The notes below the pieces were generated by a model, which saw only the letters and a list, made by a program, of their open reading frames with translations, searched no databases and was not told where the DNA came from. A program made the translations under genes and the position numbers. Positions 1 through 62,991 of a stretch of 62,991 nt of DNA are shown in pieces; the first letter of the stretch is position 1, and every line of letters begins with the position of its first letter. Origin of the DNA: a virus. The stretch lies in IMG/VR virus record IMGVR_UViG_3300010375_000003, positions 1 to 62,991 of that record. One strand, given 5' to 3'.

Positions 1-50
1 GCTGACTCTTAATCAGCGGGTCCTAGGTTCGAGCCCTAGTGCGTCCACCA
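1..50 (+). tRNA. tRNA-Lys (CTT), 3' part only in the window
   Basis: Reading from base 1: anticodon stem GCTGA, seven-base loop CTCTTAA with anticodon CTT at 8-10, stem TCAGC, a five-base variable loop, T stem CTAGG, T loop TTCGAGC, T stem CCTAG, acceptor strand TGCGTCC, discriminator A and encoded CCA at 48-50. The acceptor 5' strand and D arm lie outside. Anticodon CTT reads lysine codon AAG. Confidence 0.85.
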
Positions 51-52
51 CC
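1..52 (+). other. attL: attachment core, left copy
   Basis: These 52 bases are repeated exactly at 62940-62991. They are the 3' part of a tRNA gene, the usual core for tyrosine integrases, and the integrase gene begins 80 bases inside. Because the upstream tRNA half would lie outside the window on this side, this copy should rebuild the intact host tRNA. The true repeat could extend left of base 1. Confidence 0.93.
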
Positions 53-99
53 GTTCCCTCTGGAATCGTGGCATTTTTCGACGCGTTCGCTTCTGTTCC

Positions 100-130
100 T
101 CCGACATGTTCCGACATGGCATTCCGACAA
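100..130. other. Candidate integrase arm sites (TCCGACA repeats)
   Basis: Three direct copies of (T)TCCGACA begin at 100, 109 and 122, between the att core and the integrase stop. The same motif occurs at the other end at 62851-62860, and inverted at 62906-62913. Short repeats flanking the core are what arm-type integrase binding sites look like. Function is inferred from motif and position only. Confidence 0.5.
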
Positions 131-132
131 AC

Positions 133-1407
133 TCATTTCGTTCTCGCTTCGTCCAATGCCCCCAAACGGGCGATATGCTCCCGCCTGGCGGCGGCGATTC
201 GACGTGCCTTCTCGGCGTTCGCCTTGTTGTAGATCTTGGTGATCGCGAGCGTCTTGTGACCCGACACCGCACGGACGTCGTCCTCGCCGGCGTCGCCGAT
301 CTCGGTAATGCCGCCATGCCGGAATCCGGTGAAGGTCATTTCCTTCGGCAGGCCGGCGGCGTCGCAGATCTCGCGGTGGACCGTCGACATGCGGCGCTCC
401 TTATATTTGCGCCCTGACCGCTCCTCGACAACGAACACCTCCTGCCCGGCACGCAGCGTCGCCATGGTCCGCGCCAACTCGTCCTCCAGTTCCGGATAGA
501 GCGCGACGCGTTCGACGCCGCCGCCCTCAATCGGGATCTCGGTGAATAGTGGGAGGATGACGGGATTGCGGGTCTTCGATTGGATCAGGGTCAGAACCTC
601 GCCGGGCACGTAACCGGCGATCTCGATGCCGCGCCGCTCGATGCCCTCAGGATCCTCGAACCCGAACACGTCCCAGCTCCGCTGGCACCCTTCGAACGCC
701 AGCGCTGCGGCGGTCGCCATCGACTGATAGCCGAGAGCGCGCGCGGTCTCTCGGTAGAGATCGTATTCTGCGCGCGCAGTCGGGCGATTGCCCTTTTCGG
801 CGACACTCTTGAGCCCCATGCCCCCGAACGGATTCTTGACGATCCCGGTCGTCTCGGTGTGGCGCAGTGCCCAGGTCCAGACCAGGCGGCAGACCTGCAT
901 CGCATAGCTGGCCTGGCGCTCGCCCTTTTCGGTGCGCAAGCGTTTGTAGAGCTTGTCGGCGACGCTCGCGTCGACCGCCGTCGCCTTACGCCGGCCGAAC
1001 TTCGGCCCGTTCTTGGTCGGTAGCGCGCCGAGCATGTTCATCAGCTTCGCATAATCGCTGCGGGTCTTGTGCTTCTTGCTCGTGAAGCGATCCTGCTTGC
1101 GGTACCACGCGAACAGCCAGTCGACCGTGCCCGGGATTACCTTCGCGGTCCCATCGCCCTCTCCCTTTCGCCACGCATCGAGCGCCTCGTTCAAGAGTTC
1201 TGCCTTGGTGTAGGCGGCGGCCTGGTTGGTGCCGAGCGGCTCGGATTGGAGCAAGAGCTCGCGGCCATGGCGGACCGCGCGCGCGATCTTGCCGGTCCTC
1301 TTGTCGACCTTGGGCCGCGCCCAGCTCGGGAGTTCCCAATAATAGCCCTTCTTGCCGCCGGCGAGCTTGGCGGGACGGACGTAGCGAGGGGCAGGCTCGA
1401 GGGCCAT
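133..1407 (-). CDS. int: Tyrosine integrase
   Basis: Site-specific recombinase of 424 residues for integration and, with a directionality factor, excision. The C-terminal catalytic domain shows Arg243 (GCQRSWD), Lys278 in the beta hairpin (QSKTR), Arg363 (TGFRHG), His384 (SGHKT) and nucleophile Tyr393 (KIYNKAN), with the His-to-Tyr spacing of nine usual in the family. The first box-II histidine is replaced by Thr360. The N-terminal part (about 1-200) should carry arm-binding and core-binding domains. The stop faces attL. The start overlaps the previous stop as TGATG, so it is coupled to the excisionase-like gene upstream in the operon. Confidence 0.95.
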   Translation of the reverse strand: MALEPAPRYVRPAKLAGGKKGYYWELPSWARPKVDKRTGKIARAVRHGRELLLQSEPLGTNQAAAYTKAELLNEALDAWRKGEGDGTAKVIPGTVDWLFAWYRKQDRFTSKKHKTRSDYAKLMNMLGALPTKNGPKFGRRKATAVDASVADKLYKRLRTEKGERQASYAMQVCRLVWTWALRHTETTGIVKNPFGGMGLKSVAEKGNRPTARAEYDLYRETARALGYQSMATAAALAFEGCQRSWDVFGFEDPEGIERRGIEIAGYVPGEVLTLIQSKTRNPVILPLFTEIPIEGGGVERVALYPELEDELARTMATLRAGQEVFVVEERSGRKYKERRMSTVHREICDAAGLPKEMTFTGFRHGGITEIGDAGEDDVRAVSGHKTLAITKIYNKANAEKARRIAAARREHIARLGALDEARTK

Positions 1408-1646
1408 CAGAACTCGATCGGTCCGTCAGTGCTGTCGTTGCCGTCATCGAAGAGGCTCTTGAACGCCGCGGCCAATTCCTCCCGCTGCGCGACCGCGGCG
1501 CCATGAGGGCCGCGGCGCCGAAACTTGACCACGCCGCCCTTGATCCATTCCTCGAGCTGTGCCTCGGCTACGCCGGTGAAGGCGAGCGCGACTTCGCGCG
1601 TCATGCCAACCGGCCAATCTGGGAATTGTTCGAGCGGCAGGCCCAT
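1407..1646 (-). CDS. Excisionase-like small DNA-binding protein
   Basis: A 79-residue protein with a winged-helix/MerR-type pattern: a helix-turn-helix-like stretch at 15-40 (MTREVALAFTGV, then LEEWIKGGVVKFRRRG) followed by a basic wing. Its size, fold pattern and place directly before int fit a recombination directionality factor of the Xis/AlpA type. Both ends overlap neighbours by one base (TGATG), implying translational coupling. Function is inferred; it could be a plain regulator. Confidence 0.6.
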   Translation of the reverse strand: MGLPLEQFPDWPVGMTREVALAFTGVAEAQLEEWIKGGVVKFRRRGPHGAAVAQREELAAAFKSLFDDGNDSTDGPIEF

Positions 1647-1828
1647 CAGCCGTCCTTCCTATCGTTCGTCTCCGCCGGCCGCACCTGGCGCGCATCCAGC
1701 GCGCCGCGCATCGCACCCATCGCGATCTTCATCGCGCGGGCCGGATCCTGCTCTACCTCGGCGTCGCTGAGTCCCGACATCGCTGCTTGGCCGATGCGGT
1801 TGAGCCAAGCGTTGCCACCACCGCTCAT
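1646..1828 (-). CDS. Hypothetical small protein
   Basis: About 60 residues from the ATG at 1828 (MSGGGNAW...), chosen because it overlaps the upstream stop as ATGA; an in-frame ATG at 1840 would add four residues. Alanine-rich and weakly acidic with no domain I recognise. It is one of several small coupled genes at the distal end of the left operon. Confidence 0.55.
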   Translation of the reverse strand: MSGGGNAWLNRIGQAAMSGLSDAEVEQDPARAMKIAMGAMRGALDARQVRPAETNDRKDG

Positions 1829-2322
1829 GGTCGCTCCCAACGCAGCAGGCGCGTATCGTATGGCAGCATCAACGTGTGCCGGGGGTGACCGTCATTGGCG
1901 GTGCCGAGGCAGAAGATCGGCTTTCCCGCGCGATCGGCGATCATCGCGATTTCCAGCCAGCGCCGCCGCAATCGCTTCGGCAGTTTGGCGAGCGGCCCAT
2001 AGGCGAACAGGATGATGTCGGCGCGACCGAAAGCGTCCGCGATATAGCGATCGTTCTCCGTTCCGATCGGATCGACCGCCTTCGCGAGCTCGCGCACATC
2101 GGTGGCGCGCCAGGCGAACTTGTTGACCTTGATGATGCGCGACCAGCCCAGCCGTTCGCCGAATCCTTTGTCCTTGCGGATTGTCTGGTCGTCGATCTCG
2201 GCATCGGCGGTGGACGGGTTGACGCCGAGGGTCGCGACGACGGGCCCGGCACCGGCGAGACCGCGCTCGAGGATCCAGCGGTAGCGGCCGCACGGCGAGA
2301 GGATGGCGGATTTGTCGCTCAC
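1825..2322 (-). CDS. DUF1643 family protein
   Basis: 165 residues from GTG at 2322, which overlaps the upstream stop as GTGA; the longer open frame running up to 2448 only covers the neighbour. The signature of DUF1643 is clear: CGRYRWILER near the start, then GVNPSTADAEIDDQTIRK at 33-50, a family of small phage and bacterial proteins with no settled biochemical function. The family is common in phage early operons beside nucleotide-metabolism genes, as here next to a MazG-like protein. Confidence 0.8.
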   Translation of the reverse strand: MSDKSAILSPCGRYRWILERGLAGAGPVVATLGVNPSTADAEIDDQTIRKDKGFGERLGWSRIIKVNKFAWRATDVRELAKAVDPIGTENDRYIADAFGRADIILFAYGPLAKLPKRLRRRWLEIAMIADRAGKPIFCLGTANDGHPRHTLMLPYDTRLLRWERP

Positions 2323-2789
2323 CCTGCCGCCCCTGCGCGAAGTGTTTCCATCTTCGCGATGAAGACCTGCTGCTTCTCGGCGATCGTCTCTATGAGATCC
2401 GTCGGCTGCAACCCGAACGCCTGCGCGAGCATGAATGCATAGGCGCATGTATCCGCGATCTCCTTGCGGATCTCGTCATCATGGCCATCACCATCACGCC
2501 AACGCTTCTTGACCAGATTGGCGACGCGACCAGCGGCCGCGGCTATGCTGGCAGCTTCAAGGACGGCCGTGACGACCTCTCCCGCTTCCCCGGTCAGGCC
2601 GAGCGTCAGGAAGCGGATATCGCTCTCTGCGTCTCCGGTGGCACTATAGCGCTCGTGGTTGTCGCGCGCTTGTTGCCAGACGCCCGATATATCAGGCGTC
2701 CGCCGGAAGCGGTCGCACATCATGTCGAACACCTCCAGGGCGGTCCGGTTCTCAATTCCGATGATCGGGCGGGTCAGATCGGTCGTCAT
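2319..2789 (-). CDS. MazG-like nucleotide pyrophosphohydrolase
   Basis: 156 residues of all-alpha NTP pyrophosphohydrolase type. The metal-binding pattern is visible as Glu68-Ala-Gly-Glu71 (LTGEAGEVV) and Glu110...Asp113 (KEIADTCAY). Such enzymes hydrolyse nucleoside triphosphates to monophosphates, and phage versions alter nucleotide pools or lower host alarmone levels. It is coupled to DUF1643 downstream (GTGA) and overlaps its upstream neighbour. Substrate cannot be told from sequence. Confidence 0.75.
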   Translation of the reverse strand: MTTDLTRPIIGIENRTALEVFDMMCDRFRRTPDISGVWQQARDNHERYSATGDAESDIRFLTLGLTGEAGEVVTAVLEAASIAAAAGRVANLVKKRWRDGDGHDDEIRKEIADTCAYAFMLAQAFGLQPTDLIETIAEKQQVFIAKMETLRAGAAG

Positions 2790-3130
2790 GATATCTCTCC
2801 ATCGGGGTCAACCGGCCATCGCCTGACGTCGGCCGCAACGCGCGCCCGATACTCGTCCATCGACAGCTTTCCGGCGGGCAGGAATATCTGGCTGGCGTCC
2901 ATTAGAGGCGCATTGGCCATGGCGTGGAGGTCACGCGCGCCGAGGCCATCAATCGGATCGACCGAGACGTAGTCGCCCGGCTCATATGATGCGCGCCTCG
3001 CGATCGGCGGAATCTCGCCGGCGACACCGTTGGCGATCTCAGGGGCGGCACGCGATACCCGAAAGCCGCGGCACAGCACGGTGGCCCCAACGGGGATTGC
3101 CTCGGTCGCGATCCCGCGTAGCCGCGTCAT
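2786..3130 (-). CDS. Hypothetical protein
   Basis: 114 residues, no recognised domain. The middle (PGDYVSVDPIDGLGARDLHA) looks like a small beta-rich fold, and the C-terminus (MDEYRARVAADVRRW) looks helical. It overlaps both neighbours by four bases in the left operon. Function unknown. Confidence 0.6.
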   Translation of the reverse strand: MTRLRGIATEAIPVGATVLCRGFRVSRAAPEIANGVAGEIPPIARRASYEPGDYVSVDPIDGLGARDLHAMANAPLMDASQIFLPAGKLSMDEYRARVAADVRRWPVDPDGEIS

Positions 3131-3333
3131 CCGCGCACCACGTTTCGATAAGCGTTCAGTTCATGGATGCACTGGCTGATCTCGTTCGCGAGCTCGCGCG
3201 CATTGACCATGTCGACATCGGAGAAGGTCGCCGGGGTCTTTTCGTCCAGGAGCGCCGCGAGGTCAGCGGCATGTTTGAACGCCTGGCGGTGGCGCGCAGC
3301 TAGCGATCGCTGAATGTTTCGAGCGTCCTTCAT
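3127..3333 (-). CDS. Hypothetical small helical protein
   Basis: 68 residues, probably two long helices (about 5-30 and 42-65), charged, with no cysteine and no membrane segment. Four-base overlaps join it to the genes on both sides. Not recognised. Confidence 0.55.
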   Translation of the reverse strand: MKDARNIQRSLAARHRQAFKHAADLAALLDEKTPATFSDVDMVNARELANEISQCIHELNAYRNVVRG

Positions 3334-4016
3334 GCGGGCACCTGGTCGATGTTGCCGCGCACCACGCGGAAGCTGACCACCACCACGAATGGGTTGTCAT
3401 CCCAGCGGTCACCGGCGTTGTTGTGCAGGAGGTTCCAGATCGTTTGATATCCGATCACCGGGCTCGAAGCAGCGTGCTGGAGGGTGACTCCCTCGGCGAT
3501 TGCATCCTCTTTGCTGATCGCCTGCAACCGCTCGACCCGCACGTCCTCGACGATCAGCGTCAGCCGGGACGCCCAGCGCGGCATGTGGATCGAGGGTCGG
3601 ACCTTAGCCAGAGGTGAGGCAAGCGCAGAGGAACGCGTGCATGCTGGCAGCATATAGCTGGCCCCGGGCCCGCCATTGTTCCGCGACCAATAAACGCCAT
3701 GATCGGCCGCTATAGGCACGTCATGACGGAAAAGCTCGCCCGCGCCGCCCGGCACGCCTGGGTAATAGATTCCGCTCTCGCGCACATATAGCCGATCGCC
3801 AACGGCATACCGCAGCTTTTGCGCAGTGAGCACGCGCCCGGTCGCCACGCGCGGGACCGCTTCGCCATCAACATGCAGAGCGACCACCTCACATTCTCTG
3901 CCGTCGACAAGGAAGGTTCCAGGCTGAGGATTGAGCAACCGCCGTGTCTGAGTTTTCCGGCCGTCGAGCATAGCGAGCACCATCGGCCCGGAGAAAATGA
4001 TTGGTCGGTCGGTCAC
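3330..4016 (-). CDS. ASCH/PUA-like domain phage protein
   Basis: 228 residues of a family common in phage early regions. Visible marks are KTQTRR at 21-26, GDRLYVRE at 73-80, PSIHMPRWASR at 141-151, and the helix QAISKEDAIAEGV near 165-177. These fit an ASCH-type beta barrel, a fold related to RNA-binding PUA domains and thought to bind RNA or nucleotides. The precise ligand is not known. It is coupled by four-base overlaps to both neighbours. Confidence 0.7.
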   Translation of the reverse strand: MTDRPIIFSGPMVLAMLDGRKTQTRRLLNPQPGTFLVDGRECEVVALHVDGEAVPRVATGRVLTAQKLRYAVGDRLYVRESGIYYPGVPGGAGELFRHDVPIAADHGVYWSRNNGGPGASYMLPACTRSSALASPLAKVRPSIHMPRWASRLTLIVEDVRVERLQAISKEDAIAEGVTLQHAASSPVIGYQTIWNLLHNNAGDRWDDNPFVVVVSFRVVRGNIDQVPA

Positions 4017-4258
4017 AGCTTCGCCGCCTCTTCAATGGTGAGGGTGAGTGGCGCGCCGACCACGGCGCGGACGACGGTGATCCGATCTATCGCGTCCCAG
4101 TGCGGCCCTCGCTCGACCAGATCGTGCAGGTCCGCGATCTCATCGATATCGTGCGTGACGTCGACCAGGCCGGCATCGCCGCGGTAATGCACCGTCGCAG
4201 CCCAGCGCGGATTCGTGACGAAGGGCCGCGACGCGGCGATTGTTCCGTCGCCGCTCAA
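4013..4258 (-). CDS. Hypothetical phage protein
   Basis: 81 residues with a central acidic stretch (TVHYRGDAGLVDVTHDIDEI) and a C-terminal beta-hairpin-like end. I recognise it only as a small protein recurrent in alphaproteobacterial prophages, without function. Overlaps of four bases on both sides show it is part of the operon. Confidence 0.55.
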   Translation of the reverse strand: MSGDGTIAASRPFVTNPRWAATVHYRGDAGLVDVTHDIDEIADLHDLVERGPHWDAIDRITVVRAVVGAPLTLTIEEAAKL

Positions 4259-5076
4259 AGCCCCGCCTCCGGTCGGTAAGCCGGATGCTGGTTGGACCGC
4301 TTCCAGAACATGTGTTCATCGCCGCGCATCAGCGACAGATGTGCGATCACGTCGTCGGTCGGGCACATCGCGCCGGCCCAGCTGCCGGCGTAATAGGCGA
4401 TCGGATGCATGCACAGGCTGCACAGGATCGTCATGCTGCGGTTCGCGGCGATCTCGATCCCTGGGTTCGCGGCGATCGCCACGGTTGGTTTCAGCTTGCG
4501 GAAAAGGTAGGTGACCCCGCTCCGCTCGGAGCGCTCGAGGAACATACCCGTCAAGAGGTACTGCTTGAACTGACGGTGCCGGAGCATGGTCCCCAGCAAG
4601 GTAAGCGCGTTATGCTCCTGCTCGAGCCCCCACGCCTCCGAACAGCCAAGTGTCGACATATCATGCTTGATGTGGTGCATCGCGGGCAGTTTGCCCCAGT
4701 CGATGCATCCGTCCTTCTCCATGATCAGAACGTCGCAATGCAGCCGATGCGAATACCATTGATTGCGCAGCACCCAGCCGTCGTCATCATCGATGACAGG
4801 ATTCCGGCCGATCTCGGACAGAGCTTCAGCGAAGGGATAGCGCGGCTCGATGATCAACCGTTCGCCTTCGAGCGGCATCGGGATGCCGGCCCACTCGGCG
4901 GTGCCGGCCGCGATCTCGGCGAGCGCGGTCCGCATGCCGTGATGGCTGTCGAAGCGGCTAACCGCCTGCAGTTGGCGCGACCGCGATGCCTCGTGCCGCG
5001 GCGGCGGGGAAGCGGCGGCCTTTGCCAGCCCTTTCCTTTCGGCGGCGCGGCGGCGCTGTCGGCTTTTCGTCATCAT
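4255..5076 (-). CDS. Conserved phage protein with a Cys/His-rich C-terminus
   Basis: 273 residues, not recognised as a named family. The C-terminal third carries ILCSLCMHP and later a further Cys (GAMCPTDD), so a metal site is likely. A middle segment is histidine-rich (HHIKHD). The N-terminal 45 residues are basic and low-complexity and are coded over the 3' end of the next upstream gene in another frame. The start is chosen because GGAGAG lies just before the tandem ATGs at 5076/5073; the next ATG, at 4935, lacks such a site. Possibly a nucleic-acid-binding protein. Confidence 0.6.
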   Translation of the reverse strand: MMTKSRQRRRAAERKGLAKAAASPPPRHEASRSRQLQAVSRFDSHHGMRTALAEIAAGTAEWAGIPMPLEGERLIIEPRYPFAEALSEIGRNPVIDDDDGWVLRNQWYSHRLHCDVLIMEKDGCIDWGKLPAMHHIKHDMSTLGCSEAWGLEQEHNALTLLGTMLRHRQFKQYLLTGMFLERSERSGVTYLFRKLKPTVAIAANPGIEIAANRSMTILCSLCMHPIAYYAGSWAGAMCPTDDVIAHLSLMRGDEHMFWKRSNQHPAYRPEAGL

Positions 5077-5320
5077 TACTCTCCAATTCGCCGGGCAGGC
5101 CCGCGATGATGTATTCCGCTGTGTCGGCGTCGAAATCGTGGGCCCGGCGATAGATCGGCCCCTTGTCGTCGTGTCCGATCTCGATCAGAATCGCGAACCC
5201 GCGGCGGATCATGTCCTTCAGGGTCGCTGAGGCGCGCTTGACCTCTTCCGGCTTCTTCGGATCGAAGACGAGCTTCGTGTCGCCCGCGCCGACGTTGAGG
5301 ATTCCGATTTCGCCGCTCAT
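4958..5320 (-). CDS. Hypothetical phage protein with a basic tail
   Basis: 120 residues. The N-terminal 75 residues look folded (GAGDTKLVFDPKKPEEVKRA, then YRRAHDFDADTAEYI). The C-terminal 40 are a basic, flexible tail ending in Thr-Ala-Gly-Gly. The last 119 bases overlap the N-terminal coding of the following gene in another frame. Role unknown; the tail may bind nucleic acid. Confidence 0.6.
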   Translation of the reverse strand: MSGEIGILNVGAGDTKLVFDPKKPEEVKRASATLKDMIRRGFAILIEIGHDDKGPIYRRAHDFDADTAEYIIAGLPGELESNDDEKPTAPPRRRKERAGKGRRFPAAAARGIAVAPTAGG

Positions 5321-6402
5321 GCCGGCATCTCCGAGTGTTCGACCCTATCGAGAAGGCGGCCGGCGGCAGATTTGCCCACCTCGTACATCAAACTGGTGGA
5401 GTGATCGGTCCAGCTACGGGCGTTGAGCAGGCGCACCATTCCGTCGCCGAACATCGAACGTCGGCGCATCCAGTTCGGCACATTGCCCCAGCGATCGTGG
5501 ACCGGGCCATCTTGGACGATTCCTGCCGTCGCCATATCCGCCCAGTTGCCCCATTGCTTGAAGAAGAACGGCACGCCAGCAGCGGCGCACTGGTCGCGCA
5601 ACGATCGCGCCCAATCCGGATGCATCGGCCGCGCGCCGGGTCCGCTTTCGCCACCGACGATCACCCAGTTGATCCGCGGCGAGTCCGTAAAATTGCCCCG
5701 CAATGGCTGGACATAGTCTCCCAGCCGTTGGGAGAGCGTTGTCGGAGCCTGACCGTCTCGGCGTAGGCGGATCGTGTCCAGACCAACCGGCCCAAGTAGC
5801 GGCTCGCACGACAGGAACCGCACCACTGCCGGCGTCGCCAGCAAGTGCGGGATGCGCTCGTCCGCGCGGGTCTGGTCCTCGACCGACGTGCCGAGCCAGA
5901 CGTTGGGTAGAGCCCCGCCGCGCACCGCAATGGCCGCGTCGCGGCATGCTGCCAACGTTGCGCCGACCTTGCGCGCGACTTCTCGAATGATGTCGTCGCG
6001 GTTGCATAGAAGCGAGACGTACCGCTGCATCCGCTCCGGCCGCTTGGTCAGCACCTGGTGGATATGCTGCGGCGTCAGCGCCATCACGGCGAAGCAGCGA
6101 TCAATCCATTCGTCGGGCACGCTATCGTGAAACAGATCGCCATGCGCGTTCCAGAAGATCCGTCGCCGGCGGCGCCACCGCAGCGGTTGCAACAAGGCCG
6201 GTTCGTGCAGCTTGGTCACGCCGTTCCAGACCGGGCCGGCCTTAGTAGCGATCGTCAGCCCGGAGCGCGATCCGGTGTGTTTCAATCGCGTGCCGGCCAG
6301 CTTCATCGCATAGCAATTCGTGCAGCCCGGCGAGACGACAGAGCAGCCGTTGACCGCGTTCACCGTCGCGTCGGTCCATTCAATTTTCGTATTGTCGCTC
6401 AC
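5317..6402 (-). CDS. Phage Gp37/Gp68 family protein (DUF5131), radical-SAM-like
   Basis: 361 residues. The family mark is present: KIEWTDATVN at 6-15 followed by Cys20-x6-Cys27-x2-Cys30 (NGCSVVSPGCTNCYA). This three-cysteine arrangement resembles a radical-SAM iron-sulfur site, and the body reads like that fold (FWNAHGDLFH, HQVLTKRPERM, WLGTSVEDQ, WVIVGGESGPG). These proteins are common in phages and their substrate is not established. It overlaps both neighbours by four bases. Confidence 0.85.
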   Translation of the reverse strand: MSDNTKIEWTDATVNAVNGCSVVSPGCTNCYAMKLAGTRLKHTGSRSGLTIATKAGPVWNGVTKLHEPALLQPLRWRRRRRIFWNAHGDLFHDSVPDEWIDRCFAVMALTPQHIHQVLTKRPERMQRYVSLLCNRDDIIREVARKVGATLAACRDAAIAVRGGALPNVWLGTSVEDQTRADERIPHLLATPAVVRFLSCEPLLGPVGLDTIRLRRDGQAPTTLSQRLGDYVQPLRGNFTDSPRINWVIVGGESGPGARPMHPDWARSLRDQCAAAGVPFFFKQWGNWADMATAGIVQDGPVHDRWGNVPNWMRRRSMFGDGMVRLLNARSWTDHSTSLMYEVGKSAAGRLLDRVEHSEMPA

Positions 6403-6698
6403 GCCGCACCCGCATCGATCGAGCTGCGGAACGCCCTGCCCTTGTCGGTCGGCAAGACCAGGACGTCCCGCTTATCGCCGATCCGGCGGCCGCGCTCGAG
6501 CAAGCCATCGCTGCCCAATCGCGTCAGCGCGCGAGTGAGCACCGGTTTGGCCAGGTTGAGCTGCGTGGCGAGGTCGCGGAACAGCATCGGTGCCGGCGCG
6601 TCGCAGACGGCACCGAGCACGGCGACCTGGCGAAATGTCATGTCGGCACCACCGCCCGCGGTGACCCATGCGGTGGACAGGGAGACGAGGTCAGCCAT
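6399..6698 (-). CDS. MarR-like winged-helix protein
   Basis: 99 residues with a winged helix-turn-helix over most of the length: FRQVAVLGAVC, then LFRDLATQLNLAKPVLTRAL as the recognition region, then a wing (RGRRIGDKRDVLVL). It looks like a minimal MarR/HTH_27-type regulator without the long dimerisation helices. Overlaps of four and eight bases place it inside the operon. Target unknown. Confidence 0.7.
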   Translation of the reverse strand: MADLVSLSTAWVTAGGGADMTFRQVAVLGAVCDAPAPMLFRDLATQLNLAKPVLTRALTRLGSDGLLERGRRIGDKRDVLVLPTDKGRAFRSSIDAGAA

Positions 6699-6861
6699 TG
6701 TGCAGTTTCTCCATGATGGCGTTCTCCACGACTGGACCGACGCCAGTGGCGGCGATGCAGCGATCGTTGGGAAGGCGAAGTTCGGTGAGCCCAGGGCTGC
6801 GCTCGCTGGGCGGAACGCGTCGCCAGCCGTCGGCGTCGTAGATCCTGACGGGGTCGGCCAT
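6691..6861 (-). CDS. Small hypothetical protein (56 aa)
   Basis: A frame of 56 codons found by eye: it starts MADPVRIYDADGWRRV and ends MEKLHNG. The ATG at 6861 overlaps the upstream stop (TGATG), and its own stop overlaps the MarR-like start by eight bases, filling what would otherwise be a gap of about 160 bases in a gapless operon. No domain recognised. Confidence 0.55.
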   Translation of the reverse strand: MADPVRIYDADGWRRVPPSERSPGLTELRLPNDRCIAATGVGPVVENAIMEKLHNG

Positions 6862-7343
6862 CACCAGAAGTCCTTCGAGCGTTTCGCGAAGGGCGACGGC
6901 TGGTTCACGAAGATGAACCCCGGCGGCAGGTCGTCATTGGCGTGGCGCAACAGGATATCGGCATGGCACCACGAACTGCTCAGCGGACACCAGCACACGA
7001 GATTGCGGCGGTGTAGGCGCGGCAGGCCGCGGTGGATGCGTTCCCGCATGCGGTGCAGCGCATCGATCTCCGCCGGGCAGAATCCCTGCCGCTCAAGCTG
7101 GAGATCGCTGAGGCGCGCTTCCATCCAGCGGCCGTACATCAGGATCGACCGGGCATGGCCGAACCGCTCCGACCGGAACGGGTTCGCGTACATTGTCGGC
7201 CGGCCGACATAGATTGAACCTTCGGGCGCCTTCGCGCCGCGACGGCGCGAGCGCTGTATCCGCGTCGGATATTCGCTAGGCGGAACGACCGGCGGTACGA
7301 TGACCGCCGGCCTTTCCATCAATTGAAGCAACGAACCCTGCAT
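6861..7343 (-). CDS. DUF4326 family protein
   Basis: 160 residues from ATG at 7343, which overlaps the upstream stop as TGATG; the longer frame to 7577 only covers the neighbour. DUF4326 marks are plain: IYVGRPTMYANPF, then a helical middle, then NLVCWCPLSSSWCHADILL. The conserved Cys/His set (CWC...CH) may bind metal. Small DUF4326 proteins are frequent in phages; function unknown. Confidence 0.75.
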   Translation of the reverse strand: MQGSLLQLMERPAVIVPPVVPPSEYPTRIQRSRRRGAKAPEGSIYVGRPTMYANPFRSERFGHARSILMYGRWMEARLSDLQLERQGFCPAEIDALHRMRERIHRGLPRLHRRNLVCWCPLSSSWCHADILLRHANDDLPPGFIFVNQPSPFAKRSKDFW

Positions 7344-8608
7344 CAGGTTTCGACCGCGAACACGGCATGCTCGGGCTTCGCGAACGCCAGCTTCGAGGTG
7401 TCGTGCGGATCGCGGAATGTGCTCGCCCAGGCGGCGAGCAGCGATTCCCCGGCCTCGCCGCCATAGTGCGACCCGTTGACGATCATCTGGTAGCGTTTGA
7501 TCGACCCGTCCGGTTCGGGCGTCGAGTTGAGCACGTCGATGAGGTGATAGCGGCCGGCGCTGTCCTCGACCCGCCACAGCTTGCCGGTACGGAGGCCAAC
7601 GCGCGGATCATCCGCGCCGGCTTCATCGATCACCCTGCCGCCGATCGCCTCGATCCAGTCCTGGCCGGCATGCGCGCCATAGACGCGCGCCATGACGCGC
7701 CGGATCTCGGCGTTGGGTTCGCCCTTGATCTTCTCGGGCGTGATCTCCTGCGGCCGCTCGACGATCCAGTCGGGCACGCGGACGCCGTTGACGGCATGGA
7801 TGCCCCAGCCGTCGGCATAGACCAGCGCCGGCCCGGTGAGGCTGTGCAGGCGGTTGGCGGTATCGCGCTGGATGAGCTTGGGTCGGTCGCAGATGACGAC
7901 GGCGCGTTCGAATGGCCACCACCATCCGCATTGCTCGGAGACGGCGATCATGGTCCGGCCGGCGGGCGGCAGATCGACGCCATTGGCCGCGTGGGCGCTA
8001 GCCCATGCGGCCCAAGCCATATCCATGCTGCCGTAACCGGCCCTCCAGACCTGAGCCCCGACCTGATCCCAGACCTGAGCCCCGACCTGATCCCAGACCT
8101 GATCCCAGACCTGAGCCCCGACCTGATCCCAGACCTGATCCCAGACCTGAGCCCTGACCTGATCCCAGACCTGAGCCCTGACCTGATCCCCGACCTGAGC
8201 CCTGACCTGAGCCCCGACCTGAGCCCAGACCTGATCCCTGACCTGATCCCCGACCTGAGCCCAGACCTGATCCCTGACCTGATCCCTGACCTGATCCCTG
8301 ACCTGATCCCAGACCTGATCCCTGACCTGAGCCCAGACCTGATCCCTGACCTGATCCCTGACGGGGTTTCCAGAGATCGCCGCGCCGCTAAGCAGCGCCG
8401 CGGCGATCACGCCCTGGTACGGCGAGTCCATCCAGACGATCAGGCGTGGCGCCTCGCGACCGAGCGCGACGTAGTGCGCCCGCATCGCAGCTTCGGCCGG
8501 CGGCCGGTCGCATGGCGTGACCGACAGGCCGACGCGAAGCCCGTGCGCGCGAAACGTCGCGAGCTCGGCCACCTGCTCGGCGGTGAGCGCTTCGATCTTG
8601 CGGCCCAT
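7343..8608 (-). CDS. DUF6745-like protein with 26 tandem tetrapeptides
   Basis: 421 residues in three parts. Residues 1-80 form an N-terminal domain (LRVGLSVTPCDRPPAEAAM, then PRLIVWMDSPYQG). Residues 85-188 are 26 perfect copies of [DA]-Q-V-[RWG]. Residues 190-421 form a C-terminal domain (LHSLTGPALVYADGWGIH). The two domains match what I know of DUF6745, found in actinobacteria and phages, function unknown, often with such a repeat between them. Each repeat is 12 bases and varies only at two positions. The next gene downstream is coupled by TGATG. Confidence 0.75.
   Translation of the reverse strand: MGRKIEALTAEQVAELATFRAHGLRVGLSVTPCDRPPAEAAMRAHYVALGREAPRLIVWMDSPYQGVIAAALLSGAAISGNPVRDQVRDQVWAQVRDQVWDQVRDQVRDQVRDQVWAQVGDQVRDQVWAQVGAQVRAQVGDQVRAQVWDQVRAQVWDQVWDQVGAQVWDQVWDQVGAQVWDQVGAQVWRAGYGSMDMAWAAWASAHAANGVDLPPAGRTMIAVSEQCGWWWPFERAVVICDRPKLIQRDTANRLHSLTGPALVYADGWGIHAVNGVRVPDWIVERPQEITPEKIKGEPNAEIRRVMARVYGAHAGQDWIEAIGGRVIDEAGADDPRVGLRTGKLWRVEDSAGRYHLIDVLNSTPEPDGSIKRYQMIVNGSHYGGEAGESLLAAWASTFRDPHDTSKLAFAKPEHAVFAVET
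8045..8356 (-). repeat. 12-bp tandem repeat array, 26 units
   Basis: Twenty-six head-to-tail 12-base units with no insertion or deletion, inside the DUF6745-like gene. On the plus strand the unit is CCTGA[T/G]CCC[A/T/C]GA, and only the bracketed bases vary. They decide Asp or Ala and Trp, Arg or Gly. All six combinations occur: DQVR 7, DQVW 6, AQVW 5, AQVG 3, DQVG 3, AQVR 2. Confidence 0.95.
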
Positions 8609-8949
8609 CAGTCGACCACCTGGCTGATCATCTCGCCGTCGTCCTCGACCTGGACGAGCTGCTGGTAGCGGCCGTCCGGCAAGTCGATCGGATCGTGCTC
8701 TTCATGGAGCAGGCGAGCGCCGCCACCACGAATATCCAGGATCTGGGCGCCCGTGGTGATGTCGCGGAACATCCGGACGTTGTCGGGCGTGTCGAACGAG
8801 AAGCTACAGCCCTCGATCCGGTGGTGATGGCCGGTCGCCTCGCCCAGAGCGAGCACGAGCTTGCCGTGTTCCGGCTCGACCTGCGTCAAGCCTTCCAGCG
8901 TGCCGAGATAGGGGATCAGTGGAACATCCCCCTGCCGATAGTTTTCCAT
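8608..8949 (-). CDS. Conserved small phage protein (HEEH motif)
   Basis: 113 residues from ATG at 8949, which has GAGGA upstream; the longer frame is not supported. Marks: YRQGDVPLIP near the start, GEATGHHHRI in the middle, LLHEEHDPIDLPDGRYQ near the end. Related proteins (QGDV ... GEATGH.H ... HEEH ... LP.G.Y) occur in many bacteria and phages, in my recollection also beside DUF6745 genes, so the two may work together. The histidines suggest metal binding, perhaps a cupin-like barrel. Function unknown. Confidence 0.65.
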   Translation of the reverse strand: MENYRQGDVPLIPYLGTLEGLTQVEPEHGKLVLALGEATGHHHRIEGCSFSFDTPDNVRMFRDITTGAQILDIRGGGARLLHEEHDPIDLPDGRYQQLVQVEDDGEMISQVVD

Positions 8950-9017
8950 GTCAGTCCTCTTCGTTGCCCGGCCGCCATTCGGCCGGAGGTTGGTGATTCT
9001 GGCGAGCGCCGCCGGCG

Positions 9018-9437
9018 TCACACCTTGCCTCCGGCGATCACCGCCAGTGGCGGCGGCTCGGAGGTGAAATCGGGGTGCTTGTTCGCCATGTGCTGCGCGA
9101 GCTGGGCGAAGGTCCGGTTGCAGCAGGGGCAAACGCCAGCCTTGGCGCGGTTGCGCAGGCGCGTAGTCTGACCCTTATAGGCCGATGCGCTACGCTCCGC
9201 GGCTTCGCGATGCTCGCGCTGCCAGGTGATCTCGTCGTCCTTCTGGGCGATCCGCTGCGTCAAGCGCTGGTTCTCGCGCCGCAGCTTGTCCTCGGGCGTC
9301 TCCCCTTGTGGGAAATGTTGCGAATGCCCCCATGGACAATGGAATGGTTGTGACGACCGCCGCAGCGTCGCCTCGGTTTCGGGGTTGAGCATGAACTGCT
9401 CGCCGCATTTGTAGCATTTGAGCCAATGGTTGGTCAT
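9018..9437 (-). CDS. Zinc-finger protein with coiled coil
   Basis: 139 residues from ATG at 9437 (ATGA overlap with the upstream stop). Order: an N-terminal zinc ribbon half (LKCYKCGEQF) completed by FHCPWGH, a coiled coil of about 50 residues (DKLRRENQRLTQRI), and a C-terminal C2H2-type finger (VCPCCNRTFAQLAQHMANKH). Probably binds nucleic acid. It lies early in the left operon. Target unknown. Confidence 0.65.
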   Translation of the reverse strand: MTNHWLKCYKCGEQFMLNPETEATLRRSSQPFHCPWGHSQHFPQGETPEDKLRRENQRLTQRIAQKDDEITWQREHREAAERSASAYKGQTTRLRNRAKAGVCPCCNRTFAQLAQHMANKHPDFTSEPPPLAVIAGGKV

Positions 9438-9673
9438 CGACCTGCCCCCAGCCCAATCTTGTGGCGATTGTACCCAGGTACGCTGAGCCTGATCTGCCAG
9501 CGGCGGGTCAGCCAATGCTGCCGGCGCTCGACAAAGCCCCCGCGCGCCGCGCTCTCGACACGCATCGACGGCCAGGCCAGGCCCCGCGTCGCGCGGCCCT
9601 CGGATTGCCAGTGCTCGTCGAGCCGCTTGAGCAGCGGCAGTGCCAGATCGGCCCAGATCGGTTCGCGGCTCAT
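9434..9673 (-). CDS. Hypothetical small protein
   Basis: 79 residues from ATG at 9673 (MSREPIWADLALPLLKRL). The start overlaps the upstream stop and the stop overlaps the next start by four bases. Basic and Arg/Trp-rich; no domain recognised. Confidence 0.55.
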   Translation of the reverse strand: MSREPIWADLALPLLKRLDEHWQSEGRATRGLAWPSMRVESAARGGFVERRQHWLTRRWQIRLSVPGYNRHKIGLGAGR

Positions 9674-9933
9674 AGATGCATCCCGCTGCGATCGATGCGC
9701 GCGCAGAGGTTGAAGCCCTGGCCACGTGCCAGGACGGTCACGACATTCGCGCCGTCGAGGATCAGGCGGGCGCCGCAACCGAGAACAACGGTTTCGCACC
9801 CGAACGCGGCCGCCTTGGCGATCGCCCGGTCGTGGGTGTGAATGATCGCGCGAGCGTCATCCAGCGTGGCGGCGGGGTCGACACGCTCGATCCAACGCCG
9901 CGCGGCGTGCGCACTGACAGTCACGCCGATCAT
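9670..9933 (-). CDS. Hypothetical small protein
   Basis: 87 residues beginning MIGVTVSAHAARRWIERVDP, then a helix and three likely strands (CETVVLGCGARLILDG, VVTVLARG). The alpha-beta order recalls small RelE/DUF4258-like barrels, but no catalytic set is recognisable. Coupled to both neighbours by four-base overlaps. Confidence 0.55.
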   Translation of the reverse strand: MIGVTVSAHAARRWIERVDPAATLDDARAIIHTHDRAIAKAAAFGCETVVLGCGARLILDGANVVTVLARGQGFNLCARIDRSGMHL

Positions 9934-10712
9934 GCCGGCATACCCTTGCGCAGCGTCAGGATGCCAGTATCGACGCTGGTGCCGCTGGCCTTGAACGACC
10001 CGTCAGGCAGCATTTCCCAATGATTGAGATGGCGCGCGACGAAGCTGCGGAAGTCGGCCGATTGCCTATCGGTGGCAAAGGTCCAATGCGGCGACATCAC
10101 CGCGACCAGGATGCCGCCATGACGCAGGAACTCGGATGCCCGCATCACATGTGCCATGTCCTGGCCGCGGGAGAATGGCGGGTTCATCAGCACCCGGTCG
10201 ATCGGCGCGGCCGCGGTCGGTTGCCACTCCGTGAAGTCGGCATGCCAAAGCCCGCAGCCATGCTGGGCGTGCAGCAATGCCGCCAGCGCCTCGACCAGCT
10301 TGAAATCCTGCTCCACCACGGTGATGTAGCAATCCAGCCGGATCGGCTCGGCGAGCAAGGCCCCTGCCCCGGCGCTGGGCTCCAGGATGTGCATGCCGGG
10401 CGCCAGCAGCGCCCGTTCCCACACCTTGGCGGCAACGGCGACAGGCGTGAAGAATTGCTCCTGCGCCCGCTTCTGGTCGACGGCGAAGCCGGTCCCGAGC
10501 GCGTCGGCCAGCTCGCCGCCAATACCCGAGGCGAAGACATGGCCACCGGCGCGGCGATCCCATTTGCCGCCAAGCGCCTTGAGGACCTTGTCGACCGCGG
10601 CATACAGCGCGCGGTCGAGTTGCCCCTCGGGCAGGCGCACGACGCTGCCGTCGACGCTGCTGCTCTCCAGGACGTCCTTGACGTCGGGCGAAATACTGAC
10701 CCCCCGCGCCAT
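9930..10712 (-). CDS. DNA adenine-N6 methyltransferase
   Basis: 260 residues. The SAM-dependent N6-adenine methyltransferase marks are in order: QFFTP at 86-90, motif I EPSAGAG at 111-117, and the catalytic NPPF at 177-180 (RVLMNPPFS). A target-recognition part is not obvious, as in other small phage methylases. It could protect phage DNA or modify host sites. A second, unrelated-looking adenine methylase is encoded at 28379-29122. The start overlaps the upstream stop as TGATG. Confidence 0.85.
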   Translation of the reverse strand: MARGVSISPDVKDVLESSSVDGSVVRLPEGQLDRALYAAVDKVLKALGGKWDRRAGGHVFASGIGGELADALGTGFAVDQKRAQEQFFTPVAVAAKVWERALLAPGMHILEPSAGAGALLAEPIRLDCYITVVEQDFKLVEALAALLHAQHGCGLWHADFTEWQPTAAAPIDRVLMNPPFSRGQDMAHVMRASEFLRHGGILVAVMSPHWTFATDRQSADFRSFVARHLNHWEMLPDGSFKASGTSVDTGILTLRKGMPA

Positions 10713-10849
10713 CAGAGCGATCCCGTCCCGCGAAGCGCCCGGCCAATCTTCGGCAGATTGGGAACGATCGTCGTGTAGATCGCGATCAGCGATATGCCGA
10801 GGGCGCCGACCAGCAGGACAACGCCTGCCAAATAGAGGGCCGCGCTCAC
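10712..10849 (-). CDS. Small membrane protein (45 aa)
   Basis: Starts at GTG 10849, which overlaps the upstream stop as GTGA. Forty-five residues with one membrane segment (ALYLAGVVLLVGALGISLIA) and a basic C-terminal end. It is a twin in size and topology of the gene just upstream; the pair may be early membrane-acting proteins such as superinfection-exclusion factors. Function is inferred only from topology. Confidence 0.6.
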   Translation of the reverse strand: MSAALYLAGVVLLVGALGISLIAIYTTIVPNLPKIGRALRGTGSL

Positions 10850-10983
10850 AGGATCACCAGGAACACAACGAGGGCGAGGAAAAGCAGGATGCCGACCGCG
10901 ATCTGCGGCTGACCCAGCGCGACCAGCCCAAGCAGCAGCACAGCGAGGATGCCGACCACGGCGATGATCTGCCACGCCGTCAC
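10846..10983 (-). CDS. Small membrane protein (45 aa)
   Basis: GTG start at 10983, again as GTGA with the upstream stop. Forty-five residues, nearly all hydrophobic, forming two membrane segments (IIAVVGILAVLLLGLVAL and VGILLFLALVVFLVIL) with a short turn between. Part of a tandem pair of tiny membrane proteins. Function unknown. Confidence 0.6.
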   Translation of the reverse strand: MTAWQIIAVVGILAVLLLGLVALGQPQIAVGILLFLALVVFLVIL

Positions 10984-11336
10984 TTCGCACCGCCCTTGGC
11001 GCGCCCGACAAAACCGTCGGCGCTGACCGTCTCGGTCAGGCCCGATGGCGAGATGATCTTGATCGATCCGTCGCGGCCCCTGGCCAGCACCGGGCACTCG
11101 AATTGGTATTGCGGTGCCGCTGACCCTTTCGGCCAATACATTTCACGCGTCGTCGCGTTGCGCGTGACCGTTATGGTTTCGCAATGGGTCGGGTGAAGGC
11201 CCGCGTCCGTCATCGCGCGATATTGCTGCGCGGTAAGCGGCCGCCCATCGATGATCGTGCCATACCAGGGGTTCGGCTTTGACGGCGTGACGTAGAGCGT
11301 CTCCGGCTGGCGCCCGATGATATCGGCCGCGGTCAT
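10980..11336 (-). CDS. Hypothetical protein
   Basis: 118 residues. The N-terminal part reads LYVTPSKPNPWYGTIIDGRPL, followed by MTDAGLHPTHCETITVTRNA and a polar C-terminus. It looks soluble. No known family. Four-base overlaps on both sides. Confidence 0.55.
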   Translation of the reverse strand: MTAADIIGRQPETLYVTPSKPNPWYGTIIDGRPLTAQQYRAMTDAGLHPTHCETITVTRNATTREMYWPKGSAAPQYQFECPVLARGRDGSIKIISPSGLTETVSADGFVGRAKGGAK

Positions 11337-11773
11337 GCCGGCACCTGGATGAGCCCGAAGGCTAGGCAGCGAGCCTCGGCATGGACGCGCGCCAGTTGCG
11401 CGGTTGCGACGGCGCGCTGAGCGACCGCCAGCGCGCTCTGCGCCTCCGTCTCATGGTCGCGGGCCTCGCGATCGTCGCGGAGGAGTTTGCTGCGAACCTC
11501 CCCGGCGATCGATGCGCCGCCATTCCGTCGGTCAAGCTCGGCGCTGATCAGGCCGATCAGCGCGGGCGGATCGATGTCGATCCGTTCGGAGCGCAGGACG
11601 ATCTCGCCGAACAACTCGGCGATCCGTTCGATCCGCGGTGTGGGGTGCTGGGAGTTCAGCCGGACCTCGGCGACGATCAGGTCGCGGATTTCGGCGAGGT
11701 CGGCCAGCTTGTCCTCGACCGCCTGGGCGATGTCGGGATTGGCCGAAACTTCGGTAATGGGCGAATGCAACAC
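11333..11773 (-). CDS. Hypothetical protein, first gene of the left operon
   Basis: 146 residues from a GTG at 11773 with GGGAG correctly spaced before it. Mostly helical and charged, with a C-terminal alanine-rich helix (SALAVAQRAVATAQLARVHA) that could be a coiled coil. As the promoter-proximal gene it should be expressed first after induction, so an early takeover or regulatory role is plausible but unproven. Confidence 0.6.
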   Translation of the reverse strand: MLHSPITEVSANPDIAQAVEDKLADLAEIRDLIVAEVRLNSQHPTPRIERIAELFGEIVLRSERIDIDPPALIGLISAELDRRNGGASIAGEVRSKLLRDDREARDHETEAQSALAVAQRAVATAQLARVHAEARCLAFGLIQVPA

Positions 11774-11830
11774 GGTGATCTCCCGTCACCGTCTTCGTGT
11801 CGCAGAGGCGACAGATCAGGTGCGGAACGA

Positions 11831-11860
11831 TCTATGCATTATGCATTGGCATTCGGTCAA
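11831..11860 (-). promoter_or_regulatory. Likely promoter of the left operon
   Basis: On the minus strand TTGACC (11860-11855) is followed after 18 bases by CATAGA (11836-11831). The predicted start lies about 50 bases before the GTG of the first gene. The -10 lies inside an operator-like 13-mer and the same CATAGA appears in the rightward promoter, so both should be repressed together. Inferred from sequence. Confidence 0.55.
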
Positions 11861-11874
11861 GTGCAAAATGCATA
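11831..11874. promoter_or_regulatory. Left operator region, two sites
   Basis: TATGCATTATGCA at 11833-11845 is the exact complement of the site at 13278-13290. A second copy, TGCAAAATGCATA at 11862-11874, has one mismatch. They flank and overlap the predicted promoter. Sharing this motif with the repressor-cro region makes them candidate repressor/Cro binding sites. Confidence 0.7.
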
Positions 11875-11898
11875 GGCCGAATTAATTGCGCGCTGCGG

Positions 11899-12255
11899 CT
11901 ATACGCTCACCGCGGCGTCGTGGATTTCCGACGCGGCGCGGCGGAAGACCTCTTCACCCCATTGGTTGAAGCTCATCCCGGCCAGATCCGCGGCGCGCAC
12001 GACCAGGGCGTGTAGTTCTGGATCGACGCGCATGGACAGGCGCCCAGAGAATGGGCGCTCAGGCTCTTTCCCTGCGCGATCGCAGGCCGAATGGTAGGAA
12101 TCGACCGCGTCCTTGAAGGCTTGCACGATCCGGGCCGGCGTATCGGCATGGAAGGACACGATATCCTCGATGCCGGCGAGTCGCCCGGTCAGCAGAAGAT
12201 CCTCTGGATCGAACTCGATCCGCGCATACTGCCCCTTGTAGGTGATCGGCCTCAT
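11899..12255 (-). CDS. hicB: HicB-like antitoxin
   Basis: 118 residues with the HicB layout: a partial RNase-H-like N-terminal fold (ITYKGQYARIEFDPEDLLL, then GIEDIVSFHAD) and a C-terminal ribbon-helix-helix (GRLSMRVDPELHALVVRAA, then MSFNQWGEEVFRRA). HicB neutralises HicA and represses its own operon. The start overlaps the toxin stop by four bases, the usual toxin-first order. In a prophage the pair may stabilise the lysogen or act in abortive infection. Confidence 0.85.
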   Translation of the reverse strand: MRPITYKGQYARIEFDPEDLLLTGRLAGIEDIVSFHADTPARIVQAFKDAVDSYHSACDRAGKEPERPFSGRLSMRVDPELHALVVRAADLAGMSFNQWGEEVFRRAASEIHDAAVSV

Positions 12256-12503
12256 GGTGCTACTCCCAAACGCATGAGATAGTCGCGCACCGCCATGATC
12301 GTATAATGCCGGGTCGGGTGCGCTTGCTCCGGCCTAACGAAGCTTCCGATGGCATCATCCCGCTCGAACGTGACGCGGTCGCCGTCTTCCTGCACCAGGT
12401 CGCATCCGATCATCAGCAGCAAGTCTTCGATCGCACTCCATTCGATCGACGGCACCGGATCGGCGAAGATCGCCTCGAGCGTATCGCGGTGCATTCCATC
12501 CAT
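12252..12503 (-). CDS. hicA: HicA-like toxin, possibly with altered active site
   Basis: 83 residues (an inner ATG at 12494 would give 80). It matches the alphaproteobacterial HicA-like pattern: TLEAIFADPVPSIEWSAIE, a loop with DRVTF, then SFVRPEQAHPTRHY and a last helix AVRDYLMRLGV. HicA proteins are double-stranded-RBD-like mRNA interferases. Relatives as I recall them read FHRPHP here, so the first histidine appears to be Val. The toxin may be weak or use another histidine (His in EQAHP or TRHY). Confidence 0.7.
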   Translation of the reverse strand: MDGMHRDTLEAIFADPVPSIEWSAIEDLLLMIGCDLVQEDGDRVTFERDDAIGSFVRPEQAHPTRHYTIMAVRDYLMRLGVAP

Positions 12504-12752
12504 ACGCTGTCATGATCCGCTGTCTGGGCATCCCTGGTGTCGCAATCTGCCGCCAAGCACTGCCTCCGTCCAGCGCCTCGTCAATGATTCCGCAATACAC
12601 GTAGTTCGATCAATGATTTACTCGGCCAATATTGCCGCTGGTGTTGTTGGACAATATGGAACAAATATAGAACATGGAGAGGGCGACTCAGCCGCTGACA
12701 TTACGGGAGCCGGCCTGCGAGGTCGGGTGCCGGACGTGCGACATGGGCTGCG

Positions 12753-13226
12753 CTATTCTTCCCGCCCGCTTGCGCTGGTGGGAGCGCGAGGTCGAACGCC
12801 TGTGCCGGGAGATATCGCTTTGCCCGACCGCCGATCTCCGGCTTGACCAACGCCGTGAGCTTGAAGGAGCTCTAGCTGGTCATGAAGGCTTGAAGCGACA
12901 ATGGGCGGATAGTCCGCGAGGCGCGCGCCTGGCTGAACTTCCATCAGCGCCAGCCGCACCATTTCTTCGAGCTGCTCGACACTAGGGATATCGATCCGCT
13001 CATCCGGCACGTCGTCGATCGATCCCTTGCCGTAAAGCAGCCATTCCTCAGAGACCTTGAACTTCCGAGCATATTGCGGCGCGCTCTTTGCGGGAAATCC
13101 ACGATGTCCGTTTTCGTGGCCGGCATAGGTGCCCTCCGGAATTCCCATCGACTTAGCCGCGGCCGCGGCAGACAGAAATCCGGCGCGTGTTCTGGCCTGA
13201 CGCAGGCGTTCGCTGGGCGTGCTCAT
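12753..13226 (-). CDS. Phage repressor, short type without peptidase domain
   Basis: 157 residues from ATG at 13226. A Cro/CI-type helix-turn-helix spans about 5-60 (ERLRQARTRAGF, then AAAAKSMGIPEGTYAGHENG as the turn and recognition helix, then SEEWLLYGKG). The rest is an acidic helical segment and a basic, disordered tail. No S24 self-cleavage domain follows, so RecA-driven autocleavage is not expected and induction must use another route. It is divergent from the Cro-like gene across shared operators. There is no ribosome site before the ATG and the operator abuts the start codon, so the message may be leaderless. Confidence 0.8.
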   Translation of the reverse strand: MSTPSERLRQARTRAGFLSAAAAAKSMGIPEGTYAGHENGHRGFPAKSAPQYARKFKVSEEWLLYGKGSIDDVPDERIDIPSVEQLEEMVRLALMEVQPGARLADYPPIVASSLHDQLELLQAHGVGQAGDRRSGKAISPGTGVRPRAPTSASGREE

Positions 13227-13292
13227 GCATAACGCATAGCCGCTGCCTCTATGCAAAAGGCACTTGCGTTGCTGCTGTGCATAATGCATAGA
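13226..13292. promoter_or_regulatory. Right operator region, three sites
   Basis: Between repressor and cro lie TGCATAACGCATA (13226-13238, one mismatch), TATGCAAAAGGCA (13250-13262, weaker) and TGCATAATGCATA (13278-13290). The last, with its two flanking bases, is identical to the left operator. Three operators between divergent repressor and cro genes is the lambdoid arrangement. The first touches the repressor ATG and the third ends eight bases before the cro ATG. Confidence 0.75.
13264..13292 (+). promoter_or_regulatory. Likely rightward promoter (cro)
   Basis: TTGCGT at 13264-13269 and CATAGA at 13287-13292 with a 17-base spacer. A start seven bases on falls on the ATG at 13299, so transcript and reading frame would begin together. 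The -10 is shared with the third operator. Inferred from sequence only. Confidence 0.5.
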
Positions 13293-13298
13293 CGCCAC

Positions 13299-13511
13299 AT
13301 GCGAAGTCATCGAGACATTGTGAGCGCCACTGGCCCCGACCTGATCGCGGGACAACGCGGGCTCTCCATCCATACCGTCAGATCATGGGCGCAGCGCAAC
13401 TCCATCCCGGCCGACCAATGGGCCTGGTTCGCAGAACAGGGCCACGCGACGCTGGAGGAACTGGCGATCGCGGTGGCGACGCCAGCCGCTGGCAGACAGG
13501 AAGCGGCATGA
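13299..13511 (+). CDS. Cro/YdaS-like antirepressor
   Basis: 70 residues from ATG at 13299 with a helix-turn-helix: DIVSATGPDLIAGQRG, then LSIHTVRSWAQRNSIPADQW. Small YdaS-type Cro proteins compete with the repressor for operators and favour lytic growth. In-frame ATGs at 13251 and 13284 lie inside the operators and are unlikely. No ribosome site is visible; the predicted transcript starts at the ATG. The stop overlaps the next start as ATGA. Confidence 0.75.
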   Translation: MRSHRDIVSATGPDLIAGQRGLSIHTVRSWAQRNSIPADQWAWFAEQGHATLEELAIAVATPAAGRQEAA

Positions 13512-13831
13512 CGCTCGTCATCGACACCGTCAGCGAGCCCGGTGCCTGGAAGCGTGCGATCGGCCGCGGCTGCCTCGCTAACGCCGAGGCGCGCTGCAAG
13601 GCCTGCGGCGCGACCGATTGCGCGCATCCCGACCCGATCTTCGCCGGCATCGTTCCTCCCCTGCGCGAGCGCGTATTTGGTCGTGCCCTCGCCGGCGGCG
13701 GCTCCCCTGCCGCCGGCGGCTTTGTCCACCAGGTGGCGGGCGACCGACAGACGGATAATCTTGGGGGCATGGAAGAGCGTGGCGGTGTCCATGGGCTAGG
13801 TTCTCCCACGGCAGGCCTCGCAATGTCATGA
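13508..13831 (+). CDS. Hypothetical protein with a small Cys/His motif
   Basis: 107 residues, joined by ATGA to genes on both sides, which supports the frame despite its odd Gly-rich second half. Residues 24-46 hold a compact Cys/His set (GRGCLANAEARCKACGATDC, then AH) that could bind zinc. No family recognised. By position it belongs to the early right regulatory block. Confidence 0.5.
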   Translation: MTLVIDTVSEPGAWKRAIGRGCLANAEARCKACGATDCAHPDPIFAGIVPPLRERVFGRALAGGGSPAAGGFVHQVAGDRQTDNLGGMEERGGVHGLGSPTAGLAMS

Positions 13832-14295
13832 CGAAATCACTGGTCATCACGCAGAGCAGTACGAAACGGCTGTGCGCCGCGGCCCTGGCCGATGCCAAGT
13901 CGAGGCACGACTGGTCGAACCAGGACGCAGGCGACGCGCTCGGCTGCGGCGAAGGCACGATCCGCAACCGTCTGAACACCGACGATGTCGGCAACCAGAT
14001 GACCGTGCACGAACTTCGCCGATCGCTCGGCGCCGACGGCACTCACATCGCAAACAAGATCCTTTCGGGCGACGGCTACCTGGTCGTGCCCGTCACCGCG
14101 GCTGACGCGCCGGATGCATTCGCGCTCGCCGCATCGTCATCGCGCTGCACGGCCGAGCTGATCGAGGCAGCGCAGGACGGATTCGATTTCGACGAGGCAA
14201 CCAGCCTGCTCCCCAAAGTGGTCGAGCAGCGCGAGGGGCTCGCAAGTCTTGAGGTATTGCTTCGCCGCACGATCGCGGAGGGGCCGAAACGATAG
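13828..14295 (+). CDS. HTH regulator, CII-like position
   Basis: 155 residues. An N-terminal helix-turn-helix is likely at 25-60 (DWSNQDAGDALGCGEGTIRN, then RLNTDD), followed by a helical dimerisation-like tail (DEATSLLPKVVEQREGL). Its place two genes after cro and its size suit a phage regulator of the CII/CP76 kind. The assignment rests on order and fold pattern, not on a recognised family. Confidence 0.5.
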   Translation: MTKSLVITQSSTKRLCAAALADAKSRHDWSNQDAGDALGCGEGTIRNRLNTDDVGNQMTVHELRRSLGADGTHIANKILSGDGYLVVPVTAADAPDAFALAASSSRCTAELIEAAQDGFDFDEATSLLPKVVEQREGLASLEVLLRRTIAEGPKR

Positions 14296-14336
14296 GACTG
14301 GCAGCCGGCTAGGGTGCCGGCGGGGAGTGTTGGACA

Positions 14337-14417
14337 TGAAAGTGCATGACAATGCGGCGGCGGCGATGGTCGCTTCCGCGATCGCTATCGCTTTGCCCGC
14401 TGGGTCGCGCTCGTGAG
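14337..14417 (+). CDS. Tiny coupled ORF (26 aa)
   Basis: Starts MKVHDNAAAAMVASA, mostly hydrophobic and alanine-rich, and ends by overlapping the GTG of the next gene as GTGA. A GGGAG precedes its ATG at good distance. The ParB-like gene has no ribosome site of its own, so translation of this mini-ORF may deliver ribosomes to it. Whether the peptide itself does anything is unknown. Confidence 0.4.
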
Positions 14418-15405
14418 CCGCCCCGCGACCTCTCGCCTCAAGGTCAATCCGCCCCTTGGGCGGATGCCGACCCTGCAGTTCATCCTGCTGGGCGAGTTGG
14501 CGGTCGACGCCACCTATCAGCGGTCGATCGCCGGCGGCGACAGCCAGTCGCTGATCCGCAAGATTGCCCAGCACTGGAACTGGGACCTGTGCCAGCCTCT
14601 CGTGGTCAGCCGACGCGACAATGGCGACATGTATGTGATCGACGGCCAGCATCGCCTGGAAGCGGCGAGACTTCGCGGCGATATCGCCCAGCTCCCTTGC
14701 GTGGTCGTCGCCTATAGCTCGACCGCCGACGAAGCGGCGAGCTTCGTGCATCTCAATCAGCAGCGCCGCCCGCTGTCCAAGCTCGACATCTTCAAGGCGG
14801 CGGTCGCCAGTGAAGACGGCGAAGCTTGTGCAATCATGGAGGCTCTCGCCTACGCCGGTCTGTCGATCGCGGCGCACAGCAACTTCACGGCATGGAAGCC
14901 GGGCCAGATCTCGAACATTAGCGGGATCGAAACGAGCTGGCGACGGCATGGCCAGGAAACCACCACGACTGCCCTTCGCGCGCTGCGGCTGGGATTCGAG
15001 GGCCAGGTCCTCCGCTACGCCGGCACGATCTTTCCGGGCATCGCGGGCGTCTGTGCCGATGAGGCGCGGCGCGGCGCCTTCGGTCCACTCAGGTTCGAAC
15101 GCTTCGTCGCGATGCTGTCGAAACGCGAACAGGTGCAGTGGCGCAGCGACATCATGCGCGCAAAGGCGGATAATCCGCTCTTCAAGTTCGGCGCTGCAAG
15201 CCTGAAGGTCATCCTCGATGCCTGGGCGGAGGCGAGTGGAGATCCGCCGAAGAGCGTCCCTTCGTCTGCACCCACGCCCCCCCCCACGCCCGCCGTAGCG
15301 CCGTTCACAGGCAGCCGGTGGTGCGACCAGTGCGATATGAAGGTGTCGCATGTTGAGGCTGCTGGCTGCCGCAGCCGGTTCTGCTCGCTGAAGGTGCGGG
15401 CATGA
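14413..15405 (+). CDS. ParB/Srx-fold nuclease-like protein (DUF6551-like)
   Basis: 330 residues from GTG at 14413. The ParB N-terminal domain pattern is present: LAVDATYQRSI, PLVVSRRDNGDMYVIDGQHR, LEAARLRG, then NQQRRPLSKLDIFKAA. The DGQHRL motif is the family's nucleotide/catalytic loop. A helical region follows, then a Pro-rich linker containing a run of eight C residues in the DNA, and a C-terminal Cys/His end (WCDQCDMKVSH, then CRSRFCSL) that may be a zinc knuckle. Related phage proteins may bind or nick DNA. The role here is probably DNA handling early in lytic growth. Confidence 0.7.
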   Translation: MSRPATSRLKVNPPLGRMPTLQFILLGELAVDATYQRSIAGGDSQSLIRKIAQHWNWDLCQPLVVSRRDNGDMYVIDGQHRLEAARLRGDIAQLPCVVVAYSSTADEAASFVHLNQQRRPLSKLDIFKAAVASEDGEACAIMEALAYAGLSIAAHSNFTAWKPGQISNISGIETSWRRHGQETTTTALRALRLGFEGQVLRYAGTIFPGIAGVCADEARRGAFGPLRFERFVAMLSKREQVQWRSDIMRAKADNPLFKFGAASLKVILDAWAEASGDPPKSVPSSAPTPPPTPAVAPFTGSRWCDQCDMKVSHVEAAGCRSRFCSLKVRA

Positions 15406-16130
15406 AGGCCTCCGCGCTTCGGCGCCATCCCTCGATCAAGCCGAGCGGCCGCGGCGTCGTGCTATCGGCGCTCGACCCCGCCTACCGCGGTGGCCGTACA
15501 AACTTCCCGTCGCGGGTGTTCGATCCCGACGAGGTCCAGCGCGTCCTGAAGACCGGGCACCAGAGCCGCAAGATCGGCAAGATCGTGATGAAGGGCCGGC
15601 TGCGCGATGCGCCGATCTTCACCGCGACGCTCGAGGAACGGGCAACCTGTCCTCGGACATGTGCCGCATGGGCGTGCTGCTACGGCAACAACATGCAGGC
15701 GGCGGAACGGATCGTCGCCGGACCGGCGTTCGAGGCTGCGCTATGGGATGAGCTCGCGGCGCTGCAGGTCGCGCACCCCCGCGGCTTCCTGGTCAGGCTG
15801 CACGTGCTCGGCGACTTCTATAGCCTCGATTATGTCGACCTCTGGCGCCGCGCGCTGATCGCGTTTCCGGCGGTCCATGTCTTCGGGTTTACGGCGCGAC
15901 TGCCCGGCACGCCGATCGGCGATGCCCTATGGCCGCTGATCCGCGACCAGTGGGATCGGTTTGCTGTCCGCGTCTCGGGCATGCCTGACGCCACCAAGGC
16001 TTCGCAGCTGGAGCCCCACCACCATCCAGCATCGATCGCCTGCCCGGCCCAGACCGGCGCGACAGACTGCTGCGCGACCTGCGCGCTCTGCTGGCAGACC
16101 GACCGCAGCATTTCGTTCAGGAGGCATTGA
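15402..16130 (+). CDS. Cys-rich phage protein (Gp88-like)
   Basis: 242 residues. It has a central cluster ATCPRTCAAWACCYGNNM near 82-100, strands such as FLVRLHVLGDFYSLDYVDLW and VHVFGFTAR, and a second C-terminal cluster (IACPAQTGATDCCATCALCW). The layout recalls phage Gp88-type proteins and could hold an iron-sulfur or zinc centre. I know no tested function. Coupled to the gene before (ATGA) and to the next at 16127-16133. Confidence 0.6.
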   Translation: MKASALRRHPSIKPSGRGVVLSALDPAYRGGRTNFPSRVFDPDEVQRVLKTGHQSRKIGKIVMKGRLRDAPIFTATLEERATCPRTCAAWACCYGNNMQAAERIVAGPAFEAALWDELAALQVAHPRGFLVRLHVLGDFYSLDYVDLWRRALIAFPAVHVFGFTARLPGTPIGDALWPLIRDQWDRFAVRVSGMPDATKASQLEPHHHPASIACPAQTGATDCCATCALCWQTDRSISFRRH

Positions 16131-16132
16131 GC

Positions 16133-16846
16133 ATGAATACGTGCGTCGATTGCGGATGCGAGATCAAGGCTGGTGCTGCGCGATGCGTCGAGCATTTCAA
16201 GGCGCACCGCGCCGCCGGCCGCAAGCAATATATCTGCGTCGATTGCGGTGGACCGCGGTCGAAAGGCTCGGAGGCCAGGTGCAGGTCCTGCGGCCAGGAG
16301 CCGCGTCGTCGCCCGATGCCCGACGACTTCGTGGCAGTGGCGCCGACGATGAGCGCCGCTGACCTGGCCAAACACTATGGCTGCAGCAACGCCAAGATCA
16401 CCCAGTGGTTTGCCGCGACTGGCATGTCCCGCAGCACGCAGACCCGGTTCAAACCGCTCGGAGCGCCGCCAGAGAGCTTCGCGCGCGTCGCGCCCACGAT
16501 GACACTCCACGAACTGGAGATGATGTTCGACCGCGGCGCGCACGTCATCAAACGTTGGTGTGTCGAATGCGGCGTCTCGCCGCGGCGGTATGTGCCGCAC
16601 TTCGTGTCCCGCGGCAATCGCATGCCCGTCGCGCCGGTGGTGTTCCACGACCTCAGCCGCGCCGGCCAGGCGGCGGAATATCTCCAGCGGTTCGGCCCAG
16701 TCTATCGCTGCAATGCCAACGGCCGCGCCGATGCCGAGGGGCAGCATTGGAGTCGGCGTGGCTTCGTCCTGACCGACGACGAGATCATCGAGCGCGCCGA
16801 GCGCCAAGGCTGGCAACCGGAAAGCTGGCGGAGGCTCGCGGCATGA
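16133..16846 (+). CDS. Zinc-ribbon, double-HTH DNA-binding protein
   Basis: 237 residues. ATG at 16133 is chosen because AGGAGG sits nine bases before it; a TTG at 16127 would be too close. Two CxxC ribbons (CVDCGCEIKAGAARC; CVDCGGPRSKGSEARCRSC) are followed by two similar helix-turn-helix units, FVAVAPTMSAADLAKHYGCS and FARVAPTMTLHELEMMFDRG. The second unit looks like an internal duplication of the first. Likely a transcription or replication regulator; target unknown. Confidence 0.65.
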   Translation: MNTCVDCGCEIKAGAARCVEHFKAHRAAGRKQYICVDCGGPRSKGSEARCRSCGQEPRRRPMPDDFVAVAPTMSAADLAKHYGCSNAKITQWFAATGMSRSTQTRFKPLGAPPESFARVAPTMTLHELEMMFDRGAHVIKRWCVECGVSPRRYVPHFVSRGNRMPVAPVVFHDLSRAGQAAEYLQRFGPVYRCNANGRADAEGQHWSRRGFVLTDDEIIERAERQGWQPESWRRLAA

Positions 16847-16998
16847 TGGCGCGCGAAATCATCGAGGCCGAGATCGAGCGGCTGATCGGGGTGCTCGATC
16901 TGATTGACGGCGATGCCGATCTCGAAGCCGAGATGGACGTCGGTGCCGACGATCACGGCGAGCCCGACGGTGCCGTCCTCCTGGACCTGGCGGCATGA
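16843..16998 (+). CDS. Small acidic protein (51 aa)
   Basis: [20 protein letters not shown] followed by a strongly acidic tail ending in LLDLAA. Short acidic proteins with this opening recur in alphaproteobacterial prophages. ATGA overlaps on both sides make it a real member of the operon. A DNA-mimic or adaptor role is possible, unproven. Confidence 0.55.
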
Positions 16999-17165
16999 GC
17001 GCCTTGCTCGACCGCGTCGCCTTCTGGCTCCGGACGCGCCGGCTCGCTCGCGAGCTCGGTACCGCGCTCTCGCTGCGCCGTCGCGGCAGGGTCCAACGCC
17101 AGCACGCGGCGCGCAAGGGCGTCACCACGAAATTCCAACATCGCATGGAAGGATTGAAACGATGA
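16995..17165 (+). CDS. Small basic protein (56 aa)
   Basis: Found by eye between two ATGA overlaps: [20 protein letters not shown], ending MEGLKR. Fifty-six residues, very rich in Arg and Lys, probably one amphipathic helix and a basic tail, so nucleic-acid contact is likely. It directly precedes the GapR-like fusion gene. Confidence 0.55.
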
Positions 17166-17812
17166 CCAGCGGCCATGTCGCAGCCGAAGAACTGCGCCTG
17201 CTCATCGAGCGCGCCGAGCGCCTCGAGGACGAAAAGCGCGGCATCGCCGATGACATCAAGGATGTCTGGGCGGAGGCGAAATCGCGCGGTTACGACGTGA
17301 AGGCCGCCAAGAAGATCCTGGCGATCCGCAAGAAGAAGCGGGAGGAGTGGCAGGAAGAGGAGGCGATCCTCGAAACCTATCTCCACGCGCTCGGCATGGA
17401 TTTCTCCAGCACGCCGCTGGGTGCCGCGGCGCGCATGGACGACGAGCAGCCGAGCCTCGAGCAGCTCGCTGCGCAGATCCACGCCGCCGGCGGTCGCATG
17501 GTCGACGGCAACCTGGTCCTGCCGATGGGAACGGCGACCGCGGAGAGCAGCGACGCGCCGCTGGAACCGGACGAGGTCTATGCCAAGGCCGTCGCATTGG
17601 TGCGACAGCACGGCAAGGCCTCTACGTCCTGGCTGCAGCGGCAGCTCAAGATCGGCTACAATTCGGCGGCGCGCGCGATCGAACGGATGGAGCGCGAGGG
17701 GCTGGTGTCGAGCCCCAGTCCTACCGGCGCGCGGAGCGTGCTCGAGGCGGTGGCGGCAGCAGTGAACGCCGGTGCCCTCGGGCCGGGCGTCACCGCTGAG
17801 GTGCGTACCTGA
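17162..17812 (+). CDS. GapR (DUF2312)-FtsK gamma domain fusion
   Basis: 216 residues in two known domains. Residues 1-79 are GapR-like ([20 protein letters not shown], then [20 protein letters not shown]), a helical protein that clamps overtwisted DNA in alphaproteobacteria. Residues 136-194 are an FtsK/SpoIIIE gamma winged helix ([20 protein letters not shown], then [18 protein letters not shown]), the part of FtsK that reads KOPS sequences. A linker of about 55 residues joins them. No motor domain is present. The fusion could steer phage DNA topology or recruit host segregation machinery. Confidence 0.85.
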
Positions 17813-18072
17813 TGCGCCCCTTCGGTATCTTCCCCTCCCTGCTCTTCAGTGCACTGGCGACGCCGGCGGCCGCGATGGCGATCGCGCCGCAGCCAATGAC
17901 GATCGAAACGCCTCGGCCATCGCCGGGAAAACGCGAAGAGAAGCGTCGCGCGATGGTTGCCCAGTCGATGCCGAACTGGCGGTCACGCGGTGCGCAGGCC
18001 AAGCCGAAGAAGCGTCCGAACATGCGGACGATATCGAAACGCGTTCGTCGCAAGCATCGGCGGGCCCGCTGA
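17812..18072 (+). CDS. Predicted exported basic small protein
   Basis: 86 residues. The N-terminus reads as a signal peptide (PFGIFPSLLFSALATPAAA, cleavage likely after AAA), and the rest is strongly basic (KREEKRRAM, RTISKRVRRKHRRAR). TGATG couplings on both sides place it firmly in the operon. A short basic exported protein might act at the envelope. Function unknown. Confidence 0.55.
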   Translation: MRPFGIFPSLLFSALATPAAAMAIAPQPMTIETPRPSPGKREEKRRAMVAQSMPNWRSRGAQAKPKKRPNMRTISKRVRRKHRRAR

Positions 18073-19307
18073 TGGCCGCGCAAAAGGCCCCGCGATGGCG
18101 CCAGGCCGAACTCCGGACGCTCGACGACGTCTATCCTCGCGAAGGTGTTCGCGGGGCTGGCGCAGCGCTGCCCGGCCGAACCTGGCTCGCCATCTTCAAC
18201 AAGGCGTCTGAACGTGGGCTGCGGTCGCCGCTCCTGTTCGATGCGCCGCGCGCGAAGTTGACCGGCCCGGCACTGGAAGAGGCGATCCGCCTCCGTGAGG
18301 TGGAGCATTGGTCGTTCGCGCGGATCGGCGCGGCGCTGGGCCTGTCCGAGGGTGGTGCCCAGAACGCGGTGACCAGCGCCTTGTGTCTCCGCAACGGCTT
18401 CACGCCGGCGCAGCGTGATGCCGGCGGCCGGCTGACGCCCGAAGGAATGGACCGACTGCGCTGGATGCTGCGCAAGGGGATGAAGGCCGTCGACATCCAA
18501 TCCCGCCTGGCGGTCAGCGCCAGCACGGTCAGCCACGTCCGCCGCGTCTACAACGCAGAGTTGAAGGCGCGCGGCAAGGCGCTGTTGCCCCCCCCCAATG
18601 GAGGCGCGCTCTATTCGGGCGCGAAGCTGGCCCCAGCCATGCGTAAGGAGGTGGAACGCCTGTACCTGGCCGGCCTCGGCTCACTCAAGATCAGCGAACG
18701 CACCGGTGCCAGCAAGACCAGCATCGGCCGGATCCGTAATCGCCTGATCAAGCGGCTGGCGCGGCAGGGCAAGACGCTACCGGGCTGCACGAAGCAAGGC
18801 TCCCGCAACAGCGCCGCGGCCGAATCCGCTTTGTTCATTCCCGCCGCGGCGTTGACCGAATTCCGCCGCCTGCTGGTCGAAGAGGGTATGTCGGCGCGCC
18901 GTGCCGGCCTGCGCGCCGGTATCGGCAGCAAGCGCGCGCATGAGCTGCGTAACGATATCGTCGCCGAACTGACGGCCGAGGGCGGCACGCTCGACACGCA
19001 ACGGCTCGGCCGCGGTCATGACAGCAAGGTCGCGATCGCCGAGGACAGTCTGTTCCCGACCGGGCGGATGGCGATCATGCGCTATCGGCTTCACGCCGCC
19101 GAACACGGCTATCCCGCGGCGATCGAGGCATTGCGCGTGGCCCGCGCCCGGGCCCAGCGGGAAGCGGCCGAGGCTGCACGGCGGCCCAAGACCTTCGAGG
19201 AGCAACTCGCGGCGGTCCGCGCGGGCGCCCGGCTGGTCAATGTCCCCATCTTCCGGCGCGCCGATCCCACCATGACGCTCGGCGGCGTCGCGCCGGAGGC
19301 GATCTGA
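18072..19307 (+). CDS. Multi-HTH DNA-binding protein
   Basis: 411 residues from ATG at 18072 (TGATG with the gene before). A Myb/SANT-like N-terminal segment (WRQAELRTLDDVYPREG, then LPGRTWLAIFNKASERGL) is followed by at least three helix-turn-helix units: WSFARIGAALGLSEGGAQNA, KAVDIQSRLAVSASTVSHVR and SLKISERTGASKTSIGRIRN. A basic, Arg-rich C-terminus follows. Such strings of DNA-binding units occur in phage proteins without enzymatic parts. Candidate transcriptional regulator, transposase-derived binder or replication helper. Confidence 0.6.
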   Translation: MAAQKAPRWRQAELRTLDDVYPREGVRGAGAALPGRTWLAIFNKASERGLRSPLLFDAPRAKLTGPALEEAIRLREVEHWSFARIGAALGLSEGGAQNAVTSALCLRNGFTPAQRDAGGRLTPEGMDRLRWMLRKGMKAVDIQSRLAVSASTVSHVRRVYNAELKARGKALLPPPNGGALYSGAKLAPAMRKEVERLYLAGLGSLKISERTGASKTSIGRIRNRLIKRLARQGKTLPGCTKQGSRNSAAAESALFIPAAALTEFRRLLVEEGMSARRAGLRAGIGSKRAHELRNDIVAELTAEGGTLDTQRLGRGHDSKVAIAEDSLFPTGRMAIMRYRLHAAEHGYPAAIEALRVARARAQREAAEAARRPKTFEEQLAAVRAGARLVNVPIFRRADPTMTLGGVAPEAI

Positions 19308-19381
19308 TGGCGGGTTCGCTCAACTATTGCGACGTGGTCGCACCCGCCAGCCGTCAGATTCTACAAGGAGAGCAATCTTGA
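19307..19381 (+). CDS. Tiny ORF before the PRTRC cassette (24 aa)
   Basis: MAGSLNYCDVVAPASRQILQ plus four residues, starting as TGATG with the multi-HTH gene and ending four bases into the TTG start of the ParB gene. It contains the AAGGAG that serves that start. It may be a coupling leader rather than a functional peptide. Confidence 0.3.
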   Translation: MAGSLNYCDVVAPASRQILQGEQS

Positions 19382-20799
19382 ACGCCCCCGAAAACGCTGG
19401 TCCCAGCACCTTGCCACTCGCTCAGATCAGGCAAGGGCATAACCCGCGGCGCTACTTCGACCGAGAAAAGCACGAGGAGCTCGTGGCATCCCTGCGCATG
19501 CGCGGCATGTTGCAGCCCATGCTGCTCCGGCCGGGCCCGCTCGGCGACAACTGCTATTTCATCGTCGCGGGCGAGCGCCGGTACCGGGCCGCGATCGAGG
19601 CTTTCGGTGCTGAGGGCGAAGTCCCCGTGGTTGTGCGCGAAATGACCGAGCAAGAAGCGCTCGAGGCGGCGATCGACGAGAACGATATCCGCGAAGACGC
19701 ATCGGAAACAGAACAGGCCGACGCCGCGGTCCGCGTGCTCGCTGCCTGCGGGAACGAGCGTGCCGAGGCCGCCAGGCGCCTCGGCTGGTCGCCGGCGAAG
19801 CTCGACCGCCGTCTCGCGCTCGCCAACCTCTCCGAAGCGGTGAAGGTCGCGCTCGACGAACGGCGGATCAAGGTCGGGCATGCCGAGCTGCTCGCCGCGG
19901 TGCCGGGCGATAAGCAGGACAAAGCGCTCGACACGATCGTCACCGCCGCCCTCGACGTTGCCAAGACGCGCGAGCTGCTGATGCGCGTGACGCAGAGCCT
20001 GGGCGCCGCCGGCTTCGACAAGACGGAATGCACGACCTGCCCGTTCAACTCAGCGTCACAGCGCGCGCTGTTCGAAACCCACGTCGACGACGGCCACTGC
20101 ACCAACCCGGGCTGTTTCCAGCTCAAGACCGATGCCGCCGATGCGGCACGGGCTGCGGAGAAGGATCAAACGCAGGAACCCACGGTCACGCCAGCGGTCG
20201 AAACCGCTCCCCACGCCGGGATCTGCCGGATTTGCGGATGCACCGACGATCGCGCGTGCGAAGAGCCCTGCACCTGGACGGACAAGTCGCAGACCCTTTG
20301 CAATAATCCGACGTGCGTCGCCGCGGCGGCGGCACCGGTCCTCGCTCCTGCGAGTCCGGAAAAGCCGTCTGGCAAACCGTCGGCGCCGCAGAAAACAACG
20401 GTAACGGCCAAGTCGATCGCTGGCCGCGTGACCCCGCTGCGCGAAACGGCCTGGCGGCGCGCGCTGGTTCAGGCATGCGAGGGCGACCCCGAGTTCGCGC
20501 AAGCGTTCGAGGCGATCCTCCGCGACGTCTGGAAGGTCGATCGCGCTTTCCTCGGCCAATTCAACAAGGACGAGCTCAAGTTCATCGCCCAGGAGTGCGG
20601 CCTGGTCGCGCATATGGGCGAGAAGGCGTTCGCCAGGCTGCTCCCGTCGCCGGTCGGCAAAATCGTCGACGGCATGCTGAACGCCACCGGCTTCGACTGG
20701 TCCGGTCGCCTCCCCAGCTCGATCACGCTGGACGGCAAATATGGCCCGCCCCCGGCGGCGGACGCCAGCGCCACAACCGAATCTCAGAACAAGGACTGA
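19378..20799 (+). CDS. PRTRC-type ParB family protein
   Basis: 473 residues from TTG at 19378, preceded by AAGGAG. The N-terminal ParB domain shows the CTP-site motifs NPRRYF near 22-27, GERRYRA near 65-71 and DENDIRED near 97-104. A helix-turn-helix follows (RAEAARRLGWSPAKLDRRLA). Two Cys/His clusters (ECTTCPFNSAS...DDGHCTNPGC and CRICGCTDDRAC) and a C-terminal domain complete it. This extended, Cys-bearing form is the one used in PRTRC cassettes, and the next genes are PRTRC E, C, F, B, A and ThiF. It should load on DNA and spread as a CTP-gated clamp, if active. Confidence 0.85.
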   Translation: MNAPENAGPSTLPLAQIRQGHNPRRYFDREKHEELVASLRMRGMLQPMLLRPGPLGDNCYFIVAGERRYRAAIEAFGAEGEVPVVVREMTEQEALEAAIDENDIREDASETEQADAAVRVLAACGNERAEAARRLGWSPAKLDRRLALANLSEAVKVALDERRIKVGHAELLAAVPGDKQDKALDTIVTAALDVAKTRELLMRVTQSLGAAGFDKTECTTCPFNSASQRALFETHVDDGHCTNPGCFQLKTDAADAARAAEKDQTQEPTVTPAVETAPHAGICRICGCTDDRACEEPCTWTDKSQTLCNNPTCVAAAAAPVLAPASPEKPSGKPSAPQKTTVTAKSIAGRVTPLRETAWRRALVQACEGDPEFAQAFEAILRDVWKVDRAFLGQFNKDELKFIAQECGLVAHMGEKAFARLLPSPVGKIVDGMLNATGFDWSGRLPSSITLDGKYGPPPAADASATTESQNKD

Positions 20800-20804
20800 C
20801 CGCT

Positions 20805-21227
20805 ATGCTGATCACCAGCTTGCTGCCGCTGCTCTCGCGCTATTCGCTCGGGTTCGATCTCGCCGCCGGGCCCGACGATACGGTCACGCTGACCGTCATC
20901 CCCCGGAAGGCCGAGGGCGCGGCCCGTAATCTTGAGGGCGGAGAGGTGCGGCCGATCTCGATCACCGCGAGCGCCGCAGAGATCGACGAGGAACTCGCCA
21001 AGGGTGCCGATGGCGCGCTCGGCCAGCTTATCGCCGTGCGCAAGGGGTTGGGCGACCAACTCGCCGAGCAGCAGCAGGCGGCCGAGGCGGCAAAGACGGC
21101 GGCGGCCACCAAGTCGAAGCCGGCGAAGGCTGCTGCGACTGCGCCCACCCCCTCACCGGCGGCGGCGCAACCGCCTGCGGCACCGCCCACCGAACCCGCG
21201 CCTGGCGAGCCCGCCAGCCTCTGGTGA
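20805..21227 (+). CDS. PRTRC system protein E
   Basis: 140 residues beginning MLITSLLPLLSRYSLGFDLA, with strands (TVTLTVIPRKAEG), a segment GEVRPISITASAAEIDEELA and a Lys/Ala/Pro-rich C-terminal tail ending in Leu-Trp. This is the PRTRC E pattern: a short folded N-terminal part and a low-complexity tail. Function in the cassette is unknown. Five bases separate it from parB. Confidence 0.8.
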   Translation: MLITSLLPLLSRYSLGFDLAAGPDDTVTLTVIPRKAEGAARNLEGGEVRPISITASAAEIDEELAKGADGALGQLIAVRKGLGDQLAEQQQAAEAAKTAAATKSKPAKAAATAPTPSPAAAQPPAAPPTEPAPGEPASLW

Positions 21228-21270
21228 TCGATCTCCCAAGCCATTCCGTCACCACCAATCGAGAGCAGCC

Positions 21271-21477
21271 ATGCAAATCAATCATCTGACCAGAGCGTAC
21301 CGCTACGACGGTATCGATCTGCCGATTCCGCCCCACCTTGCCGACGATCCGCAGGGCCTGCGCGCCTATCACGCCACCCTCTACCCGGCGATCCTCAACG
21401 CCGAGACGGTTGACGCGGGCGTGTCGGGCGGCGTGCTCGTCACCGAATACCGGCGCGCGGTCGGCACCAAGGGCTGA
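21271..21477 (+). CDS. PRTRC system protein C
   Basis: 68 residues: MQINHLTRAYRYDGIDLPIP, then PQGLRAYHATLYPAILNAET and a beta end GGVLVTEYRRAVGTKG. It matches PRTRC C in size and sequence character. The last residue is glycine. Together with the E1-like and JAMM genes of the cassette this makes a small beta-grasp, ubiquitin-like role worth testing, but that is inference. Confidence 0.8.
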   Translation: MQINHLTRAYRYDGIDLPIPPHLADDPQGLRAYHATLYPAILNAETVDAGVSGGVLVTEYRRAVGTKG

Positions 21478-21479
21478 CG

Positions 21480-21695
21480 GTGGCGCGGCGCAAGAGCGCG
21501 GACATCCCCGCAGCCGCCCGCAAGACGCTCCTCGAATGGATCGAACAAGACGATGTCGACAGCAGCATCCAACCTAACTGCAGCGAAACGGATCAAGCGC
21601 TCCACGCGAGCATCCTCCTCGCGCCCTATGACGGAGCGTCGGCGTACGAGCGTCTTCAACCGCCCGCAGGGTTGCGTCTCGCGCCCCTCGGTTGA
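21480..21695 (+). CDS. Doubtful small ORF within the PRTRC cassette
   Basis: GTG at 21480, two bases after the C stop, opens 71 codons (MARRKSADIPAAARKTLLEW...). The last 143 bases overlap the start of gene F in another frame. The first 25 residues look protein-like, the rest do not. It may be a short coupling gene or may merely fill the space before F. Confidence 0.25.
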   Translation: MARRKSADIPAAARKTLLEWIEQDDVDSSIQPNCSETDQALHASILLAPYDGASAYERLQPPAGLRLAPLG

Positions 21696-22668
21696 ACTGG
21701 CGGGGTGTTCGGTCGCGCTGTCGATCGATGTCCCGGCAGGTTTCGATGCGCCGCTCGCCGCGCACCACAAGCTGATCGGCGCTTGGGTCGCATCGCACGA
21801 AAAGTCGGATGCCCGATATACCCGTGCCGATGCTCGCAAGCATATCGAGCGCGCGTTCGATGCGGCGGTGATCGAGATCCTCAAGCCGTTCAATTTGGCG
21901 GACCTGCAAGTGCTCGCGCTTGCTGGTGACGATGGCACGGCGCCGGCGATCGCCATCGTTTGCGACACCGTCGGTCAGATCGACCTGGGCTGGATCGAAG
22001 AAAGTAATCCTCTCGCGGCCGCGCCGGGCAAGCGCGTGGCGCCGCAAAGGTGGTGTGCCGCAGCCTATCAGGCGTTGGAAGATACCCTCTCGGTGGCGCT
22101 GCCGATCTTCGGCTATGGTGACCTGTTCGAAGAAATGGCCGCATATAGCTGGGACGGCGAGACCACGGACGTCGCCGCGATCAAGGCGATGGTCGATATG
22201 GGCCAGGACCTGGGCGACATCGACGAGGAAATGTTGCCCTCGGCCATGAATGCGCGCCGGCCGGCCTGGATGCTCAAGGAGAACGCGGCTCCGCTGAAGC
22301 AGCTGCCGGCGGCGCTGCGGCGGAGGATCTATCGGCTTCGCGATCTGCGCGTGGCCATCAAAGGTATGCCGGCCGAGACGAACGCCTGGCACTTCTCGTT
22401 CGATCAGGTCGTCGAATACATGCCCGAGTTCGAGGACGCTTCGCACTTGCCGGCGATGACGCTCGTCCCCGCTGACCAGTTCGCTCGCGAGCTCGATTAC
22501 GTCGGCGATTACGGCATGCAGCAGGGCTTCATGAATATCGCCGGGCTTTGCCCGCTGTCCGACGCTGCCGCGGTCGACGCGTGGTTCGCGTCACTCAGGC
22601 TCGGCGCCGAGTTCCTGCTCGCCGCCCAGGAACTGATCACCATCGACCCCGCCAATTCGTGTGAGTAG
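21553..22668 (+). CDS. PRTRC system protein F
   Basis: 371 residues from ATG at 21553; an in-frame ATG at 21628 would remove a basic, unfolded stretch and may be the real start. The body carries FDAPLAAHHKLIGAWVASHE, an alpha-beta core and a long acidic insert around GDIDEEMLPSAMNARRPAWM. I recognise it as PRTRC F, whose function is unknown. Three bases separate it from gene B. Confidence 0.8.
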   Translation: MSTAASNLTAAKRIKRSTRASSSRPMTERRRTSVFNRPQGCVSRPSVELAGCSVALSIDVPAGFDAPLAAHHKLIGAWVASHEKSDARYTRADARKHIERAFDAAVIEILKPFNLADLQVLALAGDDGTAPAIAIVCDTVGQIDLGWIEESNPLAAAPGKRVAPQRWCAAAYQALEDTLSVALPIFGYGDLFEEMAAYSWDGETTDVAAIKAMVDMGQDLGDIDEEMLPSAMNARRPAWMLKENAAPLKQLPAALRRRIYRLRDLRVAIKGMPAETNAWHFSFDQVVEYMPEFEDASHLPAMTLVPADQFARELDYVGDYGMQQGFMNIAGLCPLSDAAAVDAWFASLRLGAEFLLAAQELITIDPANSCE

Positions 22669-22671
22669 CTG

Positions 22672-23445
22672 ATGCCAGGACATTCCACCCAGTTCGAAGT
22701 CACCGACGGCAGCATGGCGCTGACCAACGCAATCCTGCTCTACCAGCCAACGGGCCAATCCGCGCCGGGTCGCTCCCTGCCCGCATTCGCTAGCCTTCAC
22801 GCGGTGGAGCAGGCGGAGGGCAAGCCGACGATCGGCGCCGGCGCGCCTCTTTCGCACGCCCATCTCCGCCAATGGGCGAAGGCCCTGGGTTTAGGCGCCC
22901 CCCCCGAGATCCTGCCTGACAACGTCGTCGTCTATCACACCGACATGCTGGCGTGGTGGACGCCAGAGCGCGTCCGTCCTGGCTATTTCAACCTGTCGGC
23001 ACCGCCCAAGGGGCTGCGCGCGCTTTCGGAGCGCACGGTGGTGCCTGTTCCCTATCCCGCTCACCTATTCGTTGCCACGCGATCGGGCCTTGGCGTCTAC
23101 GCCCTGCCCACCAACGAACGGCCGACCGCGTTGACCGTGTTGATGTGCTCGCCGGTGCTGAACGTATTTGCCAGCGGGCAACTATGCTGGGGCAATATCC
23201 CCCAACCGAAGAAGATCACGCTCGCCGCGATCGCGGAATACGAGCGGGCGGTGTTCGATTCCTGGTCGACGCATCCCAATCCCGGACAGGAGCACAGCGT
23301 AACCGGCAAGGGCGGCCTGGTGCGCCTATGGGATGACCTCGCGACGCGTAAGGCCGTCCGGTTCCCCTATAAGCGGCTCAAGCCGTTCGGCGCCGGCGCG
23401 CCGGTGAGTTTCGGGCAGCTTGTCGCGCGGAGTGGCCGCGCATGA
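22672..23445 (+). CDS. PRTRC system protein B
   Basis: 257 residues. PRTRC B marks: YHTDMLAWWTPERVRPGYF, the core RPTALTVLMCSPVLNVFASG, then LCWGNIPQP at 171-179 and FDSWSTHPN at 195-203. The Cys172 region and the His-Pro-Asn triplet are conserved features as I know the family. They recall the residues of E2 ubiquitin-conjugating enzymes, though in a different order. The stop overlaps gene A by four bases. Confidence 0.8.
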   Translation: MPGHSTQFEVTDGSMALTNAILLYQPTGQSAPGRSLPAFASLHAVEQAEGKPTIGAGAPLSHAHLRQWAKALGLGAPPEILPDNVVVYHTDMLAWWTPERVRPGYFNLSAPPKGLRALSERTVVPVPYPAHLFVATRSGLGVYALPTNERPTALTVLMCSPVLNVFASGQLCWGNIPQPKKITLAAIAEYERAVFDSWSTHPNPGQEHSVTGKGGLVRLWDDLATRKAVRFPYKRLKPFGAGAPVSFGQLVARSGRA

Positions 23446-24104
23446 CGATCCTCGCCAATGATCCCACTGCGGCGGCAGTGCTCTCAGCTGCGCCGTGCTA
23501 CCCCATCCCGCCGAGCGGATCGTCACCCGCCATCGATGCGCTTCGCTCAGCGCGCGCCGGCCGCGGCCTGGCCGTCGGCCACGATGGCGTGATGCTGATC
23601 CTGCGGCGGCCGTGGCTTGAGCTCGACGTGCCGATCACGGAGGCGCTCGCCGCCTATTTCCCCTATGGCAGCATTGGCCGGCCGCGGGCCGACCTGCGTT
23701 GCGGCCTCATCCCTCGCCACCACCTCGACGAGATCCTCGACCATTTCAGGGCGGCGCTGCCGAATGAGGCGGCAGCGTTCGTGATCTGGAACGAGGTCGA
23801 CGGGAGATTCGCCGTCAATCTCCCGGCCATCGACCATGCGACGCCCTCGCGGCTGGTCTATCGCACGCCGAACCTGCCGCCGAATTGGCATATCGTCTGC
23901 GACGTTCACAGCCACGGTCGCGCAGCCGCCTTCTTCAGCTCGACCGACGATGCCGACGACGCCCATGCGACCAAGATCGCGCTCGTGTTCGGTGGCCTCG
24001 ACGATCCGGCCAGCCCGCCGACGATGGCTTCGCGGCTGTGCGCCGATGGACTGTTCCTCCCCATGCCTCGCAGCCCGTTCGCTGGAGATCGCGATGCAGC
24101 CTGA
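23442..24104 (+). CDS. PRTRC system protein A (JAB/JAMM domain)
   Basis: 220 residues. The C-terminal half holds a complete JAMM metallopeptidase motif: His156-Ser-His158, seven residues, Ser166, two residues, Asp169 (DVHSHGRAAAFFSSTDDAD), with candidate catalytic glutamates upstream at 109 and 118. JAMM enzymes cut isopeptide or peptide bonds next to ubiquitin-like tails using zinc. It overlaps B by four bases and the ThiF gene by eleven. Confidence 0.85.
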   Translation: MTILANDPTAAAVLSAAPCYPIPPSGSSPAIDALRSARAGRGLAVGHDGVMLILRRPWLELDVPITEALAAYFPYGSIGRPRADLRCGLIPRHHLDEILDHFRAALPNEAAAFVIWNEVDGRFAVNLPAIDHATPSRLVYRTPNLPPNWHIVCDVHSHGRAAAFFSSTDDADDAHATKIALVFGGLDDPASPPTMASRLCADGLFLPMPRSPFAGDRDAA

Positions 24105-24873
24105 CGCCCCAGCCCGACACTATCTGCTCGCGGCATGCGACAAGCACGACATCAACGTCCAGCTCGTGGGCTGCGGCGGAAACGGGGCGCAGATGCTGAT
24201 GGGCCTCGCATCGCTCGACACGGCGCTGCGGGCGATATCGTCGCGGTCGCTGCACGTCACGGTCGTCGACGACGACATCGTGACCGAGGCAAATCTCGGG
24301 CGGCAGCCGTTCTATAGCTGCGACCTGGGGAATTCGAAGGCGATCACTCTCACCGAGCGGATCAACCTGGCGCACGGGCTAGCCTGGCGAGCAGTTCATG
24401 GCCGCGCCCCGGAAGCAATCGGCGTGCGAGATGTAGACGTCCTGATCACCTGCGTCGACACCGCCGCAGCTCGCCGGGCGTTGGGTGCTGCGATGGGCGA
24501 GATCGGGCGACCGCCTCGCTATTGGCTGGATCTCGGCAACCGCGCGACCGATGGGCAATTCTTGATCGGCTGTCCGGCGGGCGGCGGCGCCAAAAACGAC
24601 GCACGCCTCCCCACTGTGCTCGAGTATTTCCCCGAGCTCGCCGACGAGAGCGTCGCGGAGGACGATGCACCCTCTTGCTCAGTGGCGGAGGCGCTCGAGC
24701 GTCAATCGCTGTTCGTCAACCGTGTCGTCGCGAGCCACGCGCTGGCGCTGTTGTTCGACCTTCTCGGCCGCGGGTCGATCAGCCACGCTGGCGGCTTCAT
24801 CAACCTCGCCAGCGGACAGGCCGTTCCGATCCCGCTACCGGCTAAGGTCGCGGTTGAGCAGGTAGCGGCATGA
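24094..24873 (+). CDS. PRTRC ThiF family protein (E1-like)
   Basis: 259 residues from ATG at 24094, with GGAG seven bases before it. E1/ThiF marks: the nucleotide loop GCGGNG at 26-31, acidic residues Asp59-Asp61 (VTVVDDDIV), the arginine motif NLGRQ at 67-71, and DVLITCVDTAAARR at 115-128. A late cysteine, Cys195 (APSCSVAEAL), is the best candidate for a thioester or catalytic residue. E1-like enzymes adenylate the C-terminal glycine of small beta-grasp proteins. The partner could be PRTRC C. Confidence 0.9.
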   Translation: MQPDAPARHYLLAACDKHDINVQLVGCGGNGAQMLMGLASLDTALRAISSRSLHVTVVDDDIVTEANLGRQPFYSCDLGNSKAITLTERINLAHGLAWRAVHGRAPEAIGVRDVDVLITCVDTAAARRALGAAMGEIGRPPRYWLDLGNRATDGQFLIGCPAGGGAKNDARLPTVLEYFPELADESVAEDDAPSCSVAEALERQSLFVNRVVASHALALLFDLLGRGSISHAGGFINLASGQAVPIPLPAKVAVEQVAA

Positions 24874-25229
24874 TGGTGCACCCCCATGCTGAGGCGCTGG
24901 TCGTCGTGCTTCGCGCCGGGCGATACCGCACGAGCACCGAGGCAGCGCTGCAAGATTCGATCGAACAGCATCTGACGTCATCGGGCGTCGAGTTCGAACG
25001 CGAAAAGGTGCTCGCGCCGGGCGAGCGCATCGACTTCTTCGCTGGCGGCGTCGGGATCGAGGCCAAGGCGCGCGCGAACAAGCGAGCCGTATTCCGCCAG
25101 CTCGAGCGCTACGCGACCAACGATGCGATCGACGCCCTGATCCTGATCACCGGGACCGCGATGGGTCTGCCGGCGACGGTCAAGGGCAAGGCACTATTCT
25201 ACGTCTCGATCGGCAGGAGCGCGCTGTGA
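24870..25229 (+). CDS. PD-(D/E)XK nuclease-like protein
   Basis: 119 residues with a compact restriction-enzyme-fold pattern: helix with Glu at 29-36 (LQDSIEQHL), then ERIDFFAGGVGIEAKARANK, in which Asp54 and Glu64-Ala-Lys66 give D-x9-ExK, and then FRQLERYA. Small stand-alone enzymes of this kind act as Holliday-junction or nicking nucleases. ATGA overlaps on both sides tie it to ThiF and to the SNF2 helicase, so it probably works with the latter. Confidence 0.7.
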   Translation: MMVHPHAEALVVVLRAGRYRTSTEAALQDSIEQHLTSSGVEFEREKVLAPGERIDFFAGGVGIEAKARANKRAVFRQLERYATNDAIDALILITGTAMGLPATVKGKALFYVSIGRSAL

Positions 25230-26902
25230 AAACTTACGGCAAGCTCAAGCTGGTGCGCGATGGCGTCCACTATTGGGAACTCAGCGACTTAGCGCCGCAT
25301 GTTGCGATCGCGTTCAAGAGGCTGTTCCCGCGCGTACCCGCATCGGCAAAGACAATCACGCTGAGCGACGCCGACGACATCCGCGCCGATCTCGACTGGT
25401 TCATGGCCCGCTATCCTCTGGCGCATGAAGAGGCCGACGAGATCGCCGGCGGTGTTTCCAGGGTTAAACACCGCATCGCAGAGCGTGACCGTATCCTGCT
25501 GCCAGATTGGAAGCCGGGCGAAATTCTCGGATTCCGCGATGGTTACGCGCCATACCTCTACCAAAGTCAGGCTGCTCAGATCGCCATCGACAATGGCGCG
25601 CTGCTTCTCGGCGACGAAGTCGGCCTTGGTAAGACGATCACGGCCGCTGCGGCGTTTACGGCAGGCGCGCCCATGCCGGCCGCTGTCGTCGTGCAGGCGC
25701 ATCTCGCCGGACAATGGCAGGCGCGGATCGAGGAATTCACGACGCTCAGGGTTCACGTCATCAAGGGAACCAAGCCCTATGACCTGCCACCCGCGGACAT
25801 CTACATCTTCCGCTATTCGAACGTGCTCGGCTGGGTCGATGTCATCACCAGCGGCGTGTTCAAGTCGGTTGCCTATGACGAGATCCAGGAACTGCGCCAC
25901 GGACGCGGCACCGCAAAGGGCGCGGCGTGCTGGCACCTGAGCGACCAGGCCGATTTCACGCTCGGGCTGACCGCCACGCCGATCTACAATTACGGCGACG
26001 AGATCCATCGCGTGATGGGGTTCCTGAAACCGGACCTGCTCGGCGACGCATATGAGTTTACCCGCGAATGGTGTGGCGGCGGCAAGATCGTGAAGGATCC
26101 CGACGCGCTGGGTTCGTACCTGCGCGAGACCGGCTATTTCCTGCGGCGGACCGAGGATGACGCATCGGTCGACGCATCGATGCCGCCCCCGAATATCATC
26201 GACTGGGAAGTCGGGTACGACGTCGCTGCCGCGGAGGGCGAGGAGGCGCTGACGCGCGCGCTCGCGATGACCGTGCTGCAGGGCAGTTTCGTCCAGGCCG
26301 GCCAAGCTGCGCGTGAGCTCGACAGCCGAATGCGCCAGCTGACCGGCATCGCCAAGGCGCGGTCAGTCGCCGCCTACGTTCGCCTGCTGCTCGAGGATGG
26401 CCAACGCGTCCTCCTCGCCGGCTGGCACCGCGAGGTCTATTCGATCTGGCAGCAGGAACTCGCTGGGTTCGATCCGGTGCTATATACCGGCAGCGAGACC
26501 ACGGCGGGCAAACAGCGCAGCTTCGATGCCTTCGCCGGAGGTGATGCTCGCTTGATGATGATCTCGCTGCGCTCCGGCGCCGGGCTCGATGGATTGCAGG
26601 AGCATTGCAACGACCTGGTGGTCGGCGAGCTCGACTGGTCTCCGCAGATCATCCACCAGCTCGTCGGGCGCTTGCGTCGTCCTGGTCAGCGATTCCAGGT
26701 CACCGGGCATATCCTCCACGCCAATTGGGGTAGCGATCCGGTCCTGCTGGAGACGCTCGGGATCAAATCCGACCAATCGCGCGGCCTAATCGCGCCTGGC
26801 CAGTCGCCTGCGCCGAAGGTCAGCGACGATTCCCGGATCCGGCGGCTCGCTGAGCATGTGCTGAAGATGCAGGGCGTCGATGTCGCGCAGGTGGCGGCAT
26901 GA
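25226..26902 (+). CDS. SNF2-type DNA helicase/translocase
   Basis: 558 residues. Superfamily 2 motifs: Walker A GDEVGLGKT at 129-137, motif II DEIQ at 218-221, motif III GLTATP at 247-252, then in the second lobe SLRSGAGLDGLQ at 447-458 and QLVGRLRRPGQ at 478-488 with its arginine fingers. It is closest to SNF2 proteins, which move along double-stranded DNA and remodel bound proteins. An N-terminal extension of about 100 residues is specific to it. It sits between the nuclease and the BCS1-like ATPase in a run of overlapping genes. Confidence 0.9.
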   Translation: MKTYGKLKLVRDGVHYWELSDLAPHVAIAFKRLFPRVPASAKTITLSDADDIRADLDWFMARYPLAHEEADEIAGGVSRVKHRIAERDRILLPDWKPGEILGFRDGYAPYLYQSQAAQIAIDNGALLLGDEVGLGKTITAAAAFTAGAPMPAAVVVQAHLAGQWQARIEEFTTLRVHVIKGTKPYDLPPADIYIFRYSNVLGWVDVITSGVFKSVAYDEIQELRHGRGTAKGAACWHLSDQADFTLGLTATPIYNYGDEIHRVMGFLKPDLLGDAYEFTREWCGGGKIVKDPDALGSYLRETGYFLRRTEDDASVDASMPPPNIIDWEVGYDVAAAEGEEALTRALAMTVLQGSFVQAGQAARELDSRMRQLTGIAKARSVAAYVRLLLEDGQRVLLAGWHREVYSIWQQELAGFDPVLYTGSETTAGKQRSFDAFAGGDARLMMISLRSGAGLDGLQEHCNDLVVGELDWSPQIIHQLVGRLRRPGQRFQVTGHILHANWGSDPVLLETLGIKSDQSRGLIAPGQSPAPKVSDDSRIRRLAEHVLKMQGVDVAQVAA

Positions 26903-28095
26903 CGCTGTACGATGCGTTCCACGCCCTACTCACGAATCCCGTGTTTGCTGGAATTGCCGGTGGCGCTGGCATGTCGGCCGTTCTCTATCAGGTCCGCGCT
27001 TTGCCCAAGCACGCTTGGGATTGGGCCCAGCGGACATTCACCGTGTCGATCGACATCGACAATTCCGACGAATTCTTCGGCAAGATGTCGGTCTACCTAT
27101 TCCGGCACGATCATGCCCGTCGGGCGCGTCGGCTGCGGATGGCTGAGTTCTACGACTTCGGCATGGAGAAGTGGCGCTGGGTGGTCAGCCTCGGCCAGGG
27201 CAACCTGTTGTTCCGCGACCATGGCGCCTGGTTCCTGATCAACCGGTCGGTCAGCGACGTCGCCAAGGGTGAGGCGCTGAAGCGGCGCGAGACCTACTAC
27301 ATCGCCTCGCTGGGCCGCAGCCAAGCCGCGCTGCGCGGATTGATGGAACGGGTCGACGCAGTTCACGACGCGACCGACACCACGCGCGTTTATGTCTTCC
27401 ACAACGGCTATTTCCTGCTCGCCGACCAGAAGCCGCGGCGGTCGCTTGATACGGTGTTCATCCCTGAGGATCAGAAGCGCCAAATCATCGCCGACGTCGA
27501 GCGGTTCGCGGCGTCGCGATCGGAATATCGCCGCAAGGGTGTACCGCATCGCCGCGGCTATCTGTTCGAGGGGCCACCGGGGACGGGTAAGTCGACGCTT
27601 GCCTATGCGATCGCATGCCATATCGGCAAGCCGGTCCATGTCGTCAACCTCAACACCTGCGGTGGCGACAGCGGTCTGATGATAGCGTTCAACATGGCGG
27701 GTGCCGAGGCGCTAATCCTGATCGAGGATATAGACACGGCCAAGGTGAGCCACGATCGCGCAGCCGCTCCCCCGACCGCCGAACTGGCGATCAAGCCCGA
27801 GGAAGGTGTCACGCTGAGCGGCCTGCTCAACGCGGTCGATGGTGTGGCAGCGCGCGACGGCCGGATCCTGATCATCACGACCAACCATGCTGAAGTGCTC
27901 GATCCGGCCTTGCTTCGTCCTGGACGGATCGATCGACGCGAGGTGATCGGGCTGATCGAGTACGACCAGGCCCGCGCGATGTGTGCGCTGCACCTGCCTG
28001 AGCGTGATGACACGTGGTTCGCGACAGAGATCGCGCCGATGCTACCGACATCACCCGCGGCGGTGCAGCAGCGCTTGCTGGCGGAGGACGCATGA
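26899..28095 (+). CDS. BCS1-like AAA ATPase with N-terminal membrane segment
   Basis: 398 residues. A short N-terminal hydrophobic stretch (NPVFAGIAGGAGMSAVLYQ, 13-31) precedes a BCS1-specific-like domain (residues 45-185, ending in RRSLDTVFIPED). The AAA module follows: Walker A GPPGTGKS at 225-232, Walker B LILIEDID at 272-279, sensor Asn329 (TTNH) and arginine finger region LLRPGRID at 338-345. Mitochondrial BCS1 moves folded proteins through a membrane. Bacterial and phage relatives are little known, and some sit in defence-type operons. A membrane-bound protein remodeller is the best reading. Confidence 0.85.
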   Translation: MTLYDAFHALLTNPVFAGIAGGAGMSAVLYQVRALPKHAWDWAQRTFTVSIDIDNSDEFFGKMSVYLFRHDHARRARRLRMAEFYDFGMEKWRWVVSLGQGNLLFRDHGAWFLINRSVSDVAKGEALKRRETYYIASLGRSQAALRGLMERVDAVHDATDTTRVYVFHNGYFLLADQKPRRSLDTVFIPEDQKRQIIADVERFAASRSEYRRKGVPHRRGYLFEGPPGTGKSTLAYAIACHIGKPVHVVNLNTCGGDSGLMIAFNMAGAEALILIEDIDTAKVSHDRAAAPPTAELAIKPEEGVTLSGLLNAVDGVAARDGRILIITTNHAEVLDPALLRPGRIDRREVIGLIEYDQARAMCALHLPERDDTWFATEIAPMLPTSPAAVQQRLLAEDA

Positions 28096-28382
28096 CGGCG
28101 CCCGTCAGCACCGCCGGCCAGGTCGGCATCAATTGCCCGGGCTGCGGCGAGAATCTGCGCCGCGCCTATGTCGCGAAGAGCCACCCCACGCCAGGCGGTC
28201 AGCGCAGGCTGCGCTATTGCCCAAGTTGCCACGCTCCGGTGGATTCGCTGGAGCAGGTGATTGGCGCCGGTCGTAACGTTCTGATGATCGATATCAGCTC
28301 GACACCGCCCGGCCGGATGCGGCTGATCCGCGCCCTATGTCGCGAACTGGCTGTCCCTGCGTCGACCTGGGGCCGGCCATGA
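28092..28382 (+). CDS. Zinc-ribbon protein
   Basis: 96 residues with two CxxC pairs 27 residues apart (NCPGCGENLRRAY ... RYCPSCHAPVD), the spacing of a zinc ribbon. A C-terminal segment RLIRALCRELAVP follows. Overlaps by four bases with the AAA ATPase and the methylase imply joint expression. Could be a DNA- or protein-binding adaptor. Confidence 0.6.
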   Translation: MTAPVSTAGQVGINCPGCGENLRRAYVAKSHPTPGGQRRLRYCPSCHAPVDSLEQVIGAGRNVLMIDISSTPPGRMRLIRALCRELAVPASTWGRP

Positions 28383-29122
28383 CCCAGAACCGCTCATCCG
28401 CTGTTATGCAGCAACGCTCCGAGGCGCCCGATGCTCTGGACGATTTCCCGACGCCGCCTTGGGCGACGCGCGCGCTGGTCGAATTCCTGCTCGCGATCGG
28501 CATCCCGTTGCACCGACAGTGCGCTTGGGAGCCATGTTGCAACCGCGGCTACATGGTCCGGCCGTTGCGCGAGGTGTTCGCTACGGTGCGTGCCAGCGAC
28601 GCCCTGCTCTACGCCGATCATGTTCTCGACGAGGTGCCCGAAGTAATCGACTTCGTGACGACCGGCTTCACCGAGACGTCGGTCGACTGGATAGTCGCGA
28701 ATCCTCCGTTCAATCTCGCCGAGGAATTCGTAACGGTGGCGCGGGGCCTAGCAACGGTCGGCTGCGCTATGCTGGTGCGCGGCGCCTTCACCGAAGGCAC
28801 AGGACGCTATGCCCGGCTGTTCGGTGTCCGGCCGCCCGATTACGAGCTCAAGTTTTCGGAGCGCGTGGTCATGCTCAAGGGCCGCCTGGTCCGCGCCGGC
28901 GATGCCGACCCGTTCAACCTGGACGATGACGGAAATCCTCGCGATGCGTCGACGGCTACAAGCTATGTCTGGCTAGTCTGGCTGCGCGAGGGTGGTGGCG
29001 ATACCCGTGCCCGCTGGATCGCGCCTTGCCGCCTGCGGCTGGAGCGCGAGGGCGACTATCCGGTCTACGACCTGCCACGCGCTGCTGCCGAGCTACCGTT
29101 GTTCGATGCGGTGGCGGCATGA
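28379..29122 (+). CDS. DNA adenine-N6 methyltransferase
   Basis: 247 residues. DFPTPPW at 22-28 and a SAM-site region WEPCCNRGYM at 50-59 precede the catalytic VANPPF at 106-111. The form with DFPTPPWATRAL is typical of small phage-borne adenine methylases. It differs from the methylase in the left operon and closes the PRTRC-linked gene run. It may modify phage DNA to protect it, or mark DNA for the nuclease/helicase pair upstream. Confidence 0.8.
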   Translation: MTQNRSSAVMQQRSEAPDALDDFPTPPWATRALVEFLLAIGIPLHRQCAWEPCCNRGYMVRPLREVFATVRASDALLYADHVLDEVPEVIDFVTTGFTETSVDWIVANPPFNLAEEFVTVARGLATVGCAMLVRGAFTEGTGRYARLFGVRPPDYELKFSERVVMLKGRLVRAGDADPFNLDDDGNPRDASTATSYVWLVWLREGGGDTRARWIAPCRLRLEREGDYPVYDLPRAAAELPLFDAVAA

Positions 29123-29925
29123 GCGTCGATCTGATCACCAGGCTGATCGAGGCCGGCACGCCGGCAGCGTTGGTGGCAGAAGTGACGATCGCGCTCGCAC
29201 GCGCACAAGCGGCGGCTGACGCGACTATCGAAGCAGCGCTTGCGCCAAAGCCCGGCGCCCTGCGCATGCGAGCCTATCGTGAGCGTCACAAGGCGTCACA
29301 AGGCGTCACATGTAACGATAATGACGGCGGAGTGACGGCTAGCGTCACCGAGCCCGCCCCTTCGCCCCCTTCCCCTTCTTCCCCCCATACCCCCCAAGAA
29401 CCCCTACCCCCACATCCCCACCCGGAACAGTCAGACGCGTACGCACGTAAGGCCGCTGGGATCGTGTTGGCGATCATCGTCGCAGGCTGCGAGTCTGGGC
29501 TTGCGGCGAAGCGAGCCAAGGCAGGCGGGTGGCCGGTCGAAATGCCTCCTCCGTCCGACGTCAACGATGCCCAGTGGGCTGGGTTCATCGCTCACCGCAG
29601 GGCCAAGCGGGAACGTCTCACCCAACGGGCATACGACCTGCTGTGCGGCAAGCTGCGCACTCACTCATGCGACGAATGGCCGCCCGGTCGGATCATCGAC
29701 ACGATCGTCGATCGTGGATGGACGAGCTTCGAGCCGGCGTGGTTGAACAGGATACAGGAACCCCAAAATGGAAGACGGAACGGCGCGGGAATCGGCATGG
29801 CAATCGCTGGGCAACGTGGCGCTGGTCGATCGCAGGACGGCTTCCTCAACGCCATCCGCGAAGCGGCCGATCACTTCGGACCCGACGACGCCGAAGGAGA
29901 GCCGGATTCTACGGGAGTGGGCTGA
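29119..29925 (+). CDS. Replication-region protein, candidate initiator
   Basis: 268 residues from ATG at 29119. N-terminal helices (LIEAGTPAALVAEVTIALAR) lead to RMRAYRERHKASQG, a Pro/Ser-rich linker, and a C-terminal domain (AQWAGFIAHRRAKRERLTQR, then GWTSFEPAWLNR). The RAYRERHK-type opening followed by a linker is common among phage replication proteins placed before a helicase loader, like lambda O. The linker coding sequence contains a three-fold 10-bp repeat and a pyrimidine tract, a candidate origin. Not proven to be an initiator. Confidence 0.55.
   Translation: MSVDLITRLIEAGTPAALVAEVTIALARAQAAADATIEAALAPKPGALRMRAYRERHKASQGVTCNDNDGGVTASVTEPAPSPPSPSSPHTPQEPLPPHPHPEQSDAYARKAAGIVLAIIVAGCESGLAAKRAKAGGWPVEMPPPSDVNDAQWAGFIAHRRAKRERLTQRAYDLLCGKLRTHSCDEWPPGRIIDTIVDRGWTSFEPAWLNRIQEPQNGRRNGAGIGMAIAGQRGAGRSQDGFLNAIREAADHFGPDDAEGEPDSTGVG
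29281..29348 (+). repeat. Iteron-like 10-bp repeats, candidate origin
   Basis: (G/A)(A/G)GCGTCACA occurs three times in direct succession at 29281-29310, and GCGTCAC again at 29342-29348, 40 bases (four helical turns) after the third. One inverted GTGAC lies between. Ten-base spacing is not a multiple of three, so protein coding does not explain it. A pyrimidine-rich run follows to about 29420. Confidence 0.5.
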
Positions 29926-30418
29926 GAGCATCCCGGTCGGTATTCCTACACCGGCGTCGAAAGAACAGATCACCAAGCATCTGGAATTCCTTGCTTCGAC
30001 CCTGCCGTCGAAGAGCGTGGATGACGCGGCCGGAAAGAAGCGTTTCGCGGTCTACGTGAGCATGCTGCTGGGGTTCAGCAACGAAGCGCTGACCTATATG
30101 TCGCGCCAGGTCTGCGCGACGTTGAACTGGTTCCCGACACCTCACCAATGCCTTCATCTGGCCAAGGAATATCGGGCGCCCGCGTCCGAGAAAAAGGCGG
30201 TGCTGCTAGCATGCGACAGGTTCGATCAGCGGGCGTTCGAAGAGTGGGTCGCTGCTCTTCCTGGCGTCGAGGAACCGGACCTGAACGTCCCGGCCTTCTG
30301 GATCAACAGCGCCTTGACGCGAGCGCTACTCCGAAAGCTCGATGACGGCCGTATCGTGACGCGCGATCGTTATCGGCAACTCACGTCGTCGCCCGACGGA
30401 CCGGCAACGAACGCGTGA
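29768..30418 (+). CDS. Replication-region protein, candidate helicase loader
   Basis: 216 residues from ATG at 29768, with AGGA eight bases before. The first 158 bases overlap the gene upstream in another frame, and no later start is available. The core is helical (KRFAVYVSMLLGFSNEALTY, then CATLNWFPTPHQCLHLAKEY). Position behind the candidate initiator suits a lambda P-like loader of host DnaB; no DnaB-type helicase is encoded here. Evidence is mostly positional. Confidence 0.5.
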   Translation: MEDGTARESAWQSLGNVALVDRRTASSTPSAKRPITSDPTTPKESRILREWAESIPVGIPTPASKEQITKHLEFLASTLPSKSVDDAAGKKRFAVYVSMLLGFSNEALTYMSRQVCATLNWFPTPHQCLHLAKEYRAPASEKKAVLLACDRFDQRAFEEWVAALPGVEEPDLNVPAFWINSALTRALLRKLDDGRIVTRDRYRQLTSSPDGPATNA

Positions 30419-30499
30419 GCGTCCTCGGCAGCCTTGGTATCATGTCCGAACCCGCCATGCGGGCCGGGAATCGTGGGGGTAAGACTTGTGGGCGACGCA

Positions 30500-31066
30500 A
30501 TGACGCCTGAGCGGCGTGATGTCGATGGCTGGTGCATCCTCAGGACGAGTGGTGCCCGCACGCTGCGACTAGCAGAGTCACTGATGGCGGCCGGGCTAGA
30601 TGCATGGTCGCCTGAGATGATGGTCACGCGGCGCCAGGGCAGGATGCGCAAGCGCGTCGAGGTGTCGACGCCCATCCTGCCGACGTTCGTGTTCGCCAGG
30701 GCTCGGCATATCGCTGAGCTGCAGGCATGCCGTATGCTGCCCATCAACCCACATCCGGGCTTCTCGATCTTCCGGCATCTCGGCCGCTATCCCGTCGTCG
30801 CCGACAAGGACATTGTTGCCTTGCGCGCGGAGGAGGAGCGTGCCCGGGTGGTTGTCTTGAAGCGCACTCGCCGCACGGTACCGATTGGATCGCGGGTGAC
30901 CATGTCCGAGGGCGCCTTTGCGGGCCTGACCGGGATCGTCGAGCGCAGCGATGGGAAGTCAGCGCTCGTCTGCTTTGGTGGTGGCTTCTCCGTATCCATT
31001 GCCACTTGGCTTTTGCCCGATGATAAAGTAGAGGCCAGTTCGTCTAACCGAGGCAAAGCCGCCTGA
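30500..31066 (+). CDS. NusG-like transcription antiterminator
   Basis: 188 residues from ATG at 30500 (GTG at 30488 is an alternative). Residues 9-75 read as a NusG N-terminal domain: DGWCILRTSGARTLRLAESL, then GLDAWSPEM and PILPTFVFARA. Residues 127-165 are a KOW domain: PIGSRVTMSEGAFAGLTGIV. NusG paralogues such as RfaH and LoaP bind RNA polymerase and suppress pausing or termination. Lying between replication and packaging genes, this one is the best candidate for the late-gene regulator, the job done by Q in lambda. Confidence 0.8.
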   Translation: MTPERRDVDGWCILRTSGARTLRLAESLMAAGLDAWSPEMMVTRRQGRMRKRVEVSTPILPTFVFARARHIAELQACRMLPINPHPGFSIFRHLGRYPVVADKDIVALRAEEERARVVVLKRTRRTVPIGSRVTMSEGAFAGLTGIVERSDGKSALVCFGGGFSVSIATWLLPDDKVEASSSNRGKAA

Positions 31067-31091
31067 GCGGCATGGCGATTGTTCGAGGCCC

Positions 31092-31475
31092 ATGCGGGAC
31101 TCCGTCGCCAACGACACGGAGAGCACCGCTTTCCGGTCCGTCCGAAGGCATGCAAACAAGCAGATGACCTGGTCGACCAAGTCCCGCCATGCGCGTGGTT
31201 ATGGCGCCGCGCACGAAAAGATGCGCAAGCATCTGATGAAGACGGTGATCTTCTGCGAGGAGTGCACCCGGAAGGGTTTCGTAACCAAGGGCACGATAGC
31301 CGATCACAAGCGATCGCTCGCCAAGGGTGGCGATGGATCACGCGAGAACTATCAGCTCCTGTGCGTGCCGTGTCATGACCGCAAGACCGCGGAGGACGCA
31401 GGCCGCAGCGTGCGGCAGCCCATCGGCGCCGACGGATGGCCGGTTACGGAACCACCCCGCCAGCGCAGGCGATAG
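31092..31475 (+). CDS. HNH endonuclease, packaging-associated
   Basis: 127 residues, or 103 if the ATG at 31164 (MTWSTKSRHARGYG) is the true start; the ribosome sites do not decide. HNH parts: CEEC at 55-58, DH at 71-72, Asn87 and CVPCH at 91-95, a zinc-bound beta-beta-alpha metal nuclease. HNH proteins next to terminase genes are known to help cut the cos site in HK97-like phages. Its stop is 100 bases before the small terminase gene. Confidence 0.85.
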   Translation: MRDSVANDTESTAFRSVRRHANKQMTWSTKSRHARGYGAAHEKMRKHLMKTVIFCEECTRKGFVTKGTIADHKRSLAKGGDGSRENYQLLCVPCHDRKTAEDAGRSVRQPIGADGWPVTEPPRQRRR

Positions 31476-31489
31476 CCCCCGGGGGGGGG
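31476..31489. other. C5-G9 tract before terS, possible cos region
   Basis: Five C followed by nine G right after the HNH stop, then about 88 bases without a gene before terS. The C5G5 core is palindromic. Cos sites often lie between HNH and small terminase genes, so the end of the virion DNA may be near. The position is suggestive; no known cos sequence is matched. Confidence 0.3.
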
Positions 31490-31577
31490 CGGTCGAATCC
31501 TTCAGGGCGGCGACCTCCGGGACCGATGCCCAACCAAACAAAGCAAAAAACCATATTGATTGTCTGAGAGGCTTAAT

Positions 31578-31973
31578 ATGGCGGCACGTGGCCCCAAGCC
31601 GAAGGCCGCGCAGTTGCGCCTGGTCGACGGCACGCACCGACCGGCGCGGCACGGCCAGGCCGAGAAAGCCAAGGCCAAGGTCGACGCCGCGATCACCAGC
31701 TTCGGGAAGCTGATCCGGCCCGCCCATCTCAAAGGCGAGGCGCTGGCGGCATGGAAGAAATTCATCGAGCCGGCTGGCTGGCTGGACGGTTCGCGCGAAG
31801 CCGCGGCGGTAGCTTTTTGCGAGCTGTGGAAGGAATTCCGCTTCAACCCCCAGGGGTTTCCCTCATCGAAGCACGGCCAGATGCGCGCCTATATGGCCGA
31901 GCTCGGGCTGACCGACGAGCGCAATCGCGGCAAGAGCGATGACGGTCCGAAAGACCCGTTCTTCAACGACTGA
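31578..31973 (+). CDS. terS: Small terminase subunit, P27 family
   Basis: 131 residues from ATG at 31578, preceded by AGAGG. The P27 opening is clear (AARGPKPKAAQLRLVDGTHR), followed by helices (HLKGEALAAWKKFIEPAGWL, then AVAFCELWKEF). It binds the packaging site and feeds DNA to the large subunit. Its end overlaps terL by 35 bases. Confidence 0.85.
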   Translation: MAARGPKPKAAQLRLVDGTHRPARHGQAEKAKAKVDAAITSFGKLIRPAHLKGEALAAWKKFIEPAGWLDGSREAAAVAFCELWKEFRFNPQGFPSSKHGQMRAYMAELGLTDERNRGKSDDGPKDPFFND

Positions 31974-33816
31974 TCATCGCGTCCTCGCTTATGCCAAGCG
32001 CGTCACCACAGGCAAGATCGTCGCCGGCCCGCATGTCCGCAACGCCTGCCGTCGGCATATCGATGACCTTAAGCGCGGCGGCAAGCGCCGGCTCCGCTTC
32101 AATCCCGAGGTCGCCGATCGCGCGATCGCGTTCTTCGAAACCAGGCTTCGGCTGAGCGAGGGCCAGTTCGAAGGCAAGCCCCTACTCCTGCACGAGAGCC
32201 AGGCATTCAAGATCGGCAGCCTGTTCGGCTGGCAATACGAGCACCCCACCCACGGATGGGTTCGTCGCTTCCGACGCGTCTATATCGAAGAGGGAAAGGG
32301 CAACGGTAAGTCGCCGATCGCCGGCGGCATCGGGCTCTACGGCATGATGGCCGACGGCGAGACCGGCGCCGAGATCTACAGCGCCGGCGCGACCAAGGCC
32401 CAGGCGGGCATCCTGTTCCAGGACGCCGTCAAGATGGTCAACCAATCGCCGGAGCTGAAGGCTCGGCTCAAGCAAAGCGGCGCCGAGGGCAGCGTCCACA
32501 ATCTCGGCTACCTCGCCAAGTCCAGCTTCTTCCGCCCGATCAGCCGCGAGGCGCGCAAGACAGGTTCGGGCCCGCGCCCGCATATGGCGCTGTGCGACGA
32601 GATCCACGAACACCCCGATGGCGGCGTGATCGAGATGCTCGAGCGCGGCTTCAAGTTCCGCCGCCAGCCGATGCTGGTGATGATCACCAACAGCGGCAGC
32701 AACCGCAATTCGATCTGCTGGGCCGAGCACGAACATGCCGTCCGCGTCGCCGCGGGCAATCCCGACGCCAAGGATGGTGACGCCGCCTATCTCGGCGAGG
32801 TCATCGACGACACCACCTTCAGCTATGTCTGCGCGCTAGATCCTGGCGACGACCCCCTCAACGACCCGAGCTGCTGGCCGAAGGCCAACCCGCTGCTCGG
32901 CGTCACGATCGATCACGATTACCTCGCCGGCGTCGTCAAGCAAGCGCTGCAGATGCCGTCGAAACGCAATGGCATCCTGCGTCTGCATTTCTGCCAATGG
33001 ACCGACGCCGAAACAGCGTGGATGACGCGCGAGATCCTGGAGCCCTGCCTGGCCGATTTTGACCCGGCCATTCACCACGGCAAGCGCATGGCGCTCAGCC
33101 TCGATTTGTCGCAGAATCGCGACATCACCGCCAAGGGCGCCTGCGTCGAGACAGGTAGCGTTGAGGTGCCGGTCAAGGTCGGTGACGACACGGTCATGAT
33201 CCGGAAGCCGACCTATGACGCATGGGTCGAGGCCTGGACACCGGGGGATACAATCGAGTCCCGCGCGCAGCGCGACAAGGCGCCCTATCTCGTCTGGCGC
33301 GACGCCGGGCATATCCACGCTCCCAAGGGCCAGAGCATCCGGTTCGACCACGTCGCGCAATCGATTGCCGACGACGACCGCTACTACGACGTCGGGCTGA
33401 TCGCCTACGATCGCTACGCCTTCCGCAAGTTCGAGGAGGAATGCCAGGCGATCGGCCTGTCACTCGAATTCATCGAACATCCCCAGGCCGGCGCCAAGAA
33501 GGGCAAGATCACCGAGGCGATCAAGACCGCCGCCAAGCGCGACCAGCGCGAGGTGGATGGTCTCTGGATGCCCGGCTCTCTCCGCGCTTTCGAGGAAGCG
33601 CTGCTCGAGGGGCGTATCAGGATCCGGCGCAATCCCGTTGTCATCTCGGCGATCATGTCCGCTGTCACCGACGAGGATCGCTGGGGCAATCACTGGCTCG
33701 CCAAGGAGCGGTCCACCAACAAGATCGACTGCGCCGTCGCGCTCGCGATGGTCATCGGGGCGATGCTGATCATGCCGCCCAGTGAGAACGACACGTTCCA
33801 AATGCTTGTTCTCTGA
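31939..33816 (+). CDS. terL: Large terminase subunit
   Basis: 625 residues of the Terminase_1 type. Parts: adenine-binding region LLLHESQAFKIGSLFGW at 82-98, Walker A-like EEGKGNGKS at 117-125, Walker B HMALCDEIHE at 215-224, and a C-terminal RNase-H-like nuclease beginning near ALSLDLSQNRDI. It is the ATP-driven packaging motor and cuts concatemers. Length is normal for HK97-type phages. Confidence 0.95.
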   Translation: MTVRKTRSSTTDHRVLAYAKRVTTGKIVAGPHVRNACRRHIDDLKRGGKRRLRFNPEVADRAIAFFETRLRLSEGQFEGKPLLLHESQAFKIGSLFGWQYEHPTHGWVRRFRRVYIEEGKGNGKSPIAGGIGLYGMMADGETGAEIYSAGATKAQAGILFQDAVKMVNQSPELKARLKQSGAEGSVHNLGYLAKSSFFRPISREARKTGSGPRPHMALCDEIHEHPDGGVIEMLERGFKFRRQPMLVMITNSGSNRNSICWAEHEHAVRVAAGNPDAKDGDAAYLGEVIDDTTFSYVCALDPGDDPLNDPSCWPKANPLLGVTIDHDYLAGVVKQALQMPSKRNGILRLHFCQWTDAETAWMTREILEPCLADFDPAIHHGKRMALSLDLSQNRDITAKGACVETGSVEVPVKVGDDTVMIRKPTYDAWVEAWTPGDTIESRAQRDKAPYLVWRDAGHIHAPKGQSIRFDHVAQSIADDDRYYDVGLIAYDRYAFRKFEEECQAIGLSLEFIEHPQAGAKKGKITEAIKTAAKRDQREVDGLWMPGSLRAFEEALLEGRIRIRRNPVVISAIMSAVTDEDRWGNHWLAKERSTNKIDCAVALAMVIGAMLIMPPSENDTFQMLVL

Positions 33817-33826
33817 GGAGACCACC

Positions 33827-34450
33827 ATGAACAACCGGGCCTATTCGGTCCTCTCGGTCAAGGCGATCGACGAGGCCAAGCGCACTATCAGTGGCATCGC
33901 GACGACCCCTGAGGTCGATCGCATGGGCGACATTGTCGAGCCGCTCGGCGTCAAGTTCACCAATCCCATGCCTTTCCTGTGGCAGCACGAGCACGACAAG
34001 CCGATCGGCTGGGTCAAGTTCGGCCAGCCCTCCGCGAATGGCATCCCCTTCGAGGCAGAGGTTGCCCAGACCACAGAGGCAGGCGAGCTGAAGGACATGC
34101 TCGATTACGCCTGGCAGTCCATCAAGATGGGCTTGGTCAGGGCCGTGAGCATCGGTTTCCGCGCGCTGGAATATGCGTTCATGGAGACCGGCGGCATCCG
34201 CTTCATCGAATGTGAAGTGTACGAGCTCAGCGCCGTCACGATTCCCGCCAACGCCGACGCGCTGATGAGCGCCGTCAAGTCGATCGATGCCGCCCTGCGC
34301 AAGGACGCCGGCGTCGCCGAACCCGAAATTCCCGCCGCACCGGACAATGCCGCGACAGGCAAGACCGTCCGGGTCGTCAAGCTGGAAGCCCCTGCCCGCG
34401 ATCGGGCGGAACCTTTCGTCATCCGTTCGATCAAAAGGAATGTGAAATGA
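33827..34450 (+). CDS. HK97-type prohead protease
   Basis: 207 residues from ATG at 33827 (GAGGAG upstream). S78 protease features: catalytic His in LWQHEHDKPIG (His54/His56) and catalytic Ser108 in RAVSIGF. It should trim the N-terminal delta region of the capsid protein during maturation. It overlaps the capsid gene by four bases. Confidence 0.9.
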   Translation: MNNRAYSVLSVKAIDEAKRTISGIATTPEVDRMGDIVEPLGVKFTNPMPFLWQHEHDKPIGWVKFGQPSANGIPFEAEVAQTTEAGELKDMLDYAWQSIKMGLVRAVSIGFRALEYAFMETGGIRFIECEVYELSAVTIPANADALMSAVKSIDAALRKDAGVAEPEIPAAPDNAATGKTVRVVKLEAPARDRAEPFVIRSIKRNVK

Positions 34451-35907
34451 GCAAGTTCAGCGAGCAGATCACTGCTTATGAGGCCAAGCGTGCCTCGACC
34501 GTCTCCGCCATGGAGGCGATCATGTCCAAGGCTGCCGGCGAGGGCACGACCCTCGACGCCGCGCAGTCCGAAGAATATGACGGCCACGTCGCCGACATCG
34601 AAGCGATCGACAAGCATCTCGATCGCCTCCGCTCGGCGGAAAAGGCGACTGCGGCCGTCGCCAAGCCCGTCGAGGGCGTGACCGACGCCGAAAAGGCCGC
34701 CGCTGCCCGCGGTGGCATCATCCAGGTCAAGGCCCAGCCCAAGCTTGCCCCGGGCATCGAGTTCGCTCGCCTGGTCAAGTCGCTCGGCGCCGCCAAGGGC
34801 GATATGGGTCGCGCGGAACGCATCGCGGTCTCGCGCTATGGTGCGGACTCGAATGCCGCCGGCGCGCTCAAGGCAATCTACGAGCGCGGCAGCGACAAGC
34901 TGGAGTTCGCCGGCTTCGAGGCGTTCCAGAAGGCCGCCGTTGTCGCCGGTTCGGCGGTTTCGGGCACCTGGGCATCCGATCTGGTCCTGACCGAGGGTGG
35001 CGCCTTCGCCGACTTCGCCGAGTTCCTGCGTCCGCAGACGATCATCGGCAAGTTCGGCACCGGCAATATCCCGGCGCTGCGTGCGGTTCCGTTCGATACC
35101 GCGCTCGGCATCTCGACCGCGGCGGGCGGCGGTTACTGGGTCGGCGAAGGCAAGCCGATTCCGATGACCGCGTTCAATGCCGACAAGAGCAGCCTGTCGC
35201 CGCTCAAGTGCGGCAACATCGTCGCTCTGACCGAAGAGCTGCTGATGCGCGAATCGTACAGCGCGGAAACGCTTGTCCGCGACGAAATGGCGGGCGCGCT
35301 GATCCAGCTCTGCGACACGACGTTCATCGACCCGACCAATGCGGGTACGGCGGGCGCCAAGCCGGCGTCGATCGCCTATGGTGCGCCGCATAGCGCTGCG
35401 TCGGGGTCGGGCGATGCCGACGACATCCGCGTCGACCTCCGCTCGCTGATCAATGAATTCATCACGGCCAACTCGCAGAGTGCCGGGATCGTCATTGTGA
35501 TGCGCGCAAGCGACGCGCTGGGTGCGGGTATGCTGGTCAACGCCCTCGGGCAGGCCGAATTCCCTAACATCAGCATGGGTGGCGGCACGCTGTTCCCGGG
35601 CCTGTCGGTCCTTACCTCGAACTCGGTGCCCGCGGGCGTCGTCGTCGCGGTGCAACCGAACGACATCTACCTGGCCGACGATGGCGGGTTCTCGATCGAT
35701 GTGAGCCGCGAGGCTTCGATCGAGATGCTCGACAACCCGACCAACGATGTCGTGACCCCGACGGCCACGTCGATGGTCTCGCTGTGGCAGACCGATTCGG
35801 TCGGCTTCAAGGCGATCCGCGTGATCAACTGGAAGAAGCGCCGCGCCACGGCGGTTGCGTATCTGTCCGGCGTCGCCTGGGGCGGCTCGGTCAACGACCT
35901 CAGCTAA
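34447..35907 (+). CDS. Major capsid protein, HK97 fold
   Basis: 486 residues. The first 110 or so are charged and coiled-coil-like (ITAYEAKRASTVSAMEAIMS, later DIEAIDKHLDRLRSAEKA), the scaffolding delta region removed by the protease. The HK97 capsid fold follows, with ALRAVPFDTALGI, YWVGEGKPIPMTAFNADKSS and LLMRESYSAETLVRDEMA. A strong terminator-like hairpin stands after the gene. Confidence 0.95.
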   Translation: MSKFSEQITAYEAKRASTVSAMEAIMSKAAGEGTTLDAAQSEEYDGHVADIEAIDKHLDRLRSAEKATAAVAKPVEGVTDAEKAAAARGGIIQVKAQPKLAPGIEFARLVKSLGAAKGDMGRAERIAVSRYGADSNAAGALKAIYERGSDKLEFAGFEAFQKAAVVAGSAVSGTWASDLVLTEGGAFADFAEFLRPQTIIGKFGTGNIPALRAVPFDTALGISTAAGGGYWVGEGKPIPMTAFNADKSSLSPLKCGNIVALTEELLMRESYSAETLVRDEMAGALIQLCDTTFIDPTNAGTAGAKPASIAYGAPHSAASGSGDADDIRVDLRSLINEFITANSQSAGIVIVMRASDALGAGMLVNALGQAEFPNISMGGGTLFPGLSVLTSNSVPAGVVVAVQPNDIYLADDGGFSIDVSREASIEMLDNPTNDVVTPTATSMVSLWQTDSVGFKAIRVINWKKRRATAVAYLSGVAWGGSVNDLS

Positions 35908-35927
35908 CCGTAACCCGGTTGTGGGGG

Positions 35928-35958
35928 ATGGGGCGGGTCTTCGGGCCCGCCCCATTTT
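35928..35958 (+). terminator. Intrinsic-terminator-like hairpin after the capsid gene
   Basis: A 12-base-pair GC-rich stem (with one T-G pair) closed by a TTCG tetraloop, followed by TTTT with the stem end overlapping it. Very stable. It could end or attenuate transcription, giving more capsid message than downstream message, or protect the 3' end after processing. Confidence 0.7.
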
Positions 35959-35972
35959 GAAGGAGAGACACG

Positions 35973-36335
35973 ATGGCGCACCGCAAACTGACCGCCAAGA
36001 AGAGCTTCCGCTACGGCACCAGGATGCTGACCGCCGGCGATCCGGTGACGATGAGCGGCCCGCAGGCGCGCTTGCATGGCCATCTCGGCAATGTCGGCGA
36101 AGGCCCCACCAGGGCACAGGCGCGCGCGCGCAAGCGCGCGGCACCCGCCCCGGCGCCGGCTGCACCATCGCCTGCCCCGGCCGCGCCAGCGCCGGCCGTT
36201 TCCACGCCGCCCGCAGAAACCGCGCCGGCGACCGATCTGCCTACGCTGCGCGCTGCCTATGAGAAGAAGTTCGGCAAGAAGCCGTTCAACGGCTGGCCGG
36301 CCGCCACCCTGATCGAGAAGCTGGCGGTCGAATGA
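35973..36335 (+). CDS. Head-region protein with SAP-like C-terminus
   Basis: 120 residues: a beta-rich N-terminal part (TAKKSFRYGTRMLTAGDPVT), an Ala/Pro linker of about 45 residues, and a C-terminal LRAAYEKKFGKKPFNGWPAA, a small helix-extended-helix motif seen in many phage head-region proteins. Preceded by AAGGAGAG. Possibly a decoration or connector helper. Confidence 0.6.
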   Translation: MAHRKLTAKKSFRYGTRMLTAGDPVTMSGPQARLHGHLGNVGEGPTRAQARARKRAAPAPAPAAPSPAPAAPAPAVSTPPAETAPATDLPTLRAAYEKKFGKKPFNGWPAATLIEKLAVE

Positions 36336-36928
36336 CCGCGTCGCTCGCCTATCGGAAGAACGAAGCCGCGATCCTGCGCGGCGACGTGCCCGACAAATAT
36401 ACGCGGCTGCTGCCCCACATCTCGGGACGCCGCATTCTCGAATTCGGATCGGCCGAAGGAGTCCTGGCGTTGCTGTTGGCGAAAGCCGGCAAAACCGTCA
36501 CCGCCGTCGAGCAGAATAACGAGCGGCATGCCGCCGCGCTTCAGCTGCGCGACGCGTGGTTGGCGGCCGGGATTCTCCCGCGCCGCGCCAAGGTCAACTT
36601 TGCGGCCGGCAGCGCGATCGAGGCCATGTCCGTGTTCGACCCCGGCACCTTCGACACCCTGGTCGCCGTCCGCATGATCTATTACCTCCGCGACTCGATC
36701 GACGCGGTGTTCGCCGCGGTCGCCGAGCGCATCCCCAACGTCGTGATCTGCGGCAACGCCAATCGCGCTGCCCGTCACGCCGCCGGCATTCCGCATGAAG
36801 GGCTCGGCGAGTTCAACGTCTATGCCTCCGCGCCCGGCATGCGCGCGCTGCTTGAGCGACACGGCTATCGCATCGTCACCGAGATCACCAAGGGCGACCC
36901 GATCCTCGTCGGGCAGAAGGATGGATGA
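36332..36928 (+). CDS. Class I SAM methyltransferase
   Basis: 198 residues with a Rossmann methyltransferase core: motif I RILEFGSAEGVLALLLA near 34-50, acidic VEQNN at the end of the second strand, and FDTLVAVRMIYYLRD as the motif IV region. The N-terminal ILRGDVPDKYTRLLPHISG fits small-molecule or glycan methylases. It opens a four-gene transferase cassette between capsid and portal. Confidence 0.8.
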   Translation: MTASLAYRKNEAAILRGDVPDKYTRLLPHISGRRILEFGSAEGVLALLLAKAGKTVTAVEQNNERHAAALQLRDAWLAAGILPRRAKVNFAAGSAIEAMSVFDPGTFDTLVAVRMIYYLRDSIDAVFAAVAERIPNVVICGNANRAARHAAGIPHEGLGEFNVYASAPGMRALLERHGYRIVTEITKGDPILVGQKDG

Positions 36929-37403
36929 CGTTGCCTGGGTGAATCCCGGTGACGTGTCATTCAAGATTTCTCCGGTCCACGACCTGCGCGGCGCCATGCC
37001 TGGCGACTGGGATCTGGTCCGCCGCTTTCCGCTGGCCGATGCGGTCAAACACCGGTCGATCGAGCAACGCTATGCCCAGGGCCTGCGCTGGGAAGACACC
37101 GACCTGTTCCGGCAGGTGTATGCCCGCCGCATCGAGCACGGCGACAACGTCCGCGGCGAGACGACGATGCAGGGCCTCGCCGCCCAATATTATGGCCGCG
37201 TCGACCAGCTCTTCGCGAGCATGGAACACGACGGCTTCGTTCTCACCGTCGCGGGCCGTCCGGTCCCACTCCCCGACTGGCTTCTCGGCCGCGGCGGTGA
37301 GGTCTTCATCGGCAACCAGGGCAACCACCGCCTCGCCATCGCGCGGGTGCTGGGGCTCGACAAGATCGCAGGCAGGATAAGATGCAGGCATTGCTCGACC
37401 TAA
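36921..37403 (+). CDS. ParB-fold-like protein of the transferase cassette
   Basis: 160 residues from ATG at 36921 (eight-base overlap with the methylase). The end carries GEVFIGNQGNHRLAIARVLG, which resembles the (D/N)G.HRL..A motif of ParB/Srx-fold proteins. Similar proteins occur next to glycosyl- and methyltransferase genes in bacteria and archaea. Its role there is unknown. Confidence 0.5.
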   Translation: MDDVAWVNPGDVSFKISPVHDLRGAMPGDWDLVRRFPLADAVKHRSIEQRYAQGLRWEDTDLFRQVYARRIEHGDNVRGETTMQGLAAQYYGRVDQLFASMEHDGFVLTVAGRPVPLPDWLLGRGGEVFIGNQGNHRLAIARVLGLDKIAGRIRCRHCST

Positions 37404-38311
37404 CTACCATGCCGACGATCCCCGCCATGACGACGGAGGAGGAGCGGCAGCTTTATTACCGCCTCGCCCGTGACGGCGCCGCGCATGGTGCTGTGGTCGA
37501 GATCGGTGCCTGGCTGGGCGCCTCGAGCGCGTTCATCGCCGCCGGAGTCCGCGACAGCGGCATCGACACCAAGGCGCATGTCTACGACCGCTTCGTCTCG
37601 AAACCGGGCCACGCCGCCAAGGTGAAGGCCTGGTACGCGAACCATGCCGCCGACAGCGCGATTCCGATGGGCGCCTGCCTCGAACAGTTCCGCGATAACC
37701 TCGGTCCGCTGATCGAGTTCGTCGAACCGCACCAATGCGAGATCGAGGCGATGCGCTGGGATGGCGGTCCGATCTCGGTGCTGATCACCGACGCGCCGAA
37801 GCGGGTACCGCAGATCTCGCATGTCCTGACTGCGCTGCGCGACGCCTTGCAGCCCGGCGCCGTGATGGCTTGGCAGGATTTCTGCCACTTCCCATCCTAT
37901 GAGATTCCTGCCTGCCTTTACCGGCTGCGCGACCATATCGAGTTCGTCGAGGCTGTGGTCCCCGGTACCACTCTCGCTTTCCGTGTCGTTAAGCCCTGGG
38001 ACGCTGAGATGGTTTCGCCGGCGGCGCTCGCGGTAAAGTCCTGGCAGCCTGAGGATATCAGTGATGCCTGGGGCTTTTGGCATGACGTCGTGCCGACCGA
38101 AAAAGGGGCGCTGTTCGAATGCGGCGCCACCATGTTCCTGTGCGACATCGGCTGGCCTGATCTTGCCGTGCTGGCGCTCGACCGGATACTGCTCAACCTC
38201 GCGGACCAAGTCGCGCCGAAATGGCGCTACCTGCACCGCGAGCGGCCGAGCCTGGTGAAGCGCTATCGCCCGCTGTTCGAGCTGCTGCATCGCAAGGGAC
38301 TGCTCGGCTGA
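37382..38311 (+). CDS. Class I SAM methyltransferase, second of the cassette
   Basis: 309 residues, overlapping the previous gene by 22 bases. Core motifs: VVEIGAWLGASSAFIAAGV as motif I, KAHVYDRFVS as acidic strand-2 end, and ISVLITDAPKR as motif IV region. A long C-terminal part (about 200-309) is unassigned. It belongs to the Methyltransf_24 type often found with sugar-modifying enzymes. Confidence 0.75.
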   Translation: MQALLDLTTMPTIPAMTTEEERQLYYRLARDGAAHGAVVEIGAWLGASSAFIAAGVRDSGIDTKAHVYDRFVSKPGHAAKVKAWYANHAADSAIPMGACLEQFRDNLGPLIEFVEPHQCEIEAMRWDGGPISVLITDAPKRVPQISHVLTALRDALQPGAVMAWQDFCHFPSYEIPACLYRLRDHIEFVEAVVPGTTLAFRVVKPWDAEMVSPAALAVKSWQPEDISDAWGFWHDVVPTEKGALFECGATMFLCDIGWPDLAVLALDRILLNLADQVAPKWRYLHRERPSLVKRYRPLFELLHRKGLLG

Positions 38312-39030
38312 TGCTGACCGTCTTGTCCTGGCTCTGGGCGCAGCCTGGCGGCCGCACGACCTATACCGTCGAGCATGTCGCGACCTGGGCGGCGATGGTG
38401 TCGCGCAACCTGTCGATGCCGCATCGCATCGCCTGCGTGACCGACGCCGAGATTCCCGGCTGGATCGATCGCATCGCCCCGCCGCATGAATTCGACGACA
38501 TCCAGACCGCGAAATGGGCGAACGGGCGACCATCCTGCTACCGCCGATTGTCGATGTTCAGGCGCGATGCCGCGGCGCTCTTCGGCGAACGCTTCGTCTG
38601 CATGGACCTCGACAGCGTGATCTGCGGTTCGCTCGATCCGCTATTCGATCGCGACGAGGACGTCGTGCTGTTCAAGGGCACTGCCGAGGGCCGTCCGTAC
38701 AATGGCAGCATGATGCTGATCCGCGCCGGCTCGCGCCCGCTGGTCTATGACGATTTCTCGCAAGCCGGCGCCGAGCTCGCATCGGAGCGCTTTGTCGGCA
38801 GCGACCAGGCATGGCTCGCGCACGCCCTCGGCCCCGATGAGCCGGTCTGGGCCGGCGAGGACGGTGTGTTCTGGTATGGCGGCGAATATCGCCGGCTCTA
38901 TCGCCGTGGCCGCGCCCGGCCGCGCGTGATCTTCTTTCCAGGCGGCCAGAAGCCCTGGGACCCGCATATCCGCCTGATCGATCACCACGTGGGCCGCCAT
39001 TACGTGGCGGGCGTCAAGGAGGCCGCATGA
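38311..39030 (+). CDS. Glycosyltransferase, GT-A fold
   Basis: 239 residues beginning with a strand MLTVLSWLWAQPGG. The metal-binding DxD motif is Asp99-Leu-Asp101 in FVCMDLDSVICGSLDPLF, and NGSMMLIRAG and FVGSDQAWLAHAL are later GT-A features (compare GT8-type enzymes). TGATG couples it to the methyltransferase. Sugar donor and target cannot be read from sequence. Placement among head genes suggests virion or cell-surface modification. Confidence 0.75.
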   Translation: MLTVLSWLWAQPGGRTTYTVEHVATWAAMVSRNLSMPHRIACVTDAEIPGWIDRIAPPHEFDDIQTAKWANGRPSCYRRLSMFRRDAAALFGERFVCMDLDSVICGSLDPLFDRDEDVVLFKGTAEGRPYNGSMMLIRAGSRPLVYDDFSQAGAELASERFVGSDQAWLAHALGPDEPVWAGEDGVFWYGGEYRRLYRRGRARPRVIFFPGGQKPWDPHIRLIDHHVGRHYVAGVKEAA

Positions 39031-40397
39031 GGATCTTCGGCCTCACCATCACGCGCAAGGCTCTCAATGCCGTCGCATCGGCCGCGCGCGGCTGGGTCGC
39101 GGTGGTGCGCGAGGGCTTCTCCGGCGCCTGGCAGCGCAATGTCGAGGTCAACACCAACCTCGTCCTCTCCTACCACGCCGTCTTCGGCTGCATGACGCTG
39201 ATCGCCTCGGATATTGCCAAGCTGCGCCCGCGCGTCGTCAAGCAGCTCGACACCGATTCGCCGGTATGGGTCGAGAAATCCAACCCGGCCTATTCCCCGG
39301 TCCTGCGCAAGCCGAACGCCTTCCAGACCCGCTATCAGTTCTGGGAAAACTGGATCCTGTCGAAGCTGTCGCGCGGCAACACCTATGTGCTGAAACGTCG
39401 CGACGCCCGCAACGTCGTCATCGGCATGTATATCCTCGATCCCAGCCGCGTGCTGCCGCTGGTCAGCGACGACGGCCAGGTGTTCTATCAGCTCAACGTC
39501 GACAACATGGTCGGGCTTGAGCAGGGAATCACCGTTCCGGCGCGCGAGATCATCCACGACCGGTTCAACTGCCTGTTCCACCCGCTCGTCGGCATCAGCC
39601 CGATCTATGCGTGCGGTCTCGCCGCGACGCAGGGCCTGGCCATCCAGAACAACACCACGCGCCTGTTCCAGAACGGCGCGCGCCCCGGCGGCATCCTGAC
39701 CGCGCCGGGCAAGATCGGCGACGACACCGCCAAGCGCCTGAAGGAGCATTGGGAGAATAACTACACAGGCGAAAATGCCGGCAAGCTGGCCGTGCTCGGC
39801 GACGGGCTTAAATATGAGAGCCTCAGCATCTCGCCCGAAGACGCGCAGGTGATCGAGCAGCTGAAATGGACCAGCGAGACCTGCTGCTCGACCTTCCATG
39901 TGCCGCCCTACAAGCTCGGCCTCGGCACGATGCCGACCAACAACAACGTGCAGGCGCTGAACCTCGAATATTACACCCAGTGTCTGCAGTCGCTGATCGA
40001 GGCGGCCGAGCTGTGCCTCGATGATGGGCTGGGCATCGGCGAGGCCCTGGGCATCGGCACCGAGTTCGACACCGACGGCCTGCTCCGCATGGACACGCTG
40101 ACGCTGATGGACACGCTCGACAAGGGCAAGAACGTCATGACGCCCGACGAGGCGCGAGCCAAGGTCAACCTCGGCCCGACCCCGGGCGGCAACGTCGTTT
40201 ACCGGCAGCAACAGGATTTCAGCCTTGCTGCGCTCGCCAAGCGCGATGCCCAGGACGATCCGTTCGCGCGAGCCAGTGCGTCGATTCCCGCCGCGGCTGT
40301 CGAGGATGGTCCGACGGGCGATCCGGCGGCCAACGACAATAACGCCGAGGTTCAGGCGAACCGCGCGCTGGTGGCGATGATGAAAGGTCTCGGCTGA
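39027..40397 (+). CDS. Portal protein, HK97 type
   Basis: 456 residues of the phage portal family: NLVLSYHAVFGCMTLIASDI, NPAYSPVLRKPNAFQTRYQF, EIIHDRFNCLFHPLVGISPI and QLKWTSETCCSTFHVPPYKL. It forms the ring at one head vertex through which DNA passes. It lies downstream of the capsid gene, separated by the transferase cassette, instead of between terminase and protease. Confidence 0.92.
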   Translation: MRIFGLTITRKALNAVASAARGWVAVVREGFSGAWQRNVEVNTNLVLSYHAVFGCMTLIASDIAKLRPRVVKQLDTDSPVWVEKSNPAYSPVLRKPNAFQTRYQFWENWILSKLSRGNTYVLKRRDARNVVIGMYILDPSRVLPLVSDDGQVFYQLNVDNMVGLEQGITVPAREIIHDRFNCLFHPLVGISPIYACGLAATQGLAIQNNTTRLFQNGARPGGILTAPGKIGDDTAKRLKEHWENNYTGENAGKLAVLGDGLKYESLSISPEDAQVIEQLKWTSETCCSTFHVPPYKLGLGTMPTNNNVQALNLEYYTQCLQSLIEAAELCLDDGLGIGEALGIGTEFDTDGLLRMDTLTLMDTLDKGKNVMTPDEARAKVNLGPTPGGNVVYRQQQDFSLAALAKRDAQDDPFARASASIPAAAVEDGPTGDPAANDNNAEVQANRALVAMMKGLG

Positions 40398-41686
40398 TGT
40401 TCGACGGCAAGGCCTTCGGGGAAGAGATGGTGGCCATCGTGCGCGGCTTCGTCGAGCGCGAGACCCATCCGCTGATCGCCCAGATCAAGGCGCTGACCGA
40501 TCGGCTCGAGCAACTCGAATCGCGCGAGCCGGTTTCCGCGGCGCCCGATATCGCAGCTATCCGCGAGGTCGTCGCGGCCGAGGTGAAGGGCCTGCCCGTC
40601 CCCCAGGACGGCACCAGCGTCACGCTCGAGGATGTCGCGCCCATCATCCGTGCGGCCGTGGCCGAGCAGGTCGCTGCGCTTCCTGCGCCGCGCGACGGCC
40701 AGGACGTCGATCTGGATGCGCTCGAGCGCGCCATCGGCGAGCGCGTTGAGGCCGCGGTTGCCGCCCTGCCGCCCGCCCAGGCAGGCAAGGATGCCGATCC
40801 GGAGCTGATTGAACAGTTGGTCGGCGATCATGTCGATCGTGCTGTCGCGGCATTGCCCGTCCCCCAGGACGGCACCAGCGTCACGCTCGAGGATGTCGCG
40901 CCCGTCATCCTTGCGGCCGTGGCCGAGCGGGTCGCTGCGCTCCCGCCGGCCCAGGACGGCACCAGCGTCACGCTCGAGGATGTCGAGCCGCTGATCCGAG
41001 ACGTGGTGGCCGAGCAGGTTGCCGCGCTGCCGCCTGCCGCCGCCGGCAAGGACGTCGACATGGAAGCGGTCGAGCGCGAGATCCGCGAGCGCGTCGAGGC
41101 TGCGGTCTCTGCGCTGCCGCCGCCGTGTGACGGCGTTGATGCGGACATGGACGTCTTGTTGCGCGCCGTCGGCGAGCGCGTCGAGGCTGCCGTCGCGGCC
41201 ATCCCCGTGGCAAAGGACGGCATCGGCTTGGCCGGCGCGCTGATCAATCGCGACGGCAACCTGGTCGTCACGCTCACGAACGGCGATCATCGCGATCTCG
41301 GCCGGGTGGTTGGGACCGATGCCGACATGGACGTGCTGCTGCGCCGCGTCGACGAACAGGTCGCGGCGATTCCGAAACCGCGCAACGGCTTCGAACTGGA
41401 CAATTTCGAGACGAAGATGATGCCCGATGGGCGCACGCTCGAACTGTCGTTCACGCAAGGTGATACGACCTACACCCACGAGCTCTTCTTCCCCGTCATG
41501 CTCTATCGAGACGTCTACAAGGAAGGCGAAGACTATCAGCACGGCGATGTCGTCACCTGGGGCGGATCGTTGTGGTTCGCGCAGCGCGATACCTCAGCCA
41601 AGCCCGACGGAGCCGAAAGCGGCTGGAAGCTCGTGGTGAAGCGCGGCCGTGACGGCAAGGACCATACGCCGAAGGCCCCTGTATGA
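40397..41686 (+). CDS. Head-fibre-like repeat protein with carbohydrate-binding end
   Basis: 429 residues. About 60-270 are repeated units of alternating helix (VEAAVAALP-like) and turn (P.QDGTSVTLEDV), likely a trimeric coiled fibre. The C-terminal 60 residues (VYKEGEDYQHGDVVTWGGSL, then WKLVVKRGRDGKD) match a small CBM5/12-type carbohydrate-binding module. The DNA repeats almost exactly at about 40594-40680 and 40855-40941. Its position after portal suggests a fibre on the head or neck. Confidence 0.65.
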   Translation: MFDGKAFGEEMVAIVRGFVERETHPLIAQIKALTDRLEQLESREPVSAAPDIAAIREVVAAEVKGLPVPQDGTSVTLEDVAPIIRAAVAEQVAALPAPRDGQDVDLDALERAIGERVEAAVAALPPAQAGKDADPELIEQLVGDHVDRAVAALPVPQDGTSVTLEDVAPVILAAVAERVAALPPAQDGTSVTLEDVEPLIRDVVAEQVAALPPAAAGKDVDMEAVEREIRERVEAAVSALPPPCDGVDADMDVLLRAVGERVEAAVAAIPVAKDGIGLAGALINRDGNLVVTLTNGDHRDLGRVVGTDADMDVLLRRVDEQVAAIPKPRNGFELDNFETKMMPDGRTLELSFTQGDTTYTHELFFPVMLYRDVYKEGEDYQHGDVVTWGGSLWFAQRDTSAKPDGAESGWKLVVKRGRDGKDHTPKAPV

Positions 41687-42213
41687 GCTGGTCGATCGCG
41701 ATCCACACCGCCGCCGCATCGGAACCGGTCAGCACCGACGAGGCGAAGCGGCAGTGCCGGCTCGAGGAAGATGATACGTCCGCCGAGCTGGCGACCTATA
41801 TCGCCGGCTCCAGGGCCACGATCGAAACATGGCTCAACCGCGGCGCGCTGATTACGCAGACGCTCGATCTCACCGCGACTGAGCAAAGCGACGTCGACCA
41901 GCTCCCGATCTATCCGGTCCAGTCGATCACCAGCATCACCGATGCCAGCGCTGCCGATGCGTCGAGCCTGTTCACTCAGGCGCTCGGCGGCAAATATCCG
42001 TCGCTGAAATTCATCGGAACGACCTGGCCGGGCACGATCACGATCCGCGCCGTCTGCGGATTCGGCATCGCGACCGCCGTGCCCGCCGACATCAAGCTCG
42101 CCTGCCTCTTCCTGGTCAGCGCGCTCTATGACAATCGCGGTGAGCTACCGCCCAACGTGTTCGACACGCTCGACCAGATCCTTGTCGGCTGGCGCCGGCC
42201 GGCGATGATGTGA
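41683..42213 (+). CDS. Head-tail connector protein (gp6-like)
   Basis: 176 residues with the connector opening SEPVSTDEAKRQCRLEEDDT and a helix TYIAGSRATIETWLNRGALI, then TIRAVCGFG and a last helix. This is the phage head-tail connector (HK97 gp6-like) family that adapts the portal to the tail. ATGA coupling to its upstream neighbour. Confidence 0.85.
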   Translation: MSWSIAIHTAAASEPVSTDEAKRQCRLEEDDTSAELATYIAGSRATIETWLNRGALITQTLDLTATEQSDVDQLPIYPVQSITSITDASAADASSLFTQALGGKYPSLKFIGTTWPGTITIRAVCGFGIATAVPADIKLACLFLVSALYDNRGELPPNVFDTLDQILVGWRRPAMM

Positions 42214-42554
42214 TCACCGAGATGGACTCGGGAAAGCTCGACCAGCGCATCGTCGTCCAGGTCAGGACGGCCGGTCGAAACGAGATTGGCGAAGAGACCG
42301 AGACCTGGGAAGCGGACGGCAACCCCTGGGCCAGGCTCGTCGAGACGCCCGGCCGCGAATTCCTCAAGGGCGATATCCAGTCCGAGGGCAAGGCGGTGTT
42401 CCAGATCCGCTACCGGTCGATCGACTCGACCTATCGCGTGACCTGGAACGGCACCGTCTATCAGATCGACGCTGTCACCGGCACCCGCCGCCAGGGCTAT
42501 CGCTGGCTGCACTGCACGACGCTCCAGGAGCAGGACGAGGAGCCGGCATCATGA
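42210..42554 (+). CDS. Head closure protein
   Basis: 114 residues from GTG at 42210 (GTGA with the stop before). A beta-rich head-closure/SPP1 gp16-like pattern: GKLDQRIVVQVRTAGRNEIG, WARLVETPGREF and YRVTWNGTVYQIDAVTG. It plugs the connector after packaging and docks the tail. Confidence 0.85.
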   Translation: MITEMDSGKLDQRIVVQVRTAGRNEIGEETETWEADGNPWARLVETPGREFLKGDIQSEGKAVFQIRYRSIDSTYRVTWNGTVYQIDAVTGTRRQGYRWLHCTTLQEQDEEPAS

Positions 42555-43081
42555 ACCAGATGAAGGTCATCGGCGCCGACGCGATCGAGAATCTTCTGAA
42601 GCAGTTGCCTGAGAGGGTCGCGCGGAACGTCACCACCAACGCGCTGCGTGCCGGCGCGCGTGTGATCCAACGCGCCGCCATCGATAAGCTGCGCGCCAAC
42701 CCGTCCGTCGATACTGGTACGCTGCTCAAGGCCGTGGCCATCAAGACGGCGCCGAAGTTCAAGAAGGCTTCCGCGAGCAAATACAGTCGCAACGTCGCCG
42801 ATGGCACGCTCGTCACCGTCGGCATCAAGCGGATCGCGGTCTCAGCGGTTCCCAAGGGCAAGCACAAAGCCCAGAAGAAGTCGCCGAACCGTTATGCCCA
42901 CATAGTGGAGTTCGGCAGCGAGAAGATGGCGGCCGAGCCGTTCATGCGGCCGGCGGTCGACGGCCAGGGCAGCGCTGCCGTGTCGGCTATCATCCAGGCG
43001 GCCGGCAGAGCGCTCAAGCGCGAGACGGGGAAGCTGGCAGCCGGCAAGACCAGCTTCGTCACTGGCAAAAAGATCGCCTGA
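42551..43081 (+). CDS. HK97 gp10-like tail completion protein
   Basis: 176 residues: MKVIGADAIENLLKQLPERV, ALRAGARVIQRAAIDKL, YAHIVEFGSEKMAAEPFMRP and a C-terminal helix. This is the gp10 family pattern (… IVEFGT … PFMRPA). It takes part in joining or terminating the tail tube. ATGA overlap with the previous gene; the stop overlaps the next start. Confidence 0.88.
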   Translation: MNQMKVIGADAIENLLKQLPERVARNVTTNALRAGARVIQRAAIDKLRANPSVDTGTLLKAVAIKTAPKFKKASASKYSRNVADGTLVTVGIKRIAVSAVPKGKHKAQKKSPNRYAHIVEFGSEKMAAEPFMRPAVDGQGSAAVSAIIQAAGRALKRETGKLAAGKTSFVTGKKIA

Positions 43082-43485
43082 TGGCGACCATAGAGGCGGC
43101 AATCGTCGCCGCGGTCACTGGCGACGCCGGCATGGCGGTACTCATCGGCGATCGCCTGATCCCGGACGGTGCCGCGCAGGAGATGGCATACCCCTACGTC
43201 ACCTATCAGCGGATCACGACGCAGTCGGCGACCCATCTCGACGGTGACGGCAATCTCGATTGGCCGCGCTTTCAGTTCGATTGCTGGGCCAAGACCGCGA
43301 TCGAGGCGCTGACGATCGCCGAGGCTTTACGCACATTTCTATGTCCCAAGCCTGCGGCCGACCGGACCGGCGCCGGGCTCTTCTTCTCTGCCACCTTCCA
43401 AGACCAGCGCGGGCCGACGCGGGACGAGGAAACTCGGAATTTCGGCTGCTCTTCCGACTTTTTCATTTGGTACGAAAGGACCTGA
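43081..43485 (+). CDS. Tail terminator/DUF3168 protein
   Basis: 134 residues: IEAAIVAAVTGDAGMAVLIG, PYVTYQRITTQSATHLDGDG and RFQFDCWAKTAIEALTIAEA, the DUF3168 layout. Such proteins cap the tail tube at the head-proximal end. TGATG coupling upstream. Confidence 0.88.
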   Translation: MATIEAAIVAAVTGDAGMAVLIGDRLIPDGAAQEMAYPYVTYQRITTQSATHLDGDGNLDWPRFQFDCWAKTAIEALTIAEALRTFLCPKPAADRTGAGLFFSATFQDQRGPTRDEETRNFGCSSDFFIWYERT

Positions 43486-43488
43486 CAG

Positions 43489-43920
43489 ATGGCGCTCAAG
43501 TCGCAAACCACGACCGTCCACCTCTCCTCGGAGGACGCGGACGACACGGTCTATGGATCGGCCACCTTCGTCAAGATCGGCGAGGTTACCAGTGTCGGCG
43601 CCCCGTCGGGCGAGGCCGCGGACATCGACGTCACCCACCTCGAAAGCGCGGCGAAGGAGTATCTAGTCGGTCTGCCGGACGAGGGCAGCATCGAATTCGC
43701 CATGAACGCGATCGAGGGCGATCCTGGTCACGAAGAAGTGATCGATGCGAAGGACACCCAGAACCGCCGCTGGCTCAAGATCATCTGGTCGAGCGGATCG
43801 GTCTGGTACATCAAGGCGCTCGCCAAGAAGTACACCTGGGCTGCCGGCGTCGATAACAAGATCGACGCAGCCTCGTCGTTTCGCACCTCGGGTGCGTGGA
43901 CGCGGATCACCGCCTCGTGA
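43489..43920 (+). CDS. Major tail tube protein
   Basis: 143 residues from ATG at 43489 after AAAGGA. Beta-sandwich tail-tube pattern: TFVKIGEVTSVGAPSGEAAD, IDVTHLESAAKEYLVGLPDE and FAMNAIEGDPGHEE. It stacks into the tail tube, whose length is set by the tape measure protein. Its stop overlaps the chaperone start as GTGA. Confidence 0.88.
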   Translation: MALKSQTTTVHLSSEDADDTVYGSATFVKIGEVTSVGAPSGEAADIDVTHLESAAKEYLVGLPDEGSIEFAMNAIEGDPGHEEVIDAKDTQNRRWLKIIWSSGSVWYIKALAKKYTWAAGVDNKIDAASSFRTSGAWTRITAS

Positions 43921-44492
43921 GCCTGTCGCGAGACGAAATCCTCGGGCGCGTCTTCCCTCCCGTGGGGAAGGTCGACGTGCCCGAGCTGGGCGGCGAAGTG
44001 TTCATCGCGGGCGTCAGCGTAGCCGCGGGGGACACAATCCGGCATCTCGGCGTCGCCGGCGCCGCGACAAACAAGGCCGCCCAGGCAATACGCGATGCCG
44101 TGATGGGGGCCATTGCTGACCTGCCGGACGCCGTTGTCGGCGCGGGTGCTGACAAAGCGCAGCTGCTCCAGCTGATCGGCGATAGGGCCGCTGCGGTGGC
44201 CGAGACGCTGCCGTTGAAGGGCGAGGAAGCGGCCGACGTCGGCTTCGGTGTCCGCATTGCCATCCTGTTCGCATGCGATGCCGAAGGGCGCTTGCTGTTC
44301 ACGTTGGCCGATGCGCCGGCGCTGAACGAACTACCTATCAAGGCCATCAACACCATTAGCGAAGCCGCGCTCGACCTGAACGGTCTGTCGCCCAAGGGAA
44401 AAGAAGAGGCAAAAAACGGCTCCGGGGCGACTGGAGACGGCGATTCCGTTTCCGGCTCGCCCTCGCACTCGGAAGAACTGTCGCCGAGCTAG
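43917..44492 (+). CDS. Tail assembly chaperone, short form (G-like)
   Basis: 191 residues from GTG at 43917 (GTGA overlap). N-terminal beta part (DVPELGGEVFIAGVSVAAGD), then helices. The last third, from LSPKGKEEAKNGS, is the slippery region and a Ser-rich end. Zero-frame translation gives this short form. A -1 shift at 44396-44417 makes the long form with the T-like domain. Such a pair guides assembly of the tail tube around the tape measure protein. Confidence 0.85.
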   Translation: MSLSRDEILGRVFPPVGKVDVPELGGEVFIAGVSVAAGDTIRHLGVAGAATNKAAQAIRDAVMGAIADLPDAVVGAGADKAQLLQLIGDRAAAVAETLPLKGEEAADVGFGVRIAILFACDAEGRLLFTLADAPALNELPIKAINTISEAALDLNGLSPKGKEEAKNGSGATGDGDSVSGSPSHSEELSPS

Positions 44493-44734
44493 AGGCGACG
44501 CTGTCCGCGGCGGAATATGCCGAGTGGATGGCCTTCTACCCCATGGATCCCTGGGGTGATCAGCGCGCCGATCAGCGCGCTGCATTGATCGCGATCTCGG
44601 CGATGCAATCGAAGAACCCGCCATCGATCACCGACCTGCTCCTGCATCCCGACGACCTCAATGATCTGCCCGAGGACGTCACGTCCGAGGAGCAGCGCTG
44701 GATGCTGACCTTGACCCGTAACGAGGGAGACTGA
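43917..44734 (+). CDS. Tail assembly chaperone, frameshifted long form (G-T-like)
   Basis: Ribosomes slipping back one base at 44411-44417 would read on to 44734, giving about 272 residues (167 in frame 0 plus 105 in the -1 frame). The -1 frame reads WRRRFRFRLALALGRTVAEL, then SAAEYAEWMAFYPMDPWGDQ and RADQRAALIAISAMQ, the typical T-domain of siphophage chaperones, which is never found with its own start. The ATG at 44528 lies inside that domain and is unlikely to be a real start. Confidence 0.85.
44396..44417 (+). promoter_or_regulatory. Programmed -1 frameshift site, two tandem slippery heptamers
   Basis: G GGA AAA at 44396-44402 and A AAA AAC at 44411-44417 both sit exactly in the X XXY YYZ phase of the G-like frame. 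The first resembles the lambda site (G GGA AAG); the second is the strongest known -1 heptamer type in bacteria. Both lead into the same open T-like frame. Confidence 0.88.
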
Positions 44735-44735
44735 G

Positions 44736-47516
44736 ATGGCTGCTGTTGGCTCGGTCGAGGTTGACTTCATCGCCCAGACGGCGTCGTTCAACGCCAACGT
44801 CACCAAAGCGGCGGCCAACCTGGCGTCGCAGTCGGCGAAGATGAACGCGTCGCTGCAGAAGATCACGGCCGGATTCTCGCTGCTGAAGAATGCCGCGATC
44901 ACCGGCACGATCATTGCGCTGGGCAAGGAGCTGGCGGAGGTCGCCGCGCGCGGGCTCGAATATGCCGGGTCGCTTGGGGAAGCTGCCCAGCAACTCGGCG
45001 TCAATTCGGCCCAACTGCAGATCTATCGGCAAATCGCTGCCCAAGCCGGTATCGAGCAGGGGACGCTCGACAAGGGGCTGCAAAAGCTCACCCGCTCCTT
45101 GGGTGATGCCTCTGTCGGGGCGGCCGCCCCAATGGCGGCGTTCAAGGCGTTGGGCATCTCGGTTCGCGATAGCAACGGAGTCGTCAAGACCGCCGGCGAC
45201 GTGATTCCGGAGATCGCGAAGAAGTTCGATTCCATCACCAGCCCGGCACAGCGCGCCGCCATTGAAGTCGCGCTGTTCGGTAAGGCCGGCCAGGAACTCG
45301 ACACCCTGCTTGCGGGCGGTTCCGCCGAGGTTGAAGGGCTGAAAAAGCATCTCGAAGACCTCGGGGTCGTCCTGAGTGAAGACGAGATCAAGAACGCCGA
45401 CAAGGCCGCCGACAAGATCGGTGAAGTGAAGTGGGTGCTTGAGCAGAGCATCGCCAAGACGGTCGCCGATAACGCGGCGTCGATCTACGACATGGCCAAT
45501 TCGCTCGAGGCTTTGATCAGCAAAATCCCCAAAGCCGTTCGCTGGCTTACGGAACTGAACGATCGGATGACGATCGCGCAGACCCTTCAAGGGAACGGCT
45601 TTGTCGCGACAGGCTATCTCAATCGTGACGACCAGGCGAAGGACCTTCAGACCCGCGTCCGTAGGCTCGGCAAGAATGAGTTCCTCGACAAGCTAGACGC
45701 CGCTTCGCCCGACGAGCGCCGCAAGGCCATCGCGAAGATGAAGCCGGCGACGCGCGCCTATTTTGGGCTGGGCGACGACGCGCCGCACAGGGGCGCGCCC
45801 GGCGACGACCTGCCAAATTTCAAGGCTTCTCCGAGTCCGAAAACCGCTGCGAAGCCTGAACTTGAAGAATATCAGCAGCAACTTGCCCAGCTCAACACCC
45901 AGCTTTTGCAGGCGACGCGCGCTAATCTGCTCACGGTCGATGCTCAGTACGCGACCGACCTTCTGATTGCCAAATCCGAAGAGGACCAGGTCGAGGCGAA
46001 CCTGCGCAAGAAGGCTGTCACCAACAAGATCGTCGCGGCACACCTCGGCGAATTGGTCGGCGTTGCACAGCAGGTCGAGGCGCAAAAGGAGATCGCCCTC
46101 AAAAACCAGATGCTCGACCAACAGTCCAGGGACGCGGTCGAATTGCTGACGGCCGCCAACGACAACACCAAGGATCTGTTGCAGGCGCAGGAGCAGACCG
46201 TTCGCACAGCTGCCGATCGCCGCGCGATCGAATTGAAGCTGCTTGAACTGGACACGATCAACCAGCGCCTCAAGCTGCAACAGATCGTCGATAGCACAAC
46301 TGCGAAGGATCAGGAAAAGAAGCTAGCGAAGCAGGCGCTCGAGGCGCTTGGCGATCTGACGGACGCCCGCCGAGCCGCCGCAATGAAGGCGACAGAGGGC
46401 CCCCTTGGCACGTTTGTCAACTCGCTGCCTCAGAACCAGGGCGACGTGCTCGAACGGCAGCAGCAGATCATCGTCGACGCGGCCAACCACCTGATGGACC
46501 GCACCCGCGAATTCGCAGACAGCTTTGCCTCATCGGTCAATAGCGGTGTCCAGGACCTGCTCGAGGGTAAGTCTGCGATGGAAGCGCTGAAGGACGTGAT
46601 CAGCGGCCTGGCGCAAACATTCCAGAAGGCCTTCATCCTCGATCCGCTGCAGGACTTCGTCCGGAATAAGATCTCCGGCCCGCTATCGGAAAAGCTTTTC
46701 GGTGCGCCGGCGGGCCAGAACGGCCTGACGCAGAAAGACACGAACAAGGCGTTGGCCGCTGCACAGGCGGTTGGCGTCCGCAGCCTCACCAGTTTCAATA
46801 CCGCGGTCGACGCGGCCGCAGCTGCGCTGATGCGGTTGTCAACCGGCAGCGTGAGCATGGAAGGCTTCTCCGGCGCTGGTGGTATAGGCTCGCTGCTGGG
46901 CGGCGGCTCCGGCGACGCCTCGGCGAATTACGACGGCGTGATCATGGAGAACCCGTTCGCGGACTCCGCGCAGTCGGCCGGTGATGGCCTCTCCGCATTG
47001 AGCACGTCAGCTGCGCAGGCCACCAATGCCCTCAACGCCCAGGTCCCCGCGCTCGCCCAGTTTGGCAGCAGCCTGCTGTCGATGCTCGGTGGCAACGTTT
47101 CCGGGGGAGGTGGTGGCTTCCTCCAGGGCCTGCTGGGCGTAGCGTCGCTATTTGCGGGCGGCCTTAAGGGTGGCGGCGGCGCTGCTGGCGCGGGCGGCGT
47201 GAACTACGGCGGCGTCATCATGGAAAGCTTCGGCGCGTTCGCTGACGGCGGTCGTCCGCCCCCGGGCTCGCCGTCGTGGGTTGGCGAGCGCGGCAAGGAG
47301 CTGTTCGTCCCCGACAGGCCCGGCACGATCATCCCGCATGGCGCCAGCATGGCGCTGTCGCGCGCCGCGGCGAACAATAACGACAGCCGCCCGATGGGTC
47401 CGGTCCATTTCCACTTCCCCAACGTAACCAACGAGCGCGATGCCCGTGTCGCCGGCGGTCAGGCCGCGGCGGCATACCAGCGCGAGCTGGCGCTTACGGC
47501 GAAGCAGGGCTTCTGA
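44736..47516 (+). CDS. Tail tape measure protein
   Basis: 926 residues, the longest helical protein here. It begins VGSVEVDFIAQTASFNANVT, continues with a family-typical region (GLEYAGSLGEAAQQLGVNSA, then EIAKKFDSITSPAQRAAIEV), long coiled coils around 370-560, a Gly-rich stretch, and the conserved end SWVGERGKELFVPDRPGTII. It sets tail length and is ejected with the DNA. Its size predicts a tail of roughly 140 nm by the usual 1.5 Å per residue rule. Confidence 0.92.
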   Translation: MAAVGSVEVDFIAQTASFNANVTKAAANLASQSAKMNASLQKITAGFSLLKNAAITGTIIALGKELAEVAARGLEYAGSLGEAAQQLGVNSAQLQIYRQIAAQAGIEQGTLDKGLQKLTRSLGDASVGAAAPMAAFKALGISVRDSNGVVKTAGDVIPEIAKKFDSITSPAQRAAIEVALFGKAGQELDTLLAGGSAEVEGLKKHLEDLGVVLSEDEIKNADKAADKIGEVKWVLEQSIAKTVADNAASIYDMANSLEALISKIPKAVRWLTELNDRMTIAQTLQGNGFVATGYLNRDDQAKDLQTRVRRLGKNEFLDKLDAASPDERRKAIAKMKPATRAYFGLGDDAPHRGAPGDDLPNFKASPSPKTAAKPELEEYQQQLAQLNTQLLQATRANLLTVDAQYATDLLIAKSEEDQVEANLRKKAVTNKIVAAHLGELVGVAQQVEAQKEIALKNQMLDQQSRDAVELLTAANDNTKDLLQAQEQTVRTAADRRAIELKLLELDTINQRLKLQQIVDSTTAKDQEKKLAKQALEALGDLTDARRAAAMKATEGPLGTFVNSLPQNQGDVLERQQQIIVDAANHLMDRTREFADSFASSVNSGVQDLLEGKSAMEALKDVISGLAQTFQKAFILDPLQDFVRNKISGPLSEKLFGAPAGQNGLTQKDTNKALAAAQAVGVRSLTSFNTAVDAAAAALMRLSTGSVSMEGFSGAGGIGSLLGGGSGDASANYDGVIMENPFADSAQSAGDGLSALSTSAAQATNALNAQVPALAQFGSSLLSMLGGNVSGGGGGFLQGLLGVASLFAGGLKGGGGAAGAGGVNYGGVIMESFGAFADGGRPPPGSPSWVGERGKELFVPDRPGTIIPHGASMALSRAAANNNDSRPMGPVHFHFPNVTNERDARVAGGQAAAAYQRELALTAKQGF

Positions 47517-48118
47517 TGGCGTTCCTCAACCAGCGCCTGCCGACGCAGGTCGAGATCGGCGCCGTCCTGCGCGACGATGAAGACATCGAGATCGTTACCA
47601 CCGATGGCGGGTTCGAGGTGCGCAATGCCCGCGCGTCGCAGAGCCTGCGCGAGTTCGACATCGCCTTCCCTGCAGCGCGTATTGGCGATGCGATCCAGGC
47701 GGCGGTGAAGGCGCAATACAAGGTTGCGCGCAAATCGCTGCACACCTGGCGCTTCCGCGACTTCACCGATTACCAACTCGACGAGGAAGTGATCGGTGTT
47801 GGCACCGGTGCCGCGACGACCTTCCAGATCACCCAGTCCTGGACCGTCGACGGTACGACCGAGAGCCGCCCCATCACTCGGCCGGCCTCGCCGGTCCAGG
47901 TGTTCAAGGACGGCGCGCTGCAGGGCGCCGGCTATTCGGTCAATTACGACACCGGCGTCATCACGTTCACCGCCGCCCCGGCCGATGGCGTCGAGATCAG
48001 CGTCTCCGGCGAGTTCGACTTGCCCGCGCGCTTCGATTCAGTGCGGACTGTTACCGCGATCGACGGCAACCTCAAGCATTTCGACACGATCACGGTGAAG
48101 GAGGTGCGCGAGCTATGA
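47516..48118 (+). CDS. DUF2460 distal tail protein (GTA gp12-like)
   Basis: 200 residues: MAFLNQRLPTQVEIGAVLRD, RNARASQSLREFDIAFPAAR, FRFRDFTDYQ-like core and a beta-rich C-terminus. DUF2460 forms the distal tail ring joining tube to baseplate, as in the gene transfer agent of Rhodobacter. It starts the four-protein GTA-like tip block. Confidence 0.88.
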   Translation: MAFLNQRLPTQVEIGAVLRDDEDIEIVTTDGGFEVRNARASQSLREFDIAFPAARIGDAIQAAVKAQYKVARKSLHTWRFRDFTDYQLDEEVIGVGTGAATTFQITQSWTVDGTTESRPITRPASPVQVFKDGALQGAGYSVNYDTGVITFTAAPADGVEISVSGEFDLPARFDSVRTVTAIDGNLKHFDTITVKEVREL

Positions 48119-48420
48119 GCCGCCCTCCCTGTTCCCGGCGCGTCCTGCGGCCGGACGACTTCCTCCCCCTGACGCTCTCGGTGCGATCCGAGAGCCCATA
48201 CTTCCGCGACGACGTCTTCTCCCTCGGCGGCGCGATCATCATCACGCTCGACGGCGTCGAGCAGCGCCGCGTGATCGAATATGATGTCCCCGCCGGCACC
48301 CTCACCCGCTACGTCCTGGATGCCGAGGGAAATCTCCGCCGCGAGCCCTCGCGCCGCTTCTGTCTCGAGGAAACGCTGCACGGCGAGGTCCGCGTGTTCT
48401 GGAAGGCGCGCGCGGCATGA
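48115..48420 (+). CDS. Hypothetical protein within the tail tip block
   Basis: 101 residues: an opening RRVLRPDDFLPLTLSVRSES, then VFSLGGAIIITLDGVEQRRV, a beta-rich composition, and an Arg-rich end. It is inserted between the gp12-like and gp13-like genes, where the gene transfer agent has none. Possibly a small baseplate component. ATGA overlaps on both sides. Confidence 0.55.
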   Translation: MSRPPCSRRVLRPDDFLPLTLSVRSESPYFRDDVFSLGGAIIITLDGVEQRRVIEYDVPAGTLTRYVLDAEGNLRREPSRRFCLEETLHGEVRVFWKARAA

Positions 48421-49286
48421 GCCGTACCCTCGGCGGTCCGCTGGCCGCCCACCTGGCGACATCATCGCACACCAGGGCCAAGATGCTGCGCCTCGACCTG
48501 CTCGATGGCACCAGCATCGGCATCACCACGCACGACCGGCCGATCCTGTTCGATGTCGGCGACGGCGCAATCACCTATAGCCCCGAAACCGGGATCATGC
48601 CCGGCGCGATCTCGCTCTCGACCGGCTTCGACACCGACAATTATGAGGTCAGCGGGCCGATCGGCGACACCGTCTCGCTCGACGCCGTGCTTGGCGGACG
48701 GTTCAACCGGGCCCGGGCGCGGATTTTCGAGGTCAACTGGAAGTCGCTCGGATCCGGCGCGATCAAATACATGGCCGGCAATGTCGGCGAGATCAGGCCG
48801 GAGGGCGGCAAGTTCGTCTTCTCGATCCGTAGCGATCTCGACCGCTACAACCAGACCGTCGGCCGCACGCTGACGCCGATGTGCGATGCCGATCTCGGCG
48901 ACGCTCGCTGCACCGCCGACTTCGTCAGCATCGATGCGACCGTGAGCGCCGCGACCGATGCGATGCGATTCACCGTCGCGTTCGACGACGACTATGCCGA
49001 CGATTTCTTCAACGCCGGGCAAGTGACGTTCGCCACTGGCGCCTTGGCCGGCACCCAGCCGATGGAGATATTCGACTGGGGCGCGGACGGGTCGTTGGTG
49101 CTGTTCATGCCGCTCGCGGACGTTCCCGCGATCGGCGCCACCCTCACCGTCAAGCAGGGCTGTCCGAAGACGCGGACCGCCTGCCGCGATATCTTCGGCA
49201 ACGTCGTCAATTTCCGCGGCTTCCCCGAGGTGCCGGGATCCGACCAGGTGCTCAAGGCGCAGGTGCCGGGCGATGCTGCGGCGTAG
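48417..49286 (+). CDS. DUF2163 baseplate hub protein (GTA gp13-like)
   Basis: 289 residues of the DUF2163/BR0599 pattern: LDGTSIGITTHDRPILFDVG, the long beta-rich N-terminal domain, and a C-terminal Cys-containing tail LTVKQGCPKTRTACRDIFGN, then NFRGFPEVPGSDQVL. In the gene transfer agent this protein forms a hub with a bound iron-sulfur cluster or metal at such cysteines. Overlaps the peptidase gene by 14 bases. Confidence 0.88.
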   Translation: MSRTLGGPLAAHLATSSHTRAKMLRLDLLDGTSIGITTHDRPILFDVGDGAITYSPETGIMPGAISLSTGFDTDNYEVSGPIGDTVSLDAVLGGRFNRARARIFEVNWKSLGSGAIKYMAGNVGEIRPEGGKFVFSIRSDLDRYNQTVGRTLTPMCDADLGDARCTADFVSIDATVSAATDAMRFTVAFDDDYADDFFNAGQVTFATGALAGTQPMEIFDWGADGSLVLFMPLADVPAIGATLTVKQGCPKTRTACRDIFGNVVNFRGFPEVPGSDQVLKAQVPGDAAA

Positions 49287-49698
49287 CGATGTGCTCGCCG
49301 AGGCCCGCAGCTGGGCCCGGACCCCTCTTCGCTGGCAGGCCTCGGTCAAGGGCCTCGGGTGCGACTGCAAGGGGTTCATCTGGGGCGTCGCGCGCGAACT
49401 TGGCTTGCCCGAGGCGGAAAGCTCGTACGCGCGCATGTCCAATTATGCCCGCGTCGACACGCGCCTGCTCCGCGAAGGGCTGCGCGAGCTGTTCGACCCG
49501 GCGACCGACATGCAGCCGGCCGACGTCCTCCTGCTCAACGTTCGTGGCAAGGCCCAGCACCTGGCGCTGTACATGGGGGATGGTCGGATGATGCATGCCT
49601 CGCCGGGATGCGACTGCGTGCTCGATGTGCCGATGGGGCAGGTCTGGCGCACCGCGATCGACAGCATCTGGGCCTGGCGCGGGCTCGACGACGCATGA
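49273..49698 (+). CDS. NlpC/P60 peptidase of the tail tip (GTA gp14-like)
   Basis: 141 residues. Catalytic Cys32 in GLGCDCKGFIWGVARELGL, catalytic His96 in KAQHLALYMGDGRMMHASPG. It probably cuts peptidoglycan stem peptides so the tail can cross the wall. It is in the usual place between the gp13-like and gp15-like genes. Confidence 0.9.
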   Translation: MLRRSDVLAEARSWARTPLRWQASVKGLGCDCKGFIWGVARELGLPEAESSYARMSNYARVDTRLLREGLRELFDPATDMQPADVLLLNVRGKAQHLALYMGDGRMMHASPGCDCVLDVPMGQVWRTAIDSIWAWRGLDDA

Positions 49699-52600
49699 GC
49701 ATCGATCCTATCAGCCTGGCGATCACCGCCGCGCTCACCGCGGCACAGATGGCGATGCAGGCGTCGAAGAAGATCGAGGGTCCACGCCTGACCGATCTGA
49801 CCGTGAGCGTCGCCGATTACGGTACCGTGCTCAATTATTTCGAGGGCATTTGCAGCTCGGACGGCTGCCCGATCTTCTTCGCCGAAGACATGAAGGAAGT
49901 GAAGCGCCAGCGGAAAACCAAGGGCGGCAAGTATAACGACTATACCTATTTCGGCACCTGGGCGAACGCCGTCGCCGACCAGCAGATCGACGCGGTCACG
50001 CGGATGTGGATGGACAAGCACCTGGTCTATGACGCGACCGGCACCGGCCCGGTCACACCCTTCTCGATCGCCGACGGGTTCAACATCGCCGATTCGATGC
50101 GCTTCTACCTCGGCACTGAGGACCAGGAGCCGGATCCGCGCATGCTGGCGACGGTCGATGCCAAGCAAGGCGCCGGCTCCTGCCCGGCCTATCGCGGTGT
50201 TTCCTATGTGATGCTCGTCGACCTCCCGACCGAGAAGTTCGGCAACCGGGTACCGCAGGTCAGGATAGAGGGCGTCACCAACGCGGTGCCGCATTATCCC
50301 TATGAGACGGTCGAGACGCCGACCAACGACATCGGCCTTTCCTCGCTGATCTATTCACCGGACTACAGCCGCTTTCTGATTTCGAGCGGCTCGCATTATC
50401 GGCTGTGGGACAGCGCGGCGCGAGCGGTTCTGATTGAGGGGAGCTTTCCGGCGTCGATCGGTAACCCGGCGGTCTCGAACAACGGCACGATCTACGGGCT
50501 CGATGGGAGTGACAATGTCGTCGCGTTCACGCCGGACGGCCTCGCGCTGGCCGGCTCGGTCGCTGTGGAAAGGTTTCAAGGAGGTCTCGGCGTCTATCAG
50601 GACGGCCTGGGGCATGAGCATGTCATTACCTTTCCCCAGGCATTCATCGCCTATTTCTCGACTTGGACCCTGGGCGGTCTCGGCGGACCGCTGACGGTCA
50701 ACACCTTTGACATCGGCGACGCGACGGGCTGGACCCCACGCGGAGCCTGCGTCGACAGTTACGGCGACATCTGGATCGCCGGCAGCATTGCCGGATTCTT
50801 TAGCGGCTGGGACGACCTCTATCTCTATCGCCTCGTCGATACCGGCGCGCGGCCGGGGTCGATCGGCTTCGCCCACCTCAACCACGGTCATTTCGACAAT
50901 GGCCCGTCGACCGAGATTCTCCACTCCGGCGGCAAGTTCTTCGTCTTTTGGGGCCATTACCGCCTGATCGTCATCGACGATACCACGATGACGATCCTCG
51001 ATGATATCGCGCTGAGCGACAATGTCGGCGGCGGCGGCGCCATCAACTTCCGCAACTTCAAGCCCGGCTCGCCCAGTATCTGGATCGGGTTCAGCGAAGT
51101 CAGTCTGGACGATGGCAGCACGATCCGCACCGTCAATCCCAATGATTGGAAGGTCGAGGATAGTAATAGCGGCCCGGCCTACGACCCCAACCTCAATGCC
51201 CTGATCTCGCACCCGCAATACAGCTCGGTGGTCACCTGGCGCTATCTCGACAAGATCGCCGCTTCGGCCGTTGCGCTGCGCGATGTCGTCGAGCGCGTCA
51301 CTGGCCTGGTCGGGCTCGACCTGGCGAACATCGACGCCACCGCGCTCGACCAGGAGATTCGTGGATATCTCTGGACGCAGGGTCCGGCCAAGGACATCCT
51401 CGATCCGCTGCTCGACGCTCATGATAGCTTCGTCCGGCAGCACAATTTCGGATTGGAGTTTCGCAAGAAGGGCGATGCCGCCGCCGGCACGATCGCGACC
51501 CCGATGTTCGTCCGCCAGAACGGCGTCCGCTTCAAGGCGCCGATCGTGCAGGATACCGACCTGCCCCGCTATCTGAGCTTCAACTTCGCCGACGTCGACG
51601 CTGACCATCAGACCAACGCGGTCCCCGCGCAGCGCACGGCCGATGCAGTCGACACCAAGCGGACCGTCACGATCAACATGACGACGCTGGTGCTCCACAT
51701 CGACGAGGCCAAGCAACTCGCCGATCGCTGGTTCCGCCGCCAGTGGTTCGAACGCATCACGGTAGAGAACGCGCTGACGATGCAGCAGGTCGCGCTCGAG
51801 CCCGGCGACGTCCGCATCCTCGACCTCGACGGTAATGCTGCCCCATATCGACTGACCAGCACCAGCATCGGCGCCGACGGCGTGATCGGGTGCAAATGGG
51901 TCCGAGACGATCCGTCGCTCGCCGATCTGTCTGGGGCCGTCGGCGCGGCAATGGACGGACGCGCGGAATCGAGCATCGCGGTTGGCGTGATCGCCAAGGG
52001 GTTCGTGCTCGATATCCCGCTGATCACGGACGCCGACAACTCGGTCAATCCGCTGCTCTATTTCGGCGCCGGTCCCTATGCCGCTGGCAGCTGGCCTGGT
52101 GCCACGATCTTCGAGGCTATCGACGGCGAATATTCGGACGAATGGGCGAGCATCCCGTCGACCGCCGCGATCACCTGGGGCTACACGACCGAGGCTCTTG
52201 ATACGGCCAATCCCTGGCTGTGGGACCGCGGCAACAGCGTAAACGTCGTCGTCAAGTGCGGCGCACTCGTCTCGACCACGCAGGCCGCCTGCGATGCCAC
52301 GCCAACCGCTAACCTGGCGCTGCTCGGCGACGAGCTGATACAGTTCACCACGGCGACGCTGGAGACGGACGGCAGCTACACCCTGTCGGGCCTGAAGCGC
52401 GGGCGCCGCGGGACCGAATGGGCCGTGGACGACCATGCAGGCGGCGAGATGTTTGTGCTGCTCGACCGAGCCGGCCATGCCAACATGGGCGTGAGCGACG
52501 TCGGTACCGACCTGAGCTTCAAGGCGGTGACCGGCGGCCGCGACACAACGTCCGCCTTTCCGATTCCGGTCGCGTTCACCGGCGCCACGCTCAAGCCCTA

Positions 52601-52928
52601 TGCGCCGGCGCAGCTCACTGCGGTGAAGGATCCGGTCACGGGCGACTGGGCGATCGACTGGATCAGAAGGAGCCGCATCGGCGGCGCCTGGACCAGCGGC
52701 ACCACGATCCCGCTCGGCGAGGCCAGCGAGGAATATTCGGTCGACATCCTCGATAGTGGCGGCAGCTTGGTCCGCACCTATTCGGGGCTGTCGGGCCCCG
52801 CCGCGACCTATGATGCCGCGGACCAGGCCACCGACGGCGGCGATGTCGCCGAGGGCGATCTCTATCTCGCCGTCTACCAGATCAGCGACGCGGTTGGCCG
52901 CGGGTTCGCTGCTCCGGGCCACTTCTAA
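49695..52928 (+). CDS. Tail tip/host-recognition protein (GTA gp15-like)
   Basis: 1077 residues from ATG at 49695 (ATGA). The N-terminus reads PISLAITAALTAAQMAMQAS, then LTDLTVSVADYGTVLNYFEG; residues 220-520 are a beta-propeller-like insert (SVAVERFQGGLGVYQDGLGH, IWIAGSIAGFF); then the tip core (AIVQDTDLPRYLSFNFADVD-type) and fibronectin-like end. This order fits the central hub of siphophage and gene-transfer-agent tails, with the insert as a likely receptor-binding addition. Confidence 0.82.
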   Translation: MSIDPISLAITAALTAAQMAMQASKKIEGPRLTDLTVSVADYGTVLNYFEGICSSDGCPIFFAEDMKEVKRQRKTKGGKYNDYTYFGTWANAVADQQIDAVTRMWMDKHLVYDATGTGPVTPFSIADGFNIADSMRFYLGTEDQEPDPRMLATVDAKQGAGSCPAYRGVSYVMLVDLPTEKFGNRVPQVRIEGVTNAVPHYPYETVETPTNDIGLSSLIYSPDYSRFLISSGSHYRLWDSAARAVLIEGSFPASIGNPAVSNNGTIYGLDGSDNVVAFTPDGLALAGSVAVERFQGGLGVYQDGLGHEHVITFPQAFIAYFSTWTLGGLGGPLTVNTFDIGDATGWTPRGACVDSYGDIWIAGSIAGFFSGWDDLYLYRLVDTGARPGSIGFAHLNHGHFDNGPSTEILHSGGKFFVFWGHYRLIVIDDTTMTILDDIALSDNVGGGGAINFRNFKPGSPSIWIGFSEVSLDDGSTIRTVNPNDWKVEDSNSGPAYDPNLNALISHPQYSSVVTWRYLDKIAASAVALRDVVERVTGLVGLDLANIDATALDQEIRGYLWTQGPAKDILDPLLDAHDSFVRQHNFGLEFRKKGDAAAGTIATPMFVRQNGVRFKAPIVQDTDLPRYLSFNFADVDADHQTNAVPAQRTADAVDTKRTVTINMTTLVLHIDEAKQLADRWFRRQWFERITVENALTMQQVALEPGDVRILDLDGNAAPYRLTSTSIGADGVIGCKWVRDDPSLADLSGAVGAAMDGRAESSIAVGVIAKGFVLDIPLITDADNSVNPLLYFGAGPYAAGSWPGATIFEAIDGEYSDEWASIPSTAAITWGYTTEALDTANPWLWDRGNSVNVVVKCGALVSTTQAACDATPTANLALLGDELIQFTTATLETDGSYTLSGLKRGRRGTEWAVDDHAGGEMFVLLDRAGHANMGVSDVGTDLSFKAVTGGRDTTSAFPIPVAFTGATLKPYAPAQLTAVKDPVTGDWAIDWIRRSRIGGAWTSGTTIPLGEASEEYSVDILDSGGSLVRTYSGLSGPAATYDAADQATDGGDVAEGDLYLAVYQISDAVGRGFAAPGHF

Positions 52929-52943
52929 CCCGAAGGAAACCGC

Positions 52944-54485
52944 ATGTCGGTAACGCCGCGCATCGCTGCGCCAGTGCTCGAGCCTGGCCAGGCGATTCCC
53001 GAGACCACGGTGAACGAGATCACCCGCTATCTCGAGGCGGTTGCCGCCGGCGTTGTCGTGGACAAGGATCTGACCGCGCCGGCCGGGACCGAATCCGATG
53101 GCGACTGCTACATCATCCCCGCATCGGCCACCGGCGCATGGGCGGGCCAGGACGACAGTTTCGCGGTCAAGATATCCACCGGATGGGTGTTCATCCCGCC
53201 ATTCGAGGGCATGGCCTTCTACGTCCAGGACGAGGCGGCCGACTATCGCTACGTCAGCGGCGCCTGGGGCGTCGATTCGCCCGCCGGGCTCGGTACCGCC
53301 TCGACGCTCGATTTCGACACCGACGGCACGCTGGCCGCCAATAGCGATGCCAAGCTGGCGACGCAGAAGGCGGTCAGGACCTACATCGCCGCGGCCGTCG
53401 CCGGCCTGCTGGATTACAAGGGCGCAACAGACTGTTCGGCCAACCCCAATTACCCGGCGGCCAGCAAGGGCGATGCCTATGTCGTGTCCGTCGCGGGCAA
53501 GATCGGCGGCGCGTCGGGGCAGAGCGTCGAGGCGGGCGACTTCTTCTTTGCCAAGGCGGATAATGCCGGCGGCACGGATGCCTCGGTCGGATCGAGCTGG
53601 GATATTCTGCAGTTCAATGCGCTCGCCTACGCGCTACTGAGTGGGGCGACCTTCACGGGGGCGGTCCATGTCCCCGACGACGCCTATGATGCGACTGGTT
53701 GGAACGGCAGCACCGAAGTGCCGACCAAGAATGCGGTGCGCGACAAGATCGAGGCCATCGTCGCGGGCGTCACGTCTGTCGACAACGATACGACCCTTGC
53801 CAGCGACAGCACGGTAAATCCGCCCTCAGTTCATGCCGTGCGCGGCTATGTCGCCACAGCGGTCACCGGCCTGCTCGATTTCAAGGGCAGCACCGATTGC
53901 TCGGCCAACCCGAACTATCCGGCGGCGCTGAAGGGCGACGCCTATGTCGTGTCGGTGGCGGGCAAGATCGGCGGCGCGTCCGGCACCAGCGTCGATGTCG
54001 GCGACGTCTATGTTGCCAGCGCGGACAATGCCGGTGGAACCCAGGCCTCGGTCGGGGCGTCGTGGTTCGTGCTCGAACACAATTTGGCGGGGGCGCTGCT
54101 GGCGGCGAACAACCTCTCCGAGGTGGCATCGGCATCGACCGCGCGCACCAATATCGGCGCAGCTGCCCGAACGCCCCAAATCCAGTCGGTGGCGTCGGCC
54201 TCGACGGTCACGCCCACATTCGCCGACGACCAGGTCATCGTCACCGCACAGGCGGCCGGGCTCACGCTCGCCAATCCTACCGGCACTGCGCTCGACGGTT
54301 GGGGCTTGGTCATACGGATCAAGGACAACGGGACGGCAAGGTCAATCAGCTACGGCACACAATATCGCGCGCTCGGGGTGACGCTGCCGACCACGACCGT
54401 GATCAGTAAGACGCTCTATCTCGGGCTGATCTTCAACAACGCCGACACGAAGTGGGACGTGGTTGCTGTGGCGCAGGAGGCCTGA
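52944..54485 (+). CDS. Tail fibre protein with DUF2793 and a duplicated domain
   Basis: 513 residues. Residues 1-115 form a DUF2793 domain (SDGDCYIIPASATGAWAGQD, GWVFIPPFEGMAFYVQDEAA). A segment starting LLDYKGATDCSANPNYPAAS is repeated as LLDFKGSTDCSANPNYPAAL, each copy about 75 residues and with very similar DNA (about 53400-53620 and 53850-54080). The C-terminus is a beta structure. Presumably a trimeric fibre. Confidence 0.8.
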   Translation: MSVTPRIAAPVLEPGQAIPETTVNEITRYLEAVAAGVVVDKDLTAPAGTESDGDCYIIPASATGAWAGQDDSFAVKISTGWVFIPPFEGMAFYVQDEAADYRYVSGAWGVDSPAGLGTASTLDFDTDGTLAANSDAKLATQKAVRTYIAAAVAGLLDYKGATDCSANPNYPAASKGDAYVVSVAGKIGGASGQSVEAGDFFFAKADNAGGTDASVGSSWDILQFNALAYALLSGATFTGAVHVPDDAYDATGWNGSTEVPTKNAVRDKIEAIVAGVTSVDNDTTLASDSTVNPPSVHAVRGYVATAVTGLLDFKGSTDCSANPNYPAALKGDAYVVSVAGKIGGASGTSVDVGDVYVASADNAGGTQASVGASWFVLEHNLAGALLAANNLSEVASASTARTNIGAAARTPQIQSVASASTVTPTFADDQVIVTAQAAGLTLANPTGTALDGWGLVIRIKDNGTARSISYGTQYRALGVTLPTTTVISKTLYLGLIFNNADTKWDVVAVAQEA

Positions 54486-54488
54486 CCA

Positions 54489-55136
54489 GTGCGCCCGATA
54501 CAGGCTTTGCGTATGCGAACGCCTTCAGCTGGCACCCCAGTGGCCTCCATCAAAGGCCATGGCATCGCCTATGTTAACCTCTCCAACACGTGTAACTTTC
54601 CTCTCCCGGCGGGATCGGCAGCCGGCGATAACATTACCCTGTTCATCGGCCATTCGTGGGACACCACCGCTCCGCTGGCGGGCGCCAAGTGGTTCCGTGC
54701 ATCGCACCTCACCGGATCGAACTATAACGGTTCGACTTTCTCGGCGGTGCTTGATGCGACCGACATCTCGAACGGCGCCATCACGATCAGTTTCGCGGGC
54801 TCCGGCTATGGGCACGTTGCGGGCGTCGTGTTCTCAGGGACGCGAACGTACCGCGATAAGGGCGATTCCCGGAACGGGACGGGTGCCGCGAGCCGAACGG
54901 TCACCAGCGGAGCCTTGCCGCAAGTGGGCGACGGGATGTTGTTTTTTGCCAGCAGTTACCTGGGAACCGCAGCGTCATCGTCAGACCTATCCTCGACGCT
55001 GGAACTCAGTAACCAGGCGAATTCAACCGCCATCTTCCGCGTGGGCTCGGTGACAGTGGCTGGCGCGCAGTCCGCGACGGTCGGCTATTCTGGATCGCCG
55101 GCCGGGGATTACCAGGTGCTCTACATATTCTATTGA
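54489..55136 (+). CDS. Tail-fibre tip or receptor-binding protein
   Basis: 215 residues from GTG at 54489. All beta, rich in Gly, Ser and Thr, with no charged clusters (GSYNGSTFSAVLDATDI-like strands, ISFAGSGYGHVAGVVFSGTR, RVGSVTVAGAQSATVGYSG). The look of a receptor-binding jelly roll at the end of a fibre operon. Start could also be the ATG at 54513. Confidence 0.6.
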   Translation: MRPIQALRMRTPSAGTPVASIKGHGIAYVNLSNTCNFPLPAGSAAGDNITLFIGHSWDTTAPLAGAKWFRASHLTGSNYNGSTFSAVLDATDISNGAITISFAGSGYGHVAGVVFSGTRTYRDKGDSRNGTGAASRTVTSGALPQVGDGMLFFASSYLGTAASSSDLSSTLELSNQANSTAIFRVGSVTVAGAQSATVGYSGSPAGDYQVLYIFY

Positions 55137-55254
55137 TGACCTGGCCCAGTGCCTCCTCTCGCCAAGGCTTGGTCAGGCCGCTGCTATCAATCATGACGAA
55201 TGTCGATCCACGGTCGCTCTGTTGTTTAACCGTCGAAATGATTATGCATGGATC

Positions 55255-56202
55255 ATGGGGCGGCTAAATTCGATACAGATTCTGCGCTTTCTTGCCGCTT
55301 TATTGGTCGTGGTGACTCATGCCGCGAAGCCCTTCGCGATCGGATCAGCCGGCGTCGATATCTTCTTCGTAATCTCAGGATTTATCATAGCGCGTGCCGC
55401 CACCGGGCGCGCAGCAGTTCCATTCATGATTGATAGGGTCCGGAGGATCTTCCCAATCTACTACATTTGCACGGTGCCGTACGTGTTGCTCTACTGGCGC
55501 GGCGCGGGTTTCGGCAGGATAATGACGACCCTGACGCTCTGGCCAATCTACGATGATTACTACCGGCCATTTCTCAGCGCAGGATGGACGCTGAGCTACG
55601 AGATGCTTTTTTATACCGCGGTTGCAATCACACTGGCCATACCGCGATCTAGGCGATGGTTGTTGCTGGCGTTCGCGGCAGCGCTGACCGCAAACATTCT
55701 CACGCACTGGCCGATATTCCAGTTCATCGGTTCGCCCTTGGTATTTGAGTTTCTTGCAGGCACCGCTTTGGCGAACATCGATAGATTGCGGGTGGGTCCT
55801 GCGATCGCAGCGATTTGCGCCGGCCTGGCCATCTTGCTCGTGTCCGCGCCGTTTGCGGGTTGGTTGACGTCGCTCACCGTTACGGCGGAGGTGGTTCGCT
55901 CGGTAGTCTGGGGTGCGGCGGCAGCAGCGCTCGTCGCCGGGGCGCTCGGGCTAGAGGCTTACGCCGGCGGTCGGGCTTGCCGATTGCTAGCCTACCTTGG
56001 CGAGGCATCTTACTCGATATATCTGACGCACGGGATCGTTCTGGTGTTCGCGTCGGCCGTACTCAGTAGTTGGGCGGCGGTTGCCTTTGTCGTTGTCGTG
56101 GGGCTCGGCGTTCATCGTTATATCGAACACCCCCTGCTAGTTTGGCTCAAAGGCAGACGCGGAAGGCCGTGGGGCACTCCGGCGCTGGCCGTAGCCGAAT
56201 AG
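55255..56202 (+). CDS. Membrane acyltransferase, probable lysogenic conversion
   Basis: 315 residues from ATG at 55255; an in-frame TTG at 55222 is possible. Acyltransferase-3 (OafA/YrhL) pattern: SIQILRFLAALLVVVTHAAK with the catalytic His, DIFFVISGFIIARA, RVRRIFPIYYI and SAGWTLSYEMLFY, and about ten membrane segments. Such prophage genes acetylate O-antigen or other surface sugars and block further infection. It stands apart from the tail operon, seems somewhat less GC-rich, and the gene after it is on the other strand, so it is a moron. Confidence 0.85.
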   Translation: MGRLNSIQILRFLAALLVVVTHAAKPFAIGSAGVDIFFVISGFIIARAATGRAAVPFMIDRVRRIFPIYYICTVPYVLLYWRGAGFGRIMTTLTLWPIYDDYYRPFLSAGWTLSYEMLFYTAVAITLAIPRSRRWLLLAFAAALTANILTHWPIFQFIGSPLVFEFLAGTALANIDRLRVGPAIAAICAGLAILLVSAPFAGWLTSLTVTAEVVRSVVWGAAAAALVAGALGLEAYAGGRACRLLAYLGEASYSIYLTHGIVLVFASAVLSSWAAVAFVVVVGLGVHRYIEHPLLVWLKGRRGRPWGTPALAVAE

Positions 56203-56209
56203 CCGGCCG

Positions 56210-56668
56210 TCACATTCCGGACCCGCACCGCTTTCTCCACTCCCGGCGAAACCCGCGTGGCCGAGATGCTTCGAACCAGACTTGTTCGTCGGCACCGACC
56301 ATGAACGGCGTGTTGCCAGCCATGCCGCCGAAACCGTTGCGGGAATTGACCAGGCCGCAGCCCGAGGCGACGATGGTAACGACCGCGCTGTCCGGATCGC
56401 GCAGATAGGGTTTGACCAACCTGGTCATGTGATTGGGCGAGGACAACGGGTCCCAGGATGGCTCGGCGATCGGCGCTGCGGTCGATGCCGCCGGCACCGG
56501 CGCCAGGATCGCCTGCCAGTTCGCGATCAGTACGAGCAGGGCAATGCCGAGCACGATGCCGCCGCAGCAACCGATTTGTGGCGGCTTCCATTCGAGCGAA
56601 TGACCGCAGAAGCGGCAGACCCTCGCCTCATCCCGCACCTCTTCCGCGCATTTCGGGCAGTTCTTCAA
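56210..56668 (-). CDS. Zinc-ribbon membrane protein
   Basis: 152 residues on the opposite strand to its neighbours. A zinc ribbon (KNCPKCAEEVRDEARVCRFCGH at 2-23) is followed by one membrane segment (GGIVLGIALLVLIANW) and an outer part with PYLRDPDSAVV and VNSRNGFGGMAGNTPFMVG. The latter pattern (DP.SA ... NGFGG) is seen in small exported bacterial proteins of unknown role. Probably another moron. Confidence 0.7.
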   Translation of the reverse strand: MKNCPKCAEEVRDEARVCRFCGHSLEWKPPQIGCCGGIVLGIALLVLIANWQAILAPVPAASTAAPIAEPSWDPLSSPNHMTRLVKPYLRDPDSAVVTIVASGCGLVNSRNGFGGMAGNTPFMVGADEQVWFEASRPRGFRREWRKRCGSGM

Positions 56669-56793
56669 GCATCACCCCCTATCCCGCGCGGCGAACCTGA
56701 CCTCGATCGCCCGCGCGCACAACCCCCGGTCGCGCCCATTCCTGGGACAATCCCTCCACCGCGCCGCCTGGCGCGCAGCTCGGAAGGCAATCG

Positions 56794-57048
56794 ATGGCGT
56801 CACCGTCGCGCACGACCTGGAAGGACTGGATTCCGGTGGTCACGGCCGCCGCGGTCCTGGTCGGCGCGTTGCTCGCCGTCGGCGGCTATATTGCGCAGGT
56901 CAAGGATCATGAGCGACGGCTGGTGGTGCTGGAGCAGAAGCGTGATTCCGTCGACGACAAGCTGCAGGTGATCGACGTCCGGACGGCGCGGATCGAGGGA
57001 AAGATCGAGACGTTGCTGCCAGCCGATAAAAAGGCGACGGCGCCATGA
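56794..57048 (+). CDS. Membrane protein of the lysis cassette
   Basis: 84 residues: one N-terminal membrane segment (WIPVVTAAAVLVGALLAVGG) then a coiled coil (DHERRLVVLEQKRDSVDDKL, DVRTARIEGKIETLL). This XhlA-like layout is common in front of holin genes. ATGA overlap with the next gene. Confidence 0.6.
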   Translation: MASPSRTTWKDWIPVVTAAAVLVGALLAVGGYIAQVKDHERRLVVLEQKRDSVDDKLQVIDVRTARIEGKIETLLPADKKATAP

Positions 57049-57281
57049 TCGACGGCGGGATCCTGCTCATCCTGGTCGGTATCGTGCTGATGGCGCTGAC
57101 GCCGATCGAGCGCGCATGGGCGCACCGCAAGCACGAGCGCGCGGCGATCTCGCCGGGCCTGTTCCATCCCTTCCCCTTCGTCGCGCCAGATCCCGCGATC
57201 GACGAGCTGAGAGGCCGCGCTGAGGCGGCGATCTCCTCCGGTGCGCTGCCGCGCAGGCAGCATCGCCGTGAGCGGCCCTGA
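57045..57281 (+). CDS. Small membrane protein of the lysis cassette
   Basis: 78 residues with one N-terminal membrane segment (GGILLILVGIVLMALTPIE) and a basic soluble part. Placed between the XhlA-like gene and the DUF7940-type holin; may modify holin timing. Not recognised as a family. Confidence 0.5.
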   Translation: MIDGGILLILVGIVLMALTPIERAWAHRKHERAAISPGLFHPFPFVAPDPAIDELRGRAEAAISSGALPRRQHRRERP

Positions 57282-57312
57282 TTTCCCGCTTTCTCCTGGA
57301 AAGGACAGATCA

Positions 57313-57597
57313 ATGACCCTGTTGGCCAAATGGTGGGCGCCGATCCGCGCCCGCATGATCGACGACGCGCGCCAGTGGTGGCGCTTCTGGAGCATGCGGC
57401 TCGCCGTCCTGGGTGCGCTCATCACCGCGTTCGTCCAGTGGTTCCCCGACACGCTGGCGGCGATCTGGAATGCGATGCCGGCGGACATGCGCGGCTATCT
57501 GCCTGAGCCGCTGCTGCATTCGATCCCGGTGATCCTGTTCGTCGCGGTCGGTCTCGCGCGGGTGGTGGCGCAGAAGAAGGCGAAGTCCGGTGACTAA
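57313..57597 (+). CDS. Holin, DUF7940-like
   Basis: 94 residues from ATG at 57313 with AAGGA upstream. WWAPIRARMIDDARQWWRFW, a membrane segment MRLAVLGALITAFVQWF, the linker with MPADMRGYLPEPLLH and a second segment PVILFVAVGLARVVAQ. This matches alphaproteobacterial phage holins of the DUF7940 kind. Its end overlaps the endolysin start by eight bases. Confidence 0.75.
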   Translation: MTLLAKWWAPIRARMIDDARQWWRFWSMRLAVLGALITAFVQWFPDTLAAIWNAMPADMRGYLPEPLLHSIPVILFVAVGLARVVAQKKAKSGD

Positions 57598-58258
57598 GCC
57601 CTCCGAGTTGCTCAACCAGCCCGCGCCGGCACGTCCGCCCGTCAGCAATGCCCGCAAGGGTGCGGTCGCCGCGGCGATCGCCGTGATCCTTGGCGGCGTC
57701 TATGCCGTCGAGGGCGGATACGTGAACGACCCGCGCGACCCCGGCGGCGCGACGAACTACGGTGTGACCGAGAAGGTCGCGCGCGCGAACGGCTATCACG
57801 GCGACATGCGGCGATTCCCGAAGCATTGCGACGGGCCCGCCACCGCTTGCGCCGACAACATCTATGTCAGCCAGTACATCGCCGCGCCGGGTTATATGCC
57901 GCTGGTCGAAATCGAACCCGCCGTCGCTGGCGAGCTGGTCGACACCGCGGTAAACATGGGGCCGGCCCGGCCGAACCGCTGGTACCGCGCGACGATGAAC
58001 AAGCTTGCCAGCACGCGCCTGCCCGACAGCCCGGCCGCGCTCGGCCCGGACGACGTCACAGCCTATCGCATGGTCCAGGTGAAGCTTGGGGTCACTCCGG
58101 CCTGCATTGCCACCCTGGACGCGCTGGACGGGCGCCAGGAGGCTGAATATCGGCGCCTGGCCGCCGGTAGCGCCAAGCTGCGTACCTTCCTCAAGGGCTG
58201 GCTGCGCTACCGCATCGGCAATGTCGATCGCCGGACCTGCGGGAAAGGGTTCGATTGA
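57590..58258 (+). CDS. Endolysin, GH108 muramidase with signal-anchor N-terminus
   Basis: 222 residues from GTG at 57590. An Ala/Gly-rich membrane anchor (KGAVAAAIAVILGGVYAV, 23-40) is directly followed by the GH108 catalytic motif, Glu41 in VEGGYVNDPRDPGGATNYGV, then the C-terminal half with NRWYRATMNK and FLKGWLRYRIGNVD. A weakly hydrophobic anchor touching the active site is the SAR design: the enzyme is held inactive in the membrane until the potential collapses. Confidence 0.88.
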   Translation: MTKPSELLNQPAPARPPVSNARKGAVAAAIAVILGGVYAVEGGYVNDPRDPGGATNYGVTEKVARANGYHGDMRRFPKHCDGPATACADNIYVSQYIAAPGYMPLVEIEPAVAGELVDTAVNMGPARPNRWYRATMNKLASTRLPDSPAALGPDDVTAYRMVQVKLGVTPACIATLDALDGRQEAEYRRLAAGSAKLRTFLKGWLRYRIGNVDRRTCGKGFD

Positions 58259-58584
58259 TGAGGCTGACCGACCTCGATCCACTCTGGCTTGTGAAAGACG
58301 GTGCCCGCATCGGCTTTACATTCCGCTCGCCGACGAACGCAGACTTTCGACAAGCGTGCTTCGAGAACCCTCCGTCGAGTGACGAGCAAGACGACCTGTT
58401 CGAAGCGGAGTTCGGCAAGCGCTCCATGATACAGGGCTGCAATCCTGACGCGCATTGGCAGATCGCGGGCGGTATCGAGGCTGCAACATTCGAAACAATG
58501 ACTGTCACGCCGTCGCTCGATGGCAGCCCAGGCGGCCTTTGGCATGGTCATATCACCAATGGCGTAATCGTAGGAGGTATCTGA
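58258..58584 (+). CDS. Small phage protein, DUF6527-like
   Basis: 108 residues. The C-terminal strand pattern FETMTVTPSLDGSPGGLWHG, then HITNGVIVGG resembles the 'P(T/S).sPSL ... H..(I/V).(D/N)G.i' signature of DUF6527-type phage proteins, which often lie in lysis or tail regions. Cys in GCNPDAHW may be structural. Function unknown. TGATG coupling to endolysin. Confidence 0.5.
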   Translation: MRLTDLDPLWLVKDGARIGFTFRSPTNADFRQACFENPPSSDEQDDLFEAEFGKRSMIQGCNPDAHWQIAGGIEAATFETMTVTPSLDGSPGGLWHGHITNGVIVGGI

Positions 58585-59042
58585 TGCCGTTCCTCGTCAC
58601 CCTCGCCCTAAAATGGGGCTTGCCCAGGGGATTCGCCAAGATCTTCGGCTGGGCGGTTCCTGCCCTCGTTGTCGTCGCCCTGGTCGGCGGGACGATCGCC
58701 GCGATCTACCTCAAGGGCGAAACCGCCGGCGGCGCCAAGGTCCAGGTGCAGGCCGAGAAGGCGCACACCAAAGCGGTCGCGGAATCGCGTTCCGATGAGC
58801 GCCAGGCGCAAGCGACGGTCGACGCGATCGGCGCGCGCGTTGCCAGGACCGATGATGCCACCACCGAACTTGTCCGATCCAGGATGACGGAGATCCATAA
58901 TGACCTCGACGCGACGCGCGGCAGCACTGCGGGTGCTGTCAGCCCTCCTCCTCAGTTCGATACTGGCGGGGTGCGGGACAACCTCAACGCTCTCGTCGCT
59001 GACGCGAACCGAGCGGCCGACAATGCCGACGCTGAGCGATGA
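58584..59042 (+). CDS. Rz: Inner-membrane spanin (Rz-like)
   Basis: 152 residues: an N-terminal membrane segment (GWAVPALVVVALVGGTIAAI) and a long periplasmic coiled coil (VQVQAEKAHTKAVAESRSDE and on). The outer-membrane partner begins inside this gene in another frame, the classical Rz/Rz1 arrangement, and the pair fuses inner and outer membranes in the last step of lysis. Confidence 0.82.
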   Translation: MPFLVTLALKWGLPRGFAKIFGWAVPALVVVALVGGTIAAIYLKGETAGGAKVQVQAEKAHTKAVAESRSDERQAQATVDAIGARVARTDDATTELVRSRMTEIHNDLDATRGSTAGAVSPPPQFDTGGVRDNLNALVADANRAADNADAER

Positions 59043-59265
59043 AGCAAAGAAGACCGAACGCCTGCCGGCACTGACCGGCCGCAAGTCGGGTGAGCTGCTC
59101 GTCATCGACAAGGGCGAGTATGGCGAGCAACTCGACCTGCTCGCCACGGCGATCGGCGCGGTGTCGCGGCTCAACAACCGGCAGGGCGCGCGCAATACCT
59201 ATGATCGCTGCGTGAAGGCGATCTTCGAGACAGGGAAGACGCCGGCGAACTGCCCGACCCGATAA
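58900..59265 (+). CDS. Rz1: Outer-membrane spanin lipoprotein (Rz1-like)
   Basis: 121 residues with a lipoprotein signal peptide ending in the lipobox ILAGC (Cys25), then a mature part with Pro-rich and helical segments and a Cys pair near the end (YDRCVKAIFE, PANCPT). It overlaps the Rz-like gene by 143 bases in a shifted frame. Longer than lambda Rz1, as in many alphaproteobacterial phages. Confidence 0.82.
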   Translation: MTSTRRAAALRVLSALLLSSILAGCGTTSTLSSLTRTERPTMPTLSDEAKKTERLPALTGRKSGELLVIDKGEYGEQLDLLATAIGAVSRLNNRQGARNTYDRCVKAIFETGKTPANCPTR

Positions 59266-59266
59266 C

Positions 59267-59703
59267 GCTCCTCGAGCAATTTGCATAAAACGCAAAGAAC
59301 TCGGGCCAGGTGCCGATTCCTCCAGCGACAGGAGCTTCCGATGCGATAGCTAGAGCGCGCGATCCAACCGAACAGATAGGGCGGCACCTCCCCGGGTGTC
59401 GCCCTTTTTCGTTTCCGGGTTGTGGGAGGATGCGGTAGAATGGCCTCTGTCGGGCGCTCGGTCATAGCGGCAAGAGCATCGGTGCAATTCCGGTAAGCCC
59501 GACTAAGGCCAGCGGCTAGACCGCGCGGCGCTGGTCTGATATTGAAATCGTCTTATCCGGAGATGGTTGGATTTGCCGAAAGGTTCGCGACCTATCGGCG
59601 CTTGGCTCATCGGACGGACAAGCATTAGCCTCACGCGGTGCGCTGTCGATTGCTCGGCATATCCGCGGAAATGATGTGTCGCCTCGTGCATCCGGCCAAT
59701 GAC
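59267..59703. other. Non-coding stretch, possible structured RNA
   Basis: No convincing gene in 437 bases. Apart from the terminator at 59379-59409, the part at about 59455-59560 has self-complementary blocks: CCAGCG (59509-59514) pairs with CGCTGG (59528-59533). It could encode a small RNA or be a remnant. Nothing more can be claimed. Confidence 0.35.
59379..59409 (+). terminator. Intrinsic terminator after the lysis cassette
   Basis: GGGCGGCACC pairs with GGTGTCGCCC (one G-T pair) around a short C-rich loop, followed by TTTTT. About 110 bases behind the Rz1 stop, it should end the late transcript. Confidence 0.8.
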
Positions 59704-59994
59704 CTACGGCGTGTCTGCAGTAATCGTGCGGCGCTGGTGGAACGATGCTCCACCATTACCCGGCCGCAGCTTCTCCCGATCGCCGAGCTCGAACGTATCG
59801 ACGTTGAAGAAGCAGGCAAGATAGGCGCGCTCGGACGCGCCAAGCCATTCCGGCCGGCCGTCGCGAACATGGCGCGACAGGAAGCGATCGCCATGGCCCA
59901 TCGCCCGCGACAGGAACGCCAGCGCCGTGCCGTCGCGCGCGGCTAGCCTGGCGATCGTGCGGCGCACATCTATGGACGAGGGATAGGGACGCAT
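59704..59994 (-). CDS. Small HTH-type regulator (sphingomonad-like)
   Basis: 96 residues from ATG at 59994, which has GAGGAG just upstream; the frame beyond 59994 is not supported. DVRRTIARLAARDGTALAFL, SRAMGHGDRFLSRHVRDGRP and ASERAYLACFFNVDTFELG form a helix-turn-helix of a kind I know from the N-terminus of sphingomonad S24-type repressors and stand-alone relatives. It is divergent from the gene at 60055, which it may regulate. Confidence 0.65.
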   Translation of the reverse strand: MRPYPSSIDVRRTIARLAARDGTALAFLSRAMGHGDRFLSRHVRDGRPEWLGASERAYLACFFNVDTFELGDREKLRPGNGGASFHQRRTITADTP

Positions 59995-60042
59995 CGGCTC
60001 CTCGGTAGATATCGGCGATTCGCCGTTGTTCGCACTATGTTC

Positions 60043-60055
60043 TATAATCCGCGCA
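60043..60055 (+). promoter_or_regulatory. Perfect -10 box with predicted leaderless start
   Basis: TATAAT at 60043-60048 lies seven bases before the ATG at 60055, so transcription would start on the start codon. A -35 (TTCGCC) is weak, 18 bases upstream. It lies between two divergent genes and is probably constitutive or controlled by the HTH protein at 59704. Confidence 0.55.
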
Positions 60056-60426
60056 TGGTCGAGTCGCGCGCAACGCAAGCCAAGCCACCCAAATGGGCGA
60101 GCGATCCAGTTCCGCCGCCGCTCCAGGCCGTCGCGGAGGCAATGGCCGACGGGGAGACCTGGTTATTCGCCTGGGCAATCCAGTCGACCGTCTCATACCG
60201 GCTCCTGTCGCGCGAATGCCGCATCAAGGAGCCGCGCCTGCTCGAAATCGATGCCGGGTCGCCGATCACGCGCGACGAGCTCGCCGCGCTGGCGAAGGTG
60301 TGGAAGGTCACGCCGGCCGACATCATGCTGACGCTGCCGCCATGCACGGTCCTGCCGGATTCTGCGCCGACACCACCCTCGCCACCTGACGATCCCACGC
60401 CGGCGGCCGAGCGATCTGCGGCATGA
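60055..60426 (+). CDS. Small HTH-like protein, leaderless
   Basis: 123 residues from ATG at 60055; the upstream ATG at 60037 precedes the -10 box and is unlikely. A helical core (ETWLFAWAIQSTVSYRLLSR, then ITRDELAALAKVWKVTPADI) reads like a helix-turn-helix or an XRE-like fold, followed by a Pro-rich tail. ATGA overlap with the HIRAN gene makes them an operon, probably expressed in the lysogen. Confidence 0.6.
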   Translation: MVESRATQAKPPKWASDPVPPPLQAVAEAMADGETWLFAWAIQSTVSYRLLSRECRIKEPRLLEIDAGSPITRDELAALAKVWKVTPADIMLTLPPCTVLPDSAPTPPSPPDDPTPAAERSAA

Positions 60427-60863
60427 TAGACCTCGAGCTCACCCTGGCGGTCGTCGGGATCGGCTACAGGAACGCCGACAAGACGCTGCGCGCCGCCGGG
60501 CTGGTGAAATGCACGCCCGGCGAGCCGGTGGAGCTGCGCCTCGAGCCAAAGAACAAGAACGACCGCAACGCGATCGCGGTGTTCAGCGCCCGCGGTATCC
60601 AGATCGGCTATGTCACCGCTGAGCGGGCGCCGTACATCGGCAAGATGATCCGTGCCGGGGAGGAGTGCCGGGCGGTGTTCCAGGAACTCGACACGACGTC
60701 CGCCGCGATCCGGGTGCGATTCGGCGGCCAGGCACCGACACTGCCGGCCAGCCGCGGAGGGAATGGTGTTGTCGAGATCGCCGCGCCGCGGCGGCCGCGC
60801 GCTGCTAGTGGCGGGAGCGATGGGTTTTACCCGGATCCTGAGGGTCCAATGTGGGGCGCTTGA
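60423..60863 (+). CDS. HIRAN-domain protein
   Basis: 146 residues. The HIRAN pattern is clear: LELTLAVVGIGYRNADKTLR, GEPVELRLEPKNKNDRNAIA, VFSARGIQIGYVTAERAPYI. HIRAN domains bind the 3' end of single-stranded DNA in helicases such as HLTF. Here the domain stands almost alone with a disordered basic tail. With its partner it may sense DNA ends in the lysogen, as a defence or repair element. Its stop overlaps a convergent gene by 37 bases. Confidence 0.8.
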   Translation: MIDLELTLAVVGIGYRNADKTLRAAGLVKCTPGEPVELRLEPKNKNDRNAIAVFSARGIQIGYVTAERAPYIGKMIRAGEECRAVFQELDTTSAAIRVRFGGQAPTLPASRGGNGVVEIAAPRRPRAASGGSDGFYPDPEGPMWGA

Positions 60864-61159
60864 TCGTCTGACTCCCCGCACCACCCGGGGATCGTCACCG
60901 CTGCGGCGTCTATCAGCATCTCGAAGGCGCGGCCCAGCTTGGCAACCTCCCCCGCTGCGCAGAGATGTGCAAAGTCGGTATCGGGGGTTCGAAAGTTGAT
61001 GCAGCCCGAATAGGTCACAAAGCCCTCGAAGGAATACTCGTCGCGCCCGTCGCTCTCGTCTGCGATGCGAAAGTTGAGGGCGCCCGAATTTTCAGCGAGC
61101 CAATAGAGGGCCTTCCAGCCATCCTCCGTTGTATGTTCCTGCGCTTCGGCTTCCGTCAT
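60827..61159 (-). CDS. Hypothetical protein
   Basis: 110 residues from ATG at 61159, chosen for the AAAGG at good distance; ATG at 61207 would overlap the upstream stop. An acidic alpha-beta composition (DGWKALYWLAENSGALNFRI, YSFEGFVTYSGCINFR, GRAFEMLIDAAAVTIP) and no known family. It follows the large unknown gene and may be its partner. Confidence 0.55.
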   Translation of the reverse strand: MTEAEAQEHTTEDGWKALYWLAENSGALNFRIADESDGRDEYSFEGFVTYSGCINFRTPDTDFAHLCAAGEVAKLGRAFEMLIDAAAVTIPGWCGESDDQAPHIGPSGSG

Positions 61160-61190
61160 CCTAAAACCTTTCAGCCGTATCGGCCATTGG

Positions 61191-62798
61191 TCAATCCCAG
61201 CGATCAATGTGATAGCAGGCGGTCCCGATGCTGGATCGCACGCGAAGTTGATGCGGCGCCGCCTTGTCGCGGATGATCAGGCCACAGGCGCTGGCCTCGT
61301 CCGCGCCTTCGAGTGGGCGCGATTTGCTGAACTGCTCGATGGTCTTGCGCACCGCATGCAACTCCGAACGGAGCGTCTCTGGGAAGATCGCCGATTCGTG
61401 AAGGCGGGTATCGACCGCGCCCGCGAGAAGAATCATCGCCGACTTCCCGAAATGCTCCATGGCCTTGCCGCCGCCCCACATGCTGGGCCAGAGCGATATG
61501 CCCGTGACCCGCACCCAGCTCGACTGCGGGAGCCCCCATTGCGAGGCCGGCGTGCCGCCATGATAAGTGTAGCCAGAGAATCCGTTGCGGCGGTCCTCGC
61601 GATCCCATTGTAGGATCGGCGGCGCATCGGGATGGACAGCCGCGACGATCGCGCCAAAGCTCATGCTCCCCGACACAAACAGCGACATTTCCAGCGCGGT
61701 CGGAAGCACGGTTGCGCTGAATTTCGCCCACGTGATCCGCTGGGCAGCCATCGCCACTTCGGTAGCGACTTTCGAATCGCGCGGTTTGAGATCGGCGAAC
61801 ACGCCGCCCTGGCGCGTGGCGGGCAATTCGACCGGCTCCGGCATCCAAACAGTCTCGATCTCATCGATCCGGGCGAAGCGACGGTGGAGCGATGGCTCGA
61901 TCCCCATCTTGGCCACAATGGCCTCAGCTTGAGCGATGTTGCCGGCACTCGCGGCGGTCTGGGGCCGCTGATATTGAAGCGGGTGCATCTTCGCCGCGAA
62001 GCGCGACTCGATCGCATCGAAGTCGAGCCCTGCCGCGATATCGTCGAGCAGCGTGCCAATCATGCTCGAACGAGGCGTGCAGAACCCGGCTGGCGCGCCG
62101 GCGACGGCCTGCCAGATCAGGTTGCGTCTTGCCTCCTTGTGGGTGCCGGCCAGCCGCTCCTGGAGCGCATAGAGGAATTCGGCGGGACCGATGACCTTCT
62201 CGGTGCGATAGAGCGCATCGGCGCGGAGGAGCGTAAGCGCCTGGGCTACTTGCTCGGCGGTGAATTCCGCCAGCGCGCGGCTGAGGGCGCCGAAGTGCTC
62301 GCGTTTTTCCGCCATCGCCTGGCCGGCGCTCAGCAGCGCATGCCGGAAGATCGCCGGGTTCGGCACCTCGAAGTGCGTCCACTCGCCGGTGACGGCGGTG
62401 CCCAGTTTCGGCAGGCCGCTCAGGAAGATGCTGGTCACCTTGCCCTTCATCACCGCTTTGCGCAGCGCCCGACACGCTCCGGCATAGAGATCGGGGACGC
62501 CGGCGTCTGGCCATATCGCTGGTTCGAGCACTCCGGTGTCGGTGATTACCGCAAGCGCGCCGAAGCGATGGAAGAAGTGGCGGCAGGTCGAACATTTGTG
62601 ATGATCGCGAAGCTCAGGCGGCAGGGCATCGAGATAGACCTCCGCGAGATCATGCGTCTCGACCACGAATAGCTTCGACCCCCAGCGGTCGATTGTCGCG
62701 TCGAAATGGGCGCGGATGGAAGCCTCGAATTGGTCGAAGGCTCCCCCGGTCAGATCATGCGCCACATGCGCGTGATTGGTGACGACGGCTTCGTTCAT
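61191..62798 (-). CDS. Large conserved protein of unknown function
   Basis: 535 residues from ATG at 62798, with GAGGAG upstream. Landmarks: a CxxC-HH region (HHKCSTCRHFFHRFG) near 70, TGEWTHFEVP, a central highly conserved-looking FCTPRSSMIGTLLDDIAAGL and FAAKMHPLQYQRPQTAASAG, and an end with DAPPILQWDREDRRNGFSGY and LWPSMWGGG. I know relatives in actinobacteria and their phages by these segments but no function. The placement at the prophage edge, own strand and own ribosome site make it a typical moron, perhaps for defence against other phages. Confidence 0.75.
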   Translation of the reverse strand: MNEAVVTNHAHVAHDLTGGAFDQFEASIRAHFDATIDRWGSKLFVVETHDLAEVYLDALPPELRDHHKCSTCRHFFHRFGALAVITDTGVLEPAIWPDAGVPDLYAGACRALRKAVMKGKVTSIFLSGLPKLGTAVTGEWTHFEVPNPAIFRHALLSAGQAMAEKREHFGALSRALAEFTAEQVAQALTLLRADALYRTEKVIGPAEFLYALQERLAGTHKEARRNLIWQAVAGAPAGFCTPRSSMIGTLLDDIAAGLDFDAIESRFAAKMHPLQYQRPQTAASAGNIAQAEAIVAKMGIEPSLHRRFARIDEIETVWMPEPVELPATRQGGVFADLKPRDSKVATEVAMAAQRITWAKFSATVLPTALEMSLFVSGSMSFGAIVAAVHPDAPPILQWDREDRRNGFSGYTYHGGTPASQWGLPQSSWVRVTGISLWPSMWGGGKAMEHFGKSAMILLAGAVDTRLHESAIFPETLRSELHAVRKTIEQFSKSRPLEGADEASACGLIIRDKAAPHQLRVRSSIGTACYHIDRWD

Positions 62799-62850
62799 GA
62801 TCTTCTCCTCTGGTGCTATCACCGCCTATGAAATCAGCGGCACCTAGCCA

Positions 62851-62913
62851 TTCCGACAAATTCCCGCTTCCCTCGGTAGGGTAACGGGAGTACGAACAGT
62901 GAAAATGTCGGAA
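62851..62913. other. Candidate integrase arm sites, right end
   Basis: TTCCGACAAA at 62851-62860 repeats the left-end motif at 122-131, and TGTCGGAA at 62906-62913 is its inverse. With the three sites at 100-130 this gives five candidate arm sites around the two att cores. Confidence 0.45.
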
Positions 62914-62939
62914 ACGGCATTGAAAACATTAAGCAAACC

Positions 62940-62991
62940 GCTGACTCTTAATCAGCGGGTCCTAGGTTCGAGCCCTAGTGCGTCCACCACC
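62940..62991 (+). other. attR: attachment core, right copy
   Basis: Exact copy of 1-52. Upstream of 62940 the sequence does not continue as a tRNA (no D arm or acceptor 5' strand), so this is a leftover 3' fragment of the tRNA-Lys gene and marks the right boundary of the prophage. Confidence 0.93.

Follow-up and report, generated by a model that had tools for sequence, protein, structure and literature searches.

The record IMGVR_UViG_3300010375_000003, analysed over its whole length of 62,991 nt (hereafter the window), is a tailed and temperate phage, and it carries a complete PRTRC gene set which probably encodes a system for conjugating a small ubiquitin-like (Ub-like) protein and removing it again. 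Exactly such a set, formed by a Ub-like protein, a JAB peptidase, an E1-like enzyme and an E2-like protein, was already predicted in bacteria to act in protein modification (Iyer, Burroughs and Aravind, 2006; PMC1779556, Table 1, row 6d), and therefore the reading of these genes as a conjugation system, proposed in an earlier note on this DNA, is not new. What is new is the phage carriage of the ordered genes E-C-B-A-E1, the invariance of their catalytic residues, and a small ORF (T) together with its fusion behind the terminal glycine of protein C.

The PRTRC cassette and its phage carriage

The genes are all located on the + strand in the order ParB-E-C-[T]-F-B-A-E1. The PRTRC ParB-family protein (490 aa; 19327..20799) gave 333.5 bits with TIGR03734 (cut-off 278.6) and protein E (140 aa; 20805..21227) gave 74.3 bits with TIGR03741 (cut-off 37.95). 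Protein B (22672..23445) scored 155.4 bits with TIGR03737 (cut-off 131.45) and 96.8 bits with Prok-E2_D, protein A (23442..24104) 146.6 bits with TIGR03735 (cut-off 101.8), and the E1-like enzyme PRTRC_ThiF (24094..24873) 258.2 bits with TIGR03736 (cut-off 144.75). These five proteins were thus all above the curated NCBIfam cut-offs of the PRTRC families (TIGR03734–TIGR03742). Protein C (68 aa; 21271..21477), the predicted Ub-like modifier, reached 40.3 bits with TIGR03738, below the cut-off of 45.95, while Pfam PF14454 (Prok_Ub) matched it with 62 bits, above its own cut-off of 25. Protein D of PRTRC systems is actin-like.

The position of protein F is occupied by an ORF of 371 aa (21553..22668) which overlaps T, was assigned by position and has an uncertain true start. 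It matched neither NCBIfam (TIGR03742) nor Pfam. A Cupriavidus protein at the F position does match TIGR03742, and F was found by an iterated HMM in 160 of 198 loci. Since the other PRTRC core parts were found, F of the window was treated as diverged, and the missing match weakens full family membership for F only. Protein E, ORF T and the tailed-phage nature of the whole record had been overlooked in the earlier note.

Among the 31 phage-confirmed records, defined as those having terminase or portal genes, E-C-B-A-E1 were found in this order in 30, the remaining one being cut by the contig end. An isolate phage with the cassette is Burkholderia phage BgVeeders33. ParB lies outside this phage core, since it was present in 10 of the 31 records and absent from 21. 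The proposal that ParB is the target of the modifier is weakened as a general one by these counts, which make it a poor candidate. The neighbouring ATPases, suggested as targets as well, fall outside the module: in loci L002 and L003 the module is 92–93% identical and ends with E1, and the three next genes of the window are absent there. These genes (24870-28095), which are nuclease-like, SNF2-like helicase and BCS1-like AAA genes of the phage families phrog_5928, phrog_62 and phrog_7485, were consequently rejected as cassette parts. Finally, the idea that the PRTRC genes form a core set in this terminase lineage was rejected, as no PRTRC HMM match was obtained in 80 terminase-related loci (18 of them of at least 19 kb), but this absence says little on the nearest relatives because the identity of the terminases did not exceed 73% in the best segment and the flanks were limited.

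The cassette is also common on plasmids, with E1 matched by 372 of 72,556 records, and ParB, for which it is named, adjoins it in 104 of 198 loci. These data would fit an adaptor complex that works non-covalently in partition or in plasmid/prophage stability, and in which catalysis by E1, B and A has been lost or is unused. However, such a complex is very improbable given the phage records without ParB and given that the residues for nucleotide binding, thioester formation and metalloprotease activity, described below, are all fully conserved.

Catalytic residues of the E1-like, JAMM and E2-like proteins

The ThiF motifs and the late Cys195 that had been noticed in the E1-like enzyme were borne out by comparison with its relatives. 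Cys195, Asp59, Asn67, Arg70, Gln71, Lys82 and Asp122 were invariant in 162 of 162 distinct relatives; the invariance of the Gly-loop is partly built in, as the relatives were scanned for with a pattern on that loop. Likewise, the JAMM motif read in protein A, which consists of DUF2016 and Prok-JAB (60 bits), held in the family: Glu109, His156, His158, Ser166 and Asp169 (EHHSD) were complete in 137 of 137 distinct relatives, and these residues were intact in all 51 loci where C requires no trimming. The profile of A weakly reached the bacterial deubiquitinase BilC (E 0.049) and, also weakly, BubCD (E 0.98). In the 15 records lacking A, a Prok-JAB match was found at the cassette in none and somewhere in the record in five, and because of the latter these loci may still have JAMM activity.

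Regarding protein B, Cys172 was invariant in 156 of 156 distinct relatives, and Asn164, 8 residues before it, was present in 155 of 156. The canonical spacing of E2 enzymes is N-x7-C, and the almost invariant Asn164 has this spacing to Cys172. The earlier note had rightly singled out Cys172 but took the HPN triplet at 201–203 for the E2 residues in another order, an assignment that was rejected: the triplet lies about 29 residues beyond Cys172, and its Pro is found in just 113 of the 156 relatives (His in 152, Asn in 144). The predicted model of B (pLDDT 89.3) was partly consistent with the E2-like fold that had been suggested, in that eight of the ten best VIA-align rows were E2 enzymes or E2 complexes, with low Z scores of 3.1–4.2; Foldseek with the model gave no significant structural match and a PDB profile search with the sequence found no relatives. 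In a wider sampling, Prok-E2_D was detected in 13 of 297 genomes from the phylum of genome G020 and in 2 of 369 from the class of genome G075.

The conservation of the catalytic residues in E1, B and the JAMM protein far exceeds chance. It could be considered that they serve a sulphur-carrier pathway, in which E1 and C form a ThiS/MoaD-like thiocarboxylate, the JAMM protein opens the C-terminus and a small molecule receives the sulphur, as the E1 belongs to the ThiF family and operons with a JAMM protein, a ThiS/MoaD-like protein and an E1 exist (Iyer et al., 2006; PMC1779556, available part). However, the best solved relatives of the E1 family profile were the Ub and NEDD8 E1s UBA6, Uba1 and NAE (E about 1e-8), MoeB and ThiF coming after (about 1e-6). 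In addition, the E2-like partner has an invariant Cys, and no family of the sulphurtransferase type was found in a scan of 10 proteins from the cassette and the genes downstream of it. A sulphur-carrier pathway is thus quite unlikely.

Protein C, ORF T and the residues behind the glycine

Protein C has, as described in the earlier note, 68 residues and a glycine end: it terminates in GTKG, exactly at Gly68, and Lys67-Gly68 was invariant in 54 of 54 sequences. Comparison with L002 and L003 gave 0 nonsynonymous substitutions against 7 and 13 synonymous ones, respectively, and purifying selection is therefore strong among close viral relatives. The beta-grasp fold that had been proposed for C received partial backing. 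Its predicted fold is ββ-α-ββ (pLDDT 85.5), and nearly all VIA rows of the model were Ub, SUMO, NEDD8, ISG15 or a bacterial Ub-like protein from an E1-E2-Ubl complex (8tz0_E, Z 4.2), with Z at most 4.4, which is low. Foldseek with the model gave no significant structural match, and no relatives were found by a PDB profile search with the sequence.

ORF T (71 aa, GTG start; 21480..21695) starts directly after C and has an ORF at the same position in relatives; searches in Pfam and NCBIfam gave no match for it. In some other lineages T is fused right behind the Gly of C, and the separate and fused copies of those lineages are homologous to each other. At least three unrelated tail families are joined at this same Gly. 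When identical C cores were taken once, residues after the Gly were present in 87 distinct cores with A and in 0 without A, while cores ending at the Gly numbered 45 with A and 18 without A, the stop codon being immediately behind the Gly in all 18 of the latter. This count omits L009, L050 and L115, whose Gly end is unreadable (C of L009 seems frameshifted), L194, where the position of A is not visible, and the A-less loci with no C match (L020, L024, L029, L107, L129 and L193). Hypervariable tails of 1–4 residues on a conserved C core were seen in 13 loci, all of them with A, and within one lineage such short tails differ although the core is conserved.

The association between tails and the JAMM protein must be considered together with ancestry. 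The E1 tree shows 5 changes of A and 12 of the tail. The 3 well-supported independent pairs all go in one direction (p 0.25), and once ancestry is counted there are not enough independent cases to reach significance. The tails might thus be permanent domains rather than pro-sequences, with another role for A and an association explained by shared ancestry. The small number of independent changes agrees with this explanation, as does the conserved T protein, which is not junk and constitutes the tail in two families, one of 12 members and the other of 2. However, it leaves the joining of unrelated tails at the same Gly, the stop codon right behind the Gly in every A-less core and the varying short tails of one lineage without an evident reason, and we consider it unlikely.

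Relation to known systems and predicted function

The components of the window correspond to those of type 6d, described as a standalone Ub-like protein with a C-terminal Gly, a JAB peptidase with an N-terminal α+β domain, an E1-like enzyme, an alpha-helical protein and an E2-like protein in which a His lies further downstream than the Cys (Iyer et al., 2006; PMC1779556, available part). C with its invariant Lys-Gly (54/54), A with DUF2016 before Prok-JAB, and B with Cys172 (156/156) and His201 (152/156) represent these features. In the available part of that text, phage genes are treated for the tail-assembly proteins TAPI/TAPK and not for type 6d, and neither T nor the fusions behind the Gly appear. 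Lambda TAPI/TAPK are likewise phage genes that pair a JAB peptidase with a Ub-like domain, but they are tail-assembly genes for which the same part names no E1 or E2-like partner, whereas the cassette of the window lies upstream of the packaging genes. With respect to the PRTRC system, the window version is carried by a tailed phage, not by a plasmid, and has the additional conserved ORF T. The Bil (BilABCD) and Bub systems share the logic of a Ub-like protein, E1, E2 and JAMM peptidase; they differ from the window, whose E2-like protein belongs to another family (Prok-E2_D) and whose modifier has just one Ub-like domain. The PADLOC defence models (Bil/Bub/CBASS type II) matched none of C, B and A, and E1 gave only weak matches to E1-E2 fusion models, so membership in a defence system was not supported for C, B or A.

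The best reading is a set for Ub-like conjugation and deconjugation, with which the sequence families, the invariant catalytic residues, the predicted folds and the pattern at the Gly junction are all in accord. To this extent the earlier interpretation stands as a prediction, and its novelty, its HPN assignment and its ParB and ATPase targets do not. In such a system E1 would adenylate Gly68 of C and then take C onto Cys195, from where C would move to Cys172 of B. B would put it on a lysine of the target protein, possibly with guidance from E, F or T, and the metallopeptidase A would cleave behind the Gly. Because C of the window already ends at Gly68, A is not needed for its maturation and is more likely a deconjugase. 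The biological role would most likely be a prophage lysogeny- or replicon-maintenance function.

A broader proposal, possible but doubtful, is that temperate phages carry a working Ub-like conjugation system. In many lineages its modifier would be produced as a Ub-fusion precursor, with T or unrelated domains placed behind C-Gly, and the JAMM protein would split it. T would be either the modifier's partner or its substrate, and the phage would mark proteins of the host or of rival replicons in this way. No experimental follow-up to the 2006 operon-type prediction was found in the literature searched, which was mostly outside subscription papers. The compact phage cassette, the isolate BgVeeders33 and the natural JAMM-less versions offer clean material to examine that prediction, and the tails of C mark the likely cleavage site. 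If the system works as predicted, bacterial viruses would themselves employ Ub-like tagging, and the Ub-fusion gene architecture would extend beyond eukaryotes.

Phage nature of the window and borders of the module

Genome search identified the window as a virus record of 62,991 bases. Matches to PHROGs comprised a terminase (31939-33816), a major head protein (34447-35907), a portal in two ORFs (39027-41686), a tape measure (44736-47516), a head-tail adaptor and tail proteins, an endolysin and a transcriptional repressor. These structural, lysis and repressor genes, together with a weak integrase match (133-1407), indicate that the window is most likely a temperate tailed phage. Its + strand carries the PRTRC genes, flanked on one side by the repressor region and on the other by the terminase. 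The portal appears to be divided between two adjoining ORFs, phrog_2271 positions 22-436 matching the first and 540-723 the second. Near the left end, a DUF5131 protein is encoded (5317-6402; phrog_2045, 312.9 bits).

From ParB to the end of E1 (24842) the window was 92-93% identical to L002 and L003, two relative loci carrying the cassette; this stretch starts at 19364 for L002 and at 20323 for L003, where the compared L003 DNA begins. The nearest flanking matches fell to 70-77% and the next one was found at window position 28368, the nuclease-like, helicase and AAA genes being skipped. Both the drop in identity and the skipped genes mark out ParB/E to E1 as the functional unit. This unit is under purifying selection: C differed from L002 by 7 synonymous changes and from L003 by 13, with 0 nonsynonymous changes in either case, and B, A and E1 had dN/dS values of 0.08-0.14. 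The skipped region encodes a short, standalone SNF2-like helicase (25226-26902; phrog_62), to which DISARM, Dpd and Zorya helicase models match weakly, and a BCS1-like AAA ATPase (26899-28095; BCS1_N plus AAA, phrog_7485). In two relative loci, L014 and L017, an insertion of about 580 bases (about 8775-9354) separates B from A.

Predicted conjugation proteins of the cassette

The four proteins that an earlier note had read as a protein-conjugation set were all found in the window at the same coordinates, and were assigned to Prok_Ub (C), Prok-E2_D (B), DUF2016 plus Prok-JAB (A) and PRTRC_ThiF (E1). Curated cut-offs were also passed by ParB and E; C was below the NCBIfam cut-off and F of the window gave no NCBIfam match. 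Among distinct relatives, Cys195 of E1 was kept in 162/162, Cys172 of B in 156/156 and the complete JAMM residue set in 137/137. The invariance of the E1 Gly loop is partly built in, because the loop belonged to the pattern with which part of these relatives was collected. The E1 family profile was closest to UBA6, Uba1 and NAE. The HPN of B (residues 201-203), proposed as an E2 triplet, is not one, since its Pro is present in only 113 of the 156 relatives. Asn164 is found in 155 of them, eight residues ahead of Cys172, the distance at which E2s carry the Asn of their HPN.

The predicted structure of C (pLDDT 85.5) has the element order bb-a-bb, and its VIA-align rows were nearly all Ub, SUMO, NEDD8 or ISG15, with exceptions such as 7e44, 1kh0 and 8dn6; the bacterial Ubl 8tz0_E had a low Z of 4.2. 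For B (pLDDT 89.3), E2s occupied 8 of the 10 best VIA-align rows, UBE2S matching over 115 residues at 4.4 A, also with a low Z (4.2). Foldseek alone gave nothing significant for either model. As this result stands beside uniformly low Z-scores, the structural matches support, and do not prove, a Ub-like C and an E2-like B.

In the relevant passages of Iyer, Burroughs and Aravind (2006; PMC1779556), operon type 6d combines an E1 and an alpha-helical protein with a small protein that has a beta-grasp pattern and a conserved Gly at its C-terminus, a JAB with an additional N-terminal a+b domain, and an E2-like protein without the classical His and with a downstream His; the JAB roles predicted there for such operons are processing of the Ub-like protein and its removal from targets. 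The main idea of the earlier note is therefore a rediscovery. In two papers that mention PRTRC, the word serves as a plasmid annotation in one and as part of a plasmid name in the other.

The glycine junction of C, protein T and the JAMM gene

In the alignment the core of C ended in Lys-Gly in 54/54; Asn-Gly or Arg-Gly ends it in a few plasmid copies. In many relatives C carries residues past this Gly. These are either a variable stretch of 1-4 residues or a domain of 50-97 residues, and the domains fall into small groups and at least three unrelated families, with 19, 12 and 10 members. Directly after C lies the gene of T, a 71-residue protein (21480-21695). The separate T of locus L171 and the tail fused to C in L101 matched each other at 1.9e-17, as did the separate T of L163 and the fused tail of L146 at 4.8e-24, so T occurs both as a fusion behind the Gly of C and as a separate protein, depending on the lineage. 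T of the window, assigned by position and C-terminal motif, had no match among the fused tails. A separate T-like ORF is still downstream in 25/25 loci with tails picked by the motifs of two other families.

Residues after the Gly were present in 87 distinct C cores with A and 0 without A, and absent in 45 with A and 18 without A (Fisher 3e-8, ancestry ignored). On the E1 tree A changes only 5 times, and 3 supported independent pairs had the same direction wherever they differed (p 0.25). Given so few independent changes, the pattern is a consistent and suggestive one that falls short of proof. In 51/51 loci whose C requires no trimming the JAMM is intact, which argues for a second role of A, such as deconjugation.

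In seven cassettes of Pseudomonas, Vibrio and Aeromonas plasmids (L028, L187-L192), no JAMM gene separates B from E1. Genomes of the phylum of genome G020 hold a further B-A-E1 lineage (L202-L216); in the 13 of its loci in which C could be located, C ends in QHKG or QYKG followed by 1-4 residues that vary.

Carriage by phages

Of 50,697 phage records searched by tblastn with E1, 2 matched, one being Burkholderia phage BgVeeders33, whose array is of the same kind as that of the window and is not annotated as such. A first scan of IMG/VR gave 19 loci and a second one 154 relatives, 80 of which were kept. Terminase phrog_9 or portal phrog_12 was present in 6/20 records of one set and 24/50 of another, the scan leaving out 14 shorter records; the 40 scanned records with neither could be fragments or belong to other phages or elements. 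Neither gene was found in the 55 kb record of L002, the nearest relative (E1 97% identical). Among the 31 phage-confirmed records, window included, E-C-B-A-E1 was complete and in order in 30, the array of the remaining one (L172) being cut by the contig end, and ParB was present in 10. In phage record L009, with B, A and E1, C is apparently frameshifted (6936-7574), which would reflect either an error in sequencing or decay of the modifier.

In the E1 tree, viral and genome loci share one clade of 65 rows (support 100) that contains no plasmid; in the sphingomonad clade, to which the window belongs, loci of phages, plasmids and genomes are intermingled. A terminase is close by in six genome loci of the 65-row clade (L091, L093, L095, L096, L098 and L101), apparently on the same contig as the cassette from comparison of positions, through the B match for L091; none was found nearby in the five sphingomonad genomes tested.

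The cassette is a known, predicted Ub-like conjugation set, here in a temperate phage, with a mechanism that we infer. New are its occurrence in a phage, the small gene of T and the pattern at the Gly junction, which points to the JAMM cleavage site.
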